From the IMG/VR virus record IMGVR_UViG_3300005337_000001, positions 1 to 64,000 of that record: a DNA stretch of 64,000 bases. The stretch is one strand, 5' to 3'. The notes under the pieces were generated by a model, which worked only from the letters and a program-made list of their open reading frames with translations, made no database searches and was not told the origin of the DNA. This document shows, piece by piece, positions 1 through 64,000 of the stretch. Position 1 is the stretch's first letter, and every line of letters starts with the position of its first letter. Position numbers and translations under genes: made by a program. The DNA comes from a virus.

Positions 1-523
1 TGTTCTTAGTCCAGTCGCGTTTCCGCACCTTGCTCCAAACCCCGTCGAGAATTTCCAGGAAGTCCTTGTTCAGGTATTTACTGATGAGCTCGAGGTGGGC
101 CAGGATGGCACGGCACGTGTCACCGATAGCGAGCATGTGCTGCTCTGGCGTGCCGCGGATACCCTGCTCACCCTTCAGATGGTGGTGCGCAAGCCGGCGC
201 GCGAGCGGCACGAGGTACGACCATTTTTCAGGGTCCGTGTCCGGCAGCGTGCGGCGTAGCACCCACAGATGGTCGAGCTGCCAGTTGACCTTACCGCAGT
301 AGTCGAGCATGTAGATGGCGATGTCGCCGATAGCGTCGACGACGTCATCGACAGCGGTGGTACGATCTGTGTCGTCTTGCACCAGAGCGCGACGCGTCTG
401 CCAAGCTTCCTCGAACTCGAGGAGCTCCTCGATCATACCCAAGAGCGGGTACCGCGCGTGCTGCTTGCCGAAGTTCCGCTCTGACCACTCGATTTGCTCT
501 GCTTGGATTGCAATGAGATTCAT
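1..523 (-). CDS. MazG-like nucleotide pyrophosphohydrolase, partial (runs off left edge)
   Basis: Starts at the ATG at 523 and stays open to base 1, giving 174 codons. The acidic helix EELLEFEEAW (about residues 31-40) followed by VVDAIGDIAIYML (about 60-72) matches the two-helix metal site of all-alpha NTP pyrophosphohydrolases (MazG/dUTPase-2 clan). The region closest to the edge ends in RDWTKN, a usual MazG-like C-terminal pattern, so little is probably missing. The family hydrolyses nucleoside triphosphates to monophosphates; in phages it is thought to lower ppGpp-type alarmones or clean the nucleotide pool. Family call fairly sure, substrate unknown. Confidence 0.75.
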   Translation of the reverse strand, partial: MNLIAIQAEQIEWSERNFGKQHARYPLLGMIEELLEFEEAWQTRRALVQDDTDRTTAVDDVVDAIGDIAIYMLDYCGKVNWQLDHLWVLRRTLPDTDPEKWSYLVPLARRLAHHHLKGEQGIRGTPEQHMLAIGDTCRAILAHLELISKYLNKDFLEILDGVWSKVRKRDWTKN

Positions 524-524
524 T

Positions 525-815
525 TCAGTTTGCTCCTGGTGACGGCTCCGAACCCTCTTCCGAGGGTCTTTCGCCTTCGACACATTTTTGATGAACTAGC
601 ACAAGCCCGTTGTCGGCGGGCCTTTGAATGATGTTCGCGAGCGTGAAGCCTTCAGCGCTGCGCGCATTCAGCAGCTGCTCGAGCTCGTTCGCAAAGACCT
701 TGGAGTCGTCATCGACAACAGCACTGGCCTTCCACACAATCGTGATTGGCCTCGGCCGACCAACAGCAATGCCTGATGCGTGTCTTTTATCCATGTGACC
801 TCTCATGAACGTCAT
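525..815 (-). CDS. hypothetical protein, DUF4177-like
   Basis: 96 residues if started at the ATG at 815, which overlaps the upstream stop as ATGA. A second ATG at 794 has a good GAGAGG ribosome site five bases upstream and may be the real start. The central stretch with ELEQLLNARSAEG followed by a beta-strand ending LVLVHQ resembles the small DUF4177-type fold (a helix, then EGW/F-x-L and two strands). The tail is acidic and Pro/Ser-rich. No function can be assigned. Confidence 0.65.
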   Translation of the reverse strand: MTFMRGHMDKRHASGIAVGRPRPITIVWKASAVVDDDSKVFANELEQLLNARSAEGFTLANIIQRPADNGLVLVHQKCVEGERPSEEGSEPSPGAN

Positions 816-1252
816 GGTTCCTCAGGATCATCTGCGGGGTCTGGAGCGCCACGAGTCAACGTGGTCTCCATGCTGTTGGCAAGTACATCCCAATACCAGC
901 GGGTGGCCAGACGTACTTGATCTGCACTGAAGCGGATGTCGTAGTGCTTGGCCTCACGCACGTCTTGCGTGTAAGGCGTCAGCTGTAGCTGCGTCTCCAT
1001 GAGCTCGCCTAGGATTTTGACGAAGCGCACGCCCTTCTGCAGCACAGTTTCGGCTTTCAGCGCACGCTGCTGCAGCTCTTGCGCACGAATTTCTAGCGCC
1101 TTGATGCTGTCTTGCAGCTCATGCTCCCTAGCTTCTTGCACGCCAGGCTTGTTGATGGCGCTGACGTAGGCGTTGAATTCGGTGTTCGCCTGGTGGTTGG
1201 AGCGCAGCAGCTGGTACAGCGTCGGGTAGTTTGTTAGTTGCGGCTTCGCCAT
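812..1252 (-). CDS. hypothetical alpha-helical protein
   Basis: 146 residues. Residues about 40-90 are Glu/Gln/Leu-rich with heptad-like spacing, suggesting a coiled coil; the C-terminus is a disordered Asp/Pro tail. No enzyme motif seen. It lies first in a short leftward group, and about 25-40 bases upstream is a variant of the ATAAGA-type promoter element (1274-1290). Confidence 0.7.
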   Translation of the reverse strand: MAKPQLTNYPTLYQLLRSNHQANTEFNAYVSAINKPGVQEAREHELQDSIKALEIRAQELQQRALKAETVLQKGVRFVKILGELMETQLQLTPYTQDVREAKHYDIRFSADQVRLATRWYWDVLANSMETTLTRGAPDPADDPEEP

Positions 1253-1255
1253 GAC

Positions 1256-1408
1256 CTACGGGGTTTCGTCATCGTCTCTATTATCCCGAGGCGGCCGGTT
1301 CTTTGCTCCGATGTAGGCGGCGAAGCAGAGGATCAAGAACAGTAGGACGAGCGACGCGATGAACACCCAAATGAACACGTCCTGCAGCTTCAAAAAGAAA
1401 TCCCACAT
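1256..1408 (-). CDS. small single-pass membrane protein
   Basis: 50 codons, ATG at 1408 with CGGAGG six bases upstream, stop TAG at 1256. Residues 10-35 form one hydrophobic segment (VFIWVFIASLVLLFLILCF core) followed by a charged Arg/Asp tail. It fits an unoccupied gap between two larger genes on the same strand and has a strong ribosome site, so I take it as real. Role unknown. Confidence 0.7.
   Translation of the reverse strand: MWDFFLKLQDVFIWVFIASLVLLFLILCFAAYIGAKNRPPRDNRDDDETP
1274..1290 (-). promoter_or_regulatory. variant ATAAGA-type promoter element
   Basis: The minus strand reads CTCGGGATAATAGAGACGA, a relative of the TCGGG(N)ATAAGA element found before other operons, with one base fewer between GGG and ATAA and TAATAG in place of ATAAGA. 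It sits about 25 bases upstream of the gene starting at 1252 but inside the small membrane-protein gene, so it is weaker evidence than the intergenic copies. Confidence 0.35.
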
Positions 1409-1455
1409 GAAACCTCCGAGGGGCTACGCAAAGCGCCCGTGTGGGCGCCCTGCAA

Positions 1456-2055
1456 CTACTTCATGCCCGCAGCCATGGCTTTGGCACGGACCTCCACCAA
1501 CTTGTACACGAGCGGCCAGTTGCCGACGAGCGCTACGCCAAGAGGTAGCTGCCCTTCGTTACGCCCTGTAGCCCACATCAGGGACATGCCCATCGGATGC
1601 TCGGCTTGCCACTCCTCGCAGTGGACTGGCTTGTCGTCGCACAAGAAATCGCCATCGACCGTGTGCTTCTCGCTCGTGCTCACGATCTTCGCGTCTTCGA
1701 AAAGCTTCTCGAGCCAGAGCCGCCTGTCGTAGCTCCAGGTAGGGCTCGACTTCAACGGCGACGTCAAGAAGAACACGTCGGCGATTTCCATGATCTTCGT
1801 GACGCCCTCCACCGCGCCGGGCAGTGGATTCAACATCGTGGCGAACCCGGGCATGTTGATGAGCGAGTAGACCTTGTCGTCCTCCTCGTCGGTGAGCTTG
1901 AGCGACTTCGACAAGTCCCACTCATCGAACTTGTGATTTTGTGAAAGGCCAGGGCGTACGCCAGTCGCTATCACCGCTGAGACGAAGCCCTGGACGTAGT
2001 TCGCCAGCACGTCGTCCACATCGCACAAGAACCTCGGCCTATTTCTGAAACTCAC
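1456..2055 (-). CDS. HAD-family 5'(3')-deoxyribonucleotidase, NT5C-like
   Basis: 199 residues. HAD motif I is DVDDVLA at residues 12-18 with nucleophile Asp12 and Asp14; motif II is FFLTSPL near residue 97; motif III/IV is FLCDDKP near residue 140. This arrangement matches cytosolic 5'(3')-deoxyribonucleotidases (NT5C), which dephosphorylate deoxynucleoside monophosphates. In phages it would shape the dNTP pool, consistent with the MazG-like gene nearby. Start ATG at 2055. Substrate specificity is inferred only from the family. Confidence 0.85.
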   Translation of the reverse strand: MSFRNRPRFLCDVDDVLANYVQGFVSAVIATGVRPGLSQNHKFDEWDLSKSLKLTDEEDDKVYSLINMPGFATMLNPLPGAVEGVTKIMEIADVFFLTSPLKSSPTWSYDRRLWLEKLFEDAKIVSTSEKHTVDGDFLCDDKPVHCEEWQAEHPMGMSLMWATGRNEGQLPLGVALVGNWPLVYKLVEVRAKAMAAGMK

Positions 2056-2066
2056 CGGTCACCTCA

Positions 2067-2357
2067 TCAGAAGGGGATGTCTCCATCGTCACCTTTTCCA
2101 CCGCCTCTGTCGTTGCTCGTATCCGTGTTGTCTTCTGCCTGCTCTTCTCCCTTGAACCGAATCGGCGGGTCGTCAGGGTCCATCGGGTCGAGCACGATGT
2201 ACAGCTCATCTTTCCAGGAGAGGCTGAGGCCTGGGTTCAAGACGATCCGAATCTGGTTGAAGCTGCTGGCGAAAGCAGCGCCGGCGATGGTTCGTTGCTT
2301 GGTGTTGTCCTTGTTGACGACCTTCAGCAGATAGATCGGTCTGTTACCCTTCGGCAT
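2067..2357 (-). CDS. small protein with SSB-like acidic C-terminal tip
   Basis: 96 residues from the ATG at 2357; a TTG three codons upstream (2366) is an alternative. The first 60 residues alternate hydrophobic and charged as beta-strands. The tail is a Gly/Asp-rich linker ending in DDGDIPF, almost identical to the DDDIPF tip by which bacterial SSB recruits repair and replication proteins. The body does not look like a full OB fold to me, so it may be a small ssDNA-binding protein or a tip mimic. It overlaps the end of the HerA-like ATPase gene by 14 bases. Confidence 0.75.
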   Translation of the reverse strand: MPKGNRPIYLLKVVNKDNTKQRTIAGAAFASSFNQIRIVLNPGLSLSWKDELYIVLDPMDPDDPPIRFKGEEQAEDNTDTSNDRGGGKGDDGDIPF

Positions 2358-4212
2358 CTTCTTCAACCTCTCCGAAGAGCTCCGGGCTCGCCTTCATGGT
2401 GTCGTAGCCTTTGATGAGCCCCAAGCCACGTAGCATGCTCAAGCCGTTGCTGAAACCACTGCTGGTCAAGGAGTAGGGATTGCCGTCACGCGAATAGGCA
2501 GCGGACCCCTCCGAGATCTCTTCCTTGGTGAGCTCCTTCGGGTACGCCCGATAGAGCGTCTCCAGCATCGCAGCTGGACATGCCGTGACTTTGCTCTTCC
2601 AGAAAGTGAGCAGCTCCTCGCCTTCCGGCAGCGGCTCCGTCGGTCCATGGTGCGCCACACCTGCCTCAGTCGCCGCAATCGTTTTGCCTTTACCTTCAGC
2701 GAACCCAGCTGTGCGGAGCGCCGACAACCCGTTGGCGAAGCCGCTGCTCTTGATCGAGTACTTCGACATGAGCGACAGGTAAGTGAGCGAGACCTTTTTC
2801 GGATACACCGAAGCCAGCACAGCAAGCTGGGCACGGGGCGTGGCCGTGAGCTTCACGTTGCCATCTGGCTGCGCATGGTTGTGCAGGGTCTCCTTGCCAC
2901 GCTTCTCGCGCGCCATCTTTTCCAAGATGTGCGTGCTTTCCTTGCGCGCACGAGCAAGTGTGGGCGGCAGCAGTGCGTCAACGCCTCTGCCCTTCGGCTT
3001 CGGTAGAACCGAGGGCCGTAGCTGCTCCACCTTGATGGAAAACGACTGCGCCGCCTTCTCGTTCGACTGAATGGCGAGGGTCAGCAGGTTCACCGTAGCC
3101 TCGACAGACTTGACCGTCTTCTGCAGCTTGCCGATAGCAGACGCTAGCGGCTTCATGCTGGGCAGCTTCACCTTCGGGATCTTCGGTAGCTTTGCCTGCA
3201 CAACCGCGGTGGGCTTGAGCGGCATCTCTTTTCCTTTCCGGTCCAGCGCCGTGGTGAGGTTGTGCACTTCGGCGTTGAGCTTGGCGATCCGCGAGCGCAG
3301 CACCGCAGGGTTCTCCTGCTGCGCCTTCTCGATGGTCTCCTGGATACGACCCTTAAGCTTGCCAACGTCGACGTCGCGCAGCGAGGCCACCGGACGCCCG
3401 CGCTTGCCCTTCGGCGTAGCGCCAGAATCGAACGTCGCGCTCAGGTTGAAGCGGAAGGTCTTGAACTCCTTGAGCAGGTGCGGCGACCAGATCCAGGCTT
3501 CGCCGTCTTCGAGCGAGCTCAGCGACTCGAGCATCGTGTCGTCAACGGCGTGGTACTTCACCCATTCGGAGATGGCCTTGATGTCCTGCGGCCCCGTCGT
3601 GCGCAGTACGAACAGATTCTCGACCTGCGTGAGCACGTCCTTGTTCACCACCGCCGAACGCTGGGTGATGATGGTCATGCCAAGACCGCGCGAGCGCCCG
3701 CGGCGCACGATGTTCTCCCAAGCTCTCTTCAGATGTAGCTCGTCTCGCATCGGCTTCTGCGGGATGTAGTCATCCGCCTCTTCGAGGAAGAGATGAAGCG
3801 GCTCAGTGTTACGCTTGAACAGGCGCATCGCGAACTTCAACAGGAAGTACTTCTTGTCCGCCTCGGTGTTGAACTCGGTCAGGTCGAGGACGCAGGCCAG
3901 GCGCTGGTCGACGATGACGTCGGCCACGAGCTCGCCGGACTCCCGGGTTAGCGGCACGTCGCCGTGCTTGCCGCCGAAGATGAATACGTCGAGGCCGCCG
4001 CGCTTGGAGCCGTCACGGCCGGCGCGCAGCCCGTACCACGAACCGACCGGATCGACGGCCACGAACGGATAGCCAGCGTGGAACATCTGCTCGGCCATGA
4101 GCCGCGAAGCGTTGGTCTTGCCGGCGCCGCGCACGGCTAGAACGCCACCGGTGCTGGTGACGTAGTCCGTCGGCAGCGACAGCGAGCGTGAGAGGTGTAG
4201 TTTGTTAGCCAT
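2344..4212 (-). CDS. HerA/FtsK-like P-loop ATPase with two C-terminal winged-helix repeats
   Basis: 622 residues from the ATG at 4212 with GGAAACGAG just upstream; the open frame extends further 5' but that part overlaps the preceding gene. Walker A is RGAGKT at 28-33, Walker B LHLFLEEADD at 139-148, followed by RRGRSRGLG and an IITQR segment typical of HerA/DUF87 ATPases, where hexamers translocate DNA. The middle is a long Lys/Glu-rich helical region. The C-terminus holds two related modules, each with a YPK(K/E) motif and SSGF(A/S)NGLS, resembling winged helices. Likely a DNA translocase or ejection/processing motor; it is not a terminase. Confidence 0.85.
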   Translation of the reverse strand: MANKLHLSRSLSLPTDYVTSTGGVLAVRGAGKTNASRLMAEQMFHAGYPFVAVDPVGSWYGLRAGRDGSKRGGLDVFIFGGKHGDVPLTRESGELVADVIVDQRLACVLDLTEFNTEADKKYFLLKFAMRLFKRNTEPLHLFLEEADDYIPQKPMRDELHLKRAWENIVRRGRSRGLGMTIITQRSAVVNKDVLTQVENLFVLRTTGPQDIKAISEWVKYHAVDDTMLESLSSLEDGEAWIWSPHLLKEFKTFRFNLSATFDSGATPKGKRGRPVASLRDVDVGKLKGRIQETIEKAQQENPAVLRSRIAKLNAEVHNLTTALDRKGKEMPLKPTAVVQAKLPKIPKVKLPSMKPLASAIGKLQKTVKSVEATVNLLTLAIQSNEKAAQSFSIKVEQLRPSVLPKPKGRGVDALLPPTLARARKESTHILEKMAREKRGKETLHNHAQPDGNVKLTATPRAQLAVLASVYPKKVSLTYLSLMSKYSIKSSGFANGLSALRTAGFAEGKGKTIAATEAGVAHHGPTEPLPEGEELLTFWKSKVTACPAAMLETLYRAYPKELTKEEISEGSAAYSRDGNPYSLTSSGFSNGLSMLRGLGLIKGYDTMKASPELFGEVEEDAEG

Positions 4213-4594
4213 CTCGTTTCCATTCTGTGGGCGGGTAGCCACCCATCTTGAGCCAGCCGTCGAGGGTGTCGAACACGTTACAGACGAGCTCGGCGTTCTC
4301 TTCGTTTGGCTCCATCTCGAGCACAGCAAGCGCGACCCGCAGCTGCTTCAAAGTCTCATTAGGATCCATGAGCTCGCCATCTTCCGCTTGTAGTAGGCAA
4401 CCGCCAACTTGAATGTGGTGTTTGTGGTTGAGTACGACCTCGCCCTCTTCGGTATGAAGGAACGGAACCACACAAGCTGCATGAAGCCCAGCGTCCCACT
4501 CTTCACAGAAGTGATCGCACTTCGGCTTACGACAGTGGAAACACAACCACTTTGGGTCAGCGTCACGTAACGGGTAGATGCCACCGCAGGGCAC
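4205..4594 (-). CDS. hypothetical zinc-finger protein
   Basis: 129 residues, GTG start at 4594 with a GAGG site; the start shares its G with the upstream TAG stop. Cysteines at about 18, 21, 26, 30 and 41 (WLCFHCRKPKCDHFC) plus His residues suggest a treble-clef-like zinc site. The C-terminal half is helical and acidic. I recognise this as a recurrent hypothetical type in tailed phages but know no function. Confidence 0.75.
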   Translation of the reverse strand: MPCGGIYPLRDADPKWLCFHCRKPKCDHFCEEWDAGLHAACVVPFLHTEEGEVVLNHKHHIQVGGCLLQAEDGELMDPNETLKQLRVALAVLEMEPNEENAELVCNVFDTLDGWLKMGGYPPTEWKRDG

Positions 4595-5016
4595 TAGGCC
4601 TCGACCTGAGCGAAAGCCGGCGGCGCGAGCGGCAGGACACGCTTGAAGCCCTTCCGAGTCTTGCCGTTGAAGCGCTTGATGTCGATGGTGGTGCGCTTGC
4701 CGTTGAGCAGGTTCTCAACCAGCACCTTGTCGGCGCCCAGGGCCAGAACGCGCACCTGGCGGGTGCGGCCTTCAACGGTGTCACGCGGGTCCAAGGATTC
4801 CCAGACCTGATCGCGCTCGACGCCGTACTCGTTCGTCGTCGTCGTCTCGTTCGCAGGGCGGAAGCCCCGCGGTAGCGGCCTAGCCCTTTGCCTTGGCAAT
4901 GGGTCTTGCTTGAACCAGCCGGAGCCTACGAGACTTTGCAAGAGCGGCGGGGCGTTCTTCGACAGCTTTACCGAGCCGTCTCCCAGCCACCGCATGCTGA
5001 ATATTCGTCTTCCCAT
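4594..5016 (-). CDS. hypothetical protein with small beta-barrel-like C-terminal domain
   Basis: 140 residues, ATG at 5016 preceded by AGAGG. From about residue 70 the pattern VWESLDPRD ... GRTRQVRVLAL ... KRFN ... GFKRV resembles a small beta domain seen in many phage hypothetical proteins (W-x-x-x-D-P-R, then G-R-x-x-R-V). The N-terminus is basic and low in predicted structure. Function unknown. Confidence 0.7.
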   Translation of the reverse strand: MGRRIFSMRWLGDGSVKLSKNAPPLLQSLVGSGWFKQDPLPRQRARPLPRGFRPANETTTTNEYGVERDQVWESLDPRDTVEGRTRQVRVLALGADKVLVENLLNGKRTTIDIKRFNGKTRKGFKRVLPLAPPAFAQVEA

Positions 5017-5095
5017 TTGAGTCCTCTATGTAGTCGCGAGCCAAGAGAGTTTCGGCGCTCAGCTCACTTGCGGTAACGATTCGAATTTTTGGCAT
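4880..5095 (-). CDS. possible small protein overlapping the next gene
   Basis: 71 codons from the ATG at 5095. The first 27 codons lie in otherwise empty sequence upstream of the neighbour starting at 5016, and the start has an AGG ribosome-site-like stretch; the rest overlaps that gene by 137 bases in another frame and is Arg/Ala-rich, as shadow frames often are. Either a short real gene with a long overlap or not a gene. Confidence 0.3.
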   Translation of the reverse strand: MPKIRIVTASELSAETLLARDYIEDSNGKTNIQHAVAGRRLGKAVEERPAALAKSRRLRLVQARPIAKAKG

Positions 5096-5173
5096 TTGGT
5101 ACCTACGTCTTTCTTGCCGGCTGATGCTGCCGGAGTCAAGAGCGTGGACTTCACTTTGTGACTTGTACCTGGC

Positions 5174-5467
5174 CTACGTTGCCGTTTGCTCTCGGTACTT
5201 GGACACGCAACGCTTGCACGCATGGCCGAGGTGGTGCTCGGTGATCGACGCCTTCACGTCCCAGCCTTTGGTGACCAAGGTGCAGAGGCTTTCGGTGGTG
5301 ATGCCACCGGTGTACTTCGGACCGCTGCTGTCCAACTGACGGATGTGCCAGGGGCTTGAGCCTGTCGCGTGCACTGACTCGCAGAACGAGTAGCGCACCG
5401 GCTGTCTTGTTTGGGGCGAGGAGCTGGATAGGTACTTCGCTCTCTCGTCTGAATTGGGTTCGCTCAT
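5174..5467 (-). CDS. hypothetical zinc-binding protein
   Basis: 97 residues, ATG at 5467. Disordered polar N-terminus, then Cys at about 29, a His/Gly-containing stretch, Cys at 61, and HHLGHACKRC near 78-87. The His-rich CxxC arrangement suggests a structural zinc site. Followed by a 78-base gap. No match to an enzyme family recognised. Confidence 0.65.
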   Translation of the reverse strand: MSEPNSDERAKYLSSSSPQTRQPVRYSFCESVHATGSSPWHIRQLDSSGPKYTGGITTESLCTLVTKGWDVKASITEHHLGHACKRCVSKYREQTAT

Positions 5468-5627
5468 TTTTGTTTGTCGGGGGCCACCCCTTGCGCGTGC
5501 GCGCGTAGGGAGGAAGGGAGAGTAAAATAAATAGAGGAGAGAGACGATCGAGAGAAAGAGAAAGCTTTCAGCCTCAAACGCCTCTCAACCCCATACTGAA
5601 CATCCGCCTTGCAGTCGATTTTGAACC
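5468..5627. other. 160-base gap with purine/pyrimidine-strand bias
   Basis: Between the genes ending at 5628 and starting at 5467. The plus strand from about 5505 to 5575 is almost pure purine (GGGAGGAAGGG, then repeated GAGA runs), so the minus-strand leader is pyrimidine-rich. No convincing ribosome site lies directly before the 5467 start. It could hold a minus-strand promoter or leader, but I cannot point to clear boxes. Confidence 0.4.
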
Positions 5628-6383
5628 CTACCCGCGACCTAGTGCTGCCCAGTTGTACCCGCCATGGCCTGCGTCTGGATCATCGGCATGGCCGTCGTAG
5701 ATCTGCGGCGTCAACGCCTGCTCCATCTTGGCCGCTACATCGTCAGACCGCCTGGCTGCCTTGCTGGTCCACTCGCCCCAGGGCGTGTACGTGTTCGTCT
5801 CGGGGTCGTAGAAGTCCCAATCGGTACCGTCGGACTTCTGGACCCGTTCGCCGGCGAAGAAGAGCGTCCAGCAGTTCTTGGTCGGTAGGAGCTCGACCTT
5901 GTGGTAGTCGCCGCGCCTGATGACGTTGAACTGCCCTGGCCCCACAAACCTGGTGTTCACCTGCCGACGGGTAAAGTCCCAGCGGTGGTCGAAGTAGCCC
6001 CCGGCCAGGATGGCGCTGTAGGACTTCGTGAACGGGTGGTTGTGAAAGGCGCGGTCGTCGTCACCGCGGAAGAAGTAGTGCAGGAACGGCCGGTGCACCT
6101 TGAGCGCCAGCTTGGCCATCCAGGACGGTAGGCCCCACTTGAACGCGGTGGCCGCCACGGCAGCCCGGTCTGGTCCCAAGTACACGCGCAGCAGGTAGGG
6201 GTCTGCCAGCCCGCTCGGGTTGGTCGGAATGACCTTGGCGCCGAATGGCGCAGCCTCAGCCAGGTTCCACAGCTTCTCCTCGACAAGTCCGAACGTGCGC
6301 TGCATACGTTCTTGCGAGCGGCTGCCGACAACAAACTTGCGAATCTCTTCCGGGCTGAGCTCTAGCTCTGAATCAGGATCCAT
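5628..6383 (-). CDS. cupin-like metal-binding protein
   Basis: 251 residues. A central segment HYFFRGDDDRAFHNHPF, then GGYFDHR, GDYHKVEL and WTLFFAGER, has the His/Asp spacing of a small-molecule-binding cupin barrel found in many phages. The C-terminal tail contains VAAKMEQAL, one of the recurrent A-x-x-M-E-x-A-L motifs. Family membership by pattern; ligand unknown. Overlaps the upstream gene by 11 bases. Confidence 0.65.
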   Translation of the reverse strand: MDPDSELELSPEEIRKFVVGSRSQERMQRTFGLVEEKLWNLAEAAPFGAKVIPTNPSGLADPYLLRVYLGPDRAAVAATAFKWGLPSWMAKLALKVHRPFLHYFFRGDDDRAFHNHPFTKSYSAILAGGYFDHRWDFTRRQVNTRFVGPGQFNVIRRGDYHKVELLPTKNCWTLFFAGERVQKSDGTDWDFYDPETNTYTPWGEWTSKAARRSDDVAAKMEQALTPQIYDGHADDPDAGHGGYNWAALGRG

Positions 6384-6651
6384 CTGACAACTCCTCTTTC
6401 AATCGTTCTATCGTGCCCACGACCGTGCCGAGTTGGTCGGCGACATACTTGCCCTTCTTCATCAGCTCACTGGCGGCGCCAGCCTTGATGTCGTTGCTCC
6501 ACGCGGTGAGCGCTTTCTTCACCACCAGGTGTTTCGTCGACTCTTCGTCAGCTGTCTGGCGGAGGTACTCGAGCAGCAAGGTCGTCATGTCGTAGACGTC
6601 CGTGTGCTTGTTGGCCAACTCCTCCAGCCGCTTCTTGGATTCTTGGCTCAT
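6373..6651 (-). CDS. hypothetical helical protein
   Basis: 92 residues, charged and predicted all-helical (KKRLEELANKH near the N-terminus, ERLKEELSDG at the end). Middle of a three-gene leftward operon started by the promoter element at 6896-6909; its ATG overlaps the upstream stop by four bases. Confidence 0.7.
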   Translation of the reverse strand: MSQESKKRLEELANKHTDVYDMTTLLLEYLRQTADEESTKHLVVKKALTAWSNDIKAGAASELMKKGKYVADQLGTVVGTIERLKEELSDGS

Positions 6652-6848
6652 GTGGCTCTCCTCGCTTTGTAGGCCGCCGCCTTCTCCAGGTTCTCCTCCA
6701 ACACTGCACCGAGCTCTGACGCTACTTTCTGTACAGCAGCGTCTTTGTGCTTCAAACTGTTGGCCATGTCGTTGAGCGCGGCCGCTTCATCAAGCGACAG
6801 CGTCAACGACACGAACACTTCGGAGTAAGGGATGATGCGTCCGATCAT
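6648..6848 (-). CDS. hypothetical small helical protein
   Basis: 66 residues, ATG at 6848. Begins with a short strand, then an amphipathic helix rich in Ala, Asp and Leu (SLDEAAALNDMA). First gene of the operon 6848 to 5628, about 47 bases downstream of the minus-strand ATAAGA element. Function unknown. Confidence 0.7.
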   Translation of the reverse strand: MIGRIIPYSEVFVSLTLSLDEAAALNDMANSLKHKDAAVQKVASELGAVLEENLEKAAAYKARRAT

Positions 6849-6895
6849 GGGTCACACAAGATGTACCAGTTCTTCATGGGGAAGTCCTCTGCGTT

Positions 6896-6909
6896 GCTCT
6901 TATGCCCGA
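6896..6909 (-). promoter_or_regulatory. conserved promoter element TCGGGCATAAGAGC
   Basis: The minus strand reads TCGGGCATAAGAGC upstream of the gene starting at 6848. The same core occurs before seven other operons. It faces away from a second copy at 6944-6956, making a divergent pair about 35 bases apart in the only sizeable gap here. Confidence 0.7.
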
Positions 6910-6943
6910 TGAAGTTCCCTGATTACGGCAAGTTCATCTGAGA

Positions 6944-6956
6944 TTCGGGAATAAGA
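6944..6956 (+). promoter_or_regulatory. conserved promoter element TTCGGGAATAAGA
   Basis: Copy upstream of the plus operon starting at 7002. It shares with the copy at 12616 an upstream CAAGTTCATC box with identical spacing (13 bases between GTTCAT and ATAAGA), which may be a -35-like region. The gene start is 46 bases downstream. Confidence 0.7.
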
Positions 6957-7001
6957 AAGGTGAAGGAACAACGGGCACTGTCGCCCGAGGAGAGAAAACA
7001 C

Positions 7002-7265
7002 ATGTCAACCAACGTAGATACCGACGCCGTGAAGCAAGAACGCGAACGCCTGATGAACGAGACGAAGGCCAACCTCGTCGAGATGCGGGGCTCGCTGGCA
7101 CGCAGCATGGACATGCTGGCCGAATACCCCAACAAGATCGACGACGACGCGCTCAGCGAGCTGCACATGGCGGCCGACCTGATACTTGCCGCTATCAAGC
7201 AAATCGAAAACGGCATGGTGGAAGCGCGCAAGCGTGGCACCAAAGAGGATGAGAAAGTCGCGTGA
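7002..7265 (+). CDS. hypothetical helical protein
   Basis: 87 residues from the ATG at 7002, chosen over an upstream GTG at 6960 because of the GAGGAGAG ribosome site. Strongly helical and acidic with heptad-like Leu/Met spacing. First gene of a four-gene plus operon that ends at the terminator near 8400. No known family. Confidence 0.7.
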   Translation: MSTNVDTDAVKQERERLMNETKANLVEMRGSLARSMDMLAEYPNKIDDDALSELHMAADLILAAIKQIENGMVEARKRGTKEDEKVA

Positions 7266-7426
7266 GCCTACTGTCGGCAATGCCGCCGACACAAATGACG
7301 GACAGAGAGCTCGCCCGTGAGGCTGCAAAGCTTCGCGGGCGACGCTTCCTCACACCTGCAGAAGATCTAAGATTAGCCGACCTGTCGCAGGAGATGAACC
7401 GTCGAGGTTTGGGAGCAAGTACATGA
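7262..7426 (+). CDS. small hypothetical protein
   Basis: 54 codons, GTG start overlapping the upstream TGA (GTGA) and ending TGA overlapping the next ATG (ATGA). That tight double coupling is the main reason to call it real. Contains a charged helix (TDRELAREAAKLRG). No function known. Confidence 0.65.
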   Translation: MSLLSAMPPTQMTDRELAREAAKLRGRRFLTPAEDLRLADLSQEMNRRGLGAST

Positions 7427-7896
7427 GCATTCGAATTTCAGCACAGCACGGTGTGAACCCATCCGTGGGACTCTGCTTCTTTTGCCAAGAGGCCAAGGAG
7501 GTCGTGCTGCTGGGAGCTATGAGCCCAGCGCGCCGCGACGCACTCTTTGGCCCAGGGCACAGCAGTCCCAACGATACTCAGTACAGCGCTGAGGCGCCTC
7601 ACGAAGCTATCTACAACATGGAGCCGTGCGCTACGTGCGATAGTTTCATGAGGCAGGGGATCATCTTGATCAGCGTCGACCCAGACCAGTCTGGTGAAGA
7701 TCACCTGAACCCCTGGCGCACCGGCGGCTGGTGCGTCGTCACCGAAGACGCCGTGAAGCGCTGGTTCACCGGCACCATGCTCAACAGCGTGATGCATAGA
7801 CGTTTCGCTTTTGTCGAAGACAAAGTATGGGATCACCTTGGCCTGCCCAGAGGGCCGGCAAGCAGTCCCGACAACCCAGAAGGAAAGAAGGAATAG
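7423..7896 (+). CDS. conserved phage-type zinc-binding hypothetical protein
   Basis: 157 residues. An N-terminal ISAQHGVNPSVGLCFFC and a later EPCATCDSFM give two CxxC pairs (about 18/21 and 69/72) for a zinc site, followed by a beta-rich region with WCVVTEDAVKRWF. This CFFC ... CxxC layout is a familiar conserved hypothetical in diverse tailed phages. No activity is established. Confidence 0.75.
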   Translation: MSIRISAQHGVNPSVGLCFFCQEAKEVVLLGAMSPARRDALFGPGHSSPNDTQYSAEAPHEAIYNMEPCATCDSFMRQGIILISVDPDQSGEDHLNPWRTGGWCVVTEDAVKRWFTGTMLNSVMHRRFAFVEDKVWDHLGLPRGPASSPDNPEGKKE

Positions 7897-8367
7897 ATGG
7901 AAGAGAAGAAAAAGAAGGTCTCCGGTCTTGCAAAACTGGTCGGAGAAGAGAACGCAGCGGTGCTGTTCAAGCAGATCGATGACAGCAGCGAAGAGCTCTA
8001 CACGAGCATCATCGACCTGACGCGAACCTTCAGCGGGACAGTGCGCGCCAAGATGATCGAGATGGTCGACGGCATCGAGGGTCTGTCGAAAGAACAGCAC
8101 GACAATGCCTTGGACATCCTGCGTACTGAAGTTCTTAAGAAGTTGGTGTGTGGCCAGCTGCACTTTGCGGGCACACTGCAGTCCGAAATTCCAACGGCCA
8201 TGTCTGACTACGCTGCGCACGCTCTGATGCACTACGAAGAGGGCATCCAGGACAACGTTCGGCACAGCGCTGCGCATACGCTTCAAGATCTGCTGTCGTC
8301 GCTCCGCGGACATTCGCCGGATACGGCGCAAGCAGCACCTGCTGCAGAAAACAGCCCAGCAAGCTGA
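7897..8367 (+). CDS. hypothetical helical protein
   Basis: 156 residues, starts directly after the upstream stop. Lys-rich first ten residues, then long amphipathic helices and an Ala/Pro-rich tail. Last gene of the plus operon, followed within 30 bases by a hairpin terminator. No family recognised. Confidence 0.7.
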   Translation: MEEKKKKVSGLAKLVGEENAAVLFKQIDDSSEELYTSIIDLTRTFSGTVRAKMIEMVDGIEGLSKEQHDNALDILRTEVLKKLVCGQLHFAGTLQSEIPTAMSDYAAHALMHYEEGIQDNVRHSAAHTLQDLLSSLRGHSPDTAQAAPAAENSPAS

Positions 8368-8386
8368 GCTACCACAGCGAGCTGAA

Positions 8387-8683
8387 CTACTTTGGAGGGC
8401 TGCCCTCGGGCCCTTTTTTTAGCCCCAAATCACTAAGGTCCCCGAGCTCTACGTAGCGCGTCGACTCACGCCGCTCGGGAGACGGCTGCGGAGGTGGAGG
8501 CACGCTCGACTGCTTCAGCACCTCAAGCCGCACACGGTGCATCCGAAAGTCCTGCGCGCTCGAACGCATGCTCTCGCAAAGGTCCTCGGCCTTCTGCAGC
8601 GCGTCGATGAGCTCATTCAAGTCTCGACGCGAGATGTGCAGCGCGAGGATCTCTCTGTCGTTGGGAGGTGGGCTCACGTCCAC
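8387..8683 (-). CDS. hypothetical protein
   Basis: 98 residues from a GTG at 8683. The frame is open to 8728, but starting there would overlap the divergent gene at 8701. Beta-strand then helix (DLNELIDALQKAEDL), with a Pro-rich linker and a polar tail. Its 3' end contains the plus-strand terminator hairpin. Function unknown. Confidence 0.6.
   Translation of the reverse strand: MDVSPPPNDREILALHISRRDLNELIDALQKAEDLCESMRSSAQDFRMHRVRLEVLKQSSVPPPPQPSPERRESTRYVELGDLSDLGLKKGPEGSPPK
8394..8420 (+). terminator. hairpin plus T7, end of plus operon
   Basis: AGGGC and GCCCT arms around a nine-base loop, followed by seven T and then AGCCCC. It closes the 7002-8367 operon and lies inside the 3' end of the opposing gene. 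The trailing T-run followed by TAGCCC recurs at three other plus-operon ends. Confidence 0.7.
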
Positions 8684-8700
8684 ATGATAGCCTTGTAGGC

Positions 8701-9309
8701 ATGAAAAAACCGAGCTGGTTCCAACCACTAGATCTCATCCCACTCCTCATGCCCGCGGTTGCAGCAGCTTACGCATTCATCCACGGCTACGAAGCGAAGC
8801 ACCACACGGAAGCCGGTGTCCTGATGGTGACGGTACCGGTACTGATGTGGCTGCTCTGGGGCCGCGTTATGTATGACCGCAAGAAGTTCCTCGACAGCTG
8901 CACATGGCTTCCAACCTACGGCTTCATGGTGGTGCCAGACACCAGAGTGCCCGAACAAGAACGGTACCTGCTGCCCGCTGAACAGGAATTTGACAGCGTC
9001 GTAGCCAGCACGGTGAACGCTTGGAAACCGTTTCATCCTGAAGCCGACAGCCTCATGCACAGAAGTGTGAAGTGGCTCACATTCCGCAAGGACTTGAACG
9101 AGGTGCCGCTCACTCCAAAGATTGGCCTAGTGAAAGGTCTCACCACAGGCTGGGGTACCGAAATCTTCATCGACTACGACAATCGGCTGGACGTGCTCGA
9201 GAAGACGGCGTTCGAGCATGAGCTCGGTCACGTGATCCACGGCCTGGCTACGAACACCTGGGACCAAGAAGAACACCACGCCTTCATGAAGAAGAACCAT
9301 CTCCGCTAA
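8701..9309 (+). CDS. membrane-anchored zincin-like metallopeptidase candidate
   Basis: 202 residues. Two hydrophobic segments near residues 10-30 and 38-56, then a soluble domain. HELGH at 173-177 is a canonical HExxH zinc motif, followed by a glycine at 181 and acidic residues EE at 190-191 that could supply the third ligand. This is the zincin pattern; the substrate would be near the membrane on whichever side the C-terminus lies. ATG at 8701 chosen over a GTG at 8668. Activity is inferred. Confidence 0.7.
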   Translation: MKKPSWFQPLDLIPLLMPAVAAAYAFIHGYEAKHHTEAGVLMVTVPVLMWLLWGRVMYDRKKFLDSCTWLPTYGFMVVPDTRVPEQERYLLPAEQEFDSVVASTVNAWKPFHPEADSLMHRSVKWLTFRKDLNEVPLTPKIGLVKGLTTGWGTEIFIDYDNRLDVLEKTAFEHELGHVIHGLATNTWDQEEHHAFMKKNHLR

Positions 9310-9313
9310 GACG

Positions 9314-9871
9314 GTGCTGGAAGAATACACACCACTGGTTCACCAAATCGTTGGCGGCTTCCTCAAACGGCTGCCGCGCAACATTCTTCGGGAGGACCTG
9401 CTAGCAGCTGGAATGGGAGGGCTGTGGGACGCCATTCATCGTCATCCCGACGGCGGCGACGAGAGCTTCGAGTGGTACGTGCGGGTTCGCGTCCGCGGCG
9501 CCATCTTGGACGAGCTGCGTGCACAAGATTGGCTGCCGCGCCGAGCTCGGGAAACAGCAAAGACTGACAAGACGACGCTTCCTGCCGTCGTGCGTTACGA
9601 CGACCTGAGCGCAGATGAGCAAAGGAGCCTCTTCGGCTACGACATCAACGTCGACGAGCTATTAGATTGCAGTCGGAGGCTTCGACAACTCCTCGTCCAC
9701 GTCGATGATCTACCGACACGCGAGCGCTACATCATCACCGAACACTACTTCCGTGACGTCAGGCTCAAGGACCTGGCTGTAGAACTTGGGATCTCGGCAC
9801 CACGCGTCTCACAACTTCATGCGCGCGCCCTCACTCATTTGCGTGATCTCGCCAAGCTTACGGAACGTTGA
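9314..9871 (+). CDS. sigma factor of FliA/WhiG type
   Basis: 185 residues, GTG start. Residues about 1-75 match sigma region 2 (YTPLVHQIV, DLLAAGMGGLWDAI, then VRVRGAILDELRAQDWLPR, a hallmark of flagellar/sporulation-type sigma-70). Residues about 130-180 match region 4: LPTRERYIITEHYF, then the helix-turn-helix DLAVELGISAPRVSQL. Region 1 is missing and region 3 is short, as in compact group 3 sigma factors. It would redirect host RNA polymerase to phage promoters, probably the TCGGG(N)ATAAGA elements. Confidence 0.9.
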   Translation: MLEEYTPLVHQIVGGFLKRLPRNILREDLLAAGMGGLWDAIHRHPDGGDESFEWYVRVRVRGAILDELRAQDWLPRRARETAKTDKTTLPAVVRYDDLSADEQRSLFGYDINVDELLDCSRRLRQLLVHVDDLPTRERYIITEHYFRDVRLKDLAVELGISAPRVSQLHARALTHLRDLAKLTER

Positions 9872-9887
9872 GGGTTGCGCAAGGGTA

Positions 9888-9916
9888 TTGCGTGAGGCTT
9901 TTTCTTTGCCTACGAT
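9888..9916 (+). promoter_or_regulatory. sigma-70-like promoter
   Basis: TTGCGT and TACGAT separated by exactly 17 bases, about 50 bases upstream of the gene starting at 9964. This looks like a host housekeeping promoter rather than the phage-type ATAAGA element, so the downstream gene may be expressed early. Confidence 0.5.
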
Positions 9917-9963
9917 GTACTTGCCCCCGGGCCCACGGGTTACCGGACGGCGAAAGGAAGTAC

Positions 9964-10605
9964 ATGGAATCGAACAAAATCGAGAACGATGTTCCGCCCG
10001 CGCCCGAGAGCTGGAAGGACCTGCCCGGCGAGCTGGTGATGAGGTTCGAAGCTGACCCTGCTCGAGCTCACGACACCTACGGCTTCGAGTGGCAGGTGAA
10101 AAAGCTCGAGGCTGGCAAGCACTACGAGCTGAAGGAAGGCCAGACACGTAGGATCTACTTCGAAGCATCGACGCCTTACCGCCACTGCGTGTACGCCGGC
10201 GAGAGTGCTGAAGAGGCGGTGGCTGCCCTGATGAAAGGCATGGCGCTGCTCAGCCGAGAGGGCGCCATCAACCCCAACAACCCACATGGTGTCGGCGCTC
10301 CGATCATCCAGCACGCCATGGAGGTGTTGTCCGAGCGCCTACTATGGAACGTCGAGCAGCGTCAGAACCACTTGGTGACGGGCGGCTACGCAGACTCCCC
10401 CGGCAACATCTGGCCTTCTCCCTACTCCTCAGCGCGATACGCCAGTGCCTTTCCTGAGGGTGAAGACCAAGGCGGTGCTAAAAGCAAGCAAGCGCGCGAG
10501 GAAGCCTTCAACGAGCAGATGGTCAGGGCTGTTGCACGTGACAACGAAATCGTCTCGGCGCTGGCCACAGCCATCGCAGCCCTCGCTCGTGTGAAGGACA
10601 TCTAA
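9964..10605 (+). CDS. hypothetical protein
   Basis: 213 residues from the ATG at 9964, preceded by GGCGAAAGGAAG. The N-terminal half is mixed alpha/beta with many Glu/Lys; the second half is helical with a Gly/Ser/Pro-rich linker around residue 145-170. Single gene behind its own sigma-70-like promoter, convergent with the PTH2-like gene (stops overlap). No family recognised. Confidence 0.7.
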   Translation: MESNKIENDVPPAPESWKDLPGELVMRFEADPARAHDTYGFEWQVKKLEAGKHYELKEGQTRRIYFEASTPYRHCVYAGESAEEAVAALMKGMALLSREGAINPNNPHGVGAPIIQHAMEVLSERLLWNVEQRQNHLVTGGYADSPGNIWPSPYSSARYASAFPEGEDQGGAKSKQAREEAFNEQMVRAVARDNEIVSALATAIAALARVKDI

Positions 10606-10940
10606 GCAGCCGCTGCTGCTAGTTGCACCGGGGCCAGAGGGAGCTCGCGCAGATACGCGTTGGCTCCCTCTCCCATAAAGGCTGCCGCAGTCCAGGCTCC
10701 GTTCAGGTCGGGCTCCCCGAATACCTGACAGGTCGTGCGGTTGTAGTCACGCTCCAGCACGAGCTCTGTCAACGTCGCTTCGTCTGCTACTTGTTTCACG
10801 ATCACATTGTTCGACGTGTCGTACCAAGCTCTGGCCTCAGTTTGGTGCTCGAGCACGAATTGAATGGCAGCATGGATGGCCTGCGCCATCTGCAAGCCAG
10901 GGTCGAGATCTGCACGCACGACGATGAACAGCTTCAGCAT
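10602..10940 (-). CDS. PTH2-like peptidyl-tRNA hydrolase
   Basis: 112 residues. The start KLFIVVRADLDPGLQMAQA, followed by HAA at about 23-25, mirrors the PTH2 signature (V-V-R-x-D-L-x-x-x-x-G-K-x-x-x-Q-x-x-H-A). The family frees tRNA from peptidyl-tRNA. Most of the PTH2 length (about 115) is present, though the usual GKG lysine is Leu here, so catalysis is not certain. It lies near the two tRNA-like genes, which may be meaningful. Confidence 0.65.
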   Translation of the reverse strand: MLKLFIVVRADLDPGLQMAQAIHAAIQFVLEHQTEARAWYDTSNNVIVKQVADEATLTELVLERDYNRTTCQVFGEPDLNGAWTAAAFMGEGANAYLRELPLAPVQLAAAAA

Positions 10941-10952
10941 TTTTCGTGTCCT

Positions 10953-10965
10953 TTCGGGGATAAGA
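10953..10965 (+). promoter_or_regulatory. conserved promoter element TTCGGGGATAAGA
   Basis: Copy of the recurrent element 22 bases before the ATG at 10987, with the ribosome site GAAGGAGAG between them. Starts a two-gene plus operon ending before the tRNA-like genes. Confidence 0.7.
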
Positions 10966-10986
10966 GAGATGAAGGAGAGAAGCTAC

Positions 10987-11310
10987 ATGGAACAATCAGC
11001 AGAGGTATTTTCAACGACGTTACGGAAGCACGAGATTGCAGCTAGGCGCGTAGGACGCTACGAGCTCTCGAATTGGCTCAGCGAATGCGCTGCCGCGGTT
11101 GAGGCCGGCGACAGGAAATTGCACATCTCCCGGCGCTTCCCACATGGCAATCGCAAGGAGATCGACCGAGAAGGTCGCCGCTTCTACGGACTCACGCATG
11201 GACTGTTCAGCCCCAAAGCCTTTGGTAAGAGAGGCGGTTGCGCTGCGCAGCACATCGAAGACATGCTCGACAAAGTCACACGAGACGCAGCACACAAGAA
11301 GGAGATCTGA
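10987..11310 (+). CDS. hypothetical protein
   Basis: 107 residues from the ATG at 10987 (GAAGGAGAG eight bases upstream); an in-frame ATG at 10969 precedes the ribosome site and is unlikely. Basic, mostly helical, Arg/His-rich centre, with GLFSPKAFGKRGG near residue 75. No family recognised. Confidence 0.65.
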   Translation: MEQSAEVFSTTLRKHEIAARRVGRYELSNWLSECAAAVEAGDRKLHISRRFPHGNRKEIDREGRRFYGLTHGLFSPKAFGKRGGCAAQHIEDMLDKVTRDAAHKKEI

Positions 11311-11313
11311 ATC

Positions 11314-11949
11314 ATGTTTGTACTTGGACACGCCACGGAAGATGAAATTGCCGCACTCATGAACAACGGCTACGACGTCGAAGAAGCTAGCGGCTTTGGG
11401 CGCGTCGTCGGACGTGAATCGGACACGTTGATGCTGCCGCCGGAGCCCTCGCCATCGAGGACCCGCGCTGTTGTCATTTTCCTCGACACCACCTTGACCG
11501 AAGTGGTGCACAACAACGAGCACGGGAGCTACAACCCAGACGGGTTCACCGATCGCGGGGAACACCACAAACACGGTGAAGAACGCGTCTGGCCCGAGCT
11601 CCCCTTCGACGAGGAGTTCTTGCGCATCATCCTGCTGCAGAACCGCATCCTTGGACGGGACACCACCATGGAGCCGTTCGCCAGCTACCGCGACGAGCTC
11701 GAGTGGCGGCGGACCGACAAGCACGTGCTCGAGACCGAAGGAGGCAAGAAGCTCCCCGTCGAACGCATCGCCGAACGGCACCGCATTCTCGCTAACCTGA
11801 GGGAGATCAGCACCGAACAGAACCACCTGGCTGCGCGGCAGCTGAAGGAGCTCTGCTCGCACAAGTACGAAGACGGCAAGGACGCCACCGCTGGCGTCCC
11901 GGTCTCCGGCGAACGCTGGTGCAGGACCTGCGGATCGCAATTCGATTGA
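11314..11949 (+). CDS. hypothetical protein with C-terminal CxxC
   Basis: 211 residues, ATG three bases after the upstream stop, GAAGGAG ribosome site. N-terminal alpha/beta region, central acidic/His stretch (HHKHGEERVW), long helix, then a C-terminal RWCRTCGSQFD that with an earlier Cys/His pair (LCSHKY) may bind zinc. Ends shortly before a GCAA-loop terminator. Confidence 0.7.
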   Translation: MFVLGHATEDEIAALMNNGYDVEEASGFGRVVGRESDTLMLPPEPSPSRTRAVVIFLDTTLTEVVHNNEHGSYNPDGFTDRGEHHKHGEERVWPELPFDEEFLRIILLQNRILGRDTTMEPFASYRDELEWRRTDKHVLETEGGKKLPVERIAERHRILANLREISTEQNHLAARQLKELCSHKYEDGKDATAGVPVSGERWCRTCGSQFD

Positions 11950-11960
11950 GAGCTCTCGGG

Positions 11961-11980
11961 AGAGCGGGCAACCGCTTTCT
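11961..11980 (+). terminator. GCAA-tetraloop hairpin terminator
   Basis: AGCGG-GCAA-CCGCT followed by TTCT and then CGTAGCCCTT. Same design as the other plus-operon ends: short GC stem, T-rich tail and TAGCCC. Ends the 10987-11949 operon. Confidence 0.6.
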
Positions 11981-11994
11981 CGTAGCCCTTCAGC

Positions 11995-12068
11995 GCACCC
12001 CGCTGGACTTGAACCAGCGACCACCGGGTTATTCAATCCTGGTGCTCTACCAACTGAGCTAGGGGTGC
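11995..12068 (-). tRNA. tRNA-like gene with an over-long anticodon arm (possibly Phe GAA)
   Basis: 74 bases. Seven-pair acceptor stem (GCACCCC/GGGGTGC), D arm GCTC-AGTTGGTA-GAGC and T arm GCTGG-TTCAAGT-CCAGC are all intact. Between D and T arms there are 25 bases instead of the standard 23. Best fold: either a five-pair stem with one A-C mismatch and a nine-base loop ATTGAATAA, or a six-pair stem with mismatches and loop TTGAATA, which would put GAA at the anticodon but T at 37. No CCA is encoded; discriminator G. May be functional, altered or degenerate. Confidence 0.6.
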
Positions 12069-12072
12069 ATGT

Positions 12073-12113
12073 GACGGCGGCGACAAGGACGAGTCCAAGT
12101 ACGGCCCGCCGTC
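12073..12113. repeat. inverted repeat between the two tRNA-like genes
   Basis: GACGGCGG and CCGCCGTC, eight perfect pairs, flank a 25-base loop that itself contains GGAC/GTCC. It fills almost all of the 48-base spacer between the two tRNA-like genes and could guide processing of a joint transcript. Confidence 0.5.
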
Positions 12114-12116
12114 GGT

Positions 12117-12189
12117 GGGAAAGGATGGAGTTGAACCACCGACCTCGTGGGCTGTTGGCCCACACGCTCTGCCGCTGAGCTACTTTCCC
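12117..12189 (-). tRNA. tRNA-like gene with an over-long anticodon arm (anticodon unassigned)
   Basis: 73 bases. Acceptor GGGAAAG/CTTTCCC, D arm GCTC-AGCGGCA-GAGC and T arm GGTGG-TTCAACT-CCATC fold normally. The anticodon region is again 25 rather than 23 bases: GTGGGC and GCCCAC pair perfectly around CAACA, so a normal seven-base loop would read CCAACAG, lacking the near-universal U33 and giving AAC at 34-36. Discriminator A, no encoded CCA. Annotated as a tRNA by its overall cloverleaf, with doubtful decoding. Confidence 0.55.
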
Positions 12190-12196
12190 AAAACGC

Positions 12197-12229
12197 AAAA
12201 ACCCCGCTAGGCAAAGTGCCCGCAGGGTT
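12197..12229 (-). terminator. minus-strand hairpin with T-run upstream of the tRNA-like genes
   Basis: On the minus strand AACCCTGC pairs with GCGGGGTT (one G-U), with a second small stem GGCA/TGCC inside, followed by TTTTTGCGTTTT. It would stop readthrough from the gene ending at 12308 just eight bases before the second tRNA-like gene. The 11950-12307 stretch has no protein gene: it holds the plus terminator, the two tRNA-like genes, their hairpin spacer and this terminator. Confidence 0.6.
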
Positions 12230-12307
12230 CGTAGGAGACTAACCAGGCCCGGAGGCTGTCGGTCAAATCTTCATCGCCAGGCCATTCTATCCAGCTGGGT
12301 GGCGCCG

Positions 12308-12568
12308 TCAAGGCCCCTGCGGCAGCTCGCGCACGACCAGCACGGCGGTCTCCATCGCCTGCTTGGCCTTCTCCTTGGCGGCTTCAACAGAGGCCTCGAG
12401 CCCCACGCCCAGCGGCACGCCGGCGCTCCAGGCCGCCCATTGGTAGGCGGGCCCGTCGACAGCCTTCTCGACCTTGGCCAGGAGCTGAGTACCTTTGACG
12501 CGGCCGACCCAAAGGGGGAGCTCTACCCACTCCAGCTTCTTGGGAAATTCGATGAGCTTGGCAGGCAC
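12308..12568 (-). CDS. hypothetical protein
   Basis: 86 residues from a GTG at 12568 with AGGTAGG upstream. Short strand-rich N-terminus, then a helix rich in Ala, Glu and Lys near the C-terminus (EASVEAAKEKAKQAM). Single leftward gene between a divergent promoter region and the terminator at 12197-12229. Unknown function. Confidence 0.6.
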   Translation of the reverse strand: MPAKLIEFPKKLEWVELPLWVGRVKGTQLLAKVEKAVDGPAYQWAAWSAGVPLGVGLEASVEAAKEKAKQAMETAVLVVRELPQGP

Positions 12569-12615
12569 CTCATGAGCCTACCTCGGAGACTCCGCTCCCA
12601 CAAGTTCATCCCCGT

Positions 12616-12628
12616 TTCGGGAATAAGA
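12616..12628 (+). promoter_or_regulatory. conserved promoter element TTCGGGAATAAGA
   Basis: Copy of the recurrent element 17 bases before the ATG at 12645, with GTGGAGG as ribosome site. The upstream CAAGTTCATC box is identical in sequence and spacing to that at 6944. Confidence 0.7.
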
Positions 12629-12644
12629 GAAGTGGAGGACCGAC

Positions 12645-13028
12645 ATGACCAAGACCCAACCAGACTACTGCACGATCGTTGACATAGCTGCGCTCCGCGC
12701 GGCCATCCATGTGTGGCTACATACGTCGATCATTCACATCCACACCGTTGGCGGCGTGAAGCAGGACCTGTACCTCAAGATCATCGCGATGGCGATCTTG
12801 CGGCCATACGACGAGACGTTCGAGCGCTACCAAAGCGGAGACCAGGGATTGCTTGATGCTCGTCGCAAATGCAAACGCATCATCTTCAATCAACTGGCGC
12901 TAGACCCGACCGCCGTCTTGTACTTCCACGACGAAGTCATAGTTCAAGAGGGAGCCGCTGTAGAATCCGGGCATGCCTCTCAAGAGCTGGAAGATCACAC
13001 CGCAGTCCCACTACATTCGCCGGCGTGA
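12645..13028 (+). CDS. hypothetical protein
   Basis: 127 residues directly behind the promoter element at 12616. Helical N-terminal half with several His and Ile residues, beta-like ending (VLYFHDEVIVQE). The last 18 codons overlap the next gene in another frame. No family recognised. Confidence 0.65.
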   Translation: MTKTQPDYCTIVDIAALRAAIHVWLHTSIIHIHTVGGVKQDLYLKIIAMAILRPYDETFERYQSGDQGLLDARRKCKRIIFNQLALDPTAVLYFHDEVIVQEGAAVESGHASQELEDHTAVPLHSPA

Positions 13029-13200
13029 CAAGGCGCTGGTGGTGGTCGACTCACTCGATGGCCAGGGCGTGCGCTACCGGACGAAGCCCGCCCTAGTCGA
13101 GCACAAAGTTTCAATCGCTGGATTCAGGCAGGGCTTTCGGCCCGCCACAACGGAGGAGTTGGCTGGCCAACCACCTCAAAGTACGCTTGCGAAAAGCTGA
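12973..13200 (+). CDS. small basic hypothetical protein
   Basis: 75 residues, ATG at 12973, overlapping the upstream gene by 56 bases. The body (ALVVVDSLDG, VRYRTKPALVEHKV) reads as a small beta domain, and most of it lies outside the overlap, so I accept it. Function unknown. Confidence 0.55.
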   Translation: MPLKSWKITPQSHYIRRRDKALVVVDSLDGQGVRYRTKPALVEHKVSIAGFRQGFRPATTEELAGQPPQSTLAKS

Positions 13201-13265
13201 AGCACAGCGAAACCCACTCACGTTCTAAACCCTCACTAGATCCGAACCTCGAAAGAAGACCGACC

Positions 13266-13472
13266 ATGAAAACCCGTATCCTCACCATTGCGATTCTCGG
13301 CGCTGCCATTCTCACCGCCGCGGTGCAAACTACGCACGCTCAAGAGCCACCTCCCGTACTTACGGGCAGTGATCTCGAGACGCGCGTGCAGGCATTGGAA
13401 GATTCCAACGCCGAGTTGCAAGACGAAGTTGCCGCCCTCGAAGACGCCGTCACGGCCCTGCAAAACCCGTAA
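13266..13472 (+). CDS. exported coiled-coil protein
   Basis: 68 residues. An N-terminal Sec signal peptide (MKTR then a hydrophobic Ile/Ala/Leu core and a likely cleavage after THA near residue 25) is followed by a short linker and a clean coiled coil (LETRVQALEDSNAELQDEVA). Mature protein would be about 43 residues in the periplasm, resembling an Lpp-like zipper without lipidation Cys. Possibly an envelope or lysis accessory factor. ATG preceded by GAAAGAAGA. Confidence 0.75.
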   Translation: MKTRILTIAILGAAILTAAVQTTHAQEPPPVLTGSDLETRVQALEDSNAELQDEVAALEDAVTALQNP

Positions 13473-13489
13473 CGACAGTTCTCTTTGAA

Positions 13490-13570
13490 GCATAGCGGGA
13501 GCGGGAACTACTACTGAGGGCTCGCGCAACGCGGCTCGCCAGAGTTCCCACAGTGAAGCTCCCGCTATGC
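13490..13570. repeat. 81-base nested inverted repeat (structured RNA candidate)
   Basis: GCATAGCGGGAGC (13490-13502) pairs perfectly with GCTCCCGCTATGC (13558-13570). Immediately inside, GGGAACT (13503-13509) pairs with AGTTCCC (13543-13549), and the loop carries CGCG-CAA-CGCG. It fills most of the 156-base gap between two small exported-protein genes. No T-run follows, so it is not a simple terminator. Confidence 0.75.
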
Positions 13571-13628
13571 CGGGATACCGAACAAGGAGCGTTATGCACG
13601 GACACAACGACGTGAAAGAGGCAACCCA

Positions 13629-13817
13629 ATGAAGTGGTTGCTACTGCTCGCACTGGCGTGGCCAGCAAACACAGAGCGCTGTAGAGCCAAGGAATTCCGC
13701 TGCGAGCTACGCTGCAACGAAGACACAAAGGGCGGGACGATGTCCCGTCTGAAATGCTACGACAAGTGCCGTGAAGATGAAGCAGACTGCCGGAAGTACG
13801 GGAGCGATGAACCCTAG
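13629..13817 (+). CDS. exported twin-CX3C cysteine-hairpin protein
   Basis: 62 residues. Short signal peptide (MKWLLLLALAW, cut near residue 13-15), then six cysteines at 18, 25, 29, 43, 47 and 54: the symmetric spacing C-x6-C-x3-C-x13-C-x3-C-x6-C of disulphide-linked helical hairpins (twin CX3C). The mature part is charged and hydrophilic. It would fold in the oxidising periplasm or outside the cell. Function unknown. Confidence 0.7.
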   Translation: MKWLLLLALAWPANTERCRAKEFRCELRCNEDTKGGTMSRLKCYDKCREDEADCRKYGSDEP

Positions 13818-14052
13818 CAGGATGCAACAGCAAGAGCTGCCGTTCGAAGAGCAGCTTCGGCCAGGGTGGCAGGGCAAGCGCTACTTGCTCTGTACCGACG
13901 GCGTCTGGCACCTTGCTCTGCGCATACTTGCAGGGGGCGTCGTCGACACGCAATGCTGCGCTGACGCTCAAGCCATCTTGCCTCCGCCAGAGGGCTCAAC
14001 CGAACAGATGTGCCAAGACTGCGTGAAGCTGCACTTCGCGCCGAAGAAGTAG
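13807..14052 (+). CDS. hypothetical zinc-binding protein
   Basis: 81 residues from the ATG at 13807, which overlaps the upstream stop by 11 bases; GGGAG is just upstream. Cysteines at about 27, 46-47, 67 and 70 (CQDC) suggest a small zinc site. Convergent with the next minus gene with only one base between stops. Confidence 0.6.
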   Translation: MNPSRMQQQELPFEEQLRPGWQGKRYLLCTDGVWHLALRILAGGVVDTQCCADAQAILPPPEGSTEQMCQDCVKLHFAPKK

Positions 14053-14053
14053 A

Positions 14054-14401
14054 TCAGATGGCGTGGAGCATGGTGACCTTGCTACGTCTGTTGGCGGAGA
14101 GCTTGACGTAGAGCTCCATATCCGTGTGGGCGCCACGGGCCCTGTGCATCAACTCGTCGTGGGCTAGCCGCATGGCGGTGCCGACCGAGAACTCCTCCTG
14201 GTCGATGTGGGGGATCTGCTCGTACAAAAGTTCCCCACTGAGGCGATTGCACTCGCTGAAACCTTGCACCAGCCGGACGAGCAGTGGTTCATCGTCGTGG
14301 GTGACCTCGAGCTCGCCCGCATCCCTGTCCAACGCCGAAACCACGGTGTGCAGGCGCTGAAGCAAGTGCGTCGCCTGTTGGCACCTCTCTGAAAAATTCA
14401 T
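14054..14401 (-). CDS. hypothetical helical protein
   Basis: 115 residues from the ATG at 14401; the frame is open further 5' but would run through the divergent gene. Entirely helical by pattern with many Leu, Glu and His. No motif recognised. Lone minus gene among plus genes. Confidence 0.65.
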   Translation of the reverse strand: MNFSERCQQATHLLQRLHTVVSALDRDAGELEVTHDDEPLLVRLVQGFSECNRLSGELLYEQIPHIDQEEFSVGTAMRLAHDELMHRARGAHTDMELYVKLSANRRSKVTMLHAI

Positions 14402-14453
14402 CGAATGAAACTCCTCGCAGTTGAGTGAGCCACCGAAAGGCAAGTACCAAACC

Positions 14454-14747
14454 ATGAAGGAGACAGCAAGTAACGGCTGCCAGGTTTTGTCGGATGGTCG
14501 CCGAGTTTGGGTGAACGGTCTGTCCGGAGAATCACTGGCCCGCCTATCGGCATTTGGCGACCGTGTGATGATCGACATCCATCTGCCACTAGAAAAACAG
14601 AAGCAAACTGGCACCGAATGTCTCGACTGCCGCCACGACCTGACGGGAGCTGACGCTTGGAGGCACTTTGTTCAGTCCGTGAAGACCAACTACAACGTGG
14701 ACGTGGGACCAGAACGTCAGCCCGGTTGGGCCAAAGAGAAACCATGA
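14454..14747 (+). CDS. hypothetical protein with CxxC
   Basis: 97 residues from the ATG at 14454. Contains VWVNGLSGESLARLS (beta hairpin-like), IDIH, and CLDCRHDLTGADAWRHFV, a layout I recognise from conserved phage hypothetical proteins. Start of a six-gene plus run ending at the terminator near 16350. Confidence 0.7.
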   Translation: MKETASNGCQVLSDGRRVWVNGLSGESLARLSAFGDRVMIDIHLPLEKQKQTGTECLDCRHDLTGADAWRHFVQSVKTNYNVDVGPERQPGWAKEKP

Positions 14748-15259
14748 AACACATCGCATCGACGGTGCACGCAGTGGGCACCGACATGAACGAGTACACG
14801 TTGCTCGTGCTCATCGACTTCAGCGACATCCGCCTCGAGCAGCTGAAGAAGCTGCGCGCACTGATAATGGACATCGACAAGAAGGTGTTCGACTTGCGAC
14901 ACTCGTTCGCCTATCTGAAGCTATGGACCTCCGACGCCACCTGGCTGCACGTCCACGACTTGGAAGATGAAGCCACCGAGAAGATATTCGAAGCAGCCAG
15001 CTCTTCGGAGTACGGCTTCGTCGAGATCCCTAAGGACGTCTATGATGGACGCATGCGCGCTCACGACGTCAGCGACGGCGAGTACGCAGGTAAACAGCTG
15101 TGCACAGAGCTAGACTTCATTGAGCTCGACGACCGGGGCATCTTCTTCACATGCGCCGAAGACAACTCGCCGGCGTACTTCGAATCCCAGATCATCTCTT
15201 GGTGGCAACTATTCGACGAACCAAAACCGGAGGCTTCATGCGATCAGACACAAACGTAA
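14744..15259 (+). CDS. hypothetical protein
   Basis: 171 residues from the ATG at 14744 (ATGA overlap with the upstream stop). Mixed alpha/beta, acidic, with LLVLIDFSDI and LDFIELDDRGIFF strands. No catalytic motif stands out. Overlaps the downstream start by 22 bases. Confidence 0.65.
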   Translation: MKHIASTVHAVGTDMNEYTLLVLIDFSDIRLEQLKKLRALIMDIDKKVFDLRHSFAYLKLWTSDATWLHVHDLEDEATEKIFEAASSSEYGFVEIPKDVYDGRMRAHDVSDGEYAGKQLCTELDFIELDDRGIFFTCAEDNSPAYFESQIISWWQLFDEPKPEASCDQTQT

Positions 15260-15573
15260 AGAACCTCAAACAACAGACGCCTCGCATCTGCCTCGAGTGT
15301 GGCAGCAACCGCAAGGTCGAGTTCTGCATCGCCTGTTACGCACCGGTGTGCCCCAGCCATCGAGCAGGGTTCGGTAGCGTGAGCGACGGCTACACTTGCA
15401 TGGGCTGTGTCGGCCACGGCTTTGGAGGTTTCGCTTCAGCAGCCGTAACGCCACTACCAGGCAGATGGCTCAAACGCGAGTACGGAGGCTGGCCACTGTG
15501 GCTCGTAGTACTCACGGGAGTAATCATCTTCTTGTTCATGCTCCTCATCGCAATAGGACCACCACCAAGATGA
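15238..15573 (+). CDS. zinc-finger protein with C-terminal membrane anchor
   Basis: 111 residues, ATG at 15238 with GGAGG four bases upstream. Residues about 21-62 carry CLEC, CIAC, CPSH and CMGC, a B-box/AN1-like eight-ligand zinc module. Residues about 85-107 are a hydrophobic helix (WPLWLVVLTGVIIFLFMLL), giving a tail-anchored topology with the finger probably cytosolic. Immediately upstream of the macro-domain gene (ATGA overlap). Confidence 0.75.
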   Translation: MRSDTNVKNLKQQTPRICLECGSNRKVEFCIACYAPVCPSHRAGFGSVSDGYTCMGCVGHGFGGFASAAVTPLPGRWLKREYGGWPLWLVVLTGVIIFLFMLLIAIGPPPR

Positions 15574-16067
15574 TCAAGTACGTAAAGGGAGACGTGACCA
15601 AGCCCGAGAAGACGGACGGCATCTGCGTCATCGTCCACGTGTGCAACGACGAGGGCGGCTGGGGCCCGAAAGACAGGAGTGTCGCCGACGCCATCGGCAA
15701 GCGCTGGCCCGAAGCCAAGGACGAGTACAAGCAGCAATTCGCCGACGGCGCACCAGGGCTCAAACTCGGCGAGGTGCAGCTAGTCGCCATCGACGGCGAG
15801 AACACTGCGGGCAATCCACCGCTCTGGATTGCCAACTGCATCGCGCAGCACAACTACCGCAAGCCGGGTAACCTGCAGCCGTTCAAGTACGAGGCATTCG
15901 AAGCCTGCTGCGATTTCCTGGTGCGCACCTTTGCCGGTCAGAACGCGAGCTTCCACATGCCCAAGGTTGGCACGAAGCTAGGCGGTGCCGACTGGCACAG
16001 CGTCGAGCACATCATCGAGCGCACGCTAGAAGCAGCTGGGCTAGCCGTCACGGTTTACGTCCTGTGA
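15570..16067 (+). CDS. macro-domain protein (ADP-ribose binding/hydrolysis)
   Basis: 165 residues. MIKYVKGDVTKP, then IVHVCNDEGGWG and near the end HMPKVGTKLGGADW match macro domains of the Poa1p-like type (G-D-(I/V)-T; H-x-x-N; P-x-x-G-x-G-L-G-G-x-x-W). The family binds ADP-ribose and can remove it from phosphates or proteins. In a phage it might reverse ADP-ribosylation-based defence or process tRNA-splicing-type products. Full domain length; start overlaps the upstream stop. Confidence 0.85.
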   Translation: MIKYVKGDVTKPEKTDGICVIVHVCNDEGGWGPKDRSVADAIGKRWPEAKDEYKQQFADGAPGLKLGEVQLVAIDGENTAGNPPLWIANCIAQHNYRKPGNLQPFKYEAFEACCDFLVRTFAGQNASFHMPKVGTKLGGADWHSVEHIIERTLEAAGLAVTVYVL

Positions 16068-16327
16068 GCGAGCAGGGCATGTCCGTGCTCGACGAGCTCC
16101 TGCTGAAGAAAGATCTCTCGTACGAGGCGCTGTTCTACAAGTACGACGAAGCTGCGTCGAAGCCCTACAGGCACGTGCTCAACAAGAAGAAGCTGTCGCG
16201 TGAAGCTCAGCACGTGGTGAACGGCGCGTACAGATACTTGACGGGCATGGAGCTGCACGTGAACCGCTACTGGCTGGCGGAGTCGATGACCGAGGCCATC
16301 TGCGCTGCAGAGGCTTTCGACCTGTGA
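16064..16327 (+). CDS. hypothetical helical protein
   Basis: 87 residues, GTG start overlapping the macro-domain stop (GTGA). All-helical pattern with charged and aromatic residues (YEALFYKYDEA). Translationally coupled to the macro-domain gene; function unknown. Followed directly by a terminator. Confidence 0.65.
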   Translation: MSEQGMSVLDELLLKKDLSYEALFYKYDEAASKPYRHVLNKKKLSREAQHVVNGAYRYLTGMELHVNRYWLAESMTEAICAAEAFDL

Positions 16328-16329
16328 AC

Positions 16330-16368
16330 GTCGAAAGGGGCCTGCGCCCTTTCTCTAGCCCTTCGACG
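16330..16368. terminator. nested hairpins between convergent genes
   Basis: GAAAGGG (16333-16339) pairs with CCCTTTC (16347-16353), followed by TCTCTAGCCC. An outer alternative CGTCGAA/TTCGACG spans 16330-16368. It ends the plus operon and lies at the stop of the response-regulator gene, so it may work in both directions. Confidence 0.65.
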
Positions 16369-16966
16369 TCAACGCCAGTTTGAGCCGCCGAAACTCGGCC
16401 GCGCGCTCCACGATGAGCACCGCCTGCGCCAGGTTGAAGGGCTTGGGCAAGAACCCGAAGGCACCGATCTTCCGAGCTCGCTCCGCCTCGATGTCGAAGC
16501 CGCTCGTCAGGATGACCTCGATGATCGGGAAGTGCTTACGCACGTGCTCGAGCAGCGTGTAGCCGTTCTTCGGCATCGAGATGTCGGCTACGACCACTTC
16601 GATCATGTGGTCGTTGTCGAGCATTTCAGCAGCGGCCGCACCGCTGCCGGCCTCTCGCACGAGCATTCCCGACGCCGTGAAAATCTTCACGAATGCCTTA
16701 CGAATTTCTGGGTAGTCATCGACCACCAGGACTCGTACAGCCAGCCCATCTTCCCCCTCTCCTTGGGTGGGCATCCCCCGCAACTCCTCCAAAAGACCCT
16801 TGGCCGTTAGGTCGTCACGCAGCTGCCCCATGTCCTGGCGCCAGAGCTCCAGTAGACGATCGTCCCGTGCGTCCAGCTCCTCTTTCAAGCCTTCTTTGAA
16901 CCTGGCGGCGGTACGCGACGCCACAGCCTCGGCGAGCCGGTACTCGTCCGAATTTTCGTCGACCAT
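16355..16966 (-). CDS. response-regulator receiver-domain protein
   Basis: 203 residues from the ATG at 16966 (a TTG three codons upstream is possible). Residues 1-75 are a charged helical extension. Residues 77-200 form a complete receiver domain: acidic pair D83-D84, phospho-acceptor D128 in VVADISMP, T154 in LTSG, K175 in LPKPF. No DNA-binding output domain follows, as in CheY-type regulators. A two-component receiver is rare in phages; its kinase would have to be the host's. Single gene between terminator and tailspike. Confidence 0.9.
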   Translation of the reverse strand: MVDENSDEYRLAEAVASRTAARFKEGLKEELDARDDRLLELWRQDMGQLRDDLTAKGLLEELRGMPTQGEGEDGLAVRVLVVDDYPEIRKAFVKIFTASGMLVREAGSGAAAAEMLDNDHMIEVVVADISMPKNGYTLLEHVRKHFPIIEVILTSGFDIEAERARKIGAFGFLPKPFNLAQAVLIVERAAEFRRLKLALTSKG

Positions 16967-17025
16967 GATGCCCAAGTTTACCGGACGAGGTCAGGTAACC
17001 CAAAGCGGTGGAGCTAGAAAATCGG

Positions 17026-18234
17026 TTACGGTACGAAGGCCGCGCTGAACGAACCGATGCACATCCAAATGTAGTTCCCGTCAGCAAGGGCGGACACGGC
17101 CTTCCAAAGGAACGTACGAGCAAAGCCTGCCGATGTAGTGCCCGCGGTACCGCCAAAGCCATCGACGAAGTTGATACCAACCCAGGAGCCGCCCGAGTTG
17201 TTGTAGACGGTGAGCACAAACTCTTGTCCGGGGAACAAGATGAACGGCATCGTAATAGTTGGCGCTGTGCCGCTGCTGCTGATCGACTGGCTTTGAAACC
17301 CATTGGCGCACGTGATCGACGCCGAGCTCGTGGTGCTGTACAGCGCACGTCCCAACGACAAACTGCCGGACGGATCCAGCAGGTTGTTGCTGTACATGTT
17401 GATGAGACGGAAGTTGTTGTCACGCTCAGTGATGAAAGCGCCGTCTATGAAGGAGAGAGCTTTGCCGCTGCTGAATGCGCTTTCGAAGGTGTTACCCACG
17501 ATTTCATGCTGACCGACAATGTCAAGAACGCTGATCACGTTCTCGTTGCCAACGTGGTCGATCGCGTCGAAGCGATTGCCCTCAATGAAGGACGCACCCG
17601 CCACCATGGACAGGACAGGCGCCGTAGTGCTGGGGCCTTGGTGTATGTAGTTGTCGATGAGGCGCAGCTTTGAATCGGCACCGCTGTTGAAGAACGCTTC
17701 GCCGGTGCCGCCGGTGCTCTTCTGATAGACGTGGCACTTCTCGAAGATGAAATCCGAGTTGGCGCCCTGCATGTTGACGAGACGCCCAGTAAAATTATCA
17801 TCGTAGCCCGGCGCGTTCCACGAGCAGTTCTTGTAGTGAACACGTGCAGCACCAGAGCTGAAGACAGGGATGCCAGTATTACCGATGAGCGCGCCGAAGA
17901 TGATGTTCTCTACCAACGTGTAGTTGCTGCGAGGGCTACCGCTCACCCAGTCGTGATGGTTGCGGGTCGCATGGTTGTTACGCCACATCGTAGCGTCGGG
18001 CACACCCTTCCAACTCACGTTGGGCTCGAAGTGAATCGTCTGGTCGGTGCGGTACTGCTTGGGGCCAAGAAGAACGGTGCCGCCGGACACGTTGGCCAGA
18101 GCGTCGTTCGCCGCCTGGAACGCAACCGAGTCGTCGACCCCTGGCAAACCGCGCGCGCCGAAGTACTCGGGTGTCACCCAACCTTGTCCGCGCAGGCCTT
18201 TCCGAAACCAGACGTTCTCGTTGAATTGCGGCAT
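17026..18234 (-). CDS. tailspike/tail fibre with pectate-lyase-like beta-helix
   Basis: 402 residues. Residues about 18-75 (VTPEYFGARGLPGVDDSVAFQ, then GGTVLLGPKQYRTDQTI) match the N-terminal part of Pectate_lyase_3 beta-helix proteins. After this come many short N-rich strand repeats up to about residue 285, then a compact C-terminal beta domain. This is the build of host-binding or polysaccharide-degrading tailspikes. No obvious head-binding domain, so it probably attaches through another tail protein. Confidence 0.85.
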   Translation of the reverse strand: MPQFNENVWFRKGLRGQGWVTPEYFGARGLPGVDDSVAFQAANDALANVSGGTVLLGPKQYRTDQTIHFEPNVSWKGVPDATMWRNNHATRNHHDWVSGSPRSNYTLVENIIFGALIGNTGIPVFSSGAARVHYKNCSWNAPGYDDNFTGRLVNMQGANSDFIFEKCHVYQKSTGGTGEAFFNSGADSKLRLIDNYIHQGPSTTAPVLSMVAGASFIEGNRFDAIDHVGNENVISVLDIVGQHEIVGNTFESAFSSGKALSFIDGAFITERDNNFRLINMYSNNLLDPSGSLSLGRALYSTTSSASITCANGFQSQSISSSGTAPTITMPFILFPGQEFVLTVYNNSGGSWVGINFVDGFGGTAGTTSAGFARTFLWKAVSALADGNYIWMCIGSFSAAFVP

Positions 18235-18261
18235 GTCTCTACCCCAAGTCTACCACGGGCT

Positions 18262-18639
18262 TCAGACGCCCTTCACCACGCCATTTTGGATGAAGCTGTG
18301 CCAGCACTCGGGCTTGCCCACAGCGATCGACGGATGAATCGTGAGGTCGTGCAGCCCCGTCCCATGCATCTCCCAGCGCGGATGGGGCTCGCCGTCGACC
18401 GATGAAACAGGGCCGTGGTTAGGTGGCAGCGCCGGCGCATTCCGGGGGTTAGCAAAAGGGACGATGAGCCCATGCGGTCGACCACCCGCTTCGGGGTACT
18501 CTGCTTTGCCGTAGCCGCAGGGGCACCAGAGGAACAACCCCTGGGCCCCTTCAATCTGCGGTCCCTGCCTGCGCCACCCGCTTGGCGTCACGTTGCCGTA
18601 GAACTCGGCCTCGAACCACGGGTCCGTCAGGTTGGCCAT
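18262..18639 (-). CDS. DUF6527-like protein
   Basis: 125 residues. WCPCGYGK near 38-45 and the C-terminal GTGLHDLTIHPSIAV, then CWHSFIQNG, match the conserved pattern of DUF6527 proteins (CPCGC and CWHGFI-x-NG), common in phages and defence-like islands. Function unknown. Directly upstream of the tailspike in the same direction. Confidence 0.75.
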   Translation of the reverse strand: MANLTDPWFEAEFYGNVTPSGWRRQGPQIEGAQGLFLWCPCGYGKAEYPEAGGRPHGLIVPFANPRNAPALPPNHGPVSSVDGEPHPRWEMHGTGLHDLTIHPSIAVGKPECWHSFIQNGVVKGV

Positions 18640-18648
18640 CCAACGATT

Positions 18649-19317
18649 CTAGGCCGGGCTCTCGGTAGAGCCAAACGAGCTCGGCGGGCGCGGGTACGGC
18701 TTGAGCCCGTACTTCGCGTCGTCGTCCTCGTGCCAGGTGAAGTCGCACCTGATGCGCGGCTCGTCGGGGCCCTCGATAGGTACAAAGCCATTGGGACCGA
18801 TCTTGCCGCGCTGCCCTCGCCCATTGCAGTAGCGCACGAGCTTGCCATCCTCGCCTGCCTTGTTGCTGCCGAATGAGCCGCCCCCGCACTTCGGGCAGGT
18901 GAACTTGCTAGGCCTGGCGTCCTCGCGACGTTTCAGCACACGCTCCTTTTCCTTCTCGGAGTTGAACGAGCGGCAGTTGCTCTCCAGGCACAGTACATCG
19001 TCCTGGCAGGTGGGCTCTTCGCCATCCGCCGGCGGCGGAGGATCACCAGGGTGGCGCTGCCTCCTGAGCAGCGCGTTGTCCACCATCGAAAAGCTCAGCT
19101 TGCCGCCGATGAAGCCCAGCCAGTGCACACCTTCCTTGGGCTCGTTCTTTGGATCCCTCACGACCTCGTTGATGAGCTCGATGAGCTTTCCCTGCTGCGC
19201 CTGCGACAAGTACGTAGGGATGGCGAAGTTGATCTCGATACGGTTGAGCTCGCAGTCGTCCTCGTCCGACGGCGCGCAGCGATCGTTCACGTCAATCTCT
19301 TTGACTTCTTCAATCAT
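18649..19317 (-). CDS. hypothetical protein with C-terminal zinc ribbon
   Basis: 222 residues. N-terminal alpha/beta region (EINFAIPTYLSQAQQGK, WLGFIGGKLSFS), a Pro-rich linker, then CLESNCRSF and CPKCGGGSFGS with later Cys residues, suggesting zinc binding. The start overlaps the sce7726-like stop (ATGA). Conserved-looking but no function. Confidence 0.7.
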   Translation of the reverse strand: MIEEVKEIDVNDRCAPSDEDDCELNRIEINFAIPTYLSQAQQGKLIELINEVVRDPKNEPKEGVHWLGFIGGKLSFSMVDNALLRRQRHPGDPPPPADGEEPTCQDDVLCLESNCRSFNSEKEKERVLKRREDARPSKFTCPKCGGGSFGSNKAGEDGKLVRYCNGRGQRGKIGPNGFVPIEGPDEPRIRCDFTWHEDDDAKYGLKPYPRPPSSFGSTESPA

Positions 19318-19907
19318 AAACTTCTCCTGTGCGACTTGAGCTGCTGCCGCACGGCTTCATGGATGATGGGGAAATCGATTTGGGCTGCGATGTGGTCATG
19401 CAAGTAGCCCTTGGCCTTACGCGCGAAGCCCTTCTCCAAACCGTTGTCGGTGAGGAGCTGCAGCGCCGAGTCCTTCCAAAGAAGGCCAGCGAGAGTGCGT
19501 GCGTCGATGAGCTTCTCGTTGATGGTAGGAAACTTCTCAGGCTGAATCACGCCGCCCTCGTAAATGTAGATGCCCCAGAACGACGGTAGACGTCGGCGTA
19601 CGCTCGCCAAGTACTTGGGCGTGATGACCACCGACAGGTAGTCCATGATTTGCCCGTACAACCGAATCTGGATGCGCGACAGGCGCTGCAACCCATTCGT
19701 GTCGCCGTCGCTCTTGATCTCGAAACAGTGCAGGTGGCTGTTCACCACGCACACGTCGATGCGGCCCTCCTTGCGCCCGACACTGAAGCTGAGCTCGTCG
19801 ATGAGCATGCTGCCTGGCTCTTGCATCAACGTCTTCCGCAGGAAGTCGTGGAGCGACACGCGCATGTGCTTGTCGAGGATGTTCTTGGTCGGACTCATGT
19901 AGGCCAT
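19314..19907 (-). CDS. sce7726-family PD-(D/E)xK nuclease-like protein
   Basis: 197 residues. DELSFSVGRKEGRIDVCVV, then FEIKSD (E63-x-K65, with D51) fits the sce7726 family and the PD-(D/E)xK nuclease core, including the characteristic 'FEIKSD-x-D' strand. Nuclease activity is a prediction from these residues. Possible roles are host DNA degradation or repair. ATG at 19907, close to the divergent promoter at 19927. Confidence 0.8.
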   Translation of the reverse strand: MAYMSPTKNILDKHMRVSLHDFLRKTLMQEPGSMLIDELSFSVGRKEGRIDVCVVNSHLHCFEIKSDGDTNGLQRLSRIQIRLYGQIMDYLSVVITPKYLASVRRRLPSFWGIYIYEGGVIQPEKFPTINEKLIDARTLAGLLWKDSALQLLTDNGLEKGFARKAKGYLHDHIAAQIDFPIIHEAVRQQLKSHRRSL

Positions 19908-19926
19908 GGGGCAATCTTACTCAAGG

Positions 19927-19939
19927 TTCGGGGATAAGA
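19927..19939 (+). promoter_or_regulatory. conserved promoter element TTCGGGGATAAGA
   Basis: Copy of the recurrent element 17 bases before the ATG at 19956, with AGAGGTGG as ribosome site. Drives a single gene that ends at a terminator. Confidence 0.7.
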
Positions 19940-19955
19940 TAGATAGAGGTGGAAC

Positions 19956-20396
19956 ATGAATTTCCAAGATTTTGTCGGTGCTGCTGAGGTTCATCTACGA
20001 ATAGCCGGGTGGTTGATGCACGGGCACAATGGGGTGTGGCGGAAATACAAGAAAGCAGGTGACACTGAAACGAAGCCGATGCCAGCGGCGCTCGTCCATG
20101 AGCTGAGCCAAGACAACACGTTCCATCCGAACGTGGAACTCTACCTAACCAGCAATGGCTGGCGTCGCGGTACTGGCGGCGTTATCGCAGGCTGGCCGTT
20201 GTTTCACAGAGACGGCCGTTACAAGAACATGCTGCTTGCACTCCTGACCCAGCTTCGAGACGATCGAACAGATCGAGCTACACACTCGCCAAGAAACACG
20301 CCAAGCACGGTCGCTGACCTTCTCAGTGCGACTCGCATTCGTACAGACAGCGCGTCGATCAACGGCCACGCCGACACGGCGCGGGCGCGACGATGA
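19956..20396 (+). CDS. hypothetical protein
   Basis: 146 residues, monocistronic between the element at 19927 and a strong terminator. Contains GWRRGTGGVIAGWPLFHRDG and an Arg/Thr/Ser-rich tail. Such an isolated, strongly framed unit suggests independent expression, but I see no family. Confidence 0.65.
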   Translation: MNFQDFVGAAEVHLRIAGWLMHGHNGVWRKYKKAGDTETKPMPAALVHELSQDNTFHPNVELYLTSNGWRRGTGGVIAGWPLFHRDGRYKNMLLALLTQLRDDRTDRATHSPRNTPSTVADLLSATRIRTDSASINGHADTARARR

Positions 20397-20404
20397 CTGT
20401 AGGG

Positions 20405-20430
20405 GGAAGGCCCGTCAGGGCCTTTTCTCT
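20405..20430 (+). terminator. hairpin terminator
   Basis: AAGGCCC-GTCA-GGGCCTT followed by TTCTCTAGCCCCC. Same layout as at 16333 and 8394. Ends the 19956 gene. Confidence 0.75.
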
Positions 20431-20455
20431 AGCCCCCAAAGCAGGAGCCTCTTCA

Positions 20456-20842
20456 CTAGAAGCGCCGTGCACACCGTACACAGTACGATTTTGAGTGCAC
20501 TGACAGCTGCCACTTCGAGCGCTTCCACATCGGGCTGCCGTTCGGCCACAGCGGTCCCTGCGGATACCCCATTGCCTTGAGCTCGGCGTGTTTCAGCACC
20601 AGCGTGTTCCTGAACTCGAACAACCAGATGGTCCACCCGTCCTGGAGCTTGTCGTTGAACGGGGAAGCGTCCATGTGCCGCCAGAAGAACCACCTTCGAA
20701 TCCACCAGTGGGCACCGCAGTCGCATGCTCGTAAGCGTACCTTACGTATCGAAAAGAACGGCGTGTCTGAGATCCACGAAGACCAAATGACCATCCCACA
20801 CAGAAGAAGCCAGCCGACGCCTATCACCAATAGCGACGTCAA
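20456..20842 (-). CDS. hypothetical membrane-anchored protein
   Basis: 128 residues. Residues 3-24 are hydrophobic (LLVIGVGWLLLCGMVIW), likely an N-terminal anchor. The rest is Trp/Arg-rich with scattered Cys (CDCG, CVRC) and could bind metal. Last gene of a long leftward operon. Unknown function. Confidence 0.6.
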   Translation of the reverse strand: MTSLLVIGVGWLLLCGMVIWSSWISDTPFFSIRKVRLRACDCGAHWWIRRWFFWRHMDASPFNDKLQDGWTIWLFEFRNTLVLKHAELKAMGYPQGPLWPNGSPMWKRSKWQLSVHSKSYCVRCARRF

Positions 20843-20845
20843 AGA

Positions 20846-21289
20846 TCACCAGCGCTGTCCAGTAAAGACCTGAACGACGTCGCCAATGCGAGCGGTTATC
20901 TCCATGCCGGCGGGGATGACGCCGGGAGAGAGGTGCGGCTTGCCACCGGGCGTTGGTTCGATGTGAGGTTCGTTGCGCCAACCTCTGAAGAACTGTACGC
21001 CCACGGAAGGCACCGACCCGCTAGCAGAGAAACCAAGGCCGCAGTACTGGCAGGCATGCATCTTGTGCGCGTGCTTCGCGAACTCACCCACGTCGATGTG
21101 CTGCTTCAAGCAGCGCGGGCAGTAGATGAGTAGCTCGAGAGGCTCCACCGGTTTGTCGAGACGGGCCATGATGGTGATCAAGCGCTCGTTCACTTCACCT
21201 GCAGTCACATCGACGGGCAGGTCGCGTACTCCACGCGCAGCACTTTTGGCGATGTCGATCAGCCAGAGGATGTCGTCGTTATTGAGCAT
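20846..21289 (-). CDS. hypothetical zinc-binding phage protein
   Basis: 147 residues. CPRCLKQHID ... EFAKHAHKMHACQYCG gives CxxC, two His and CxxC, a pattern I know from many phage hypothetical proteins (QHxDxGExA ... HxxHxCxxCG). Helical N-terminus, strand-rich C-terminus. No activity assigned. Confidence 0.75.
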   Translation of the reverse strand: MLNNDDILWLIDIAKSAARGVRDLPVDVTAGEVNERLITIMARLDKPVEPLELLIYCPRCLKQHIDVGEFAKHAHKMHACQYCGLGFSASGSVPSVGVQFFRGWRNEPHIEPTPGGKPHLSPGVIPAGMEITARIGDVVQVFTGQRW

Positions 21290-21431
21290 GACTTTCCTTC
21301 CAGTCGTTCCAGGCGCCGCGCACCACTAACCAGAGGAGCCAGAGCATGGCCGGGATGAAGCCGAAGATCATCTTGGCGACGTCCTCGTCCAACACCTCGT
21401 TGTTGGTGGGCACCCGTGACCTATTCGGCAT
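21279..21431 (-). CDS. small single-pass membrane protein
   Basis: 50 residues from the ATG at 21431, which overlaps the upstream stop by 11 bases; its own end overlaps the next start by 11. One hydrophobic Trp/Leu-rich segment at about 22-40, then a charged tail. Function unknown. Confidence 0.65.
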   Translation of the reverse strand: MPNRSRVPTNNEVLDEDVAKMIFGFIPAMLWLLWLVVRGAWNDWKESHAQ

Positions 21432-21846
21432 CGTTGGGTTTCCTTGGCGGCAAGGGAGGGTTCGGCTGGGCCACAGGCCCGCGCGTTCTACGTACGTCAC
21501 GAATGGTGTAGCCGCGCAGCACCAGGTAGCGTACGGCGTCGTTGAGTGTCGGGTACTCCTCCGAGACCTTGGTTAGGTCGTCGATGTGCACGAAGTAGAA
21601 GCCCTGGCGCTCCCAGAAGATGTCGACGGTGATGCCATTGCCCAAGGCTTTGGCGGCGTCGACGAGCTCGTTCGCCGAGCTGATGATGGTGAGCGCGTCG
21701 TCGAGCACCTGCAGGAGCTGCGGTCCCGTCAGGCTGCTGGCGTCTTCACGCAAGAGCTTCGCCTGGATGCCGAAGCGGATGATGGCGTCGCCCAGCTTCT
21801 GTGCCGCCGTCGCTTGATCGTAGTTGATGGTCAATTTCTCTGTCAT
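21421..21846 (-). CDS. hypothetical protein
   Basis: 141 residues from the ATG at 21846 with GGAG nine bases upstream (a GTG at 21861 is possible). Helical first half, then a beta/alpha part (FYFVHIDDLTKVSEEY) and a Pro/Arg tail. No family recognised. Confidence 0.65.
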   Translation of the reverse strand: MTEKLTINYDQATAAQKLGDAIIRFGIQAKLLREDASSLTGPQLLQVLDDALTIISSANELVDAAKALGNGITVDIFWERQGFYFVHIDDLTKVSEEYPTLNDAVRYLVLRGYTIRDVRRTRGPVAQPNPPLPPRKPNDAE

Positions 21847-22139
21847 GGGTATGGACTCCACGCACTGCAGTCGGCTACGAGCACGCGGTAGTCGTAGCCA
21901 TGGTCTCTTGTTTGGTCTTTGACGAGCCAGACGTCGCCCATCGTGCTGGCGCCCGTTACGCGGTAACGCTTGCCCTCGTACGTGCAGAAGAGCTTGCGGT
22001 CTCTGATGAACGGCTCGAACGCCAGCTTCTGCTCAGCTGGCAGTCGGAAGTGCAGGAACATCCAGCGCGCGTAGGCGTCCTGCCTATGATCGTCGATGAA
22101 GGCGTCGACGTGTTGCTTTTCAAACTCTTCGAGGGCCAT
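21843..22139 (-). CDS. hypothetical protein
   Basis: 98 residues from the ATG at 22139. Helical, aromatic N-terminal half, then strands (RKLFCTYEGKRYRVTG) ending in SPYP. Overlaps the next gene by ATGA. Function unknown. Confidence 0.65.
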   Translation of the reverse strand: MALEEFEKQHVDAFIDDHRQDAYARWMFLHFRLPAEQKLAFEPFIRDRKLFCTYEGKRYRVTGASTMGDVWLVKDQTRDHGYDYRVLVADCSAWSPYP

Positions 22140-22152
22140 TGAGATATGCTGC

Positions 22153-22431
22153 TCACCCCTCAGGATCGGCCGCACTGATGCCTGCCTTCCGCTCAACCTC
22201 GCGAGCTGCAATAAGCAGTAGGCGTCGACCACGAGCGTCGAACACTGAACTACGCGCGATCTCACGCAGGTGCCCAGCAACACCATGCGCCAGTATTGTC
22301 TTCACCGAAGAGGTGACGTTGATCTTCTTGCCTTTGACGCGCAGGATGTTCTCGCCGCCAAGTCGCTGGGCGACAGGGACGAAGTAGTACTGCTCAGTCA
22401 CCCGGCTGTACAGGACTTGGTTGCGCTCCAT
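22153..22431 (-). CDS. hypothetical protein
   Basis: 92 residues from the ATG at 22431 with GGGG upstream; the frame is open to 22584 but that part is Ser/Arg-rich and overlaps the preceding gene. Contains YYFVPVAQRLGG and a helical C-terminus. Unknown. Confidence 0.55.
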   Translation of the reverse strand: MERNQVLYSRVTEQYYFVPVAQRLGGENILRVKGKKINVTSSVKTILAHGVAGHLREIARSSVFDARGRRLLLIAAREVERKAGISAADPEG

Positions 22432-22837
22432 CCCCAGCCACTTGCCCAGGCCCGACTTCACCTCCTGGTCCGGGTGTGGCTGCTTCAACTTTTGGCTTCT
22501 CTTCGGCTTCGAGCCGCGTCCCGCAGAACGGGCAGAACTTGCAGAGGCCGTAGCTGGTGTCCTTGAACTTGCTCTTGAAGCCATACTTGCTCTCGTCGCC
22601 TTTCTTAGCCTTGGGGAAGTAGATGACCACGGCGGTGCGCCAGGACGCGCGCTTGCCGCTGGTGGACAGCATTGAGCCGGTTTGAATACCGGAGCGCTGG
22701 TTGTCGTTGGCGCGCCCGCACGCCATCTCTAGCGCCGGACAGCAGAACTTGAACCTACCTGCCCTCGATTTCGGCTTCTCTACAGCAGGCTTCGGACTCG
22801 ACGCGCGCGGCATAGCCGCTCGAATGCCTTTGGTCAT
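22394..22837 (-). CDS. hypothetical zinc-ribbon protein
   Basis: 147 residues. Basic N-terminus, cysteines at 32, 33, 40 and CKFCPFCG near 98-105 indicate a zinc site, followed by a Glu/Pro/Gly-rich disordered tail. Start overlaps nothing; stop overlaps the next start by 38 bases. Confidence 0.6.
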   Translation of the reverse strand: MTKGIRAAMPRASSPKPAVEKPKSRAGRFKFCCPALEMACGRANDNQRSGIQTGSMLSTSGKRASWRTAVVIYFPKAKKGDESKYGFKSKFKDTSYGLCKFCPFCGTRLEAEEKPKVEAATPGPGGEVGPGQVAGDGAQPSPVQPGD

Positions 22838-23118
22838 TGTAGGGGCGCCTTGTGTGCTGTGATGTTTGCGATGGCTTCGGAGAAGCTATCGTAGAGGATG
22901 TCGACGATGAGAGCCGAGAGCACCGTCTCGTTCATCATCTCTAGCTGCTCGGTCGTGAAGCTGCGGTCGAGGGTGTCGAAGATCTGCCGCTGCGTGAGGC
23001 CGCAGAGATTCAGGGCTTCGTACATGTCGTTCTCATTCGCGTACGGTGGCATCAGATGCTGCACTGCCGGCTCGAACAGCTGAATCGTATCGTGGTCGCC
23101 TGGGTTGGGTTGGTTCAT
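22834..23118 (-). CDS. hypothetical helical protein
   Basis: 94 residues, acidic, helical (LTQRQIFDTLDRSFTTEQL). ATGA overlaps at both ends place it firmly in the operon. Unknown. Confidence 0.65.
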   Translation of the reverse strand: MNQPNPGDHDTIQLFEPAVQHLMPPYANENDMYEALNLCGLTQRQIFDTLDRSFTTEQLEMMNETVLSALIVDILYDSFSEAIANITAHKAPLQ

Positions 23119-23318
23119 GTAGGTATCTCGTAGCCGTACTTGTTGTCGTGTTGGTGGTCGCGTACCTGACGCGTGAATTCAAAGAGCAAGCTCTCCAGCT
23201 CGTTGCGATAGCCTTCTACGCGGATGCGCGTCATCGCTTGGTTTGACGGATGGATGAAGAAGCATTCCAGCACTACCTCCGGCACCGCAGGTAGGTCAGC
23301 TATTACTTCGACCTTCAA
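23115..23318 (-). CDS. hypothetical small alpha/beta protein
   Basis: 67 residues: strand, loop, strand, helix (RNELESLLFEFTRQVRDHQ) and a polar end. ATGA overlaps both neighbours. Unknown. Confidence 0.65.
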   Translation of the reverse strand: MKVEVIADLPAVPEVVLECFFIHPSNQAMTRIRVEGYRNELESLLFEFTRQVRDHQHDNKYGYEIPT

Positions 23319-23710
23319 GGGCTGTCTCCTTCCACCTTCTTATCTCCTAGGAGCTCGAGCAGTTTCTCCGGAGGGCTAGGCGGAAGGCCCGTGAGGGAGG
23401 CCAGTTCCCGCTGCCCCTTCTCCCAGGCGCGCGCTGCGGCGGCGCCGGGATCGGGGGCTTCTACGAATACGATGAGACCAGGCGTGGAATCGAGGGCGAC
23501 GAGCTCGGGCCCGTACGGCATCGGCGCCACCTTGAACACGTAGCCGCCCTCGTCGCCGTCCTTGTCGACACGTACAGAGAACATCGCCGGTGGCGGGCCA
23601 GGGTCGCGCGGCTCGAAGCCCGGGCACGGACACCCACCTGGTTCTACGCAGGGCTTATGCCCGAGCGAGAAGTGCGCCCACGCCGTGTGAGGACAGTGTT
23701 TACACAACAA
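23315..23710 (-). CDS. hypothetical protein with N-terminal zinc site
   Basis: 131 residues from a TTG at 23710 (overlaps the methyltransferase-like stop by 11 bases). CKHC near residue 3, His, then CVEPGGCPC near 21-29 look like one zinc site. The rest is Pro-rich with a central beta part. Start codon uncertain. Confidence 0.6.
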   Translation of the reverse strand: MLCKHCPHTAWAHFSLGHKPCVEPGGCPCPGFEPRDPGPPPAMFSVRVDKDGDEGGYVFKVAPMPYGPELVALDSTPGLIVFVEAPDPGAAAARAWEKGQRELASLTGLPPSPPEKLLELLGDKKVEGDSP

Positions 23711-24293
23711 GGTCGGCTCCGTACGCGAAGTGCGAGCCAGCGCGGTGAAGCCCTGCGTACTCCTCCGGCAAAGGCCGGCGCGCTATCCACTTCTGGCCTG
23801 CGTAGACGATGAGGCTGTTCCACCGATCGGGCACAACCGCCAGCACCTCCCGGCGCTTCATGGTCTCCCAGAACTCCGTGCTGCCGCAGGCAGCGCCGTC
23901 GAAGTTCGAGCCGAGGTAGATGACAGTGCGCACGTTGTGTATGAGCTGGACGAGGCCCTGTTGTTCGTAGCACTCGGGCCAGCACACGAACGCCACGTCG
24001 ATGAAGTGCCCGTGCCTGGCGTACTCTTCGAAGTACTCGCCCACCAAATTGACGTTTGGACGCCGGTCGGTGTAGCGGTCCAGGTTACCAGCGTAGTTCT
24101 TGTCGACGGCAGTCACTGTGTGCGCGCCGAGGTCAGAAAGCTGGTTCGCCATACCCAGCTGTCCAGCACCCAGGTCATGGACGTTGTAGCCGGCGACGAA
24201 GTTGCGTACCACCGCTTCTTGCTCGTCGTTGAATTTGCCAATGGAGATGAAAGTCATGACTGTTCCGTCGGGGTTGACCATGTGGTTTTTCAT
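23700..24293 (-). CDS. class I SAM-dependent methyltransferase-like protein
   Basis: 197 residues from the ATG at 24293 (ATGA overlap). VHDLGAGQLGMANQL at 38-52 is a good motif I for SAM binding, followed by VTAVDKN (acidic residue at the end of strand 2) and VAFVCWPE around the expected motif IV position. The target is not evident; C-terminal half is shorter than in DNA methyltransferases. Could modify a small molecule or protein. Confidence 0.7.
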   Translation of the reverse strand: MKNHMVNPDGTVMTFISIGKFNDEQEAVVRNFVAGYNVHDLGAGQLGMANQLSDLGAHTVTAVDKNYAGNLDRYTDRRPNVNLVGEYFEEYARHGHFIDVAFVCWPECYEQQGLVQLIHNVRTVIYLGSNFDGAACGSTEFWETMKRREVLAVVPDRWNSLIVYAGQKWIARRPLPEEYAGLHRAGSHFAYGADLVV

Positions 24294-24523
24294 CCGCCAG
24301 TTTCCTTCTGCAGCTGCGCACGCGCTTCCCAGTAGCAGCGCTTCGCCATATCCAAGAACTCCTTCTCGGTCAGTGCCGTGCGCCCTGGGTGGTGCTGAAT
24401 CTTGAACACGTCGAGATGTATCAATGCCGACGTGAACATCCACTTCACGCGCGTCGACGAATTTACACCCCTCGCGTCGTACTCTTCGTTCAGATCTTGA
24501 AGAGCCTTTCCAAAGTCATTCAT
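24290..24523 (-). CDS. hypothetical helical protein
   Basis: 77 residues, helical, with ALIHLDVFKIQHHPG in the middle. Four-base overlaps at both ends. Unknown. Confidence 0.65.
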   Translation of the reverse strand: MNDFGKALQDLNEEYDARGVNSSTRVKWMFTSALIHLDVFKIQHHPGRTALTEKEFLDMAKRCYWEARAQLQKETGG

Positions 24524-24798
24524 GCTCGACCCTCCCGCATGCGCTGTATGTAGTCCTGTGAGAAAGCGGCGAGGGCGCTGCCAGCCGCTGCCGTCTTCTG
24601 TGCAGCCGGCTCGTCGCCATTCGCGCGCTCTTGTTCGGCTTTGGTCAGCAGCGCTTGCGCAAATTTGGATAGATCTTCGAGCACGTCGATGCGCCCGTCC
24701 AACCTACCCGCTTGATACGGGACTGGAGTCTCCTTGAACCGTTCCGGGATCTGAATGCTGTTCAGCGCCTTCGCCCTTTGCTCCGCTGTCGATGCCAT
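24520..24798 (-). CDS. hypothetical helical protein
   Basis: 92 residues from the ATG at 24798; overlaps the end of the preceding large gene by 95 bases. Ala/Gln/Glu-rich helices with a short GRLDGRIDVLED segment. The long overlap makes the start uncertain; a later start cannot be excluded. Confidence 0.55.
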   Translation of the reverse strand: MASTAEQRAKALNSIQIPERFKETPVPYQAGRLDGRIDVLEDLSKFAQALLTKAEQERANGDEPAAQKTAAAGSALAAFSQDYIQRMREGRA

Positions 24799-26701
24799 CG
24801 TCTTCAACCTTTGGTAGTGAACCAAACTCTGGGTGACCTGGGTGCATCGGCCATGCGTCGGCGATGTGTTCCATAGTCTCTTTCACCTTGTAGTTCCGCA
24901 GCAGCACGTTGCCATGCTCTGGCCCTTTCCAATAGCCCTCGATCCGCATCTGCTTACGCAGCGTCATGCGAGGGCCGTATGCCTGGTTGCGCCAATGCCC
25001 GCGTACGAAGAACTGGACCGTAGGCGTACCGCCACCTCCTCCTGTTTTGCGCTTCTTTCCGGCGATGTAGTCCAAGAGGTGCGGGCGGGCGTCGACCATC
25101 ACCGGCGCACTCAGCATGAACCTGGACACTGTGAAGTCCGGGTCGCCGTCGCGCTGCGCCTTCTTGGCCCCGCCTGCTGCCTTCTCCTTCAGCGACTGAC
25201 GCTTGTACTCGTTTGGATTCGCCAGAGCCAAGCAGGCACCGCGGATGAGCGAGTCGAGCGCCTTGCCGATGGCAGTCACCTCTTTGTCTGCACCTTCGAA
25301 CATCTGCAGGAAGGTCTTGCGGTCGAACGGCCCCAAGATGTCGCCAGTGCTCATGATGAAGAAAGCGGGATCGGCGTTGATGCACCAGATGCGTGCGTAC
25401 GTCTCTTCGCCAGGCTTCTCGCCGAAGAGCCCCGGCGGCACGATGAGGCTCCAGGCCTTCCATGGTGACATGACTTCGATGTCGTCGGGCACGTCGGTCA
25501 TAGCCAGTGACGCTGCCAGCTTGTGGCCAACCTCGAGTTTCGGGAAGCCTGCGTGCATCCACATGACGCCAAAATCCTGCAGGTGCGACGAGTACGGCAT
25601 GCCCTTCAAACAGCCGGCTGTCTTCTCCAACAGTTTCTTGACAGCTGGGTTCTTGTACGAGAACACGCCGACGAGATCAGCGACGTGCTGAGAGAGCCGC
25701 TGCTTGTCGCCCACGCCCGCGAACTGTTGAAATTCATTTAGAGGCTCGAACACGTAGGCCGCAGCCATCAGCAGCGCTTCGACGTTGACCGCCGTGTTGG
25801 TGCTCGGCGGCAGCGGCACCTTCAGCGAGCGCCGCGTCACTACATCCCAGCGAGCTCGGAATTCAGGGATGAGCGAGTCAAACCTGGCTACGTCCTCTGC
25901 TTGTGCAGCCTCGTCTGCTAGCAGCTTGTCGCGCATGTCCTTGAGCACGAGATCCTCGTTGTGCACCTTCTCGAGGATCTCGCGGGCCATCTTCTTCGGG
26001 TACGGCTTGAGCATCCTCACGAGCTCGTCGGTGACGTCGGCTACCTTCTCGTCGCCGCTGTACCCAGGAGCTGCACCGACGTTGAAAGGCCAGCTAGTCA
26101 GGCGCTTATTCGAGGCCTCAGGGTGATGCTTCAAATCAGAGATCACTTCCTTGCCTTCGGCGTCTCTTTTGATCTCGGCCACGTGCGACGTGTGCACCTG
26201 CAATGTGCCGCAGAGCTCGGCCGAGATGAAGAGGACCCTCATCGCACCATGAGGCAGGTCTTTCATGCACGACAGGATGAGCTTCTCTTCGACCAACGGC
26301 TTGTCGAGCGGGCCTCTATCCGTGATCTCTGCGGCATACTTCTCGTAGTCGGCAAGGAAGGAGCGCAGCTCGGTCTTTGGTACTAGGGTGGCGATGTCCT
26401 CGCCCTGATTTGGCAAGAACAGCACCGCCACCTTGGTGGCAGCCTCATCCACGGTCAGCCCGTCTTCTAGCGCCTTCCTCTTGAGGGCATCCAGCGCCAC
26501 CGTGAGACGCTGTTTCAACGTGGGCGAGATGTCCACGCCCGAGTTGTTCTGAAATAGGTTCTGCATTTGCTCTTCTTCCAGCGCGGCACGGCGGGACTGT
26601 ACGCCCGCAAGTTCTGCTTCGAGCTTCTGTTCTTCTACCTGCAACCCCCTCAGCTCCTGCGCGAATCTACCGACGTTAAGGCCTACACTCGGAGCTCGCA
26701 T
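24704..26701 (-). CDS. large hypothetical protein
   Basis: 665 residues, ATG at 26701 sharing its A with the upstream TGA (TGATG) and preceded by GGGAGG. N-terminal coiled coil (LQVEEQKLEAELAG), a long helical/beta middle with AWSLIVPPGLFG and CINADPAFFIMSTGD, then a basic segment and VRGHWRNQAYGP ... IEGYWKGPE near the C-terminus, which looks like a small nucleic-acid- or partner-binding module. Acidic, disordered tail. Paired with the next gene upstream; no family recognised. Confidence 0.7.
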   Translation of the reverse strand: MRAPSVGLNVGRFAQELRGLQVEEQKLEAELAGVQSRRAALEEEQMQNLFQNNSGVDISPTLKQRLTVALDALKRKALEDGLTVDEAATKVAVLFLPNQGEDIATLVPKTELRSFLADYEKYAAEITDRGPLDKPLVEEKLILSCMKDLPHGAMRVLFISAELCGTLQVHTSHVAEIKRDAEGKEVISDLKHHPEASNKRLTSWPFNVGAAPGYSGDEKVADVTDELVRMLKPYPKKMAREILEKVHNEDLVLKDMRDKLLADEAAQAEDVARFDSLIPEFRARWDVVTRRSLKVPLPPSTNTAVNVEALLMAAAYVFEPLNEFQQFAGVGDKQRLSQHVADLVGVFSYKNPAVKKLLEKTAGCLKGMPYSSHLQDFGVMWMHAGFPKLEVGHKLAASLAMTDVPDDIEVMSPWKAWSLIVPPGLFGEKPGEETYARIWCINADPAFFIMSTGDILGPFDRKTFLQMFEGADKEVTAIGKALDSLIRGACLALANPNEYKRQSLKEKAAGGAKKAQRDGDPDFTVSRFMLSAPVMVDARPHLLDYIAGKKRKTGGGGGTPTVQFFVRGHWRNQAYGPRMTLRKQMRIEGYWKGPEHGNVLLRNYKVKETMEHIADAWPMHPGHPEFGSLPKVEDDGIDSGAKGEGAEQHSDPGTVQGDSSPVSSG

Positions 26702-28374
26702 CAGTCCTCCCAATTTGGTCCGCTGCCACCAAGGCTGACGTCATCGATACCAGGGCGTGGGTCGAAGCGCGTGTTGCGCTTGGGCAGTGGTTGCTCGTAG
26801 ATTTTGCGTCGAGCGAATACCAGGCTTTCCTGGACGGTGCGCTCCGTGCCTTGCTCAGCCTCATGTTTGAGCTCGCACTCTCCGCAAATGCGGCCGTCAC
26901 CAAGCTCGCTGCGTCCGAACACCAAGTTCGTCTTCAGGCTGCAACCACACTCGACGCACACACGCACCACCGCACGCTGTATCTCCTCGTCGCCCTTGGC
27001 CGTACGCCGCTCGTGGCCTTGCGCGATGCGCTCTTCCCTGTCTGCGGCTACAGCCTCTGGGGTGGGCTTCTTGTGCAGCTCTTCGTAAATCAGAGCAGCC
27101 ATGTCTCTGCTGTCCAAGATCTTGCCTTCCGCGTAGCCCAGCAACCCCATGTTGGTTGCCATCATGCGTAGCTTGAAGCGCCCTACGGTCGTGAGCTCAT
27201 CAAGGCTCATCTTTCGTGCCTGGTCGAGATCGGACTGCGCCCGGTCTTCGATTTCGTAGTACTTGAACACCTCAGCGCGTGTGATGATCAGGCGGCAATC
27301 CTCCAGCTCACGCGCATCCCACGCCTTCCAGCGATGAGCTTCCGCGCGCGACTTCACGCGCAAATTGAGCTTTCCCATGTCCGGGCACTTCATCCACGTG
27401 GCATGCAACCCAGTCAAGTTCTGGTCGACGCGCGCCATCTGAAACATGTACGTGTTGGGCGACACGCTCTTGTTGCGCCGACGGCCGACGAGCTTCAACG
27501 TAGGCCAGGTCTGGAACGCCAGTAGTAGCCACTTGCTGCCGTGCTCATCGAACACCTCAGCCAGCTCCTTGGCGCGGTCCTCGTCGTTGAGCTCTGTCTC
27601 GGGCTTCGGCTCAGCCAAACCGAGCGACTGCCGGTTCACCGACAGGCGCGTCGTACGCCGAAGTGGGCTTTCCAACCAGCGTGAGCTCATACCGATGCCG
27701 TCTTCGATAGACGTGCGCAGTGTGTGCACCAGCTGCTTGATGGTGTTGTAGTTGAAGTTCGTCCACGTCAGCAGGTGGTAGCGCAATGAGCCATCCAGCA
27801 GCTTCACAGCGACCGCGAAGTCGTAGTTGAAACCGCCACCTTCGGTGTGAAGCTCGCCGAGCCCCACCACGGATGGCTCGTTGTTGAACAGATCCATCAC
27901 CCACGCAGCGCTTGCCCAACCGCCAGTACTGGTGTCGTCTTCACTCGATGCTTCAGTGCGTTCTGCAGGATCGGGATGAAGAATCTTGTGCAGGTTGATG
28001 ACGTTCTTCACCAGGTAGGCCGGCGGTGAATCGTTGACCCATGTGTCAGGCAAGCTCTTGGTCTCGCCGTAGATACGCAAGAGGTCGGCTAGGCATGCCC
28101 GAATGTTTCTGTCGTCGTACGACGTTCGTCGTAGCCAACGATGGCATACCTGCCCGTCAGGCAGCTTCACTGTCATAGCGAAGTCGTACTGAAGCGAGTC
28201 AGACGACTGCTTACGTTCGCACAGCGACAGAATTGCCGGCGTGCTCTCCAACAAATACCGCACCCAAGGTGCTTGGTGCCACTCCGTCTTCACCGTGTTG
28301 GCTTCGGTGGAAGTGGTAACCCTGCCCGTCTCGGTCATATCGTAGCGCTTGGACGGTTGTGAATGATACGTCAT
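26701..28374 (-). CDS. large protein with tandem internal repeats and a zinc finger
   Basis: 557 residues from the ATG at 28374 (GAAGGAG upstream), first gene behind the element at 28415. Two modules of about 100 residues share the layout W-x6-L-x5-P, YDFA(M/V)(T/A)VKL-x-DG and a following helix with (S/T)W (about 30-140 and 155-265). A third, shorter module is at about 285-360. Near the C-terminus CVECG ... CGEC is a zinc ribbon. Repetition suggests multivalent binding; function unknown. Confidence 0.7.
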   Translation of the reverse strand: MTYHSQPSKRYDMTETGRVTTSTEANTVKTEWHQAPWVRYLLESTPAILSLCERKQSSDSLQYDFAMTVKLPDGQVCHRWLRRTSYDDRNIRACLADLLRIYGETKSLPDTWVNDSPPAYLVKNVINLHKILHPDPAERTEASSEDDTSTGGWASAAWVMDLFNNEPSVVGLGELHTEGGGFNYDFAVAVKLLDGSLRYHLLTWTNFNYNTIKQLVHTLRTSIEDGIGMSSRWLESPLRRTTRLSVNRQSLGLAEPKPETELNDEDRAKELAEVFDEHGSKWLLLAFQTWPTLKLVGRRRNKSVSPNTYMFQMARVDQNLTGLHATWMKCPDMGKLNLRVKSRAEAHRWKAWDARELEDCRLIITRAEVFKYYEIEDRAQSDLDQARKMSLDELTTVGRFKLRMMATNMGLLGYAEGKILDSRDMAALIYEELHKKPTPEAVAADREERIAQGHERRTAKGDEEIQRAVVRVCVECGCSLKTNLVFGRSELGDGRICGECELKHEAEQGTERTVQESLVFARRKIYEQPLPKRNTRFDPRPGIDDVSLGGSGPNWED

Positions 28375-28414
28375 GAGCTTGCTCCTTCTGGGCTTCGTAC
28401 GAAGCCTTTCCACA

Positions 28415-28428
28415 GCTCTTATGCCCGC
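28415..28428 (-). promoter_or_regulatory. conserved promoter element GCGGGCATAAGAGC
   Basis: Minus-strand copy of the recurrent element in the 59-base gap after the Mini-A-like gene, 40 bases before the ATG at 28374. Separates the two minus genes into different transcription units. Confidence 0.7.
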
Positions 28429-28433
28429 AGCGG

Positions 28434-29333
28434 CTACTCGATTTCGAGCATGGCCGCAGCCTTCTTCAAGCGTAGCTTATGGTGCAACTCTTTCTCGCAG
28501 CTCTCCTCCCAGAGCTCCTCGTCGAGCTTGTTCTTGATGGCCTTGCGGATGAGATTGGCCAGGATCTTGGGGTCGAGGGCATCGAGCTCCCACGACTCGT
28601 CGCCGAACTTTTCGACATAGACGTCGGAGCGCGAATCCGTGAGCTTGGCCGGATTGGGCGGCGGGTTGTACTTCTTCACCTGGTCCATGTTCAGCGCGAT
28701 GCGCTCGAGGGCGCCGGCGAACTCGTAGCCTGAGTGATCCATGAAAAGCTGAAGACGGTCCTCGATGTCGCGGCTCATGTCGATACCAGACGGGTCGTGG
28801 TCGCCGAGGTGAATGATGTGCACGCCCTGTTCAGCTTCGCAGTACTTGATGAGCCGCTGCGCTGCCGACCACATCTCGCTCTGGCTCGTGTAGCCACGAC
28901 ACGAGAAGTAGGGCACGTTGAATTCCCGGCATACGCCTTCGATGACGCCGACGAGCGCGTCCTTCTCGATCCACACCTCGAGTCTGAAGTCCTGCTCCGC
29001 CCACTTGTCGATGCGGAACTGCTGCGCGCAGGCTTCAACAATGTCGGCGGGGCTCTCCCACGTCGAGAGCGCTTCCAAATTACGGGTGCGATCGACAATG
29101 GCGCTCCAGTCGATGAGCCCCGCCATACGCCCGTCGTTGATGATGCTGCCGAGGCGCTTGTACTCGGTTTGCTTGTTGGCGATGAGGTCTCTTGACACGA
29201 ACTGGTAGTACAGCTGCCGCAAGGTGAGGTCGAATCCCTGCGCCTGGTATTCGTCGATGATGTCGTTGGCCTGTTCGACGATCTGAAGGCTTCCTGCCGA
29301 CAGTTTCTTGTTCACGTACCTAATCTTGCTCAT
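28434..29333 (-). CDS. Topo VI subunit A/Spo11-like TOPRIM protein (Mini-A-like)
   Basis: 299 residues. Residues 30-85 resemble the winged-helix part of Topo VI-A, with LTLRQLYYQFVSRDL carrying R39 and candidate catalytic tyrosines Y42/Y43. The TOPRIM domain has E123 in VWIEKDAL and D178/D180 in LGDHDPSGID. No subunit B gene is visible. This matches the stand-alone Topo VI-A relatives called Mini-A in mobile elements. It may cleave or bind DNA in replication or recombination. The divergent gap upstream has two palindromes. Confidence 0.85.
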   Translation of the reverse strand: MSKIRYVNKKLSAGSLQIVEQANDIIDEYQAQGFDLTLRQLYYQFVSRDLIANKQTEYKRLGSIINDGRMAGLIDWSAIVDRTRNLEALSTWESPADIVEACAQQFRIDKWAEQDFRLEVWIEKDALVGVIEGVCREFNVPYFSCRGYTSQSEMWSAAQRLIKYCEAEQGVHIIHLGDHDPSGIDMSRDIEDRLQLFMDHSGYEFAGALERIALNMDQVKKYNPPPNPAKLTDSRSDVYVEKFGDESWELDALDPKILANLIRKAIKNKLDEELWEESCEKELHHKLRLKKAAAMLEIE

Positions 29334-29376
29334 GAAATAGCTCCGCCACTACATGTGCGCCACACCGACGCAAATT

Positions 29377-29386
29377 GCAACGTTGC
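29377..29386. repeat. palindrome GCAACGTTGC
   Basis: Perfect ten-base palindrome in the divergent gap between the Mini-A-like gene and the small plus gene, seven bases from a second palindrome. Candidate operator half of a regulatory region. Confidence 0.45.
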
Positions 29387-29411
29387 TATCAGATGAGGCG
29401 CCTCATAGGCT
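29383..29411 (+). promoter_or_regulatory. weak sigma-70-like promoter with internal operator
   Basis: TTGCTA and TAGGCT spaced by 17 bases before the small membrane gene at 29418. The -10 match is poor. The 14-base palindrome at 29393-29406 fills the spacer, as repressor operators often do. Confidence 0.35.
29393..29406. promoter_or_regulatory. perfect 14-base palindrome, candidate operator
   Basis: ATGAGGCGCCTCAT, a perfect palindrome in the 84-base divergent gap. I found no second intergenic copy in the window. Its position fits a dimeric repressor controlling the small plus gene, the Mini-A-like gene, or both. Confidence 0.55.
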
Positions 29412-29417
29412 AAAAAG

Positions 29418-29582
29418 ATGGCAATTGCGATTTTCCCCGTCATCCTCCTCGTCATCGGCATCCTCCTGTACTTCGTCTCCACGAATGGGAAAGTACAGGA
29501 GGTCGGCCGTCTGATGTTCTTCTGTGGACTGCTAGTGCTTACGTTCGACCTTTCGCGCGACGTGGTGAGGCTCCTCCACTGA
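29418..29582 (+). CDS. small two-helix membrane protein
   Basis: 54 residues, ATG at 29418. Two hydrophobic segments (about 3-19 and 31-44) around a short NGKVQEVGR loop; the pattern VGRLMFFCGLLVLTF recalls a widespread small phage membrane protein of unknown role. It overlaps the end of the opposing gene by 44 bases. Confidence 0.7.
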   Translation: MAIAIFPVILLVIGILLYFVSTNGKVQEVGRLMFFCGLLVLTFDLSRDVVRLLH

Positions 29583-30054
29583 GCAGATTCTCGATAGCTT
29601 CATCCTTCGACCAGCCGTAGTACCAAGCGCTGCCGCGCCCTGAACGGCAGCGCCACACCTTGTGGACGTTGGTACGGTCGAGCTTCACGCGCATCGACGC
29701 CGGCATGCCCGCGGCCTTCACGTCTTGGACGTTTGTCTTGGACGAGAATCTATGGAGCTCGAAGCCGTTGATCAATTCCCCAACGCGCCCCCAGACGTCT
29801 TGCTCTGGCAGCGGCACCGGCGCTAGAGGGTCCACGTAAACCGGCTCGTGGAAGTGCACTTCTTCGACCAGGTCGCTCAAGGTGTCTGTGTCTTCGAAGT
29901 TCCTACCATTGACGTCCACCCAAATGAGACTGGTAAGAAGATCGACGCGCACCGCGCCGAATGGGCAGACGGCGTCTTTCCTCTCCTCAACACAGACGTA
30001 CTTGTAGCCATCGCGCGATCGAAAGAAGCCGCCAGGGTAGATGGTGACGCTCAT
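29539..30054 (-). CDS. hypothetical protein
   Basis: 171 residues. Strand-rich N-terminus (YKYVCVEERKD, VRVDLLTSLIWVDV), acidic centre, basic C-terminal third with WRCRSGRGSAWYYGWSKDEA. No family recognised. Start overlaps the HD-domain stop (ATGA). Confidence 0.65.
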   Translation of the reverse strand: MSVTIYPGGFFRSRDGYKYVCVEERKDAVCPFGAVRVDLLTSLIWVDVNGRNFEDTDTLSDLVEEVHFHEPVYVDPLAPVPLPEQDVWGRVGELINGFELHRFSSKTNVQDVKAAGMPASMRVKLDRTNVHKVWRCRSGRGSAWYYGWSKDEAIENLLSGGASPRRAKGRT

Positions 30055-30923
30055 GTGGCATTCAGCTCCGCCATCATCTTGGCATAGCGGTCAGGATGTT
30101 TGGAGCGTAGCTCCTTCAACACCGCCACCAAATCAGCGTCTGTGGCATCCCGCTGGTACCTGTCGTAGTCCGAAACCTGCAGTATTAGCGTGTGGGTGTG
30201 GTCCTTACCGTCAATGAACCACCCCTTCAAGGTCTCCTTGAATTCCAGGGCGGGCTCGAGCCTATTGCTAGCCATCGCCAGCATCCGCCGTGACCCGAAG
30301 ATGTTCTTCCTGGCCTGCTTTTCCCAACTTCTGTGCGCAGAGTCGGTGGTGAAGATCCGCGGCATGCAAGCGAAGCGCTGCAGCACCAGCTCACGGCCAC
30401 GGTAGAAATCGGCGTCAGCGACGTGAGCCCACTCCTTACGTATGTTCGCTTCGTATTGCTTGAAGTCTTCTTCGTCAGCGCCGAGCATCGACAAGTCGGC
30501 GTCGATCAGGATGGCCTCGTCTCTACGCACGGGCGCTTTCAGATGCGCTGTGGCCATAACAAGTCTGTACACATCTGCTTGAAAGATCACAGACAAGCCA
30601 GCGCGCTGCGCTGCTACGACGGCCATAGAGGCGGACAACTCCTCGTCCTTGGCTGCGTTAGTCGGGTCGAACGACATGCAGATGTCGTGAAACCACATCG
30701 CCCAGTACACCGACAGCATGTTCTCGTCCGGGTACCTTTCAGCTTCGGCAAGCTCACGCGCGCGCCTCAGGCCCCAGTAGACGTGTTCGAGCGTGTGGTA
30801 GTGACGCTCCGGGCTGTTGTAGCAGCTGACCAGCTTCTCATACACGGGCTGCGCTGAGCCTTTGCACTCGAGCTCGCGCCAGAGCGCTTCGAACATACTA
30901 CCGAGCGCGGGTAGATTGATCAT
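30051..30923 (-). CDS. HD-superfamily metal-dependent phosphohydrolase (COG4339-like)
   Basis: 290 residues. HYHTLEH at 41-47, HD at 79-80 in WAMWFHDICM, a later TAHLK and DADLSMLG give the H...HD...D metal site; HYHTLEHV near the start and DADLS-x-LG followed by Y-x4-(I/V)R-x-E are typical of COG4339 proteins. Such enzymes hydrolyse nucleotides or related phosphoesters; the substrate is unknown. In a phage a nucleotide-pool or second-messenger role is plausible. Confidence 0.85.
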   Translation of the reverse strand: MINLPALGSMFEALWRELECKGSAQPVYEKLVSCYNSPERHYHTLEHVYWGLRRARELAEAERYPDENMLSVYWAMWFHDICMSFDPTNAAKDEELSASMAVVAAQRAGLSVIFQADVYRLVMATAHLKAPVRRDEAILIDADLSMLGADEEDFKQYEANIRKEWAHVADADFYRGRELVLQRFACMPRIFTTDSAHRSWEKQARKNIFGSRRMLAMASNRLEPALEFKETLKGWFIDGKDHTHTLILQVSDYDRYQRDATDADLVAVLKELRSKHPDRYAKMMAELNAT

Positions 30924-31132
30924 TTGAGTGGGCTCACGTAGACGACGGGCTTGTTCACGAGATAGCCGTAAGCAGTTGCATCAGCGTTTGGCTCCAGCAC
31001 ATGTTCAGCAGCACTGACGCTGTACAACTTGTCCTTGTGCCGAAGCTGGTCGCCTTCACGAGGCAGCGTCGACACCAACACTTTCTCGCGCCAGTTCTCG
31101 ATTGGGCAGAACACTTCACAGTAGAAACTCAT
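30920..31132 (-). CDS. small hypothetical protein
   Basis: 70 residues, strand-rich (KVLVSTLPREGDQLRHKDK) and ending PVVYVSPLK. Four-base overlaps on both sides. Looks like a small beta-barrel; function unknown. Confidence 0.65.
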   Translation of the reverse strand: MSFYCEVFCPIENWREKVLVSTLPREGDQLRHKDKLYSVSAAEHVLEPNADATAYGYLVNKPVVYVSPLK

Positions 31133-31572
31133 CTAGTCCTCTTTGCTTTGGGGAGATCGAACAACACCGGCGCTGTCCGCATGAAAAAGTCTCGGGCTCT
31201 GACGTCCACGTTGGGCTGATGCTTGTAGAGCTCCAGGTAGCTCGGGATCAACGCTTGAACCAAGGCCGTGGCGATACCCTGCTCACGGTGATCCTCGTCC
31301 ACGTAGCAGTTCAGAAACACGTGGTTCAAGTAGATGTCGGTGGCTGCCCAACCGACTATACGCGCGCCGAGATGGGCCAGAGCGATACGTACGTCCTCGA
31401 ACTTACCTACGCGAATGTCGCGTAGCAGCCGGTTCAAGTCGCTGTCGTCGTTGCACAGTGTGAGCTCGGCCAGGCGCCCTAGCTCGGCTGGAGTAAGGCT
31501 GCTCGGTACGACGACAATGATTCGCGCCGGGCAAGCTCCAGCTCGATGGTGAAGAGGCTGTGCCGCTGATCG
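31129..31572 (-). CDS. GNAT-like N-acetyltransferase
   Basis: 147 residues if the ATG at 31572 is used; it overlaps the upstream gene by 94 bases, so the true start may be a rare codon nearer 31490. Strands IALAHLGARIVGWAA and NHVFLNCYVDEDH lead into REQGIATALVQAL, the acetyl-CoA pyrophosphate loop (Q-x-x-G-x-A) of GNAT enzymes. Substrate unknown; phage GNATs can modify host proteins. Confidence 0.7.
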   Translation of the reverse strand, partial: RSAAQPLHHRAGACPARIIVVVPSSLTPAELGRLAELTLCNDDSDLNRLLRDIRVGKFEDVRIALAHLGARIVGWAATDIYLNHVFLNCYVDEDHREQGIATALVQALIPSYLELYKHQPNVDVRARDFFMRTAPVLFDLPKAKRTR

Positions 31573-31736
31573 CATTCGGAAAGTTCCTTCGTTTCTGTGC
31601 CACACGTGTCGCAGGTGCAGCTATTGTTAGCGCAGACAAAACGCGCGATCTCGAGTACGTACTTTGGCTTCAACAGCTCGACGCACGAGCGGCAGCACCA
31701 AATGAGGTCACCCTCAAGCACATGCGGCTTACTCAT
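31479..31736 (-). CDS. hypothetical zinc-binding protein
   Basis: 85 residues. CCRSC near 14-18 and CANNSCTCDTC near 35-45 give four to six Cys ligands. Charged helix at the C-terminus overlapping the GNAT frame. Unknown function. Confidence 0.65.
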   Translation of the reverse strand: MSKPHVLEGDLIWCCRSCVELLKPKYVLEIARFVCANNSCTCDTCGTETKELSECDQRHSLFTIELELARRESLSSYRAALLQPS

Positions 31737-32088
31737 CGCTGGCGTACAGATTGGAGAGTGACCAACCCTTGGTCGTCAGTCGAAACTCACGTTCGGGAAT
31801 GCCGCCCCGTACTGCTAGCTTTTCAGGCGACAACGGTAGGTTACGGGCGCGCACCAGGCCACGTTCGATGGCCACGCCCAAATCGACGTAGACCGTACCT
31901 CGTTTCGCATAGCCAGCATCGGCGAGCTCACGTCCTGTGCATGGCCCAATCTTAGCTAGCCCGATGATGAGCCTTCGCATGTCGTGCTTGCTGCGCACGG
32001 TCATGTAACTGAACAGCGCGAGGCACAGTCCCAGGATGATGCAGAAGATTCCCCAGAACTGCGAGCTCAGGTGGTCGTAGTTCTTCAT
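31729..32088 (-). CDS. membrane-anchored winged-helix-like protein
   Basis: 119 residues from the ATG at 32088 (ATGA overlap). Residues 11-32 are hydrophobic (WGIFCIILGLCLALFSY). Residues about 42-115 fit a winged helix: GLAKIGPCTGRELADAGYAK, RGTVYVDLGVAIERGLV, then a beta wing EREFRLTTKGW ending near the C-terminus. A DNA-binding-like fold tied to the membrane is unusual. Could instead bind protein. Confidence 0.65.
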   Translation of the reverse strand: MKNYDHLSSQFWGIFCIILGLCLALFSYMTVRSKHDMRRLIIGLAKIGPCTGRELADAGYAKRGTVYVDLGVAIERGLVRARNLPLSPEKLAVRGGIPEREFRLTTKGWSLSNLYASDE

Positions 32089-32537
32089 CGTCTTCCTTCC
32101 CTTTGGTTGAGCGCAAGCTGCAGCACCGCGCTCAGCACCTTCAGCTCTGCAATAGTGGCGTCGCCGGCTTCTTTGTAGTCCTCGGCCAGGTCTTTCAGCT
32201 TGGGCAGCACATCCTTTCGGAAGAACTCGAGGCGCGTCCACTCGTACGTGGTAAGCACATCGGCTTGCTTGCCCTCTGGGAGCAAGCACTTACGCGTCCT
32301 CTTGCTGAAGACGTATTCATACCCGGCTGCGATGATGAAGAGGTCGTCTTCGTTGTGAACCTCTTTCACGAAGCCATCACGCACGTCCTCTTCAGACCCG
32401 CGCTTGAACACGACGACGCAAGTATCGCCGAGACTCAGCGTAAAGCGCTTGTTCGCGACTTCGAGCGCAACCCGCCTGGCCTTCTCCTTCAACAGCTCTT
32501 TACGTGGCTGCATAGATTCTGGAAGCCTCTTCGTCAC
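32085..32537 (-). CDS. hypothetical protein
   Basis: 150 residues. Basic helical N-terminus, central beta part (TCVVVFKRG, DLFIIAAGYEYVFSK), helical C-terminus. Overlaps both neighbours by four bases. Unknown. Confidence 0.65.
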   Translation of the reverse strand: MTKRLPESMQPRKELLKEKARRVALEVANKRFTLSLGDTCVVVFKRGSEEDVRDGFVKEVHNEDDLFIIAAGYEYVFSKRTRKCLLPEGKQADVLTTYEWTRLEFFRKDVLPKLKDLAEDYKEAGDATIAELKVLSAVLQLALNQREGRR

Positions 32538-33139
32538 TGCTGCGCCGTTCCCAGCACCACGCCGACCAAAGCGTTGAGCTTGGTGTGGGCCTCACGCAAG
32601 CGGCCACGACGCCTGACGCTCGGTATCTCTTGGTACCTGCCAGCGTCCTTCAGCGCCTCCTCGGCGTCGGAGCGTGCTTCCAAGTACTCCTGCGCCGCCA
32701 ACGCTAGCTTCATGTGCTGTGTAACCCACGTATCGCTTATAGGCCCAAGTTCTTCAGCCGGGTTGGCTGCGTGCCGTGCCTTGATGCGCTTGATGCAAGC
32801 TTCGAGGTCGTCGAGCTCGCGATAGAACGCAGTGCGGTTTGACTCGCCGCCCTTTACGATGTGGTTCGGGTCATCGTAGACGTTCTCGAGGCCGAAGCGG
32901 AGGATCTTGCCGAAGTGCTTCAACACCTCGCCGGCCTCCTCGCAGATCTGACCCATCTCACCGAGCAAGTACTTGGGCTCGTAACCTGGTTTCATCACCG
33001 AATTCCTTTCAAATATTGGATGCAGCAACAGCGACCCGCACGATGGGCATACTCCAATAGCGGGCGCTGTTCCCTGCCATCCGCAGCCATCGACGATACC
33101 GCCATCGCCAAGCTTTCGTTTCTTGCATCTAACGATCAT
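32534..33139 (-). CDS. zinc-ribbon/MazG-like fusion protein
   Basis: 201 residues, ATG at 33139 fixed by an ATGA overlap with the upstream gene and GGAG eight bases before it. Residues 1-38 carry Cys5, Cys19 and CPSC near 31-34. From about residue 49 the MazG-like helices appear: EMGQICEEAGEVLKHFGK, then a second helix ELDDL around residue 95. Second MazG-like protein of the window; the zinc-ribbon fusion is unusual. An internal ATG at 32995 with AAAGGA could also make the MazG part alone. Confidence 0.65.
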   Translation of the reverse strand: MIVRCKKRKLGDGGIVDGCGWQGTAPAIGVCPSCGSLLLHPIFERNSVMKPGYEPKYLLGEMGQICEEAGEVLKHFGKILRFGLENVYDDPNHIVKGGESNRTAFYRELDDLEACIKRIKARHAANPAEELGPISDTWVTQHMKLALAAQEYLEARSDAEEALKDAGRYQEIPSVRRRGRLREAHTKLNALVGVVLGTAQQ

Positions 33140-33291
33140 GCGCTGAGCTCCAACATCTCCGCATTGCGGTCGCGGGTGTACTCGAACTTGTAGATGCGGT
33201 AGTAGTGCAGCCAGATTGCGCCGCCGTACCCGCGCTCGTATTTGAGGCGCTCGAACCAACAGAACGAGCGCCAGCAGAGTTCGAAGTTCAC
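33136..33291 (-). CDS. small aromatic hypothetical protein
   Basis: 51 residues from a GTG at 33291 that overlaps the upstream stop as GTGA. Rich in Trp, Tyr, Phe and Arg (WRSFCWFERLKYE). Unknown function. Confidence 0.6.
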   Translation of the reverse strand: MNFELCWRSFCWFERLKYERGYGGAIWLHYYRIYKFEYTRDRNAEMLELSA

Positions 33292-33494
33292 GATAGGTCT
33301 TCCACGCAGCACATGCGGCTCACGCGCAGCAGGCTCGCCATCGGCGTCTGCTCGAACTCGATGTTGAGCCCGCGGTTGAGCCACCACTCGTGCAATTTGG
33401 CCGGCGCGTCCGCTGTGTAGTCGCCGTTGGGAAGGCGCAGCTGATCGGTCTCGAACATCCGAGCCGCATGCAAGTGCTTCAGCAGCCGCTGCAT
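33288..33494 (-). CDS. hypothetical protein, start uncertain
   Basis: 68 residues from the ATG at 33494. The frame is open upstream to 33671, and a CTG at 33536, just after the upstream stop, is an alternative with GGGGAG before it; the far-upstream part is probably a shadow of the 33539-33838 gene. Helical start (QRLLKHLHAARM) and an NGDYTADAP segment. Unknown. Confidence 0.5.
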   Translation of the reverse strand: MQRLLKHLHAARMFETDQLRLPNGDYTADAPAKLHEWWLNRGLNIEFEQTPMASLLRVSRMCCVEDLS

Positions 33495-33538
33495 GGACGG
33501 CCCTGGCTCGGCGGGCAGCTCAATCTCACCGTACAGTC

Positions 33539-33838
33539 TTAGTGAGTCTCCCCAGTTGATTCGAAAGATGGGTTGTCCTGGTCCAGCTCCATGTACGTCC
33601 GAACCCCATCCATCCACCACACGTACCACGTGCTTCCTTCGACCTTTGTTTTGTCCACGATGCTTTCCCATGACTCACCGTCCCAGAGCTGGCTGATAGC
33701 AGCCATGCTCACTTTGTCCTGGCTCTCGATCGTTTCGTTGATCCACGTGCTCAGCGAGAAGCTGTAGAACTCCTCGTCCGCACTTTCAAGACAGATGATA
33801 CTACCGTGCGGAAACTGCTCGCGCCTAGGTATGGTCAT
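33539..33838 (-). CDS. hypothetical acidic protein
   Basis: 99 residues, strand-rich, acidic, Trp-containing (STWYVWWMDGVRTYM). ATGA overlap with the upstream stop. Unknown. Confidence 0.65.
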   Translation of the reverse strand: MTIPRREQFPHGSIICLESADEEFYSFSLSTWINETIESQDKVSMAAISQLWDGESWESIVDKTKVEGSTWYVWWMDGVRTYMELDQDNPSFESTGETH

Positions 33839-34149
33839 CGAAGATCCTTAGGCCCTACGTGCTCGTAGTAGCCCGGGCGTTTGTACTCGGGCAAGTACTT
33901 GAGCTTGAGCGCCAAGTTCACCCAGAAGGCGTTACCGCCCACCAGGATCACGCCACCTGCGAACGAGTACCACTGCCCGAGGCTCGGGTAGTAAGCCAGG
34001 TTCCAGAAACCCCACACCGTCATGAAAGCGATGAGCGGCCACCACACGCCCTTTAGCTCGAGGTCCTTACGCAGCTGAAAGTAGTTGCGCCACGTGAAGT
34101 ACGCGCCGCCGAGCTCGAAGAGCCCGTTGACGATGTCGTTCCACTTCAT
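33835..34149 (-). CDS. conserved phage-type membrane protein
   Basis: 104 residues from the ATG at 34149 (ATGA overlap). Three hydrophobic segments with the pattern NDIVNGLFELGGAYF, then WPLIAFMTVWGFWNL and PSLGQWYSFAGG. I recognise this N-GLFE-LGG ... P-S-LGQW layout from small membrane proteins in many tailed phages. Function unknown. Confidence 0.75.
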   Translation of the reverse strand: MKWNDIVNGLFELGGAYFTWRNYFQLRKDLELKGVWWPLIAFMTVWGFWNLAYYPSLGQWYSFAGGVILVGGNAFWVNLALKLKYLPEYKRPGYYEHVGPKDLR

Positions 34150-34367
34150 GAGGTGCCCTTTCTGTAGAGAAGTAGGTGGAAGCAGAGCCACACTGCAGCG
34201 ATTGCTGTGAGGTAGCCCTGCCAAAAGACGCATTCGATGTTGTAGGTGTCGTAGCTGAAAGCGAACAGCCTGAGCTCGATGTCGAATGCGAAGTAGGTGA
34301 GAAAGAAGCTCGAGGCCAACCGCAGCATGAAGCGCTGGAAAGAGTCAGCCCATTCCTTCAGCTTCAC
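34146..34367 (-). CDS. small membrane protein
   Basis: 73 residues with two hydrophobic segments (FMLRLASSFFLTYFAF region and the C-terminal LTAIAAVWLCFHLLLY). Lies in a run of three consecutive membrane-protein genes (33835-34834), which could act together at the envelope. Confidence 0.65.
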   Translation of the reverse strand: MKLKEWADSFQRFMLRLASSFFLTYFAFDIELRLFAFSYDTYNIECVFWQGYLTAIAAVWLCFHLLLYRKGTS

Positions 34368-34834
34368 GGCTTCGGCTCGTCGCCAGCTGTGTCCTGCTCA
34401 GGGTTGTCGTCGTACTTCACCCAGGCGATAGATTCTGGCTTGACGCAGACGATCTTGTCGATGAAGAGCAACGGGTAATTGCCGTCTTCCCGACAGCGCG
34501 CGAAGAGCCGGTTGCGCTTCTGCTGCCGCAGCATCACAAGACGCTCTGCAGCTTCGTTACGCTCTGTTTCTCGCGCGAGAACCTCTGCGATTTTGTGCGC
34601 ATCGCGATCCTTTACATTCTGCCCCATGCGGAAGAGAGCAGTGGCTACAAACAGAGCCACGCAGAAGAAGGCCAGCAGCCAGGCCCACGGCGGTATCTTC
34701 CGGTCGGGCTTCCACAGCTTCGATGGTGGCAGTGGAGCACGCCCTGGCTTGAGCCCTGGCGGCTGCACCTGGTTCGCGTTCCCGCGCGTAGGCACAGACT
34801 GCGTCCTTCCGTGCTCGTCGACTTCGAATTTCAC
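34364..34834 (-). CDS. single-pass membrane protein with coiled-coil
   Basis: 156 residues: Pro-rich cytosolic N-terminus, one hydrophobic segment at about 48-66 (WAWLLAFFCVALFVATAL), then a charged helix (EVLARETERNEAAERLVM) with coiled-coil character and a short domain with two Cys. The topology resembles inner-membrane spanins, though the N-terminus is unusually long. No lysis genes lie next to it, so the role is open. Confidence 0.65.
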   Translation of the reverse strand: MKFEVDEHGRTQSVPTRGNANQVQPPGLKPGRAPLPPSKLWKPDRKIPPWAWLLAFFCVALFVATALFRMGQNVKDRDAHKIAEVLARETERNEAAERLVMLRQQKRNRLFARCREDGNYPLLFIDKIVCVKPESIAWVKYDDNPEQDTAGDEPKP

Positions 34835-35136
34835 GACGGCGCCTTCGACAGGTCGGGGCCAGGTTCGTGTTTCAGTACACGTTCTGCAGCCTGCTCCAAG
34901 GACTGCGCAAGCCTATTGTCCGAGTCTGACAACAAACCAAGCTCGGCCGTGGCTTGGGCAGAAAGAGCACAGCGCTGCACGTCTGGGTCGAGCCGCTCGC
35001 GCAGGTCCATGGCCACGAGGAGTGCGAGTAGATCGACGGGACGCACCAACACCCCTGACTCGGCGGTGCCGTTCGCAATCTGGCGCTCGACATGCTCGCG
35101 CAGCTGTTCAGTCGTTATTCCGCTAGGTAGCTTCAT
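34831..35136 (-). CDS. hypothetical helical protein
   Basis: 101 residues from the ATG at 35136 that shares its A with the upstream TGA. Helical throughout with many Leu, Arg and Glu. Unknown. Confidence 0.6.
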   Translation of the reverse strand: MKLPSGITTEQLREHVERQIANGTAESGVLVRPVDLLALLVAMDLRERLDPDVQRCALSAQATAELGLLSDSDNRLAQSLEQAAERVLKHEPGPDLSKAPS

Positions 35137-35753
35137 CAAATCCTCACTGTCTTGTAGCTGTGAAAGAACGTGCGTAGCACAGCGTCTGCCCGCGCTTGCA
35201 AGCTACGAAGAGCTTCCTCCTCGGTAGCCTCCGAAACTTCGATCAACTTTGGCTCACCGCCGCGCAGGTCAGCCAGCACGGTGAACGCTGTGTAAAGACC
35301 GGTCTGCATGTCCTTGCCCACGATGGCCTGGAACTCGGCGGGCGCGTCCTCGGGTTGTTTCTTCTTGGGAGCCTCTCCCGGCATGGGTGGCACCTCGATG
35401 ATGCTGTAGTGCGTGACCTCGTGCTCGCTAAAGCGCTTGCTGAAGTTCTTGCCCTCGCCAGGCTCGAGAGGCCACCAATTACCAAGAGGCTTGCCTTCTG
35501 TACTTGGTGCCATTGGGTGCCACTCACGGATGTAGCGCTTCTTGTCGTGGATCACCCAAGCAACAGTACCGTGCGGCAGGCCAACGCCGTTACCTATGAC
35601 GAACTTCCCAAGCGCTTCTACTGCACCAAGCATGGCGTCGAGCTCGTCTGCGCAGCGGTAGTAAGCCTGCCGTACACGTTGGTGATTGACCAGGGTCGGT
35701 GAGTCGCCGGCGCTGCGCCAATCCTTGGTGAGCTTCTTCAGAAAATTGGTCAT
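35136..35753 (-). CDS. hypothetical protein
   Basis: 205 residues. Helical N-terminus, beta segment (VAWVIHDKKRYIREWHP), a Pro/Lys linker around 125-135, then a small alpha/beta domain (TAFTVLADLRGGEPKLIEV). No family recognised. Confidence 0.65.
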   Translation of the reverse strand: MTNFLKKLTKDWRSAGDSPTLVNHQRVRQAYYRCADELDAMLGAVEALGKFVIGNGVGLPHGTVAWVIHDKKRYIREWHPMAPSTEGKPLGNWWPLEPGEGKNFSKRFSEHEVTHYSIIEVPPMPGEAPKKKQPEDAPAEFQAIVGKDMQTGLYTAFTVLADLRGGEPKLIEVSEATEEEALRSLQARADAVLRTFFHSYKTVRI

Positions 35754-36010
35754 GGGTAGAGCCTCACCGAAGTGTCGTTGGGGTTGTAGTTGTCAGCTTG
35801 GAACTTCAACCAGATGCGGCTACGCAGCGTCTCGTCACGCTGACCCCATGGCAGCTTGAAACCACAGAACTCAGCTGGTTCGCGTGTGAGATTGAAGCTA
35901 CGTGCAGCTTTGTCCAACATCTTGCCGCTGGTGCGGTCGAGTGCTACGCCTACTATCCCTGGACGCATGCCTCGGCGGTTGAAGTAGACCAGCATCTCCT
36001 GCCGGTTCAT
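35750..36010 (-). CDS. hypothetical protein
   Basis: 86 residues from the ATG at 36010, which gives an ATGA overlap with the upstream gene; an ATG at 36046 would overlap it by 40 bases. Basic alpha/beta pattern, no known motif. Confidence 0.6.
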   Translation of the reverse strand: MNRQEMLVYFNRRGMRPGIVGVALDRTSGKMLDKAARSFNLTREPAEFCGFKLPWGQRDETLRSRIWLKFQADNYNPNDTSVRLYP

Positions 36011-36318
36011 ACAACTAGTGACTGGTTCAAGTTCGGATGTGGACATGGTGGCCTTTCGAAATGTCCGGGTCGGCAAATGAAGCAGCCGATGTCGTACGCG
36101 CCGTCGCAGGCGCAGCCGTTTTGTTCCACGAAGCAGGCGTCGCACCTGCCGCACTTCCCTCTATTGCTACGACTGGTACATGGACATGGTGACGTATGCA
36201 GGACGTCGAGCTCGCCTTTGTGCCAAACGTAGCCAGGTAGGTCTTCTACGCTGACGCTGGGCGTCAGAGCGCCGCCGCACAGCGCGCAGTTCTTAGTCAA
36301 GTCGAGCGCGTTCGCCAT
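36007..36318 (-). CDS. cysteine-rich protein
   Basis: 103 residues with about 13 Cys: CALCGG near 11-16, CPC near 45, CGRCDAC near 56-62, CAC, CFIC and one more pair. Likely two or three zinc sites or a metal cluster. Unknown. Confidence 0.65.
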   Translation of the reverse strand: MANALDLTKNCALCGGALTPSVSVEDLPGYVWHKGELDVLHTSPCPCTSRSNRGKCGRCDACFVEQNGCACDGAYDIGCFICRPGHFERPPCPHPNLNQSLVV

Positions 36319-36547
36319 TGTCCAATTTCTCCACAGCCTCGAGCGTCTTCTTGGCTAGGTTTTGAAGCAGCCGCAAGGTGAACGGTGAGATGCCCGGTTG
36401 CGTGAGCGTTTCGTTCACCAACGTGCGCAGCACAACCTCGCAGGCAGCGCGTGTTCTACTGTGGTGCATGATCGGGTCACCGCGATGCTCGTAGGCCACA
36501 GCGAGATGCTCGTTGATCTCGGCCTTGGCCTTCTCGATGTGGCTCAT
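36293..36547 (-). CDS. hypothetical helical protein
   Basis: 84 residues from the ATG at 36547 (ATGA overlap). Helical, with HHSRTRAACEVVLRTLVNETL centre. Unknown. Confidence 0.65.
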   Translation of the reverse strand: MSHIEKAKAEINEHLAVAYEHRGDPIMHHSRTRAACEVVLRTLVNETLTQPGISPFTLRLLQNLAKKTLEAVEKLDNGERARLD

Positions 36548-37266
36548 CGGTGCTCCGGCGGCGCACACTCCCAACAGCCAACACCGCCGCATTTGCAGCT
36601 AGCTTGCTTGAACGAGATACTCTCTTCGTGAATACCGTGCGTGTACGTGCGATCGACTTTAGGTGCTGGCCCAGCATCGTTGGGGTACTCCTTCTCGAGC
36701 TGCAGCATTGCCTTGGCTGCAGCTTCGACAGCGGCGTCGAGCTCCTTGCCATCTTGTGCAGCCAGCCAACCCGACATGGCTGAGCTGAGAGGATTGCCGT
36801 CACCCTCAGTGAAACGGCGAAGCTTCTGCACAGCGACCATGATGCCGCGCGTACCCTCGAGCGCCTTCACGGCGATGCTCAAGTGCCGACCGTATGTGAT
36901 GGTCTCCAACGCGGCGGAGTTCGCACGACGTGTCGCCTCAGCCAGTTGTCTCTCCAGAGATTGGACGTACGTGTCCCTCGCCCAGTCCATGGAGACCTTG
37001 GGGATGGCCACCGTCTCACGCCGGCCGCTGGGGCCTGACTGCCAGGTCACTTCGATCGACTCGCCACCATGGCGGCGCTGCCAATCGCGGATGAGTGGGA
37101 TGATCGAGCTCGGGCGCGCATCCTCAAAAAGCTGGTTGTGCTCCAGCAAGTCCATCGCCAGTGCGCCTGGCCCCCACGTGATGATCTCTTCGTAGCCGTT
37201 GGCTAAGGCCGCCGTGTCGAGTGCTTCGTCGATCTGTGCCTGCGTGAATTCGGGTTGGTTGCTCAT
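36544..37266 (-). CDS. hypothetical protein with C-terminal cysteine motif
   Basis: 240 residues, first gene behind the element at 37284. Alpha/beta N-terminal half, long central helices (YVQSLERQLAEATRRAN), and a C-terminal CKCGGVGCWEC that could hold zinc. Unknown. Confidence 0.7.
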   Translation of the reverse strand: MSNQPEFTQAQIDEALDTAALANGYEEIITWGPGALAMDLLEHNQLFEDARPSSIIPLIRDWQRRHGGESIEVTWQSGPSGRRETVAIPKVSMDWARDTYVQSLERQLAEATRRANSAALETITYGRHLSIAVKALEGTRGIMVAVQKLRRFTEGDGNPLSSAMSGWLAAQDGKELDAAVEAAAKAMLQLEKEYPNDAGPAPKVDRTYTHGIHEESISFKQASCKCGGVGCWECAPPEHR

Positions 37267-37283
37267 GGGAAGTCTCCTTCCCA

Positions 37284-37296
37284 GCTCTTATGCCCT
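37284..37296 (-). promoter_or_regulatory. conserved promoter element AGGGCATAAGAGC
   Basis: Minus-strand copy of the recurrent element, 17 bases before the ATG at 37266, with GGAAGGAG as ribosome site. Directly upstream on the minus strand is a run of eight T after the stop of the glycine-rich adhesin gene, without an obvious hairpin. Confidence 0.7.
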
Positions 37297-37324
37297 AAAA
37301 AAAAGAGGTTTTGGAGGCGCAGCG

Positions 37325-38527
37325 TCAGGCGTACTTGCCGTGAATCACGATGCGGCCGGGTGAGCCCTTGCCGCCCTGAGCGCCAGCTGCACCAGGCAGC
37401 GCAGCGCCGACTGAACAGCCGCCGCCTCCGCCGCCTCCACCGCCTCCGCCGCCCTGACCATTGACGCCCGCGGCGCCGGGGCTGCCAGGCGTGAGGCCTG
37501 CGTTGGTGTCAGCCGCACCGCCGTGACCTGGCTGACCGCCTACACCGTCAGTCGCGGCCGTGGCGACGCCCTCGAGCTTGAGCATGTCGGCGATACCACC
37601 ATTACCGCCATCGCCGCCGGCTCCGCCACCACCACGGTTCGAGCCGTTGCCAGAGCCGCCGTTATTGCCCGTCGCACCATTGATTGAACCGGTCACGCCG
37701 TAGCGGTTGTAGATCAGGGAGCCCTTGTTTGCGGTGTTGCCGCCGCTCGTTCCGGTCGGGCCTCCGCCGGCGCCGCTCGCGCCTGGCGCGCCTGCCGCAC
37801 CGCTTGCCACGCTGCCTGTGCCGTTGGTTCCCGTACCGATCGCAGGCGACGCGCCGCCAGCACCAACTAGCCCAGTGAGACCAGCAGGGCCACCGCCACC
37901 GATGCCAGTGTTGGTTGAGGTAACGCCGCCGGGCCAAGCGTCGACAATCAGCCCGCTCACGCTGCCGACGATCGAAGTAGTGCCACCGAGCGAGCCAGGG
38001 CTGCCAGGCGCGCCGGCAGCACCGCCATTGCCTCCCGAGCCGCCGTCACCGATCGTAATCGTCAGCGTTTCGCCGGGTACGATTGAAATGGTGTTGGTGT
38101 AGTAAGAGATTTGCGGCCCGCCGCCGCCTCCACCTCGACCGCCGCTTCCGCCTCCACCTGCGGTAGCTGCATTGAAGCCTGGTCCACCGCCTCCACCTCC
38201 GCCGCCTCCCGAGCTCGCAGGGCGTACTTCAAGTGTGATGTAGGGCGACGCAGTGAGCGGCCATACGACAGTGTAGACGCCCGGTGTGTTGTAGACCTGT
38301 TGGATGGGCGTAGCCGAAGCGATGAGCGCCAGCAGTGCGAGCATGTCGTCGCTGAACAAGAACTTTTTGAAGTTCGCAAGGCTGCCCGAACCAAGCGCAA
38401 TCGGAAGATAGATCGTGCTGTCTACCCGGAAGCGGCGGCCTTGGTCGATGTCGTCTTGCGTAACCGTGTACAGAAGCAGTTCATCGATAGAAATGAACGA
38501 CGCAGTGAGCGCAAAGTATTCCTTCAT
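37325..38527 (-). CDS. glycine-rich tail fibre adhesin-like protein
   Basis: 400 residues. Residues 1-100 are a normal mixed domain ending in YTVVWPLTASPYITLEV. From about 105 the protein is built of Gly runs (up to a dozen Gly) and GGxGG(A/S) segments broken by short strands such as ISIVPGETLTITIGDGG, ending SPGRIVIHGKYA. This resembles the polyglycine-sandwich adhesins and glycine-rich domains of phage tail tips. Likely receptor binding. It is the last gene of the unit above the 37284 promoter. Confidence 0.8.
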   Translation of the reverse strand: MKEYFALTASFISIDELLLYTVTQDDIDQGRRFRVDSTIYLPIALGSGSLANFKKFLFSDDMLALLALIASATPIQQVYNTPGVYTVVWPLTASPYITLEVRPASSGGGGGGGGGPGFNAATAGGGGSGGRGGGGGGPQISYYTNTISIVPGETLTITIGDGGSGGNGGAAGAPGSPGSLGGTTSIVGSVSGLIVDAWPGGVTSTNTGIGGGGPAGLTGLVGAGGASPAIGTGTNGTGSVASGAAGAPGASGAGGGPTGTSGGNTANKGSLIYNRYGVTGSINGATGNNGGSGNGSNRGGGGAGGDGGNGGIADMLKLEGVATAATDGVGGQPGHGGAADTNAGLTPGSPGAAGVNGQGGGGGGGGGGGGCSVGAALPGAAGAQGGKGSPGRIVIHGKYA

Positions 38528-38566
38528 CGCGCAGCCTTCACAGTCATTGCGCAGGAAGTATAGCTT

Positions 38567-38914
38567 CTACTCGGGAGTAACCACAGGCTCGATCACGTCG
38601 GGGTTCTCGATGAGCATGTCGACAGCGCCGCTGCCGAACGGAGCCAGATACACGACGCGTGCGTAGCCATCTTCTGGTGGCTTCAAACAAGTACGGAAGA
38701 GCTCACCTTCCGTAACGCCGGCTACCTCCAAGTGCGCACGAATCGACGGCGAGTCGAAGGCGGTGTTGCCGTCTCCAGTCACGATCACAGCAGCTGGTGG
38801 CTTCATCCCACGCACCAACGTGTTCACGTCGTCGAGATTCTGCTGGAGGAAAGCGACGAGCTCCGGCGATACGGCGCCGTCGCTGTTGTTCTTGTAAGTG
38901 GCTGCGAGTTTCAT
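38567..38914 (-). CDS. hypothetical protein
   Basis: 115 residues from the ATG at 38914 (ATGA overlap). Helical N-terminus, strand PAAVIVTGDGN, acidic C-terminus. Next to the adhesin, so perhaps virion-related, but nothing specific is visible. Confidence 0.6.
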   Translation of the reverse strand: MKLAATYKNNSDGAVSPELVAFLQQNLDDVNTLVRGMKPPAAVIVTGDGNTAFDSPSIRAHLEVAGVTEGELFRTCLKPPEDGYARVVYLAPFGSGAVDMLIENPDVIEPVVTPE

Positions 38915-39402
38915 GGATCCTGCTCTCCTGTGGCTGGAGGCTCGATTGTACCGCAGACGGAGCCAGGCTGGCCAGGCTCGTTCGAGCCGGTGCATGCGAG
39001 CTCGTGGTCGCTGGCTTTTGGGCAGCGCTTGTTGCCGCAGGTAGGACACACCACGTAGATGGCGACGTTCTTGCCGGCCAAGCACTTCCAACAGATGCAC
39101 TCGCCGGGCTTGGGCGTGTACAGGTTCATCGCCGCGTTCAGCTCGTCGAGCTTACGTCGCTCCTCCAGCATGTCCTCATGCTCGAGCACAGCTGTGCCCA
39201 GCGCATGCGCGTCGAAGTAGTACGTGCGTGAGGTCTTGTCGACGTTGCGCATGGTGACCACGACCCCAGCACCGCTGAGGGTAGGCTCTACCACTATTTG
39301 TCTGCCGTCAGGAAGGTCAGCCGTAGCGCCGGCCATCCTGAAGTAGAGCTTGTGGTCGGAACGCTCGACGGTGATCTTAAGCTCAATCTTCTCGTCTTGC
39401 AC
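38911..39402 (-). CDS. phage zinc-finger protein with CPTCGNKRCP motif
   Basis: 163 residues. Beta-rich first 75 residues, helix, then CICWKC, CPTCGNKRCPKASDHELAC. The latter Cys/His motif is a common conserved element of hypothetical proteins in tailed phages and binds zinc by pattern. Function unknown. Confidence 0.75.
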   Translation of the reverse strand: MQDEKIELKITVERSDHKLYFRMAGATADLPDGRQIVVEPTLSGAGVVVTMRNVDKTSRTYYFDAHALGTAVLEHEDMLEERRKLDELNAAMNLYTPKPGECICWKCLAGKNVAIYVVCPTCGNKRCPKASDHELACTGSNEPGQPGSVCGTIEPPATGEQDP

Positions 39403-39898
39403 GAAGCACAGCTCCTTTCACAGGCAAGCCCCGCAGCTGTTCGCGCTGCTCTTTCGTGGGCACGCTGAAGCCTAGCAGCTTGCCCGACTCATCGTCGTAG
39501 CTGGCAACAACATAGCCCACACCGTCTTCTCCGACGCCGATGAGTCCGTTGATCACACCAAGCATGCCGATGATGTACGCTGGCGAGGCTGTCCACGGAA
39601 CCTCTTCGGTCTGCACCGTCGGATGCTCGGACAGCTCACAGTTGGCCGGCACGCGATAGTTCACGAGCGCGGAGATCGCTGTCTCATGGAGCTTGTGGAG
39701 CTCGTTCAAGTAGTCGACAGTCTCTTGAGCCAGCTGCAGCTTGGCCGCTTCGCTGCGCGCCAGGATGGTCTTGGCTGGCTGCGGCTCTTTGAGCTGCCTG
39801 GCTCGGTCAAGCATCGACGCCATGGTTGCGCACATGCACGGCGCCGAAGAACAAGCTTCACACAGGCCGTGGTTTCGGCCTCCATCTTCTCGACTCAT
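39383..39898 (-). CDS. hypothetical protein with N-terminal cysteines
   Basis: 171 residues from the ATG at 39898 (ATGA overlap). CEACSSAPCMC near 13-23 may bind metal; a coiled-coil-like helix follows, then an alpha/beta part (GYVVASYDDESGK). Unknown. Confidence 0.65.
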   Translation of the reverse strand: MSREDGGRNHGLCEACSSAPCMCATMASMLDRARQLKEPQPAKTILARSEAAKLQLAQETVDYLNELHKLHETAISALVNYRVPANCELSEHPTVQTEEVPWTASPAYIIGMLGVINGLIGVGEDGVGYVVASYDDESGKLLGFSVPTKEQREQLRGLPVKGAVLRARRED

Positions 39899-40284
39899 GG
39901 TACTTTCCTTAGGTAGCGCTGCATCAGCCAATGCCATTGGTAGTAGGGACCGGTGAGCGGCGGATCGAGACGAGCCTGCCATTCGTCTTCGTTGTCTTCC
40001 ACAGTTTGTACTTCAGCCAGGCTGTGCTCGGTGCCGGTGTTCTTGAAGATGTAGCGGTCGCCCACCTTCGGCAGCTCTGGCACGTACCGCTCAGTGGCTT
40101 TCGCTATGCATTCAGGCAGGCGCTTGTACGCATGAACGCCTTCGCTGTCTGACCACTCGCGCTTCTCGTGAAAGATGCCGCAGTTCTCTTCGGGGTAATC
40201 ACCGGTGTTACCAGCGCAGCGGTGATGGCACAGCACCGGCGTGAGCACGGTGACGACCTCGAGCCGCAAGAACTTGAGCTTCAC
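39895..40284 (-). CDS. hypothetical protein
   Basis: 129 residues. Cys/His residues near the N-terminus (CHHRCAG), then a basic helical part and a beta part (GDRYIFKNTGTEHSLAEV). Unknown. Confidence 0.6.
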   Translation of the reverse strand: MKLKFLRLEVVTVLTPVLCHHRCAGNTGDYPEENCGIFHEKREWSDSEGVHAYKRLPECIAKATERYVPELPKVGDRYIFKNTGTEHSLAEVQTVEDNEDEWQARLDPPLTGPYYQWHWLMQRYLRKVP

Positions 40285-40526
40285 AGCTCGATCTCCAAGT
40301 CCTCGATAGTCTTCGCTGTCTCTCGCTCGAAGTATCTGCGCACGTAGTCGCGCAGCGAGTCCAACGCCGCTTCTTTGCTAGCGCAGTGATTGCTGTAGAT
40401 CCTAGCCCCACCAGCTGGCGCCCAACTGGCACTGAAGCGGTTCGCAGGGTCTACCTTCCGGTACGGCGGACCCTTTGCGTTCCACTTGTCAACGTCGAGC
40501 TCGACGACCGTTACCATGATTTTCAT
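40281..40526 (-). CDS. small hypothetical protein
   Basis: 81 residues. Strand, loop with PPYRKVDP, then a helix DSLRDYVRRYFERETAK. Small alpha/beta fold; unknown. Confidence 0.6.
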   Translation of the reverse strand: MKIMVTVVELDVDKWNAKGPPYRKVDPANRFSASWAPAGGARIYSNHCASKEAALDSLRDYVRRYFERETAKTIEDLEIEL

Positions 40527-40538
40527 GTAGTAGCCTCT

Positions 40539-40799
40539 CTAGCGTGGAGCGCCAGCCATGCGCAGCTGGAACGCAAGCAGCTCTGGGAGCTCATCGGTCT
40601 GCCTCAAGTTAGTGGCACCACACTGCGGGCAGTCACCATGGATCCTGCCGTCTGGTGGACGAAGAATTCCAAGCCGCCAGCGCCCGATGAAGCCGCAGTT
40701 CCCGCACTTGGCCAGCACGCACTCGCTATTCATTTCGGCGGTGAAGCGCTCAGCCAACACAGAGGCAGGGTGAACGTCGAAGCGCAGATGACCTACCAT
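40539..40799 (-). CDS. zinc-ribbon protein
   Basis: 86 residues. CGNCGF near 32-37 and CPQCGATN near 57-64 form a two-knuckle zinc ribbon. Unknown partner. Confidence 0.65.
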   Translation of the reverse strand: MVGHLRFDVHPASVLAERFTAEMNSECVLAKCGNCGFIGRWRLGILRPPDGRIHGDCPQCGATNLRQTDELPELLAFQLRMAGAPR

Positions 40800-40810
40800 A
40801 ACTAATCCTT

Positions 40811-41065
40811 TCAGATAGCGACCGGTTTGTAGCGCCCCTCGTCACCGACGTGGATGGGACAAGGTACTGGGTGTGGGCCAACGCACTGCGTGCAGAATAG
40901 ACGGCAAGGCACGACGCCGGTCTCATCCAAGAAGGTGGCGCGCGCTTCGTAGCGCTTTAGCTGTTCGTACTCCGTGCGGCTGAGGGTGACAGCCACTTCT
41001 TCGCAGCGAGGGCACAAGCAATCCTTGCCGTGACCTGTCAGCGGATGTCGATAATGCTCGGTCAT
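40811..41065 (-). CDS. cysteine-rich hypothetical protein
   Basis: 84 residues. CLCPRC near 16-21 and CRLFCTQC near 54-61, then HPVPCPIH: enough ligands for two zinc sites flanking a helix. Unknown. Confidence 0.65.
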   Translation of the reverse strand: MTEHYRHPLTGHGKDCLCPRCEEVAVTLSRTEYEQLKRYEARATFLDETGVVPCRLFCTQCVGPHPVPCPIHVGDEGRYKPVAI

Positions 41066-41268
41066 TCTTTCTTCACGTGGACGGTGGGGTATTTGACTGC
41101 GCGTGCGCTCATGACGACAGGATGAACCACCCGCACCACACGGTACAGCGTGGGCTTGTGCCTATCCGTCGCTTGAATGGTGAGCAAATCGTCAGGGCGA
41201 GGCAGCGCCTCAGCGTCGAGAGCAACGTCACCCAGATTGAGGCCTTCGATGTTGAGCAGGAACTTCAT
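41062..41268 (-). CDS. small beta-rich hypothetical protein
   Basis: 68 residues from the ATG at 41268. Strand pattern throughout (LLTIQATDR, TLYRVVRVVHPVV). Unknown. Upstream lies a strong hairpin (41286-41316). Confidence 0.6.
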   Translation of the reverse strand: MKFLLNIEGLNLGDVALDAEALPRPDDLLTIQATDRHKPTLYRVVRVVHPVVMSARAVKYPTVHVKKE

Positions 41269-41277
41269 AGGCTCTCC

Positions 41278-41316
41278 AAAAGCAGAGGACCTGGGTGCAA
41301 AGGCCGCCCAGGTCCT
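41278..41316 (-). terminator. minus-strand hairpin with T-rich tail
   Basis: AGGACCTGGG pairs perfectly with CCCAGGTCCT around an 11-base loop; on the minus strand CTGCTTTTGG follows. It lies between the secreted-protein gene ending at 41335 and the start at 41268, so it terminates or attenuates the operon there. Confidence 0.65.
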
Positions 41317-41334
41317 ACGTTCACACACGCGTCT

Positions 41335-41955
41335 TCAGATGTCGCCGCATTGATTGCTGACGAACTTTGCTTTCACGCTCTTCCACGTCGTCACGCCATT
41401 GACCGTGTTCCAGCCCTCGAACCAGAAGCTCGAGTCCGCGCCGGTGTTTTGGCGGATGCGCGAGACGCCGTCGCTGAAAGTGGCGGTGCTTTGCAGACCG
41501 GTGAGGGCGCCAAGGCCGTAGAGCTCCATGACCTTCAGACCGTTCACGGTCCAGCGCGAGATGGCCACTGATTGCAAACCTCCCGGAGTCGATTCCTGTA
41601 GGAACTGAGTGTCGATCCGCCAGGTCGTCAGGCGACCAGCTGGCCATGCGCTGCAAGACAGGCCGCCGATCGTGCAAGCAGTCCCAAGGCGAACGACAGC
41701 GCCGCTCTGAGCCGCCCAGCTCAGCTTCGCCGGGCCGCCGAAGTTGGTCATCACGGCGGTAGAGAAGGACTCGGCGGGAGGACCGCTCCACAGGTTGAAG
41801 GTCGTGATGTACTGCGGATTCGGAGCGGCTCCGGACATGGTACCAACGGTGCCGGTCGCGATGGGAGGGCCTGAGCACGTGTAGTAGGCCGCTGCTGGCA
41901 ATGTAAACACCGTGACGAGAGTGAGGACGAGTAACGAGAGTAGCTTCTTCTTCAT
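41335..41955 (-). CDS. secreted protein with Sec signal peptide
   Basis: 206 residues from the ATG at 41955. MKKK plus a hydrophobic core and a likely cleavage after PAAA near residue 23. The mature part is beta-rich with four Cys, Gly/Ser/Thr and Trp (FNLWSGPPAESF, FWFEGWNTV), looking like an extracellular beta-sandwich. Export to the periplasm or outside during infection is unusual; could be host-surface acting. Followed by its own terminator. Confidence 0.75.
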   Translation of the reverse strand: MKKKLLSLLVLTLVTVFTLPAAAYYTCSGPPIATGTVGTMSGAAPNPQYITTFNLWSGPPAESFSTAVMTNFGGPAKLSWAAQSGAVVRLGTACTIGGLSCSAWPAGRLTTWRIDTQFLQESTPGGLQSVAISRWTVNGLKVMELYGLGALTGLQSTATFSDGVSRIRQNTGADSSFWFEGWNTVNGVTTWKSVKAKFVSNQCGDI

Positions 41956-42377
41956 TTGGTTTCGGTTCCTTGTAGTGGCGAGGGAACATCCCCCTTTGGT
42001 TGAGAATCTTTCGTAGGCTTGGGCTCGTTGGCACACAAGTGCGGGTGCTTCTTGCAGCTTTCACAGAAGGCAATGCGCACGATGTGGCCGGTGGGTGTGC
42101 CAAGGAAGGGATCGCGCCGGCGGAACCAGCCCTCGTAGTCCGCGGGGTTCGGACAGCCAGGGAATTCGCAGGGTATGGCCGGCGGCTCTGGCGCGCGCTT
42201 GTTCCACTTCGCAGCTGCGTGCTCCTGCATCTGCTCGTCCGTCGTCTCGAGGTTATCGCCGACCTCCTTGTCCGGGTTGGGGCCGAAGCCGCCGCAGCTG
42301 TCGCAGATGATGCAGCTGGTGTCGGGATCGAAGGTCAGATCGGTGCTGCCGCAGAACGGGCAGGGCTTGAGCGACAT
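41952..42377 (-). CDS. Lar-like restriction-alleviation protein
   Basis: 141 residues. LKPCPFCGSTDLTF at 3-16 and CDSCGGFGP near 25-33, with AAAKWNKRAP near 55-64, match the Lar/restriction-alleviation zinc family (C-P-F-C-G ... A-x-x-x-W-N-x-R). Lar dampens type I restriction in Rac prophage; many phages carry homologues. A second Cys/His region (CEFPGC, CESCKKH) follows. Confidence 0.75.
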   Translation of the reverse strand: MSLKPCPFCGSTDLTFDPDTSCIICDSCGGFGPNPDKEVGDNLETTDEQMQEHAAAKWNKRAPEPPAIPCEFPGCPNPADYEGWFRRRDPFLGTPTGHIVRIAFCESCKKHPHLCANEPKPTKDSQPKGDVPSPLQGTETK

Positions 42378-42593
42378 CTAGTGCACCTTCCTGGGCTTGC
42401 GCTTCCTCGGCTCAGGCATCTCTTCCAAGATGTCCTTTGCCATCTGGCGCAGCATCTTCTTGTCGCGCAGTGCGAACTTCACCTCGCCGTCGACAGTTGT
42501 CGCTGTGACCAAGAGCCACGACGCCTTCTTATCCTCGCAGATGAGATGGATCGAGCACTTCTGCGTCACAACGTGATGGCTTGCTTTGCTCAT
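42378..42593 (-). CDS. small basic hypothetical protein
   Basis: 71 residues: beta-rich N-terminus (WLLVTATTVDGEVKFAL), helix, and a Lys/Arg/Pro tail. Unknown. Confidence 0.6.
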   Translation of the reverse strand: MSKASHHVVTQKCSIHLICEDKKASWLLVTATTVDGEVKFALRDKKMLRQMAKDILEEMPEPRKRKPRKVH

Positions 42594-42600
42594 GTTGTCC

Positions 42601-42825
42601 TTATTCCGTAGGCCAGCGGTTCCTGAAGAGGCGCCATGGCTCTGTGCGCAGACGCTTGTCGTACTCTTGCCTGATGCGCTTGGCCAAAGACGGCCCGATG
42701 TTCCAGCGGCTGTGCTCGAGCAGCTGAGCCGCTAGAAGGATCGACTGCTTCTGGCCGAGGCTGTAAGCCCACTTCATCGAGCAGATCCAGGCAACCACGA
42801 TGGCAAGCCACTCGTCCCAGCTCAT
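42601..42825 (-). CDS. small protein with hydrophobic N-terminus
   Basis: 74 residues. Residues 5-20 are moderately hydrophobic (EWLAIVVAWICSM); the rest is basic and helical. Overlaps the kinase-like stop by four bases. Unknown. Confidence 0.6.
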   Translation of the reverse strand: MSWDEWLAIVVAWICSMKWAYSLGQKQSILLAAQLLEHSRWNIGPSLAKRIRQEYDKRLRTEPWRLFRNRWPTE

Positions 42826-43226
42826 AGCGACAGCTCCTGCCAGCGCTTGCGCATGTGGTCCATGATCACCTCGGGTACGTTGTGCGTCGAAGGCCAGGCG
42901 CCTTTAGCCTCGTGGAAGGCGGTCACGAAGCCAAGGTCTCGGTAGGGTTGCATATCCTCGAGCGTGACGAAGGTGTTCGACACCACGACGCGCTTGCCGA
43001 TGTGCAGCATGACGCGCGTCGTCTCCAAGCACCAACGATGCGCAGCCGACGCTTTGGCCGTGTCGTAGACGTACTCGCCCAGTTTCATGTGATACATGTC
43101 GGCTTCAAGATGCATGTCGTATTGGCCGCAGTGCAGCAGCGCCAGAGCGGCGGTGGTCTTCCCAGAGCCTGGCAGACCACGAATGAGCAGCAGCGGCGCT
43201 TTCATAAATTCGAGCGGGTCGGTCAT
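42822..43226 (-). CDS. P-loop kinase (polynucleotide-kinase/zeta-like)
   Basis: 134 residues. RGLPGSGKTT at 16-25 is Walker A; EADMYHM near 41-47 matches the D/E-x-(F/Y) lid-region motif of T4 PNK/zeta-like kinases; VVVSNTFVTLEDM near 85-97 matches their third conserved strand. The family phosphorylates nucleic-acid 5' ends, nucleotides or sugars. Three bases from a nucleotidyltransferase gene, so RNA-end repair or small-RNA modification is possible. Confidence 0.8.
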   Translation of the reverse strand: MTDPLEFMKAPLLLIRGLPGSGKTTAALALLHCGQYDMHLEADMYHMKLGEYVYDTAKASAAHRWCLETTRVMLHIGKRVVVSNTFVTLEDMQPYRDLGFVTAFHEAKGAWPSTHNVPEVIMDHMRKRWQELSL

Positions 43227-43229
43227 TGG

Positions 43230-43565
43230 TTACCTCATGAAGAACAGGTCGACGCGCTTGTCGTTGTACGCCCAAACCTCGACATGCTTCGCATCGCTAG
43301 AGCCTTCACGCTCCCACGCAGCAGCAACCCTGGCCCTAGAAATGACGGGCCTCAAGCCAGCTATGGTCAGTTCAAGCCGAGCGGACTCTACGTCCACGCG
43401 GTTCGAGCTGTGCGGAAACAAGATCAGGTCGAGGTCGTTGGTTGAATGCCCTTCGATGAGCACGCTGCCCATCAGCGCTACGTGGAAACCAACCTGCGTG
43501 AGCTTTGGCTCTAGCATGCGTATGAGCGCCAGCGCTTCTTCGAGAGACCAAGGACTTCGGCTCAT
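43230..43565 (-). CDS. minimal nucleotidyltransferase (pol-beta-like)
   Basis: 111 residues. G33-S34 in VALMGSV and D44/D46 in NDLDLIL, with a third carboxylate D106 in VDLFF, form the pol-beta NTase site. The size suits MNT-type toxins/antitoxins or small RNA-modifying NTases. Adjacent to the P-loop kinase. Confidence 0.75.
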   Translation of the reverse strand: MSRSPWSLEEALALIRMLEPKLTQVGFHVALMGSVLIEGHSTNDLDLILFPHSSNRVDVESARLELTIAGLRPVISRARVAAAWEREGSSDAKHVEVWAYNDKRVDLFFMR

Positions 43566-43942
43566 GCGTGCCCTTTAAGCAGCAGCATCTTGGTGAGTGA
43601 AATTTGGGTGTTGTGCAGGAGACCACGCAGGTTGCGAATAGCGGCCGCCGAGCTCGCTGAGTGAAGATGCGGCGTGAACTCTATCCCGCCGATGACAGCG
43701 GTAGCACGCCACCCCTCCTCTTCCTTGGCAATAACCACCGTAGAACCATCACGAGCTCGGCCCAACCAGGTCGGGTTGCCTTCGTAAGTTGTTCGTGTGC
43801 ATTCACCACCGAATGCACGAATCACGGCGGGCAGTTCATCAGTCAAAGCTGCGTACTGCGGACAGCTTTGATAGTGCTCGTGTGCCGAAGCCTGCGCTGT
43901 CGCCGGGCAATTGCAGTTACCAGGTCCTTCTTGCTCGCTCAT
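43562..43942 (-). CDS. hypothetical protein
   Basis: 126 residues from the ATG at 43942 (ATGA overlap). N-terminal CNCP and HEHYQSCP suggest a metal site; then strands (TWLGRARDGSTVVIAK) and a C-terminal helix with Leu. Unknown. Confidence 0.6.
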   Translation of the reverse strand: MSEQEGPGNCNCPATAQASAHEHYQSCPQYAALTDELPAVIRAFGGECTRTTYEGNPTWLGRARDGSTVVIAKEEEGWRATAVIGGIEFTPHLHSASSAAAIRNLRGLLHNTQISLTKMLLLKGHA

Positions 43943-44169
43943 TCTTTCTGGACTTTCTTGATTGCTCGACCGTTGGTGTGCCCACACGATTCGCACGGCG
44001 CAATGACAAAGCTCGGGTCGTTGACGATGATGTCGACGATCCCTAACACGTTCTCGCGGCAGAATGGAGCCAGGTCTTGGCCGCCTTCCTTAGCTACCGC
44101 TTTCTTGATGAGCTCGTACTCCGCATCCGTGACGCTGAACGTGATGTAGCGCCGTGCTTTACCTGCCAT
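43939..44169 (-). CDS. ribbon-helix-helix-like protein with CxxC tail
   Basis: 76 residues from the ATG at 44169. RRYITFSVTDAEYELIKKAV at the start has the strand-helix pattern of ribbon-helix-helix DNA-binding proteins; CESCGH near the end may bind zinc. Could be a small regulator. Fold inferred by eye only. Confidence 0.55.
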   Translation of the reverse strand: MAGKARRYITFSVTDAEYELIKKAVAKEGGQDLAPFCRENVLGIVDIIVNDPSFVIAPCESCGHTNGRAIKKVQKE

Positions 44170-44196
44170 GAAGTCACCTCTGAAGAACACGACACT

Positions 44197-44712
44197 TCAG
44201 CGTCGAACGTACGTACAAGCTCGAGTGCCGACTCGAACGTCCACATGTCCGGAGGTCCGCTCACTCGGCCTCTTCGTCGAACTCGATCGACACCCACTTC
44301 TTAGTCTCAGGGCAGCACACCAGGCTGTCGAGCAGTCGGATGCTAGCAGGGCGCAGGCTCGATACAAGCCAGCCGAGAAGTCGATGTCGTCGCTTGAAGG
44401 CGCTGGATTACCGCTCGGGTGGTTGTGGCCCACAACGATGGCGCGCGCATTGATCGCCAGGGCGCTGCGTAGTACATCCCCGGTCGTGAGGATCATTCCC
44501 GTCTGTGAACCACGAGCCACAGCCTCGAAGCCGATGATGCTGTTGCTGCCGCTGAGAAACACGACGTGCATCTCCTCATGAGGCAACCCTTTCAAGCTCT
44601 TCATAAAGAAGGCAGACGCATCGTCTGCTCCACCGATGGTGCGGTGAGAGCTCACCAGCTGCCCATCGCGCACCATCTTGCACTTGTACTTCTGAATCTT
44701 GTAGCTGGCCAT
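44197..44712 (-). CDS. RadC/JAB-domain metalloprotein, apparently frameshifted near its end
   Basis: 171 codons from the ATG at 44712 as read. The JAMM motif is complete: H96-x-H98-x7-S106-x2-D109 in GHNHPSGNPAPSSDD, after VVFLSGSNSIIG. After RACALL (about 44350) the frame becomes Ser/Arg-rich nonsense to 44197, while the -1 frame continues naturally as SIRLLDSLVCC ... and stops at 44261. So either a base is missing in the sequence, the gene is mutated, or a -1 shift is used. Family known as RadC-like, role in DNA repair or anti-restriction debated. Confidence 0.75.
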   Translation of the reverse strand: MASYKIQKYKCKMVRDGQLVSSHRTIGGADDASAFFMKSLKGLPHEEMHVVFLSGSNSIIGFEAVARGSQTGMILTTGDVLRSALAINARAIVVGHNHPSGNPAPSSDDIDFSAGLYRACALLASDCSTAWCAALRLRSGCRSSSTKRPSERTSGHVDVRVGTRACTYVRR

Positions 44713-44724
44713 CAGGGCCTCCAC

Positions 44725-44943
44725 TTACGACACACGGTCAACGAACACCGTAGGCATCATGGCGGCGTATGTATTACCAACGCCGCGTAGTGTGGGATGC
44801 AAGATCTTCACTACAACCAAGTGCTCAATCGGCGCGTCCTGCTTAGTCATGGAGATGTGCTCGCCAACGCGAGGTAAGATCTCGGCGTCTTGTATCAAAT
44901 GAGACTGCTGCTTATGGTCAGTAGGCTGCAGCAAATAGTTCAT
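44725..44943 (-). CDS. small hypothetical protein
   Basis: 72 residues; ATG shares its A with the upstream TGA. Strand-rich (HLVVVKILHPTLRG), ending VFVDRVS. The layout (EILPRVGEHI ... VVVKILHP) resembles the other small beta proteins here, at 41062 and 30920. Unknown. Confidence 0.65.
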   Translation of the reverse strand: MNYLLQPTDHKQQSHLIQDAEILPRVGEHISMTKQDAPIEHLVVVKILHPTLRGVGNTYAAMMPTVFVDRVS

Positions 44944-47900
44944 CAGAAGTTCTCTCCTGGGCTCGCCACATCGGGGCCTGTTGGGATGTCTGGCTGTCCT
45001 GGTGAATCAGCGTCGTCGGAGCTGAACTCGAAGTCCTTTTCATCCTGGCTCGAGCCGATGAGCTTCTCACCGCCAGCAGAGCGGCGGTTGAACTTGCGCA
45101 CCGGCAGGTCTTCACGCGCGAGATTGCGCAGGCCGCTCATCAGCGTTCCCGAGTAGCTCACGCCGTCAACGTCCAGGTTGAAGAAGGTGCTGAACTGCCC
45201 TTCGATGAGCAGGTCGATTGCTCTGTCAGCTCCCTTTTGCCTGAATGTCCCCAGCAATGTGTCGACCGGCTCTTGCGCAGGCGCCTTGTAATTTGCGAGG
45301 GCGAACTCCAATGTGTCTTGGCCCACCACCGTTGGTACATGTAACTGTCCAAAGAGGTCTGCTCCATCCGTCGTGAGAACGGCAAGGAGCTTCTTCAGGT
45401 GGTTGTTGGCATCGTTTACCATCGACACAGTCGGATTCGCATTGGTGACGATGGGGTTCAGGAACCTGGCAAGGTCTCGGAAGTAGCTGGTCTGCTGCTC
45501 TGGTTGGGCAAGCCATGCGTCGAGCTCCTCTTTGAATTGGGTGTAGTTGGCCACCTGCACCACACGAATGCGGCCGAACGGATTGGGCACGCCGAAGTCG
45601 AACGACATGACGAACGTGCTCTCGATGAGCTCGAAGAGAGCAACCACACCGAGGGCGGGCTCGAGCCCAGTGATCGTGAACGTACGGCTCACCTCGTTGT
45701 ACTGTGCTTCGTACAATTGCACGCTGTCGCCAACGACGGCTCCTGTGGGGAACGTATCGAAGTGTAGCCAGTTGGTGAAGCCGCGCACAGGCACGCCTAC
45801 GTCTATCGGATCGAGGAAGTAGTTGGCTCCCAGGCTTGCGCCGGCGTTGTCCACGATGACCTCAGAGGCCAGGGTCGTGTCCCGTGAGGCGAACGTCACA
45901 TCTTCGGCGCCGAGCGAAGCGTTGAAGAAGATGGGTAGGTCACCGTCTTTGAAGCTGGTGAGCCCGCGCTCGAGCACTAGCTCGAATGAAGCGGTCGTCT
46001 TCACGCCCTGGTCTTCGCCCACCACATAGCGACCAGCATTTGAGCCGTCGTTCACCACGAGGATGTCGCCGAAGCCGAAGCTGATGTTGGCTCCAATTTC
46101 GAAGGTCACGTCGCCAGCTGTGATGGTAGTTGGGAACGTCACGTCGATGGTCGTGTCAGTGGCTGCGATGATGAAACCCTCTTTGCCTGCGTCAAGACCG
46201 AACGTGCTGCTGCGAAGCACCACAGGATCGTTGATGTCGATGTCCACACGCTGATCTTCAGATGCGATGTTGATGGTGACGGTGGTGCCTCCCACTGTGA
46301 TGGTCCCTGTGCCTGTAACTTTGGTGAACACCACGCGCGTGGGGTCTGTCGGCTCCGAGCGCGCTACGCCCACGTACTCGAAATCGTGGAACACCAGCTT
46401 GGCGGCGAGCTTGGAGGTCGAGCCGTTGATGTTGTCGACCACGGTGGTGGCCGGCACCGGCCTAGACCTGGCCGAAGCGCCAGGGAAGAAGCCGAGCACC
46501 GAGGCTGCTACATCCTCTTCGCCGCCCGTGCGGATGAGCTGAACCGTGCGGCGTTGCGCCAGGCTGCCGGACTCGTCGGTATCGCGCAGTCTCAGCGCGC
46601 GCGCCGCTGGTCCCACCGAGATCATGGCGCCAGGCAAGGGTACCGGCACCACCGGAGCCACACCCAAGGCGTCGATGAACTGCCCACCGGGGTCGACGGC
46701 TGTTACCACCCAGGTCGTACCATCGTTGGCTCCTTCATCGACGTCCACTTCATCACCCACCACGATGCCTAAGCCCGTGAGGGAGCCGCCGAGGATAGTG
46801 AAGCGCGCGTTGTTGCCGCCCAGGCTCGTAATAACGACGGGCGAGTTGTAGCGCACAGGGAAAAAGACCTCCTCGCACACCAGCGCAGAGGCGCCGAGCG
46901 CTGCGTTGATCTCAGAGGCCACCTGCGCCGCCGTGCGCAGCCCGTTCGTGAGCGTCACGGGGAATTGAGGCAGCCCCGTGTCCACGCTTCCGAAGCCGAT
47001 GAGCAGCGCGTCACGGTCAGGGTCGATTTGAAACGGCTCGGCGAGCACGGCGGTGAGCTCGGCGATGAAGCTGAGCGGCAGCGGGTAGTCGAATGGGGCT
47101 CCGCCATCCATGGCGAAGCGGATGAATTGGTTGGCGGCCAGGATTGGGTAGGGCCCAGAGCTCGAGGAGGCGCGCTCGGCCGGCGTTGCCGGGTGCTGGG
47201 CGTCGGCGAAAGCCTGCGCCTGACCCGAAGTGGTGATGAATTCGCTCGGGGCCTGCGCCGCCCCGTACTTTGCGACCAGAGGCTGCTGGGTGATGAGGTC
47301 GAGCGCCACAGCTCGGAGGTTGTCGAGCCGGGCGTTCTCGTCCAGCGCGCTCAACTCAGTGAAATGCTGGTCCAGCACATCCCTGGCCCTCGAGATCACG
47401 CCTTGGGCTGCCACACGCGGCAGGTTCAAGCTCCCAAAGTCGGCGATGGCGTTGCTCAAGAGCCCAGCGCGCCGGATGAGCTCGCTGTGCGCCTCGGCCA
47501 TCTGCCGCACCAGCGCTGGGATCTTCGCCCTAGCCCCGGAGGGGGTGTCTACGATAGCTGACCCGCCGCTCGAAGACGAGGATGAGGAGGCTGACTGGGC
47601 CTGCTTGATGTTGGGGCCCACGGTACCGAGGAAGCCGTCGAGGTTCTGGACGTAGCGCCGGTAGGCGGGGACTTTGGTGATGTCGGAGAAGCCATCGGTG
47701 CGTGAGGAGACTGCGGCCTCGAGCTCTTCAAGTGCGCTGCGGGCGTTGGCCAGAGGTGAAAGGTCGGAGATGGGCGTTACAAGGCGGTCTGTGGCGAAGA
47801 CTGCGTCGATGAGGGATGTAACGGTAGAGGCCTGGGTTAGAGCCAGGTCTTGGAGCTTACGAGCGCCGAGGAGGATGGTGTAGAAGGGCGCGTTGAACCA

Positions 47901-48050
47901 GAGGATGTAGACGCCGGCGGCAGCCTCTTGGATGTCGGAGAAGGATACGGAAATCTTCCGGTCCCCGAGAATACCCGTAGGATGTCGAACCGTTGAACGC
48001 ACGATTTTCTCGACGGCTGCTTGTACTTCTTCGGCGGTGTAGTTGCTCAT
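44943..48050 (-). CDS. large virion structural protein (tail/baseplate-like)
   Basis: 1035 residues, the largest gene. Helical N-terminal third, with a poly-Ser/Gly linker near residues 152-165, a second Ser-rich linker near 300, then several beta-rich domains with repeated TITVGGTTVTIN- and DVTFPTTITAG-like strands, and a helical end with a disordered acidic/Pro tail. This modular beta architecture suits a tail, baseplate or fibre-connecting protein. No homologue can be named by eye. Confidence 0.7.
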   Translation of the reverse strand: MSNYTAEEVQAAVEKIVRSTVRHPTGILGDRKISVSFSDIQEAAAGVYILWFNAPFYTILLGARKLQDLALTQASTVTSLIDAVFATDRLVTPISDLSPLANARSALEELEAAVSSRTDGFSDITKVPAYRRYVQNLDGFLGTVGPNIKQAQSASSSSSSSGGSAIVDTPSGARAKIPALVRQMAEAHSELIRRAGLLSNAIADFGSLNLPRVAAQGVISRARDVLDQHFTELSALDENARLDNLRAVALDLITQQPLVAKYGAAQAPSEFITTSGQAQAFADAQHPATPAERASSSSGPYPILAANQFIRFAMDGGAPFDYPLPLSFIAELTAVLAEPFQIDPDRDALLIGFGSVDTGLPQFPVTLTNGLRTAAQVASEINAALGASALVCEEVFFPVRYNSPVVITSLGGNNARFTILGGSLTGLGIVVGDEVDVDEGANDGTTWVVTAVDPGGQFIDALGVAPVVPVPLPGAMISVGPAARALRLRDTDESGSLAQRRTVQLIRTGGEEDVAASVLGFFPGASARSRPVPATTVVDNINGSTSKLAAKLVFHDFEYVGVARSEPTDPTRVVFTKVTGTGTITVGGTTVTINIASEDQRVDIDINDPVVLRSSTFGLDAGKEGFIIAATDTTIDVTFPTTITAGDVTFEIGANISFGFGDILVVNDGSNAGRYVVGEDQGVKTTASFELVLERGLTSFKDGDLPIFFNASLGAEDVTFASRDTTLASEVIVDNAGASLGANYFLDPIDVGVPVRGFTNWLHFDTFPTGAVVGDSVQLYEAQYNEVSRTFTITGLEPALGVVALFELIESTFVMSFDFGVPNPFGRIRVVQVANYTQFKEELDAWLAQPEQQTSYFRDLARFLNPIVTNANPTVSMVNDANNHLKKLLAVLTTDGADLFGQLHVPTVVGQDTLEFALANYKAPAQEPVDTLLGTFRQKGADRAIDLLIEGQFSTFFNLDVDGVSYSGTLMSGLRNLAREDLPVRKFNRRSAGGEKLIGSSQDEKDFEFSSDDADSPGQPDIPTGPDVASPGENF

Positions 48051-48211
48051 TTGCTGTGATCTTTCAAGGTGATGAAGCTGTAGTTCTGCAGGTCCCGCTC
48101 GAAGTACTCCCTGAGCAGTGCTTTCAGCAAAATGTGACGTAGGGCACGTGCTAGCGGTGACATCGAGGTGCCGGCTACAAGCTGGCGTTCGGCGGGGGTG
48201 TACTCGCTCAT
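48047..48211 (-). CDS. small hypothetical protein
   Basis: 54 codons, ATG at 48211, TGA overlapping the ATG of the large virion gene (ATGA). Contains a helix LARALRHILLKALLREYFE, amphipathic. The coupling suggests it is made with the structural protein. Confidence 0.65.
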   Translation of the reverse strand: MSEYTPAERQLVAGTSMSPLARALRHILLKALLREYFERDLQNYSFITLKDHSK

Positions 48212-48220
48212 GTAGTTCCC

Positions 48221-48613
48221 TCAGAAAGGTAGAATGCGGATGCCTTTACCTTGCCACTTGCCGTACTTGGCCAGCACTTCTTCTTCGGTTTCCATCCCAT
48301 CTAAGTACCACTTGAGCGCCAGATGTTCGAAGTACCGCCAGAGTTCGGGCGGTGTGCCACGCTCTCCCCTGAATTGAATCTGCACACCACAGGGGAGGCC
48401 CTTGGCGAAGTTGCCGCTCACCAGCTCTTCTGGGATTGCAAAAACTATTCTGCCGTTACTGGGACGACGCCAAACCCTGCCTTGCATACCAGCTGGCAGA
48501 GGCAACGTTCCGTGGGTGTTGCGCAGGGTATAGATGCTGCCTTTTCGCTTCACGAAGTGGCTCGCTAGCGCCTCCTCCATGCCTTGCGCAATGTCGTCAG
48601 GTGCTGCGTTCAT
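48221..48613 (-). CDS. hypothetical protein with AxxMExAL motif
   Basis: 130 residues. Residues 8-16 read IAQGMEEAL, a copy of the recurrent motif at the N-terminus; the rest is a basic alpha/beta domain (GRVWRRPSNGRIVFAIP) ending WQGKGIRILPF. Unknown. Confidence 0.65.
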   Translation of the reverse strand: MNAAPDDIAQGMEEALASHFVKRKGSIYTLRNTHGTLPLPAGMQGRVWRRPSNGRIVFAIPEELVSGNFAKGLPCGVQIQFRGERGTPPELWRYFEHLALKWYLDGMETEEEVLAKYGKWQGKGIRILPF

Positions 48614-48846
48614 GTACTGGACACCTTCATGGCCTTCTTGAAAGCCTTGGACTTCAAGCAGCGCTTGCAGTTCACCTTGGATGAGGCCTTACGCACAGAG
48701 AGTACGGGACCGGCTTGGATGCCACAAGCTGTGCAGCCACCAGGGCCGAGGTGCGGGCGAAAGTGGGTGGCTTTGCCAGGCAGGTTGGGTATGGGTATGA
48801 GCCCAGGGACGAAGCCGGCGTACTCCTCGTTGAAGTGCTTGGTCAT
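48610..48846 (-). CDS. hypothetical zinc-binding protein
   Basis: 78 residues. CTACG near 38-42 and CKRC near 60-63; Lys-rich C-terminus (KSKAFKKAMKV). Four-base overlaps on both sides. Confidence 0.65.
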   Translation of the reverse strand: MTKHFNEEYAGFVPGLIPIPNLPGKATHFRPHLGPGGCTACGIQAGPVLSVRKASSKVNCKRCLKSKAFKKAMKVSST

Positions 48847-49238
48847 GTACCGGGCTCTTTCACCAAGGTCAGCTTGCGAGGCTCTTCAACCAACACATCC
48901 ATGGGATCAGCCGTGCGTGTGACCGTGCCAGCAAACATGGCCAATGCGAAGGCCTCTGGGCGCATGGTTACCGTGCCCGTGCCTTGGCGCAGCGTCTTGC
49001 CACACAAAGCGCAGGGATATTCGCCGGGCACTCCGACGGTTTTCTCTTCAGACTCCTCGTTGAAGTGACTACGGCAGACGAAAAGCCAGGTTCGGTTGGT
49101 GTAGGCAGCGGCGAGGCCCGGGCCTTTGGCAGTGGGGTCTGCCATCCTGCTCGAGCCCCTCATGAGCAGCTCGTAGGCTGCCAGCTCTTCGCCTGTGTCA
49201 GCTTCGATGGTGCCATCGGGTAGCTTGCGAATGGTCAC
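48843..49238 (-). CDS. hypothetical protein with CxxC
   Basis: 131 residues from a GTG at 49238 overlapping the upstream TGA (GTGA). CRSHF and CALCG in the middle suggest one zinc site (C-x-x-H ... C-x-x-C). Unknown. Confidence 0.6.
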   Translation of the reverse strand: MTIRKLPDGTIEADTGEELAAYELLMRGSSRMADPTAKGPGLAAAYTNRTWLFVCRSHFNEESEEKTVGVPGEYPCALCGKTLRQGTGTVTMRPEAFALAMFAGTVTRTADPMDVLVEEPRKLTLVKEPGT

Positions 49239-49639
49239 GTCGGTTCCCAGCCTTTCGTTCCTTCGGCTTTCATGTGATCGTAGACGCGGAGAAAAGCTAC
49301 ATCGAGGTCGAGCAGCGGCCCTTGCCAGTTCCACTCGGGGTCGTCAGCGGTCCACCACACCATCACGATGATTGGTATCTCCGGTGTGCGGTCTAGCACC
49401 ACGCGGTAGTCAAGCGCCCAGCCCGTTGCGAGCGACAGCTCGAGGTGCTTGTTGCGCGCTTCGATGAGCCAGCTCGCAGCTACCTGCGGGTCGTCGAACG
49501 CCAGGCAGGTGAGCTCGAAGCGTGCAGCTTTCCAGGCACGGACGTCTCCCGTCTCTTCGAGCGTGTAGATGGTAGCGCCGAGCTTCATGTCATAGACCGA
49601 CCAGAAGTTGGCTCGGCGCGGTTGGATGAGCGCGTTCAT
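49235..49639 (-). CDS. hypothetical protein
   Basis: 134 residues from the ATG at 49639 (ATGA overlap). Alternating strands and helices, Trp-rich (MVWWTADDPEWNWQG). Unknown. Confidence 0.65.
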   Translation of the reverse strand: MNALIQPRRANFWSVYDMKLGATIYTLEETGDVRAWKAARFELTCLAFDDPQVAASWLIEARNKHLELSLATGWALDYRVVLDRTPEIPIIVMVWWTADDPEWNWQGPLLDLDVAFLRVYDHMKAEGTKGWEPT

Positions 49640-49947
49640 AGACACATGGGTTCTTCCTCGTAGACGTACTCTGCCGGGCCACGACGCCGGCGACAGATAG
49701 GGCCATGGAGATTGCCGTAGCGCCGCTGCAAAAACAGGAATACAGCGTCGGGGAAAGCGTGGCCGCCACCATGCTCATGCTCGAGCTCGCAGCGTTCACC
49801 GCCGCTCTCGAAGTAGGTGCACTGTGGTAGCGACGGTACATGGAGCACAGCAAACACACGGCCCTGCTCACAAACAGGGACAGCAGTCGCTACGCTGTGG
49901 AGCCGCACCGGCGGCTCAATAGGCAAGAGGCGGTAGCCGTAGCTCAC
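49636..49947 (-). CDS. hypothetical protein
   Basis: 103 residues, GTG start overlapping the upstream TGA. Scattered Cys and His (CEQG, CTYFESGGERCELEHEH) may bind metal; basic RRRRG near the end. Unknown. Confidence 0.6.
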   Translation of the reverse strand: MSYGYRLLPIEPPVRLHSVATAVPVCEQGRVFAVLHVPSLPQCTYFESGGERCELEHEHGGGHAFPDAVFLFLQRRYGNLHGPICRRRRGPAEYVYEEEPMCL

Positions 49948-50186
49948 GTGCTCTCCTCAACCGGCAACTTGGCCAAGCAGGCTGGGCAGGTCACCTTCGC
50001 ATCGTCGAAGGTGTAGAGCGGGGTCTTGTCGGAAATGGGCGTGCCGTCCGACCAATCAGCGCGGTGCACGTCCTCAGGCAAGCCAGGGGGCTGGTTGTAA
50101 ACGTAGTACTCTTCCTCGGTGCAAAGCAGCGTCACGTAGGGCTGCGAGGCGTACTGACAGGCGTGAATGGGATCGGTAATGCTCAT
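49944..50186 (-). CDS. small zinc-binding protein
   Basis: 80 residues. HACQY near residue 8, a beta middle, and TCPACLAKLP near the C-terminus. Similar H/C ... C-P-x-C layout to the next gene and to the one at 51042. Confidence 0.65.
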   Translation of the reverse strand: MSITDPIHACQYASQPYVTLLCTEEEYYVYNQPPGLPEDVHRADWSDGTPISDKTPLYTFDDAKVTCPACLAKLPVEEST

Positions 50187-50422
50187 GCGAACCTCGGTGC
50201 TGAAAACTCGTTCGGTTGGAGACCGTCGCTAGCTGCTAGCGCATCTTCCATGCCCTGGGCCAGGAAAGCCTCGGACGCTCGGCATGCAGGGCAGTCAACA
50301 CGCTCGCGGTGGACAGAACGGTTGTGCATGTACGCGAAGAGCCCGCAACCAGTCTTGGTATCGTTGTAAGCCTTGTCGGTGGTCACGTCCAAGAAGTGGG
50401 TGTAGGTCAAGGTCAGGCTCAT
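50183..50422 (-). CDS. small zinc-finger protein with AxxMExAL motif
   Basis: 79 residues. An early Cys/His region, DCPACR near 43-48, then LAQGMEDAL near 55-63. The combination C-P-x-C followed by the motif is shared with 51042-51380, so the two look like divergent paralogues. Confidence 0.65.
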   Translation of the reverse strand: MSLTLTYTHFLDVTTDKAYNDTKTGCGLFAYMHNRSVHRERVDCPACRASEAFLAQGMEDALAASDGLQPNEFSAPRFA

Positions 50423-50610
50423 TTGACAGGCCCCGGAAAGTGCATGGCCAGCGCGCCCGGATCAACAAGGTCACCGTCGAGGCTGAACGTGCTCTTGTAC
50501 TTGGTGAAGCCACGCAGCGTGGACATTTCGATGCGCACCATGCCGGTGTGCTTGGCCAATAGCCGCAGGTCGCTGACTACCAGGGTCCAACCTTGCTCGG
50601 GCTGGCTCAT
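50419..50610 (-). CDS. small beta-rich hypothetical protein
   Basis: 63 residues, strand-rich (WTLVVSDLRLLAKHTG) and basic. Unknown; four-base overlaps. Confidence 0.6.
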   Translation of the reverse strand: MSQPEQGWTLVVSDLRLLAKHTGMVRIEMSTLRGFTKYKSTFSLDGDLVDPGALAMHFPGPVK

Positions 50611-50798
50611 GTACTTGCCTTCATCAGTGCAATTTCACGTGGTGTAAAGGGGCCATGCTCGCTGTGTTTAGCCACAACTTCAATAGCGCTTGCGAGAGTG
50701 GATTCGTCGCCGTGCTTGAATAAGGCTTTGGCTACACCCAAGGCATGCTTCAGCCTGGGTGGAAGCTCAGGTTTTGGTGCTGGGCGATGCGTGCTCAT
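50607..50798 (-). CDS. small helical hypothetical protein
   Basis: 63 residues: Pro-rich start, then two helices (LKHALGVAKALFKHG, LASAIEVVAKHSEHG). Unknown. Confidence 0.6.
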   Translation of the reverse strand: MSTHRPAPKPELPPRLKHALGVAKALFKHGDESTLASAIEVVAKHSEHGPFTPREIALMKAST

Positions 50799-51016
50799 CG
50801 CCAGCCCTTGGGCATCTTCGTCGGCAGTGTAGCGCCCAGCGGTAGTTTGAGCATGGACGCCTTGATCTGCACCTCCATGCCGTCGATGGCGCGCTTGCAG
50901 GCCTGACGAGCGAGCTGGAGCTGCATACGCATGTCGGCGAAGACCTCGGTCTTGGAGGCGTCATCGACATGTCTCTTGGCTAGGTCGAGCGCGGTTTGTA
51001 TTTCGTCGAATCTCAT
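50795..51016 (-). CDS. small helical hypothetical protein
   Basis: 73 residues from the ATG at 51016 (AAGGA upstream). Two long charged helices, ending LPTKMPKGWR. Unknown. Confidence 0.6.
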   Translation of the reverse strand: MRFDEIQTALDLAKRHVDDASKTEVFADMRMQLQLARQACKRAIDGMEVQIKASMLKLPLGATLPTKMPKGWR

Positions 51017-51041
51017 TTGATGTAGTCCTTCTTGAAGCTCA

Positions 51042-51380
51042 TTAACCTCTGAGGAGCTTCTGGATTTCGGCAGTGGCGTCGGTGACTCCATCGTCGAAGA
51101 CTTTGAACGAAGACTGCTTCATTGAGGCTAGAATGTCGGAGGGGTAGATAGTTTCGAAGAACGATGAGCCAGGAGCTTTAGGTAACCGGTCGCCGTTTCT
51201 ATTCGCTGGCGCCTGCAGCGCTTCCTCCATGCTTGCAGCCTGCGCGTCTTCGAACACAGGGGTGTCTTGGCAGTGCGGGCAGTCGGTGAGCTTGACGTCA
51301 CGGGTGAGCGATAGGTCGTAGCTGATGAAGACGTGACAGGCGGTGTACTTGTCGTCAGCTCGATAGAAGTGCACGGTCAT
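51042..51380 (-). CDS. zinc-finger protein with AxxMExAL motif
   Basis: 112 residues from the ATG at 51380. CHVFISYD ... DCPHC (about 15-40) followed by QAASMEEAL near 53: same order as in 50183-50422. C-terminal half polar with IYPSDIL. Unknown. Confidence 0.65.
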   Translation of the reverse strand: MTVHFYRADDKYTACHVFISYDLSLTRDVKLTDCPHCQDTPVFEDAQAASMEEALQAPANRNGDRLPKAPGSSFFETIYPSDILASMKQSSFKVFDDGVTDATAEIQKLLRG

Positions 51381-51384
51381 GTGC

Positions 51385-51600
51385 TCACCGATCCCAGAAG
51401 ACGAAGCCTTGACTGTGCCTACCCTGGTGACCTGGCTTGAGCTTGCACGAAAAATTGGACCAGCGGTGGCCGCAGAACTCGGAGGTAGGGTACGGGCGTG
51501 TATTGAGCTCAGCACGTAATGTATCCAAGAGCCGTTCAGCCCAACCTACTGCAGCCACTAGCTCTTCGGTGGTCATGTCCGCGGGACGCTTGGTGTTCAT
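51385..51600 (-). CDS. small helical protein with Cys/His tail
   Basis: 71 residues from the ATG at 51600 (ATGA overlap). Helix EELVAAVGWAERLLDTL, then FCGHRW ... CKLKPGHQGRHSQG, a Cys/His arrangement frequent in phage small proteins. Unknown. Confidence 0.6.
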   Translation of the reverse strand: MNTKRPADMTTEELVAAVGWAERLLDTLRAELNTRPYPTSEFCGHRWSNFSCKLKPGHQGRHSQGFVFWDR

Positions 51601-51974
51601 GTAACAGCTGCTCCAATGACATCGCGCGCAAGCATGTCGTTGAACATGCGGCGTACCGCAATGCACTGCCGATCGCCAGGGTTCAAGGCCTTCTTGCAGA
51701 TGTCGGGGCGCTTCTCATAGATGGAGCAGCTCACCTGCTTGCCGATGGAGCCTCGTAGGCTTACGCACCTGCAGTCCTCGGCGCCCTTGAGCGGACCCGT
51801 CTTGTTGAGAGTAGGCCTCGTGCGGATCTCGCTGTTGATGACGTTCAGCCGCACGTAGCGCCGGCCCAGTTTCTCTTCATCCTTGGGCGTCAGGTTCACG
51901 TAGGTGTCACTCCACGTAAGTGAGACACAACAGATGCCGCACTTGCGGCAGTCGGCTGATGTGAGCTTGGGCAT
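51597..51974 (-). CDS. YkgJ-family cysteine-cluster protein
   Basis: 125 residues from the ATG at 51974. CRKCGICC near 9-16, later CRC, CSIYEKRPDICKK and C near 103: the C-x2-C-G-x-C-C ... C-x-(I/V)-Y-E-x-R-P-x-x-C pattern of YkgJ (UPF0153/CxxCxxCC) proteins, which probably bind zinc or iron. Cellular role unknown. Confidence 0.8.
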   Translation of the reverse strand: MPKLTSADCRKCGICCVSLTWSDTYVNLTPKDEEKLGRRYVRLNVINSEIRTRPTLNKTGPLKGAEDCRCVSLRGSIGKQVSCSIYEKRPDICKKALNPGDRQCIAVRRMFNDMLARDVIGAAVT

Positions 51975-51976
51975 GC

Positions 51977-52324
51977 TCAAAGACCCAACTCGAACCTAGC
52001 CGCTTTGATTGCTGTGAGCGAGATGTGTGAAGGTATATGGTTTTGGAGAGCGTGGATGTCACGACAAAACTCCCGCCAGGTCTCGAGGAGAAGTCTTTCT
52101 GCAGCACGTTCCTCCAGGCTGAGCCAGACTGAGCCGTTGCGGCTGTCCGGATGTAGCGTCTCGATGTCGAAGCGCCCTTGAGAGTGTGAGAACCTTGAGT
52201 CAGGGTACTTGTACTCCGCCCACTTGCGCCCAATTTTGCTGATCTCGTACTCGGTTGGTTTGCCGCGGTCGAAGTCGTGCTCGACGAATACACGCTGGCC
52301 TACCTTCAATTTGTGCTTGTTCAT
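51977..52324 (-). CDS. conserved phage-type hypothetical protein
   Basis: 115 residues. VGQRVFVEHD, EYEISKIGRKWAEYK and FDIETL, then a long C-terminal helix with LLETWREF: this pattern is known to me from many phage small proteins. Probable small barrel plus helix; function unknown. Confidence 0.65.
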   Translation of the reverse strand: MNKHKLKVGQRVFVEHDFDRGKPTEYEISKIGRKWAEYKYPDSRFSHSQGRFDIETLHPDSRNGSVWLSLEERAAERLLLETWREFCRDIHALQNHIPSHISLTAIKAARFELGL

Positions 52325-52326
52325 CT

Positions 52327-52863
52327 CTACTCCAGGTGATGCGGGCCTTCAGCACGGTATCGTTCGAGCTCCTGCGGCGTAGCGCCAGTGAGGCGCGTCT
52401 TCTTGCCCACACCATGCTCAAAATTGGCTTTGTGATGTCGAAACGCTTCAGCCTCGTACTCGAGCGCCACCATCTGCGTGGAGCCCCAGCCAGCTACCTC
52501 GATGGTCCACACGTGCGGCACCCACTTCTCGATTTTCTCGAAGGCCTTCTCCATGAAGCCAAAGCTGGGCTCGCCTTCGGTCTCTTGCTTCTCGATGAAG
52601 CCATGCTTGACTAGGCTTTCGAAGTCAGGGTGGAAGAAGGGGTTGGTAACCCACCAAGCAATGGGATTGGGCACAGGCTTGGCGGTGATCGCTTCTTGCA
52701 TGAGCTCGCCCATTCGCTTGAGCGAGATGAACTTCCACTCGTCCCCGTCTTTGGAAAGCGTCCAGATGAGTAGCGCCCCAGCGCATTCTTCTTCGCTGTG
52801 TCCAAAGGTGGCGGTGAGCGGCGGCATGTCGAGAATCACAGCACTCGGTTTGTAGATGGGCAT
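52327..52863 (-). CDS. hypothetical protein
   Basis: 178 residues from the ATG at 52863. Alpha/beta protein; SFGFMEKAFEKIEKW near the middle is a weak relative of the AxxMExAL motif. Contains HSEEECAGALLIW near the N-terminus. Unknown. Confidence 0.65.
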   Translation of the reverse strand: MPIYKPSAVILDMPPLTATFGHSEEECAGALLIWTLSKDGDEWKFISLKRMGELMQEAITAKPVPNPIAWWVTNPFFHPDFESLVKHGFIEKQETEGEPSFGFMEKAFEKIEKWVPHVWTIEVAGWGSTQMVALEYEAEAFRHHKANFEHGVGKKTRLTGATPQELERYRAEGPHHLE

Positions 52864-52865
52864 GT

Positions 52866-53102
52866 TCAATCCCTCATTGGAGCCAGAATCCAACGCCACT
52901 CGTCGGGCCAGCTGTCGTCTTCGTAGATAGGACGTATACCCTCACCAGGAGGGTTGCCAAGAAAGGTGATGGCCCGGTTGTTAACCTGAGCTATGTGCGC
53001 GTTCCAGAAAGTGATGCCAACCGGTGTGAGGATCACGATGTCCTGCCGACCCCGCACTGCTAAACGCGGGTCATCGTCACTCCAGTTCGGCTCACCCCGC
53101 AT
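52866..53102 (-). CDS. small hypothetical protein
   Basis: 78 residues from the ATG at 53102 (overlaps the upstream stop by 11 bases; an ATG at 53135 is possible). Strand-rich with ILTPVGITFWNAHIAQV, ending in Trp-rich DEWRWIL. Unknown. Confidence 0.6.
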   Translation of the reverse strand: MRGEPNWSDDDPRLAVRGRQDIVILTPVGITFWNAHIAQVNNRAITFLGNPPGEGIRPIYEDDSWPDEWRWILAPMRD

Positions 53103-53301
53103 CTTCGGGCTCGTCTTTCGTCGTGAACTCGTCACGCGCGGCGTAGTCTCGGATTTGGAAGCTGCCGGTGATGGGCAGCGAGTCGAGCTTCACGTTGATG
53201 GAGCCATCAGTATTCTCGAAGGCCACACCGATGCGTGTCCAGTACTTTTTGCCGTTGCGCTCGGTGATGTTGTAGCAAATTTTGTGCTTGCCGTTGCTCA
53301 T
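53092..53301 (-). CDS. conserved small protein (WTRIGVAF motif)
   Basis: 69 residues. CYNITERNGKKYWTRIGVAF and GSINVKLDSLPITG, ending in an acidic tail. I recognise this as a widespread small protein of phages and plasmids; no established function. Confidence 0.7.
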   Translation of the reverse strand: MSNGKHKICYNITERNGKKYWTRIGVAFENTDGSINVKLDSLPITGSFQIRDYAARDEFTTKDEPEDAG

Positions 53302-53510
53302 GTGTACCTCTGTCCTTTCAAGCAGCCTTCAGTTCGTTTGTAGCCGTCCACCTTGCGTCTCTTGTCCCACGTAAGCAGCTCATGAAAGAGCTTGCAGCTC
53401 ATGTTGCTGTTGGCCGTGCCCTCCATCCAATCGCAGTCGTTCGAACAGTGCCCGTTGGTGGAGGTGGTCACGTCAACGCCCACCACGACCGGCAGTATCT
53501 TGCGGTTCAC
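53298..53510 (-). CDS. cysteine-containing small protein
   Basis: 70 residues, GTG start overlapping the upstream TGA. Cys at about 22, 26, 39 and 63 with HCSNDCDW could bind one metal. Unknown. Confidence 0.6.
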   Translation of the reverse strand: MNRKILPVVVGVDVTTSTNGHCSNDCDWMEGTANSNMSCKLFHELLTWDKRRKVDGYKRTEGCLKGQRYT

Positions 53511-53839
53511 TTATCCCTCACAGGGCGAAACAAGGGGCGCTGGCCGCGTGCGAGCATGCGCTTGCGCATCTCGAGAGAGATTTGGTAGGCCGTGACGCTC
53601 TCGCGTTCCTTGAGCATCTCGTCTCTGATCTCGTCCCACTCCTTGCACTCGTTCGCCCACTGCTGAAGCTGCTCTTCAGTGAGGTCGCAGGACTTGAGCT
53701 CAGGCTCGCCCTCCACCATCTTGCTCTGGTCGATGCCACAGGAGCGGCAGCGTCCATGGAGACGTAGGCCAAGCTGCCCCATCTCTTCCACCTGACCGTT
53801 ACAAGCCAAGCAGATCCACGCATCGGTTTCTTCGGCCAT
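53507..53839 (-). CDS. zinc-ribbon protein with helical C-terminus
   Basis: 110 residues from the ATG at 53839 with GGAAGG upstream. CLAC near 10-13 and CRSC near 31-34 form a zinc ribbon; the rest is a long charged helix (ECKEWDEIRDEML). Unknown. Confidence 0.65.
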   Translation of the reverse strand: MAEETDAWICLACNGQVEEMGQLGLRLHGRCRSCGIDQSKMVEGEPELKSCDLTEEQLQQWANECKEWDEIRDEMLKERESVTAYQISLEMRKRMLARGQRPLFRPVRDK

Positions 53840-53840
53840 C

Positions 53841-54095
53841 TCACAGTCCTTCCATACTTGCGGCATTGGTAGGCCAATGCGTTCCAAGAAGAGACAAGCA
53901 CTCACCTCTATGCAGATTCTCCAGACAGCAAGATTCGCTTGTGATAGGCGAGACGGAGGGGCAACCCACCTTTTTGGAGCTACCGTTGAGGTTCTCGAGA
54001 GCGCGCTCAAAGCGATCGAGCGGCGCTTCGTACTTCATGTACTGCTGATGCCTGTGCCGCTTCTTACGCAGCGCACGCTTCTGCAGCTTGTTCAT
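53841..54095 (-). CDS. hypothetical basic protein
   Basis: 84 residues. Very basic N-terminus (LRKKRHRHQQ), then LDRFERALENL, a weak relative of the recurrent motif, cysteines at about 45, 56-57 and 66, and a final NAASMEGL. Unknown. Confidence 0.6.
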   Translation of the reverse strand: MNKLQKRALRKKRHRHQQYMKYEAPLDRFERALENLNGSSKKVGCPSVSPITSESCCLENLHRGECLSLLGTHWPTNAASMEGL

Positions 54096-54289
54096 CGCCG
54101 CCTGAGCCTTTCAAGCTCCGCTTTGTACTTCTCAGCCAGGGTGTAGGTGCCTGCTTTGTCGTACCTACGCATGCGTCTGCCGTCGATCTCGGCCTGACTG
54201 GGCCGGCTCAGCGCATCCTCCATGCTCTGTGCAAGCGCTTCGTCGAGCAGCATCTCACGCACATGCTCAGGTAGTTTTGCTTGTTTCAT
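54092..54289 (-). CDS. small helical protein with AxxMExAL motif
   Basis: 65 residues: LLDEALAQSMEDAL at about 14-27, then a basic helix to the end. Among the smallest carriers of the motif, so the motif is most of its conserved content. Confidence 0.65.
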   Translation of the reverse strand: MKQAKLPEHVREMLLDEALAQSMEDALSRPSQAEIDGRRMRRYDKAGTYTLAEKYKAELERLRRR

Positions 54290-54654
54290 CAGATGAAGTT
54301 GGCAGCATCATCGAGCGCCACCCAGTATGCTGCGCGCCCCCTGATCCTAGATGGCCGTACTCGATACCCCGCTGTCAGCGGAAGCATCAACTGCGTCCAC
54401 GGTTTGGTGGAGCTCATCGCTCGAAAGCGCTCGAGGTCGTAATCGTCGATGAACTTGCGCTGCTTGTCTTCAGGTATGTCTCGCCACTGCCCCAACACCT
54501 CCTCGTAGTACGACTTACCAGCGGCGCGCAGCGGGTAGCCCATGTACTCGCTAGACCAAGACGTACCCCAATCGATGAAGCGGTACGGAGCCAAGAGGGC
54601 AAGCTCCATGTCGTCAGCCATGAGCTCATTGAAGGGCAGCACAAGTTGTCGCAT
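54289..54654 (-). CDS. hypothetical protein with AxxMExAL motif
   Basis: 121 residues. ELMADDMELAL at about 10-20, then a mixed domain with Tyr/Trp/Arg (YEEVLGQWRDIPEDKQ). Stop overlaps the next ATG (TGATG). Unknown. Confidence 0.65.
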   Translation of the reverse strand: MRQLVLPFNELMADDMELALLAPYRFIDWGTSWSSEYMGYPLRAAGKSYYEEVLGQWRDIPEDKQRKFIDDYDLERFRAMSSTKPWTQLMLPLTAGYRVRPSRIRGRAAYWVALDDAANFI

Positions 54655-54945
54655 TTACGTGGATGGGCCGACGTAGTTGAAGCGATACACAGGCGTCTCG
54701 ATGTGCGTGTTCTCTTCTAAAGTAGAGCGTAGGTAATCGTGGCGGATGAAGTCGCTCCACGAGTCCTTGCCTTCGGTGGCCCATTCACGCAGGCGCGTGC
54801 GCCCCGTCTCCCCGCACACGTACACCACAAAAAGCTCATCGGTGTCATGGTGCGATGTCAGGAACAGCGCGACGTACTTACCAGGACGCTTGTGGTGCGT
54901 GTAGATGCCGGGCTTGAAGTTCTTCGGGTCTTGGTATGGTTGCAT
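54655..54945 (-). CDS. DUF1653-like protein
   Basis: 96 residues. FKPGIYTHHKRPGKYVAL, then LFVVYVCGETG fits DUF1653 (P-G-x-Y-x-H-x-K ... (E/D)-x-x-V-V-Y). Small beta barrel likely; function unknown. Confidence 0.65.
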   Translation of the reverse strand: MQPYQDPKNFKPGIYTHHKRPGKYVALFLTSHHDTDELFVVYVCGETGRTRLREWATEGKDSWSDFIRHDYLRSTLEENTHIETPVYRFNYVGPST

Positions 54946-54951
54946 GGATCC

Positions 54952-55299
54952 TCAGTACGGTTTCAGGGGTTTGTCGTTGGGCTCGCGCACAGCACGTGCC
55001 TCTGCTTCGTCTTCTAGCCCATGGAAGAACCACTCGGTAGCTTCCGGGTAGAGGTGGGTCTCAAATTTATCACTGAAGTAGCGCAGCTCGAGCTCGGCCT
55101 TTGCTTGCCCTTCATGTCTGATGCGCACGTCACACTCCTCGCCAACACGCGGGCCTTGCCGGTGTGCGTTCTGCACGACGTACTTCATCCACGGCGTGTA
55201 GCCGTCGTGGAGCGCGCGCTCCATACGCTCGGCCATGATGTCTTCGACGTCGGCGACGATCTCTTCCAGCCCTTCCGGGCTTCTCACTTTCGCGTTCAA
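54952..55299 (-). CDS. paralogue A of a tandem pair, with AxxMExAL motif
   Basis: 115 residues from a TTG at 55299 (TTGA overlap, GAGG site). DIMAERMERALHDGYTPW, then a Cys-containing beta domain and a C-terminal EWFFHGLEDEAEAR ... LKPY. The same order of motif, beta domain and WFF-x-G-(L/I)-E tail occurs in the next gene, indicating duplication. Confidence 0.6.
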   Translation of the reverse strand: MNAKVRSPEGLEEIVADVEDIMAERMERALHDGYTPWMKYVVQNAHRQGPRVGEECDVRIRHEGQAKAELELRYFSDKFETHLYPEATEWFFHGLEDEAEARAVREPNDKPLKPY

Positions 55300-55694
55300 T
55301 AGGGCCTCATCTTCACCTTGATAGCAGTAGGGCGCACGGTGTAGCCCTCGTATAGCTTGCGCACCTTCGCCTCGTTTTCGATGCCTTCGAAGAACCACAT
55401 ATGGCGCTTCGGTCGATGCAACCGTGACCACTCCAGCTGCGGGAAGTCGGTAGCCCCTATCCCATCAACCCACGGCTCTGGATGTGTAGTTGGTGCTTGG
55501 GTCAGCGCGTAGCGCAGCAGAATACCAGCACGACCTGAACTCTGGGTGTAGAAGCGTACTACGCAGAGCTGGTCCTTCTTGCCGTACTCGTTGTGGCTGC
55601 TGCGCGTGATGTAGTAGTACCAACCGTTGGTGAGCGCAGCTTCCATACGCGCGGCAGGATCTACAAGTTGTTCTTCAGCGCCGCCGCGGTGCAC
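55296..55694 (-). CDS. paralogue B of a tandem pair, with AxxMExAL motif
   Basis: 132 residues from a GTG at 55694 (a later ATG at 55646 would drop half of the motif). DPAARMEAALTNGWYYYI, a beta domain, then MWFFEGIENEAKVRK ... MRPY, parallel to the neighbour at 54952. Start uncertain. Confidence 0.6.
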   Translation of the reverse strand: MHRGGAEEQLVDPAARMEAALTNGWYYYITRSSHNEYGKKDQLCVVRFYTQSSGRAGILLRYALTQAPTTHPEPWVDGIGATDFPQLEWSRLHRPKRHMWFFEGIENEAKVRKLYEGYTVRPTAIKVKMRPY

Positions 55695-55947
55695 TTTTGT
55701 ATGAAGCCCCAAACTTTCTCACTTTCTCCTCCAAGTCCTCCAGCAGGTCGTGCAGCTCGGAGCTGCTCCTGCGCGAGTCGACTAAGAGGGATGGTGCCGT
55801 ACCAGCGGGCCCGCCGAAGTTTGAGGGCTTCCCCCGCTCCGGCGGTGGTCCGGCAAGGGCTCGCTCCATACCTGCAGCAAGCTTGCCATTCTTCAAGTAC
55901 CAGCCTTGGTATTTCCTGGCATAGAGCTTTTTCTTTCGACGACTCAT
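55675..55947 (-). CDS. small basic protein with AxxMExAL motif
   Basis: 90 residues from the ATG at 55947. Lys/Arg/Tyr-rich start (SRRKKKLYARKYQGW), GKLAAGMERAL near 20-30, Pro/Gly linker, then a coiled-coil-like helix (LHDLLEDLEEKVRKF). Its ATG shares a base with a TGA in a third frame, taken as the end of the previous gene. Confidence 0.6.
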   Translation of the reverse strand: MSRRKKKLYARKYQGWYLKNGKLAAGMERALAGPPPERGKPSNFGGPAGTAPSLLVDSRRSSSELHDLLEDLEEKVRKFGASYKSAPRRR

Positions 55948-56263
55948 CAGGCCTCTTCGAATACGTATCGGCCAGCGCGTAGGTGCGAGCCAATATGCGG
56001 CACTCGAGCGCCGCATAGTCGATCGTGCCGGTAACCAGCATCTCGTCGTGGATGAACGTCCCCGCAATCATCTTTTGGAGAGGGGTCTTTCGTATTCCCT
56101 GACCGCCGTAGACGGTTTCGAAGTCGAAGGGGATGAGCCCCGAAGGCTTAGGCTCACGAAATGCTTTCTCCATCCCGGCGGCGAGCTTGTCCTCGTAGGC
56201 CTTGAGCCTCAAGTACCGCCTGAGCTTGCGCTCTTTCTTGGAGCGTCGCCTAAGCCTTCGCAT
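55947..56263 (-). CDS. hypothetical protein with AxxMExAL motif, possibly frameshifted
   Basis: From the ATG at 56263: basic start (MRRLRRRSKKE), EDKLAAGMEKAF near 25-36, then a domain with HDEMLVTGTIDYAALEC. This frame has no stop until 55661, which would overlap the next gene by almost 290 bases. The -1 frame instead gives GRYVFEEA and a TGA at 55947-55949 overlapping the next ATG. I therefore suspect a missing base or a -1 shift near 55965, giving about 106 residues. Ends not certain. Confidence 0.5.
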
Positions 56264-56567
56264 ATTGCGGGCACCCTTCGTAGTGATGCTCGCCCTTGCT
56301 GGCCTGCAGCGACAAACGTTGCTCTTCGGGGAAGCGGTGCGGATCACATCTGCAGGTAGCTGCCAGCACGTCCATAGTCTTCTTGATCACTGCAACTTGT
56401 ACTAGCTCTGTCACAGCACGACTCTTGGCTTGCTCGAAGGCTGCAACAGCATCTTCGTAGGAACCTCCAGTGGCGCGCACCCAGACGAGACGCAGCTGAT
56501 GCTCAGACTCCAAAATCCTTTCGAAACCGCTCGCTAGCTCTTCGTCGCTCTTCGTTTCGTTCGGCAT
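56250..56567 (-). CDS. hypothetical protein, weak motif relative
   Basis: 105 residues. SDEELASGFERIL at 7-19 mirrors SDEELAASMEKAL of the preceding gene, suggesting a duplicated N-terminal module. C-terminal CRCD and HHYEGCP may bind metal. Overlaps the previous gene by 65 bases. Confidence 0.6.
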   Translation of the reverse strand: MPNETKSDEELASGFERILESEHQLRLVWVRATGGSYEDAVAAFEQAKSRAVTELVQVAVIKKTMDVLAATCRCDPHRFPEEQRLSLQASKGEHHYEGCPQYAKA

Positions 56568-56799
56568 CGGTCATCGCCTCCTCTCGCTTGCGACGTTCTG
56601 TGATGAACTCAACGGTGCCCTTCCACGCCTCCTCGTAGGTGTAACCCTTGACCACCTCCATGTACAGAAGCGTGTGCCTGTGGAAGAGCCGCCCGTCAGC
56701 TGAATCGACGAGCGCCTTCTCCATGCTCGCAGCTAGCTCTTCATCACTCAGCTCGTCTGAGGATTCCTTTTCGAGGTCTTGCGACTGGGGTTGTGTCAT
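56503..56799 (-). CDS. acidic/helical protein with AxxMExAL motif
   Basis: 98 residues from the ATG at 56799. Acidic Ser/Glu N-terminus, SDEELAASMEKAL near 23-35, then a helical domain with YTYEEAWKGTVEF and an Arg/Glu-rich end. Overlaps neighbours on both sides. Confidence 0.65.
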   Translation of the reverse strand: MTQPQSQDLEKESSDELSDEELAASMEKALVDSADGRLFHRHTLLYMEVVKGYTYEEAWKGTVEFITERRKREEAMTDAERNEERRRASERFRKDFGV

Positions 56800-57106
56800 C
56801 TTCCACCTTGCGCTGACCAAGGAAGGCCTTGGCCTGGAGCACGGTCTCCTGCGTGCCGTTCTTGATCTTGGCACCAAGAATACTCGTTTCCTCGGGCTGC
56901 AGCTCGATGATGTGCAGAAGCTCCTTGATGAGGGAGGGCGCTTCATCTAGGCGCCAGGTCTCCTCCCGCAGCGCTTTGACTGCGCGCACCAGCGCACGAC
57001 TGCCCTTGGTGTGGACAACGCTCGGGTGCGACTCGAGCTCGTCGACGCACTCGAAGGCCGCACGGAGCACGCGCTCCTTCAGCAGGTTCACAGAAGCAAT
57101 GCTCAT
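56744..57106 (-). CDS. hypothetical helical protein
   Basis: 120 residues, helical (NLLKERVLRAAFECVDEL) with a basic tail RPRKGILRRAE. Overlaps the next gene start by 56 bases. Unknown. Confidence 0.6.
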   Translation of the reverse strand: MSIASVNLLKERVLRAAFECVDELESHPSVVHTKGSRALVRAVKALREETWRLDEAPSLIKELLHIIELQPEETSILGAKIKNGTQETVLQAKAFLGQRKVEDDTTPVARPRKGILRRAE

Positions 57107-57846
57107 CGGCGTATCTCCAAAGTTCGAATGACAGCTGGGCTGAGGTAGGGGTTTGCTTTGCAGGCGTTGACGATGAACTCTTCCATCGCCTTGTCGAAGT
57201 TGCCACCGTCGTCCCGACCACCAACGCCAATGCTAGTGGCCGCGCAGGGAATCAGATTCCTCTTCGTGTTCAACACAAGAGAACGCCCACTCGGCAGCCC
57301 CCAGCTAGCGCTGTGACCAGGGAAGTACATCAACTGCTGGATGTACATGCTGCCCACATCACGATCGACGATCTCGGCATTACGTTTGGCTTCGGCCACA
57401 TGCATAGCTCGAGCTGTCGACGTTCGGTGCAGGTCAGCTTCCCAAAGCCTGGCGATCTTGCGCGGCGAGAGCGGTGATACTTCCAGGAGCTGGGCGTCCC
57501 ATTCCTCATCGTGCTCGACGGTCTCCCACCCACTCTTATGTACATCAGGGGCACCCACCTCAATGCAGAAAAGCTGGCCAGGGGCTACGCCGTTCTCGAG
57601 CGCCCAATTGCGCCATGGCTGATGCCAGCTGCGGCCGTATTCCTCCACCGTACTGCCGCTCCAGTTGATGTTCAATGCCGTGTCTAAGTCGAAGTCGCTG
57701 AGCCACCAAGGCCACCATGCCGGCGGCTCGCTGTCTTCCACCTCGTTCCACATCGGCACCTGACCAGCCGCTTCTGGGGTCAGGTCGTAATCGAAGTTGC
57801 CCCAGTGCAGGCGGTACCAGAATTTGCACAGCTCTGGCCCGTGCAC
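57103..57846 (-). CDS. hypothetical protein
   Basis: 247 residues from a GTG at 57846; upstream frame overlaps the preceding gene's acidic tail and is likely a shadow. Trp-rich first half (AWWPWWLSDFDLD), then alpha/beta; GGNFDKAMEEFIVNA near the C-terminus. The segment SWGLPSGRSLVLNTKRNLIP followed by GVGGRDDGGNFDKA may be a small catalytic or macro-like region, but I cannot assign it. Confidence 0.6.
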   Translation of the reverse strand: MHGPELCKFWYRLHWGNFDYDLTPEAAGQVPMWNEVEDSEPPAWWPWWLSDFDLDTALNINWSGSTVEEYGRSWHQPWRNWALENGVAPGQLFCIEVGAPDVHKSGWETVEHDEEWDAQLLEVSPLSPRKIARLWEADLHRTSTARAMHVAEAKRNAEIVDRDVGSMYIQQLMYFPGHSASWGLPSGRSLVLNTKRNLIPCAATSIGVGGRDDGGNFDKAMEEFIVNACKANPYLSPAVIRTLEIRR

Positions 57847-57862
57847 GTTTGCAGCTGAGATG

Positions 57863-58717
57863 TCAGTCGTCGGATACTTCGTCAGCTTCTTCAGTGTCCT
57901 CAGCGTCTTCTTCGTCTTCGTCGTCAGATACGTCATCGCCAGTGCTCCTAGCGTCGGGTGATGAGTCGGCGAGCTCGTCTTTGTCCATAGGTTCCACGTT
58001 TTGGACGGTGACTTCCCACCCATCCTCTTCGAGCTGTTTTACAGCCTCGCTCACCTGATCGTCCACCGGCGTCGCCTCTTGACCATCGTCGATGACGCTC
58101 CAGTTGGGATCGCCCGACATCTTGCGCTCGACCAGCAGCTCCACGTTGTACACGGGCTCGTTGAACATCCTCGCCTGGTCGACAACCTCTTCCGAGCTCA
58201 GATTGGTCAAAAACTCGCTGATGCCAGGCTCTGTGCCGTTGAAGTCCTTACCCGTACATTCTTTGAAGAGCTGCTTGCGTTCTTCGGGCAGAAGCACGAT
58301 GACACGCATCTCGTCCATCACCCACCAGCGCTTGGTGTGATGCTTGAACCACCAATCCAGTAGGGACTGTAGCGACGGCGCATCGGCTACGGTGTAGCTG
58401 TCGGGCGCGTCCTGGTCCTCGTAGGCGTCGATGAGAAGCTGCTGCGCACTTGGCGCTTCCAACTGCACCGGCTTGCAAGGGATGAGCACGTAGGGGATGT
58501 TGATCTCGTCGATCTCAGGCTCGAAGTTCTTGCGCTCGAATGCGCCAGCCTCTTCGAGAGTCTGAAAGTAGCCCTCGTCTTCGTGAGCTTCCCACTGGAA
58601 GAAGCCCTCGGGGTGTTCGTCTTTGAACTGCTCGAGTGAGATGCGCTCCTCACCCGCATGCTCCTTGGCTACGTGCAGAGGCAATCGTCGAATAGCTTCA
58701 AGCAAAGGTGTCGTCAT
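57863..58717 (-). CDS. hypothetical protein with long acidic tail
   Basis: 284 residues from the ATG at 58717 (ATGA overlap). Mixed alpha/beta body with Trp-rich LLDWWFKHHTKRWWV, then from about residue 240 an Asp/Glu/Ser tail (DDVSDDEDEEDAED). Acidic tails of this type can mimic DNA or mediate binding. Unknown. Confidence 0.65.
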   Translation of the reverse strand: MTTPLLEAIRRLPLHVAKEHAGEERISLEQFKDEHPEGFFQWEAHEDEGYFQTLEEAGAFERKNFEPEIDEINIPYVLIPCKPVQLEAPSAQQLLIDAYEDQDAPDSYTVADAPSLQSLLDWWFKHHTKRWWVMDEMRVIVLLPEERKQLFKECTGKDFNGTEPGISEFLTNLSSEEVVDQARMFNEPVYNVELLVERKMSGDPNWSVIDDGQEATPVDDQVSEAVKQLEEDGWEVTVQNVEPMDKDELADSSPDARSTGDDVSDDEDEEDAEDTEEADEVSDD

Positions 58718-59553
58718 TTGTCTTTGTCCTCGTTGAACTTCCTGGGATTGAATGCGATACCAGGCACTACATTGGGGTTGTTCTTGTCGTCTTCGTACAC
58801 GTAGCGCGTGGCCGCGCCCTTCTGCTCGATACGTTCGAAATTGCCGCACCGCCCGCATTCGAACAGTGTGGTCTTCGGCTCGCCCGAATCGTCTTCGAAC
58901 AGCTCCTCAAGTGAAACCTCTCGCACCACGGCAAGCTCTTCCGTCTTGGTCGCCGCCCAGCTATCGCAGCGTGGGCACTCGACACCAGGTACCTGCCAGT
59001 TCTGCGCCAGGAAGGCCTCGAGCTGAGTTAGGTCACTGGTGTCGTAGCGCCTCACGATCTCGGGCTTGGGCATGCGCCGCACCTGCTCAGCCGTGGTCTC
59101 GAAGCGCAGGTTCGCACGCACGTGCGCGTAGCGCTCTTCGTGCGCATTGAGCAGGAAGTCCACGACCTCGCCTTGCTCCAAGACCCAGGCCATGGCCGTC
59201 TCGATGCCACGCTCGACGTGCTCGTTGGCCATGCTCTTCAAGTTGATGAGCGCAGCTTCATCGTCGGTGAGCTCACTACCTATCGCCTGGGTCAACAGCC
59301 AGATGGGAGCCTCGCTGAAGCCCATGAACTTGGGGCTGCTGAGAAACTGCATGGCCTTGGAGTAAGCCACGCGCAGCAGGGTCGTATACGAGTCGACACC
59401 GTCATCGCCTCCCTTGGGTCGCGTCCCGATGCAGATAGGGAACCGACTGCAGCCGTAGAACTCGCCCTTCTTACCCACGCGCTCCATCATGGGCACGCCG
59501 CATTCCGGGCATCGCACATGCTGAAGCAGCGTTCTCTCACGCCATTTTTTCAA
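58714..59553 (-). CDS. topoisomerase-type zinc-finger protein
   Basis: 279 residues from a TTG at 59553 with GGAGG six bases upstream. CPECGVPMMERVGKKGEFYGC followed by SRFPIC near residues 15-40 is the topoisomerase I C-terminal zinc-ribbon pattern. A helical middle follows, then CPRCDSW near 190 and ECGRCGNF near 235 as a second site. Not a topoisomerase itself; probably binds ssDNA or RNA polymerase as such ribbons do. Confidence 0.7.
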   Translation of the reverse strand: MKKWRERTLLQHVRCPECGVPMMERVGKKGEFYGCSRFPICIGTRPKGGDDGVDSYTTLLRVAYSKAMQFLSSPKFMGFSEAPIWLLTQAIGSELTDDEAALINLKSMANEHVERGIETAMAWVLEQGEVVDFLLNAHEERYAHVRANLRFETTAEQVRRMPKPEIVRRYDTSDLTQLEAFLAQNWQVPGVECPRCDSWAATKTEELAVVREVSLEELFEDDSGEPKTTLFECGRCGNFERIEQKGAATRYVYEDDKNNPNVVPGIAFNPRKFNEDKDK

Positions 59554-59561
59554 CTTGCCTC

Positions 59562-59972
59562 CTAGCAGTTTGCGTCGACGAGCACACCGCACTCATCACA
59601 GCAGCGATCGAGCGCTTCCTTGGCATCACTCCAAAGCGTTGTCATAAAGCCGCTCAGGTACGGCAGGTCAGGGTAGTTACTAGCGTTGGCTTGTACAACC
59701 AACGGTGCGTTGGTCTGCGCTGACAGCGCGATCTCCATACTACGTGCAGTGCAATGCTGGCGATGGCAACGCCAACACACGACGCAGCCGTTGCTGAACG
59801 TGTAGCCGATGAGCAGGTGCACAGCCTCTGACAGCACTCCGCCCCAACGAATCTCACCGCAGTAGGTACATTCCCAACCGCTGTGGAACCGAGGGGGCGG
59901 GTTCACTTCGACGCACTGCGCGTGCGTCTTGCAATTCTGACAGGGGCTGACGGGCTTGACCCGTCGAGTCAT
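59562..59972 (-). CDS. cysteine-rich protein with AxxMExAL motif
   Basis: 136 residues. CQNC, CTYCG, CVVCWRCHRQHC and a final CCDEC give enough ligands for three zinc sites; TARSMEIAL follows directly. As in 50183 and 51042, the motif sits right after a zinc knuckle. Confidence 0.65.
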   Translation of the reverse strand: MTRRVKPVSPCQNCKTHAQCVEVNPPPRFHSGWECTYCGEIRWGGVLSEAVHLLIGYTFSNGCVVCWRCHRQHCTARSMEIALSAQTNAPLVVQANASNYPDLPYLSGFMTTLWSDAKEALDRCCDECGVLVDANC

Positions 59973-60187
59973 GGACTGCAGCAGGGCGCTGGCATGTGCT
60001 CTTGCTCGAGCTCGATGGCGCGCTCTACGAGCTGAGTCGCCAAGCCTTCGGGCTGGTGAAACGCGTCGAGGGCATCGAGCAGCTGCACGTGCGGAAGAAG
60101 CTCTTGGTAGAGCTCCACGGCTTTGTCGTGTTCGCCACGAGCTTTCGCTTCTGTTGCGTCGTCCTGAAGCTTGATAGCTGTGGCCAT
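59969..60187 (-). CDS. small helical-hairpin protein
   Basis: 72 residues from the ATG at 60187 (TGATG overlap). EAKARGEHDKAVELYQELLPHV is a TPR-like helix pair; ends CCSP. A start at 60280 would overlap the neighbour by 94 bases. Unknown. Confidence 0.55.
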   Translation of the reverse strand: MATAIKLQDDATEAKARGEHDKAVELYQELLPHVQLLDALDAFHQPEGLATQLVERAIELEQEHMPAPCCSP

Positions 60188-60372
60188 CAAGTCGTCCAAG
60201 GCGATGAAGCCACCCCGGAAAGGAATGAGCCCTCGCCCAACAGCTCCAGCGTCATCGAGCATACGATCATCACCAGCCATGCGACACCTATCACTATCTT
60301 TAGTGCGTTGTTCATACGAGCCTTTTCCTCCGCACCGTTGAAGAGAGGCTCGCCCTTTTCGGGAAACCTCAC
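60187..60372 (-). CDS. small membrane protein
   Basis: 61 residues from a GTG at 60372 (GTGA overlap); an internal ATG at 60315 with GGAGG is an alternative. One hydrophobic helix (ALKIVIGVAWLVMIVCSM). Unknown. Confidence 0.55.
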   Translation of the reverse strand: MRFPEKGEPLFNGAEEKARMNNALKIVIGVAWLVMIVCSMTLELLGEGSFLSGVASSPWTT

Positions 60373-60587
60373 TCCGACGAGTCGTCTTCAGGTGGCTGCT
60401 CTATCAGCAAATCAGCTGGTAGCGCAGGTGCCCGCAGTGCAGGCAAGCCGGAGATCTCCGGCGGTGGATTGGATGAAACGGGAGACAACGGCGGGACCGG
60501 CCATGTTGAATGATCTTCAGGCAGGTCCGGCATGGGCTGGCTCACCAGCGTCTTGTCGTTCTCCTCGTTAGCCTTTGGGATTGTCAT
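60369..60587 (-). CDS. proline-rich small protein
   Basis: 72 residues, about a fifth Pro, probably disordered (PPLSPVSSNPPPE), acidic end. Overlaps the upstream gene by 20 bases. Might be a tail of a larger complex; unknown. Confidence 0.55.
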   Translation of the reverse strand: MTIPKANEENDKTLVSQPMPDLPEDHSTWPVPPLSPVSSNPPPEISGLPALRAPALPADLLIEQPPEDDSSE

Positions 60588-60858
60588 CGATCCCCTTGAT
60601 CTCGTACTGCTCGGACATCTCGGCGGCCTGCCTCATCAGCTCCTCGGCGTTCTTGTGGCCCATCACCTTGCGGTAGTTGCCAATGATGCCTTTGAGCACG
60701 AGCCTGATGGCGGTCAGCTGAACCATCGTGGAATCGACTTCCAGGTTCAGCACTTCCATGATTTTGTTCACGAGCAGAAGAACGCGGTCTTCGGGAACGT
60801 CCTCGGACGGTTTTTTTAGCTGCCACTGCTGTGGCTTCGGGTCGAGAACTTTGCCCAT
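60568..60858 (-). CDS. hypothetical helical protein
   Basis: 96 residues from the ATG at 60858; a GTG at 60882 is also in frame. Helical with VLLLVNKIMEVLNLEV. A variant promoter element overlaps its 5' end, which would give a very short or leaderless mRNA. Start of the leftward run ending near 48 kb. Confidence 0.6.
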   Translation of the reverse strand: MGKVLDPKPQQWQLKKPSEDVPEDRVLLLVNKIMEVLNLEVDSTMVQLTAIRLVLKGIIGNYRKVMGHKNAEELMRQAAEMSEQYEIKGIDDNPKG

Positions 60859-60860
60859 CG

Positions 60861-60877
60861 TCGTTCTTATACCTCCG
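60861..60877 (-). promoter_or_regulatory. variant promoter element (CGGAGGTATAAGAACGA)
   Basis: Minus strand CGGAGGTATAAGA shares CGG and ATAAGA with the recurrent element but has an altered centre. Lies six bases before the ATG at 60858. Weak candidate. Confidence 0.35.
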
Positions 60878-61003
60878 AACACGGAGCGTATTACGCCCGC
60901 CGCTCAGAGCAACGTGAAGGGATGTCCAGTGGTGCATCAAGCGCGAGGGATCAGTGTGCCTCCGCCAGCAAACGAAAGGGAAGCGCGGCAAACACTTGGC
61001 CAA

Positions 61004-61016
61004 ATCGGGCATAAGA
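61004..61016 (+). promoter_or_regulatory. conserved promoter element ATCGGGCATAAGA
   Basis: Copy of the recurrent element 23 bases before the ATG at 61039, with GAAGGAGG as ribosome site. Drives the three-gene lipoprotein operon. Confidence 0.7.
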
Positions 61017-61038
61017 GTAGAGAAGGAGGAACTACAAC

Positions 61039-61530
61039 ATGATCCAACTACGAGGAATGGACGACAACAAGGAAGTGGTCGAGGTGGCTGACGACACCGT
61101 GTGCCACCTCATCGACGGCTTGCACTACACGGACACCAAAGAAGTGCGCCGCATTGGAGCGAAGACGACGCTTCAAGAGCTGCGCGCGTTCGAGATTGTG
61201 GAAGTCGACACGGGCTTGGACGACGACGAGCAGCCCCGCATCATGGCCATCATGCCAAGAAGCAGGAGCGGGGTAGCAGCACTGGTCGCCTCACTGGCGC
61301 TGATGCTGCTCTCTGGCTGCGGTAGTGGAGCGACGTACCACTACAGCTACACTTGCTTCGGTAACGGATGTGCGACGCCGGTGCAAATGTTCGGAGCCAT
61401 GTACCCGCACGTGCTGCCTCAACAGGCGCGCGTCGTGTACGTGAACCGACCGGTTGAGCTGCGTGTGCACAATGATGGGGCTTCAGAGATTCAAAGAAGG
61501 GCGGCGATGCCGCGAAGGAGAGAGCGATGA
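61039..61530 (+). CDS. protein with N-terminal domain and internal lipobox
   Basis: 163 residues. Residues 1-65 form a small polar domain (VADDTVCHLIDGLHYTD). At 77-94 a hydrophobic stretch ends in the lipobox LSGC (Cys94), with ATGs at 61243 and 61252 that would make a classical lipoprotein starting MPRSRSGVAAL. So it is either a long precursor with a cytosolic head or two products from two starts. The mature lipoprotein part is short, ending in a basic tail. Confidence 0.6.
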   Translation: MIQLRGMDDNKEVVEVADDTVCHLIDGLHYTDTKEVRRIGAKTTLQELRAFEIVEVDTGLDDDEQPRIMAIMPRSRSGVAALVASLALMLLSGCGSGATYHYSYTCFGNGCATPVQMFGAMYPHVLPQQARVVYVNRPVELRVHNDGASEIQRRAAMPRRRER

Positions 61531-62279
61531 AAAACTACAAGATTCTGAGTATGTTTGTACTGACAATAGTGTTCGTGGCTTGTGGCGGCGCAGAGGTTTC
61601 ACTCGCGCCGTCTGCCAAGGCTGATGAGCCTGCCACCGCAGGTACTGCAGGCCAGGCAGCAAATGCCGGCGGCTCGAGTAGCAACAGCTGCGCGTGCCAG
61701 CCTGGCGCCAAGGGAGACCAAGGCGATCAGGGACCGGCTGGGCCGCAGGGATCCCCGGGTAAAGACGGCATTTCTGCGGTGTGCGTGAACGACTTGAACA
61801 GCTGCCCGCCCGGCGTCCCCGGCGCTAAGGGTGATGCCGGACCTGCAGGCCCCCAAGGCCCACGAGGCGAGGCTGGCCTAGACGGGCTCGACGGCAAGAA
61901 CGGTGCGGTTGGACCAGCGGGGCCGCAAGGCGCCGTGGGTCCTGCCGGTGCTCCGGGTGCAGCTGGTCAACAAGGACCAGCTGGGCCTGCTGGACCTGCG
62001 GGCGCCAAGGGCGCTGATGGTAAGGACGGCATCTCGCTTACCAAAGGCAACCTGTACGTGCGCAGCACCAATCTCACGGCCAGCGTCGCCATCGCGTACT
62101 GCGATGACGAGAACGACATCGCGCTCTCAGGCTCCTGCGGCGGGCAGGGGATCTTCTGGGGCTCGATCGGCGTGTACCAACCCACGGACGAGAACACCAA
62201 GTCCGGATGGGAATGCAGGAGCTCCAACATAGGCGGCAACCCCGTGACTGCCACGGTCGTCTGTGTGGGTGTTCCATGA
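61527..62279 (+). CDS. collagen-like lipoprotein
   Basis: 250 residues, ATGA overlap. Lipobox FVAC (Cys19) behind a hydrophobic signal. Residues about 60-82 and 96-168 are Gly-x-y collagen repeats (GPAGPQGSPGKDG, GPRGEAGLDGLDG), broken by a Cys-containing stretch. The C-terminal 80 residues form a compact Cys-bearing domain (GSCGGQGIFWGS). Predicted to be a lipid-anchored trimeric rod on the host envelope. Collagen repeats are known in phage fibres, but lipidated ones are rare. Confidence 0.85.
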   Translation: MKNYKILSMFVLTIVFVACGGAEVSLAPSAKADEPATAGTAGQAANAGGSSSNSCACQPGAKGDQGDQGPAGPQGSPGKDGISAVCVNDLNSCPPGVPGAKGDAGPAGPQGPRGEAGLDGLDGKNGAVGPAGPQGAVGPAGAPGAAGQQGPAGPAGPAGAKGADGKDGISLTKGNLYVRSTNLTASVAIAYCDDENDIALSGSCGGQGIFWGSIGVYQPTDENTKSGWECRSSNIGGNPVTATVVCVGVP

Positions 62280-62629
62280 CTGCCAAGAAAGCAGAGGAAG
62301 GAGAATTCTGGATCGAGTTTGCTCCACCGTTCACGAGCAAGCTCGACAAGCTGAAAGAGTTCGTAGATGAGCACGACCAACTCGGCGGGCTCGACAAGAA
62401 ATTCCTGCGTCAGGTGCTCGGAGAGATCGAAGCTAGCAACCTCCGAGTCACCCACTTCAAAGCTGGCATCAAGAAAGTGGACAACGAGAAGCACACGCAG
62501 GTGTGGACCACAGCGTTCGTCATCAACAATGTGAAGGAGTTCAAAGGCGAAGCCGTAGACTTCGCCGATGCGTTCCTGGCCATGGCCGAGAACTTCGAGA
62601 GCTTCATCGACCAAGCAAGCGCGAATTGA
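62276..62629 (+). CDS. hypothetical protein
   Basis: 117 residues from the ATG at 62276 (ATGA overlap). Acidic alpha/beta protein (FTSKLDKLKEFVDEHD; HTQVWTTAFVINNVKEF). Co-transcribed with the lipoproteins; no signal peptide. Unknown. Confidence 0.65.
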   Translation: MTAKKAEEGEFWIEFAPPFTSKLDKLKEFVDEHDQLGGLDKKFLRQVLGEIEASNLRVTHFKAGIKKVDNEKHTQVWTTAFVINNVKEFKGEAVDFADAFLAMAENFESFIDQASAN

Positions 62630-62662
62630 GAAGGGTACGGGGTCAAGCCCCGGCCTTCTTTT
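62630..62662 (+). terminator. hairpin terminator
   Basis: GAAGG ... GGGG-TCAAG-CCCC ... CCTTC followed by TTTTAGCCCT. Ends the lipoprotein operon; convergent with the next minus gene, whose stop lies in the TAGCCC tail. Confidence 0.7.
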
Positions 62663-63425
62663 AGCCCTCTGCTGCGAACATCGGGTCGTATGATGTGATG
62701 CTGCTCACGTCGACGTCGAACACGTTCAAGTCGTCGCTGTGCATGACCTCGTCAGCGCTCGCTTTGTGCTTGCGCTTCTCTGCAGGTCGACCAGCTCCCA
62801 TGATGTCGCGCTCGGTGAGCGTGCGGATGCGCTTGCGCACTTGATTCACGTCGAGCTCGAGCGCATCGCAGATCGCAACGAAGCCGGTGAGCTCCTTGTC
62901 GTTGAACTCGCGCTGCTTCCACGCCGACGTGCCTTCCTCTTCCACGAAGAGCCAGTGGTACGCGTTGTCGGCCAGCATGCGATTGGCCAGCTTCGAGCTC
63001 GTACGGTAGAGCACCCAGTCGTAGCTGGCGCGCCTGATGATTTCCAGTAGGAGTGCACGGCAGGAGCTCGACTCGAGCAGAGGGTCCGAGTCCAAGCTGT
63101 ACGGCCGCTCGTCGGGGTCCCAGGCGCTGCGCAGGTCCAGGCCGTTGAGGTCTGGCGGCGCCGGCAGCTGCCCCGGCGCCAAGGCCTGGAGGGTGGGCTT
63201 GCGCGCCCGCCGACGCTTGCGTGGACGCCGCGCACGCTGCGGCTGAGGCTCGTCGCCGAGGAGCGACGAAAGCCGCTCGAGCGGGCCCGTTATGGTCTGG
63301 TAAATAAATTCCTCGGACACGTACACGTCCGACGACGCGTCAGACGCACGTCCGGCCTGGTACATCGCGGCGGCCCCCGCGGATACCTCCCGGAGGGCCA
63401 GCTGAAGCTGGCTGTTGTCGAGCAT
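62661..63425 (-). CDS. putative DNA-binding protein
   Basis: 254 residues from the ATG at 63425; upstream frame is a shadow of the next gene. Helical N-terminus, very basic Arg/Lys segment near 67-80 (RARRPRKRRRARKP), then SYDWVLYRTSSKLANRM and LDVNQVRKRIRTLTERDIMGAGRP, which fit a helix-turn-helix. Could be a transcription regulator or packaging-related protein; not enough to say. Confidence 0.6.
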   Translation of the reverse strand: MLDNSQLQLALREVSAGAAAMYQAGRASDASSDVYVSEEFIYQTITGPLERLSSLLGDEPQPQRARRPRKRRRARKPTLQALAPGQLPAPPDLNGLDLRSAWDPDERPYSLDSDPLLESSSCRALLLEIIRRASYDWVLYRTSSKLANRMLADNAYHWLFVEEEGTSAWKQREFNDKELTGFVAICDALELDVNQVRKRIRTLTERDIMGAGRPAEKRKHKASADEVMHSDDLNVFDVDVSSITSYDPMFAAEG

Positions 63426-63427
63426 GG

Positions 63428-64000
63428 CTAACCTACTGAGATGGCGGCTGGCACGTCCCCAAGTACCGGTGTGTTTGGGATGCGAATGATCGAGCGGTCG
63501 GCACGCAAGGCTTGGAGCTCGGCGGTGCCGACGCCAATGCCGCGCAGCACGAGCTTTGATGGCGTCACGTCGACAGCGGCGATGTTGGTGTCGCTGATGC
63601 GCCAGAGCACATCGACGAGCGCGGTGCCAGGCAGCTCTCGCCCCGACGACGCCCACACTGTAGGTATGATTTCGATTTCCGCCGAGGGGCCAAGGCCGAT
63701 GTTGTACGGGCCAGGCGGGTCCAGCGTGACGCGCTCGATAACCGGGAACAGCAGGTCCGGCAGATTGGAGCTCGGGTAGTCGGGGATGGTGATGCAACGC
63801 TGCTGATCTTCGAGACCTTCCACCGTCACGTCGTACTGACCAAAGCGCACGAGGTCGACTTCGAAGTAGCCGCGCTCGTCGGTGCGCCCATGCACACGCT
63901 CTTTGAGCATGGCGTCACCTTCGAACAGTAGCGGGTCGAACCGCGCAATGAAGTGGATGTCGTGGTTCGGAGCTACAGCGCCGTTGGGGTACAGGAAGAA
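63428..64000 (-). CDS. virion-type protein, 5' part off right edge
   Basis: 191 codons without a stop up to the window end, so the start lies beyond; the ATG at 63910 is internal. HGRTDERGYFEVDLVRFGQYDVTVEG resembles carboxypeptidase-like regulatory folds, and a later region (ISDTNIAAVDVTPSKLVLRGIGVGTAEL) resembles a bacterial Ig-like (BIG2) domain. Such modules are usual in tail, capsid-decoration or adhesion proteins. Confidence 0.65.
   Translation of the reverse strand, partial: FFLYPNGAVAPNHDIHFIARFDPLLFEGDAMLKERVHGRTDERGYFEVDLVRFGQYDVTVEGLEDQQRCITIPDYPSSNLPDLLFPVIERVTLDPPGPYNIGLGPSAEIEIIPTVWASSGRELPGTALVDVLWRISDTNIAAVDVTPSKLVLRGIGVGTAELQALRADRSIIRIPNTPVLGDVPAAISVG

Follow-up and report, generated by a model that had tools for sequence, protein, structure and literature searches.

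A short motif, A-x-x-M-E-x-A-[LF], recurs in otherwise dissimilar small proteins of this phage, and it is probably a portable docking helix that recruits a changing set of proteins from one gene island to a single shared putative partner. The recurrence is statistically real and not a product of chance. The window, that is, the whole stretch of 64 kb that was analysed, holds 12 matches, against a mean of 0.07 (maximum 1) in dinucleotide shuffles and an expectation of 0.11 when residues were shuffled inside each protein; the reversed pattern has no match, and the other 131,580 bases of the genome have a single one. All 12 strict copies lie on the minus strand and within open frames, 11 of them inside an island of small genes between 48 and 60 kb. 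When 3.86 million gapped patterns of five residues were enumerated without bias, log-probability put A..ME.AL first in this genome, and in the related phage G001 the same pattern and its own sub-patterns topped the enumeration. The preliminary description of this DNA had put the motif count above chance expectation, which these figures bear out. It had also named two outcomes that would speak against it, a frequency equal to chance and a lack of conservation in homologues; neither was obtained. All 12 strict instances that it listed are present, but its coordinates were the low ends of the open reading frames and not the motifs, which are placed below in window coordinates together with the island and its downstream border.

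48051 to 60000, minus strand: hypervariable island of small overlapping genes, with 11 of the 12 strict copies
44943 to 48050, minus strand: conserved 1035-aa protein at the downstream island edge, 45-64% identical in five relatives
48566 to 48589, minus strand: AQGMEEAL, ORF 48221-48613, beta family, residues 9-16 of 130
50237 to 50260, minus strand: AQGMEDAL, ORF 50183-50422, zinc-ribbon family, behind the second Cys pair
51216 to 51239, minus strand: AASMEEAL, ORF 51042-51380, zinc-ribbon family, helix in the AF2 model
53997 to 54017, minus strand: DRFERAL, partial copy, ORF 53841-54095; DRLEQAL in the G001 homologue
54209 to 54232, minus strand: AQSMEDAL, ORF 54092-54289; AQSMEESL in orthologue L041:9700
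54595 to 54618, minus strand: ADDMELAL, ORF 54289-54654; ADRMEKVL in orthologue L041:9941
55210 to 55233, minus strand: AERMERAL, ORF 54952-55299, beta family; orthologues AERMELAL (G001) and AVHMEVKF (G008)
55632 to 55655, minus strand: AARMEAAL, ORF 55296-55712, beta family; G001 counterpart degenerate (EAHTESLF)
55855 to 55878, minus strand: AAGMERAL, ORF 55675-about 55947, KKK..WY family; AQAMEDAL (G001), AKIMERKI (G008), AQKMERAM (G007)
56159 to 56182, minus strand: AAGMEKAF, ORF ending at 55661, basic N-terminus and DNA-polymerase-A mosaic; AHAMEAAL (G001), ASSMEQQL (G006)
56511 to 56534, minus strand: ASGFERIL, variant, ORF 56250-56567; ARDMEEAL (G001), AEEFEKKL (G008), AVSVERTM (G009)
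56710 to 56733, minus strand: AASMEKAL, ORF 56503-about 56799, apparent relative of 56250
59724 to 59747, minus strand: ARSMEIAL, ORF 59562-59972, second Cys-rich family; APAMESAL in L041:14758 (65% identical)
5712 to 5735, minus strand: AAKMEQAL, C-terminal tail of the cysteine-dioxygenase-like ORF 5628-6383, membership doubtful

Two weaker instances had been proposed. That in ORF 56250 proved genuine, its homologues showing the listed forms at the same place; that in ORF 53841 is a partial copy only. The outlier in ORF 5628-6383 does match strictly, as had been reported, but the 52%-identical G001 orthologue has no strict counterpart, and this copy outside the island may be due to chance or specific to the lineage. 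At G000:105361, AGQMESAL is without conservation in orthologues and was counted as chance. The island is flanked by conserved genes, that of the 1035-aa protein, whose frame shares 4 bases with the final gene of the island, and genes 58714, 59969 and 60568 upstream. Several island proteins do not carry the motif.

By sequence, about nine families of carriers can be told apart, among them a zinc ribbon, a beta domain and a DNA-polymerase-A mosaic, and an all-against-all BLAST aligned members of different families only across 11-18 residues, at the motif. They had been described as about twelve otherwise unrelated proteins; their folds do differ, but some are paralogues. ORFs 54952 and 55296 are paralogous and 48221 has the same layout, ORFs 50183 and 51042 belong to one zinc-ribbon family, and ORFs 56250 and 56503 look like members of another shared family. 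No carrier had a significant match in Pfam or PHROGs. Across the nine aligned proteins of the zinc-ribbon family, no column is invariant except those of three Cys and of the motif residues A, M, E and L. For the majority of carriers in the window, the start of the motif lies between residues 9 and 76; in one it is residue 217 of 251 (relative positions, 0.06-0.86). The motif is typically set behind an acidic helix cap and a hydrophobic residue, often with a closing Gly or Pro. Few fixed residues recur above chance in non-homologous proteins, as is the case for short linear docking motifs.

The motif is predicted to be a helix. In the AF2 model of a zinc-ribbon carrier it is helical and adjoins the zinc ribbon, with block-mean pLDDT above 90 up to residue 50 and 76 over residues 51-60; the model of the beta family is of low confidence (pLDDT 60). 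Foldseek found nothing similar to the zinc-ribbon model at E<=0.001, and a motif profile built from 29 copies gave only chance-level matches among PDB sequences (best E 0.03, caspase-4). Single-helix recognition motifs such as UIM and MIU combine an acidic cap with a short amphipathic helix whose fixed Ala packs on a flat patch. The cap, the helix and the fixed Ala recall those seen here, but this is a resemblance only: the invariant residues and their spacing differ, and this phage has no known ubiquitin-like partner.

Could the pattern reflect composition, or a DNA element read in frame, such as an internal start codon or a recombination site? The motif Met is ATG throughout the window, which holds for any Met by necessity, and relatives replace it by L, F, I or V. 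The codons of the motif A, E and L match genome usage with free third positions, so that selection acts on the protein. An excess of GCG at +6 was considered as a sign of constraint on the DNA, but most of it is accounted for by the context of Ala before Leu. Together with the shuffles, the reversed pattern and the other residue arrangements, all of which speak against chance, and with the conservation in orthologues, which refutes this whole class of explanation, these observations leave it a negligible probability.

Relatives were recovered from IMG/VR with the 1035-aa protein and a HerA-like ATPase as queries; single carriers or neighbours as queries gave no match there, no relative turned up in the bacterial and archaeal genomes scanned, and the 1035-aa protein had none among 50,697 phage records. 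The island is shared by five related phages; A..ME.AL is retained in the closest of them, and the other four have drifted to A..[MFLIV]E..[LFIMV]. The proposed scan of the proteome and of related phages shows an enriched island here and the same or a drifted motif in these relatives. The drifted pattern has 18 copies in the island of G007 and 14 in that of G008 (1.8 and 1.2 expected) and no other arrangement of these residue classes ranks as high there; copies are few in G006 and G009, with 3 and 2 strict-core matches. A 31%-identical relative has neither island nor motif, and more distant HerA relatives show no strict motif array. Orthologues keep the motif at the aligned position, while its residues change by lineage, as in AERMERAL to AVHMEVKF, AAGMERAL to AKIMERKI and ASGFERIL to AEEFEKKL; in one orthologue, L041:10686, the motif is lost. 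The resulting forms are A..ME.AL here, A..[MF]E.[KR][FLI] in G008 and A..phi-E..[LFI] in G007. Ala at +6 occurs in 25 of 30 copies in G000 and G001 but in 3 of 32 in G006-G009, the second list having been compiled by hand. Part of this drift could be inheritance through lineage-specific duplications.

Conservation in orthologues, the different folds, selection at the protein level, the predicted helix and the joint drift lend good support to the earlier suggestion of a shared docking or targeting signal. Small proteins of one island, in a changing assortment, would bear the motif helix and be recruited by it to one putative partner, probably encoded by the phage because carriers of one lineage, orthologues included, drift together. 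The remainder of each carrier, be it a zinc ribbon, a beta domain, or a basic or DNA-polymerase-like fragment, may serve as an interchangeable effector part. Two kinds of partner would be the most likely: a virion structure that gathers the proteins for delivery during its assembly, or a hub of the phage inside the cell, e.g., the replication machinery. A more tentative extension, with slightly less than even odds, is that a phage-encoded socket accepts changing accessory proteins through the helical plug, that co-evolution of the two gives lineage specificity, and that some of the plugged-in proteins, the mosaics of polymerase I signatures, may be decoys or modulators. The majority of phage genes are short, evolve fast and lack an assigned function; a shared plug marks many of them as one system and offers a handle on their joint role, and the partner, once found, could explain a dozen uncharacterised proteins per phage. 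In its simultaneous, lineage-specific drift over many carriers, the motif would provide a natural example of co-evolution with a receptor in phages.

Docking could take the form of encapsidation: by binding the prohead core or the inner capsid, the helix would get various small proteins packaged and then injected, as the capsid-targeting sequence does for the T-even internal proteins. We regard this as possible but somewhat doubtful. It fits the translational coupling of the island to a large conserved gene, the many basic carriers and, in G007 and G008, the many carriers in which a basic tract precedes a motif close to the N-terminus; many other carriers are acidic (pI 4.4-5.5), which argues against it. 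As with the T4 internal proteins and Alt (PMC3012670, PMC7411985), one short sequence is common to highly diverse small accessory proteins. The T4 sequence, however, is an N-terminal propeptide removed by gp21 (PMC7411985), whereas the motif studied here may stand anywhere in the protein, also internally or C-terminally, and the gp21 family of prohead proteases (Peptidase_S77) had no match in the five genomes searched. By analogy, the motif is best read as working like a capsid-targeting sequence of T4 while falling outside its definition, and, if carriers are packaged, it would act as an encapsidation tag at an internal position.

The helix might instead dock carriers on a phage complex for replication, transcription or host takeover, an option that we consider open to doubt but worth retaining. 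Zinc ribbons and basic tracts suggest work on nucleic acids, the concerted drift is compatible with a phage-encoded partner, and carriers of G000, G001, G006 and G007 contain DNA-polymerase-A signature fragments; outside the carriers, the motif-A signature occurs in the true polymerase gene only. Against this, the scrambled fragments fall far short of the length of an enzyme, and the motif has no direct link to any replication protein. Carriers could also pair with one another through the helix, with no separate receptor: A0, M3 and L7 have heptad spacing (steps of 3-4), and the helix is short with polar faces. This is improbable, since little over one heptad would normally be too short for stable pairing, and packing on a preformed surface would better account for an almost invariant E and for the Ala positions. 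Less probable still is a degron, a handle for a protease adaptor or a cleavage site centred on M-E, and the maturation signal that had been suggested is disfavoured. The prohead protease of T4 cleaves at L/I-x-E, and such sites have a fixed residue two before Glu and free residues after it. Here the residue two before Glu, which precedes Met, is S, G, R, A, D or K, both flanks of M-E are fixed, with +2 and +3 after Glu near-fixed in G000 and G001, relatives replace M by L, F, I or V, and the motif ranges from residue 9 of 130 to 217 of 251. Large phages do cut after Glu in short motifs, such as AXE in SPN3US (PMC7411985), but Peptidase_S77 and S78 had no match at E<=1 in G000, G006, G007, G008 and G009, which may yet encode a very divergent protease, and a search for a ClpP-type protease found none.

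Two other systems resemble the proposed docking helix. Cargo targeting peptides of encapsulins (PMC7925596) are likewise short, dock to one shell protein and have system-dependent specificity, but they are C-terminal, whereas the predicted helix with core A-x-x-phi-E-x-x-phi is mostly N-terminal or internal. In the PicA pathway of phage-nucleus import (PMC11087766), a phage-encoded partner also picks phage proteins in a species-specific manner; that study detected no conserved motif in the sequences and proposes recognition by a surface, whereas the carriers described here share a clear linear motif.

The window contains 12 copies of the motif A-x-x-M-E-x-A-[LF], against 0.07 expected from shuffled DNA; all are on the minus strand, and 11 of them lie between 48.5 and 59.8 kb. 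A..ME.AL is also the most improbable of all 5-residue gapped patterns enumerated in the predicted proteome of the virus record (195,580 bases, of which the window covers 1-64000), which bears out the preliminary description that had placed the motif far above chance. The excess is confined to the window: the remaining 131 kb hold one copy, which is not kept in its orthologues. Our gene caller, a simple purpose-written script, missed some small genes, so the counts are conservative. A partial literature search found no description of the motif, which is weak evidence of novelty. The proteins bearing it (carriers) were grouped by all-against-all BLAST and alignments.

Carriers in the window, minus strand, by low-end ORF coordinate
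48221, 54952, 55296: beta family
50183, 51042: zinc-ribbon family (seven more members in the related contig G001)
54092; 54289; 55675: single carriers, each its own group
55661-56263: DNA-polymerase mosaic carrier, its ORF ending at 55661
56250, probably with 56503: one group
59562: Cys-rich carrier
5628: doubtful carrier

The view that the carriers are otherwise unrelated holds between families, which align well over 11-18 residues only, at the motif, but not within the beta and zinc-ribbon families. Across the nine zinc-ribbon proteins no column is invariant except three cysteines and the A, M, E and L of the motif. AF2 models the motif of a zinc-ribbon protein as a helix that spans residues 41-56 and follows the ribbon immediately, with a block-mean pLDDT above 90 to residue 50 and of 76 for 51-60; the beta-family model, which is weak, likewise has it in a helix. 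Six zinc-ribbon carriers stand in tandem in G001 (L041:5425-7284, minus strand) with very different flanks, an arrangement that we read as local expansion of one carrier family. The doubtful carrier (5628-6383, minus strand) is a cysteine-dioxygenase-like phage protein (phrog_4786, E 1.8e-29) with a lone motif copy in its C-terminal tail.

Thirty copies from the record and G001 define the anatomy of the motif. Counting from the first Ala, A is found at 0 in 30, M at +3 in 29, E at +4 in 30, A at +6 in 25 and L at +7 in 29; position -1 is mostly hydrophobic, +1 is Q or A in 19, acidic residues stand at -4 in 17 and at -3 in 23, and Pro or Gly lies near +10 in 14. This is how a capped helix that stands by itself and has a single sticky face is built. 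Selection acts on the protein: the codons at A, E and L match genome usage, and the preference for GCG at +6 is largely shared by every Ala that precedes a Leu in these genomes.

Judged from its genes, the record is a tailed phage, because it encodes a terminase large subunit (G000:132640-134448, about 132.6-134.4 kb; phrog_675, E 7.5e-60), a tail-sheath-like protein (112.9-116.0 kb), DNA polymerase A and two tRNAs, the latter found in the window. The terminases of the closest annotated phages are ~28% identical to its own, and these phages encode no counterpart of the conserved 1035-aa protein that borders the carrier island downstream; metagenomes are thus the sole source of the lineage here. 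Related IMG/VR contigs were reached via two queries, the 1035-aa protein and a HerA-like ATPase, giving G001 (111 kb; 64% and 72% identity, respectively) and G006, G007, G008 and G009 (186-190 kb; about 45-53% in the 1035-aa protein). The analysis thus covers six genomes and two structure predictions.

All five relatives carry the motif, or a drifted form of it, in the syntenic island. All 13 strict copies of G001 lie there, and its pattern enumeration is headed by AQ.ME..L, A..ME.AL and ED..A..ME. The island of G006-G009 is likewise placed between the 1035-aa gene, which lies downstream of it, and orthologues of genes 58714, 59969 or 60568, which lie upstream, and the motif reads A-x-x-[MFLIV]-E-x-x-[LFIMV], with 14 copies in 9.5 kb of G008 (1.2 expected), 18 in 10.2 kb of G007 (1.8 expected) and a few copies only in G006 and G009. 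When the four residue classes are arranged in every way within ten positions, this arrangement comes first in G007 and G008 and shares or nearly reaches the top rank in the record and G001. Many carriers of G007-G009 open with a basic tract immediately followed by the motif, e.g. MATRKERRERRQASKI then AASMEKRF. Contig L140, whose 1035-aa protein is 31% identical, has no island and no motif excess at that place; the motif thus travels with the island.

Across homologous carriers the motif stays at the aligned site, as the preliminary description required, but it is spelled in the manner typical of each phage.

Motif in homologous carriers
54952 AERMERAL; G001 AERMELAL; G008 AVHMEVKF
55675 AAGMERAL; G001 AQAMEDAL; G008 AKIMERKI; G007 AQKMERAM
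56250 ASGFERIL; G001 ARDMEEAL; G008 AEEFEKKL; G009 AVSVERTM

For 55675 and 56250 the pairings with G007-G009 were read by eye from flanking stretches, SKRKKK..QPWW and Y-M-D-A-T-x-S-Y-x-E-A, respectively, and have no significant BLAST score. Ala stands at +6 in 25/30 copies of the record and G001 and in 3/32 of G006-G009 (a list typed by hand, in which a single slip affects the first position and leaves +6 unaffected). Such concerted drift is expected if a single partner, differing from lineage to lineage, is bound by every carrier of a given phage; duplication within lineages also contributes and is not fully separable from it.

The mosaic carrier (55661-56263, minus strand) consists of a basic N-terminus, the motif and the short DNA-polymerase-A signatures DFET, IHDEML and DYAALECRILA. 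Its counterparts hold other selections in other orders: SSQPNLQYIP, TDYAELERRVL and a motif-B-like stretch in G001 (L041:11861-12454), a motif-B-like stretch and then ADWSALETRVL in G006 (L043:1282-1863). In G007 the pieces are split over separate small carriers (G007:181203-181457 and about 181694-181948), with IDYASVEERCLA and RIHDEFILEI. Motifs A, B and C, SSxPNLQ and the exonuclease DxET are chosen and ordered differently by phage, and each genome with scrambled fragments encodes a complete polymerase elsewhere. The motif-A signature occurs exactly twice each in the record, G001, G006 and G007, in the true polymerase and an island carrier, and is absent from the G008 and G009 islands. Taken singly, the fragments give weak matches: in one genome, the G001 protein scores E 0.0015 with the polymerase family. 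What carries the argument is that they recur in carriers of one kind. The mosaic ORF also runs through all of ORF 55675 in another frame (55661-56067, minus strand), a double open frame of about 270 bases.

The predicted helix, its retention at aligned sites and its lineage-wise drift make it probable that the motif serves as a helix by which the carriers dock on a single, putative common partner. Of the roles proposed at the outset, docking or targeting is thereby favoured, and maturation is not, a cleavage site or degron being unlikely. The partner might be a virion precursor, a tentative option that has a close parallel in the T-even internal proteins, which are highly diverse and have nothing in common but a capsid-targeting sequence (PMC3012670); it is also favoured by the last island gene overlapping the large 1035-aa gene by 4 bases. 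Encapsidation sits less well with motifs at internal positions, with zinc-ribbon and polymerase-like content, and with searches of the record and G006-G009 that found no recognised prohead protease. A hub inside the cell, the other form of docking, is an equally tentative alternative. Nor does phage-nucleus import match closely, since that system shows no conserved motif (PMC11087766) and one is present here.

Other features of these genomes are as follows.
2344-4329 (minus strand): PHROGs match "terminase large subunit", yet HerA-type ATPase in appearance; its MW202482 relative is annotated "hera helicase"
61527-62279 (plus strand): protein with collagen-like Gly-x-y repeats and a signal peptide of lipoprotein type; G001 has one too
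G000:75855-76874 (L002:11855-12874, minus strand): InPase-domain protein (PF18823, E 4.6e-39), also matching parts of DarB-like antirestriction and virion protein families
G007:178742-179464, G008:3984-4724, G009:152266-152982: apparent full-length DnaQ/RNase-T-like exonuclease (DTETTG) within the island
Islands of G006, G007 and G008: Nudix-like protein, recognised by eye
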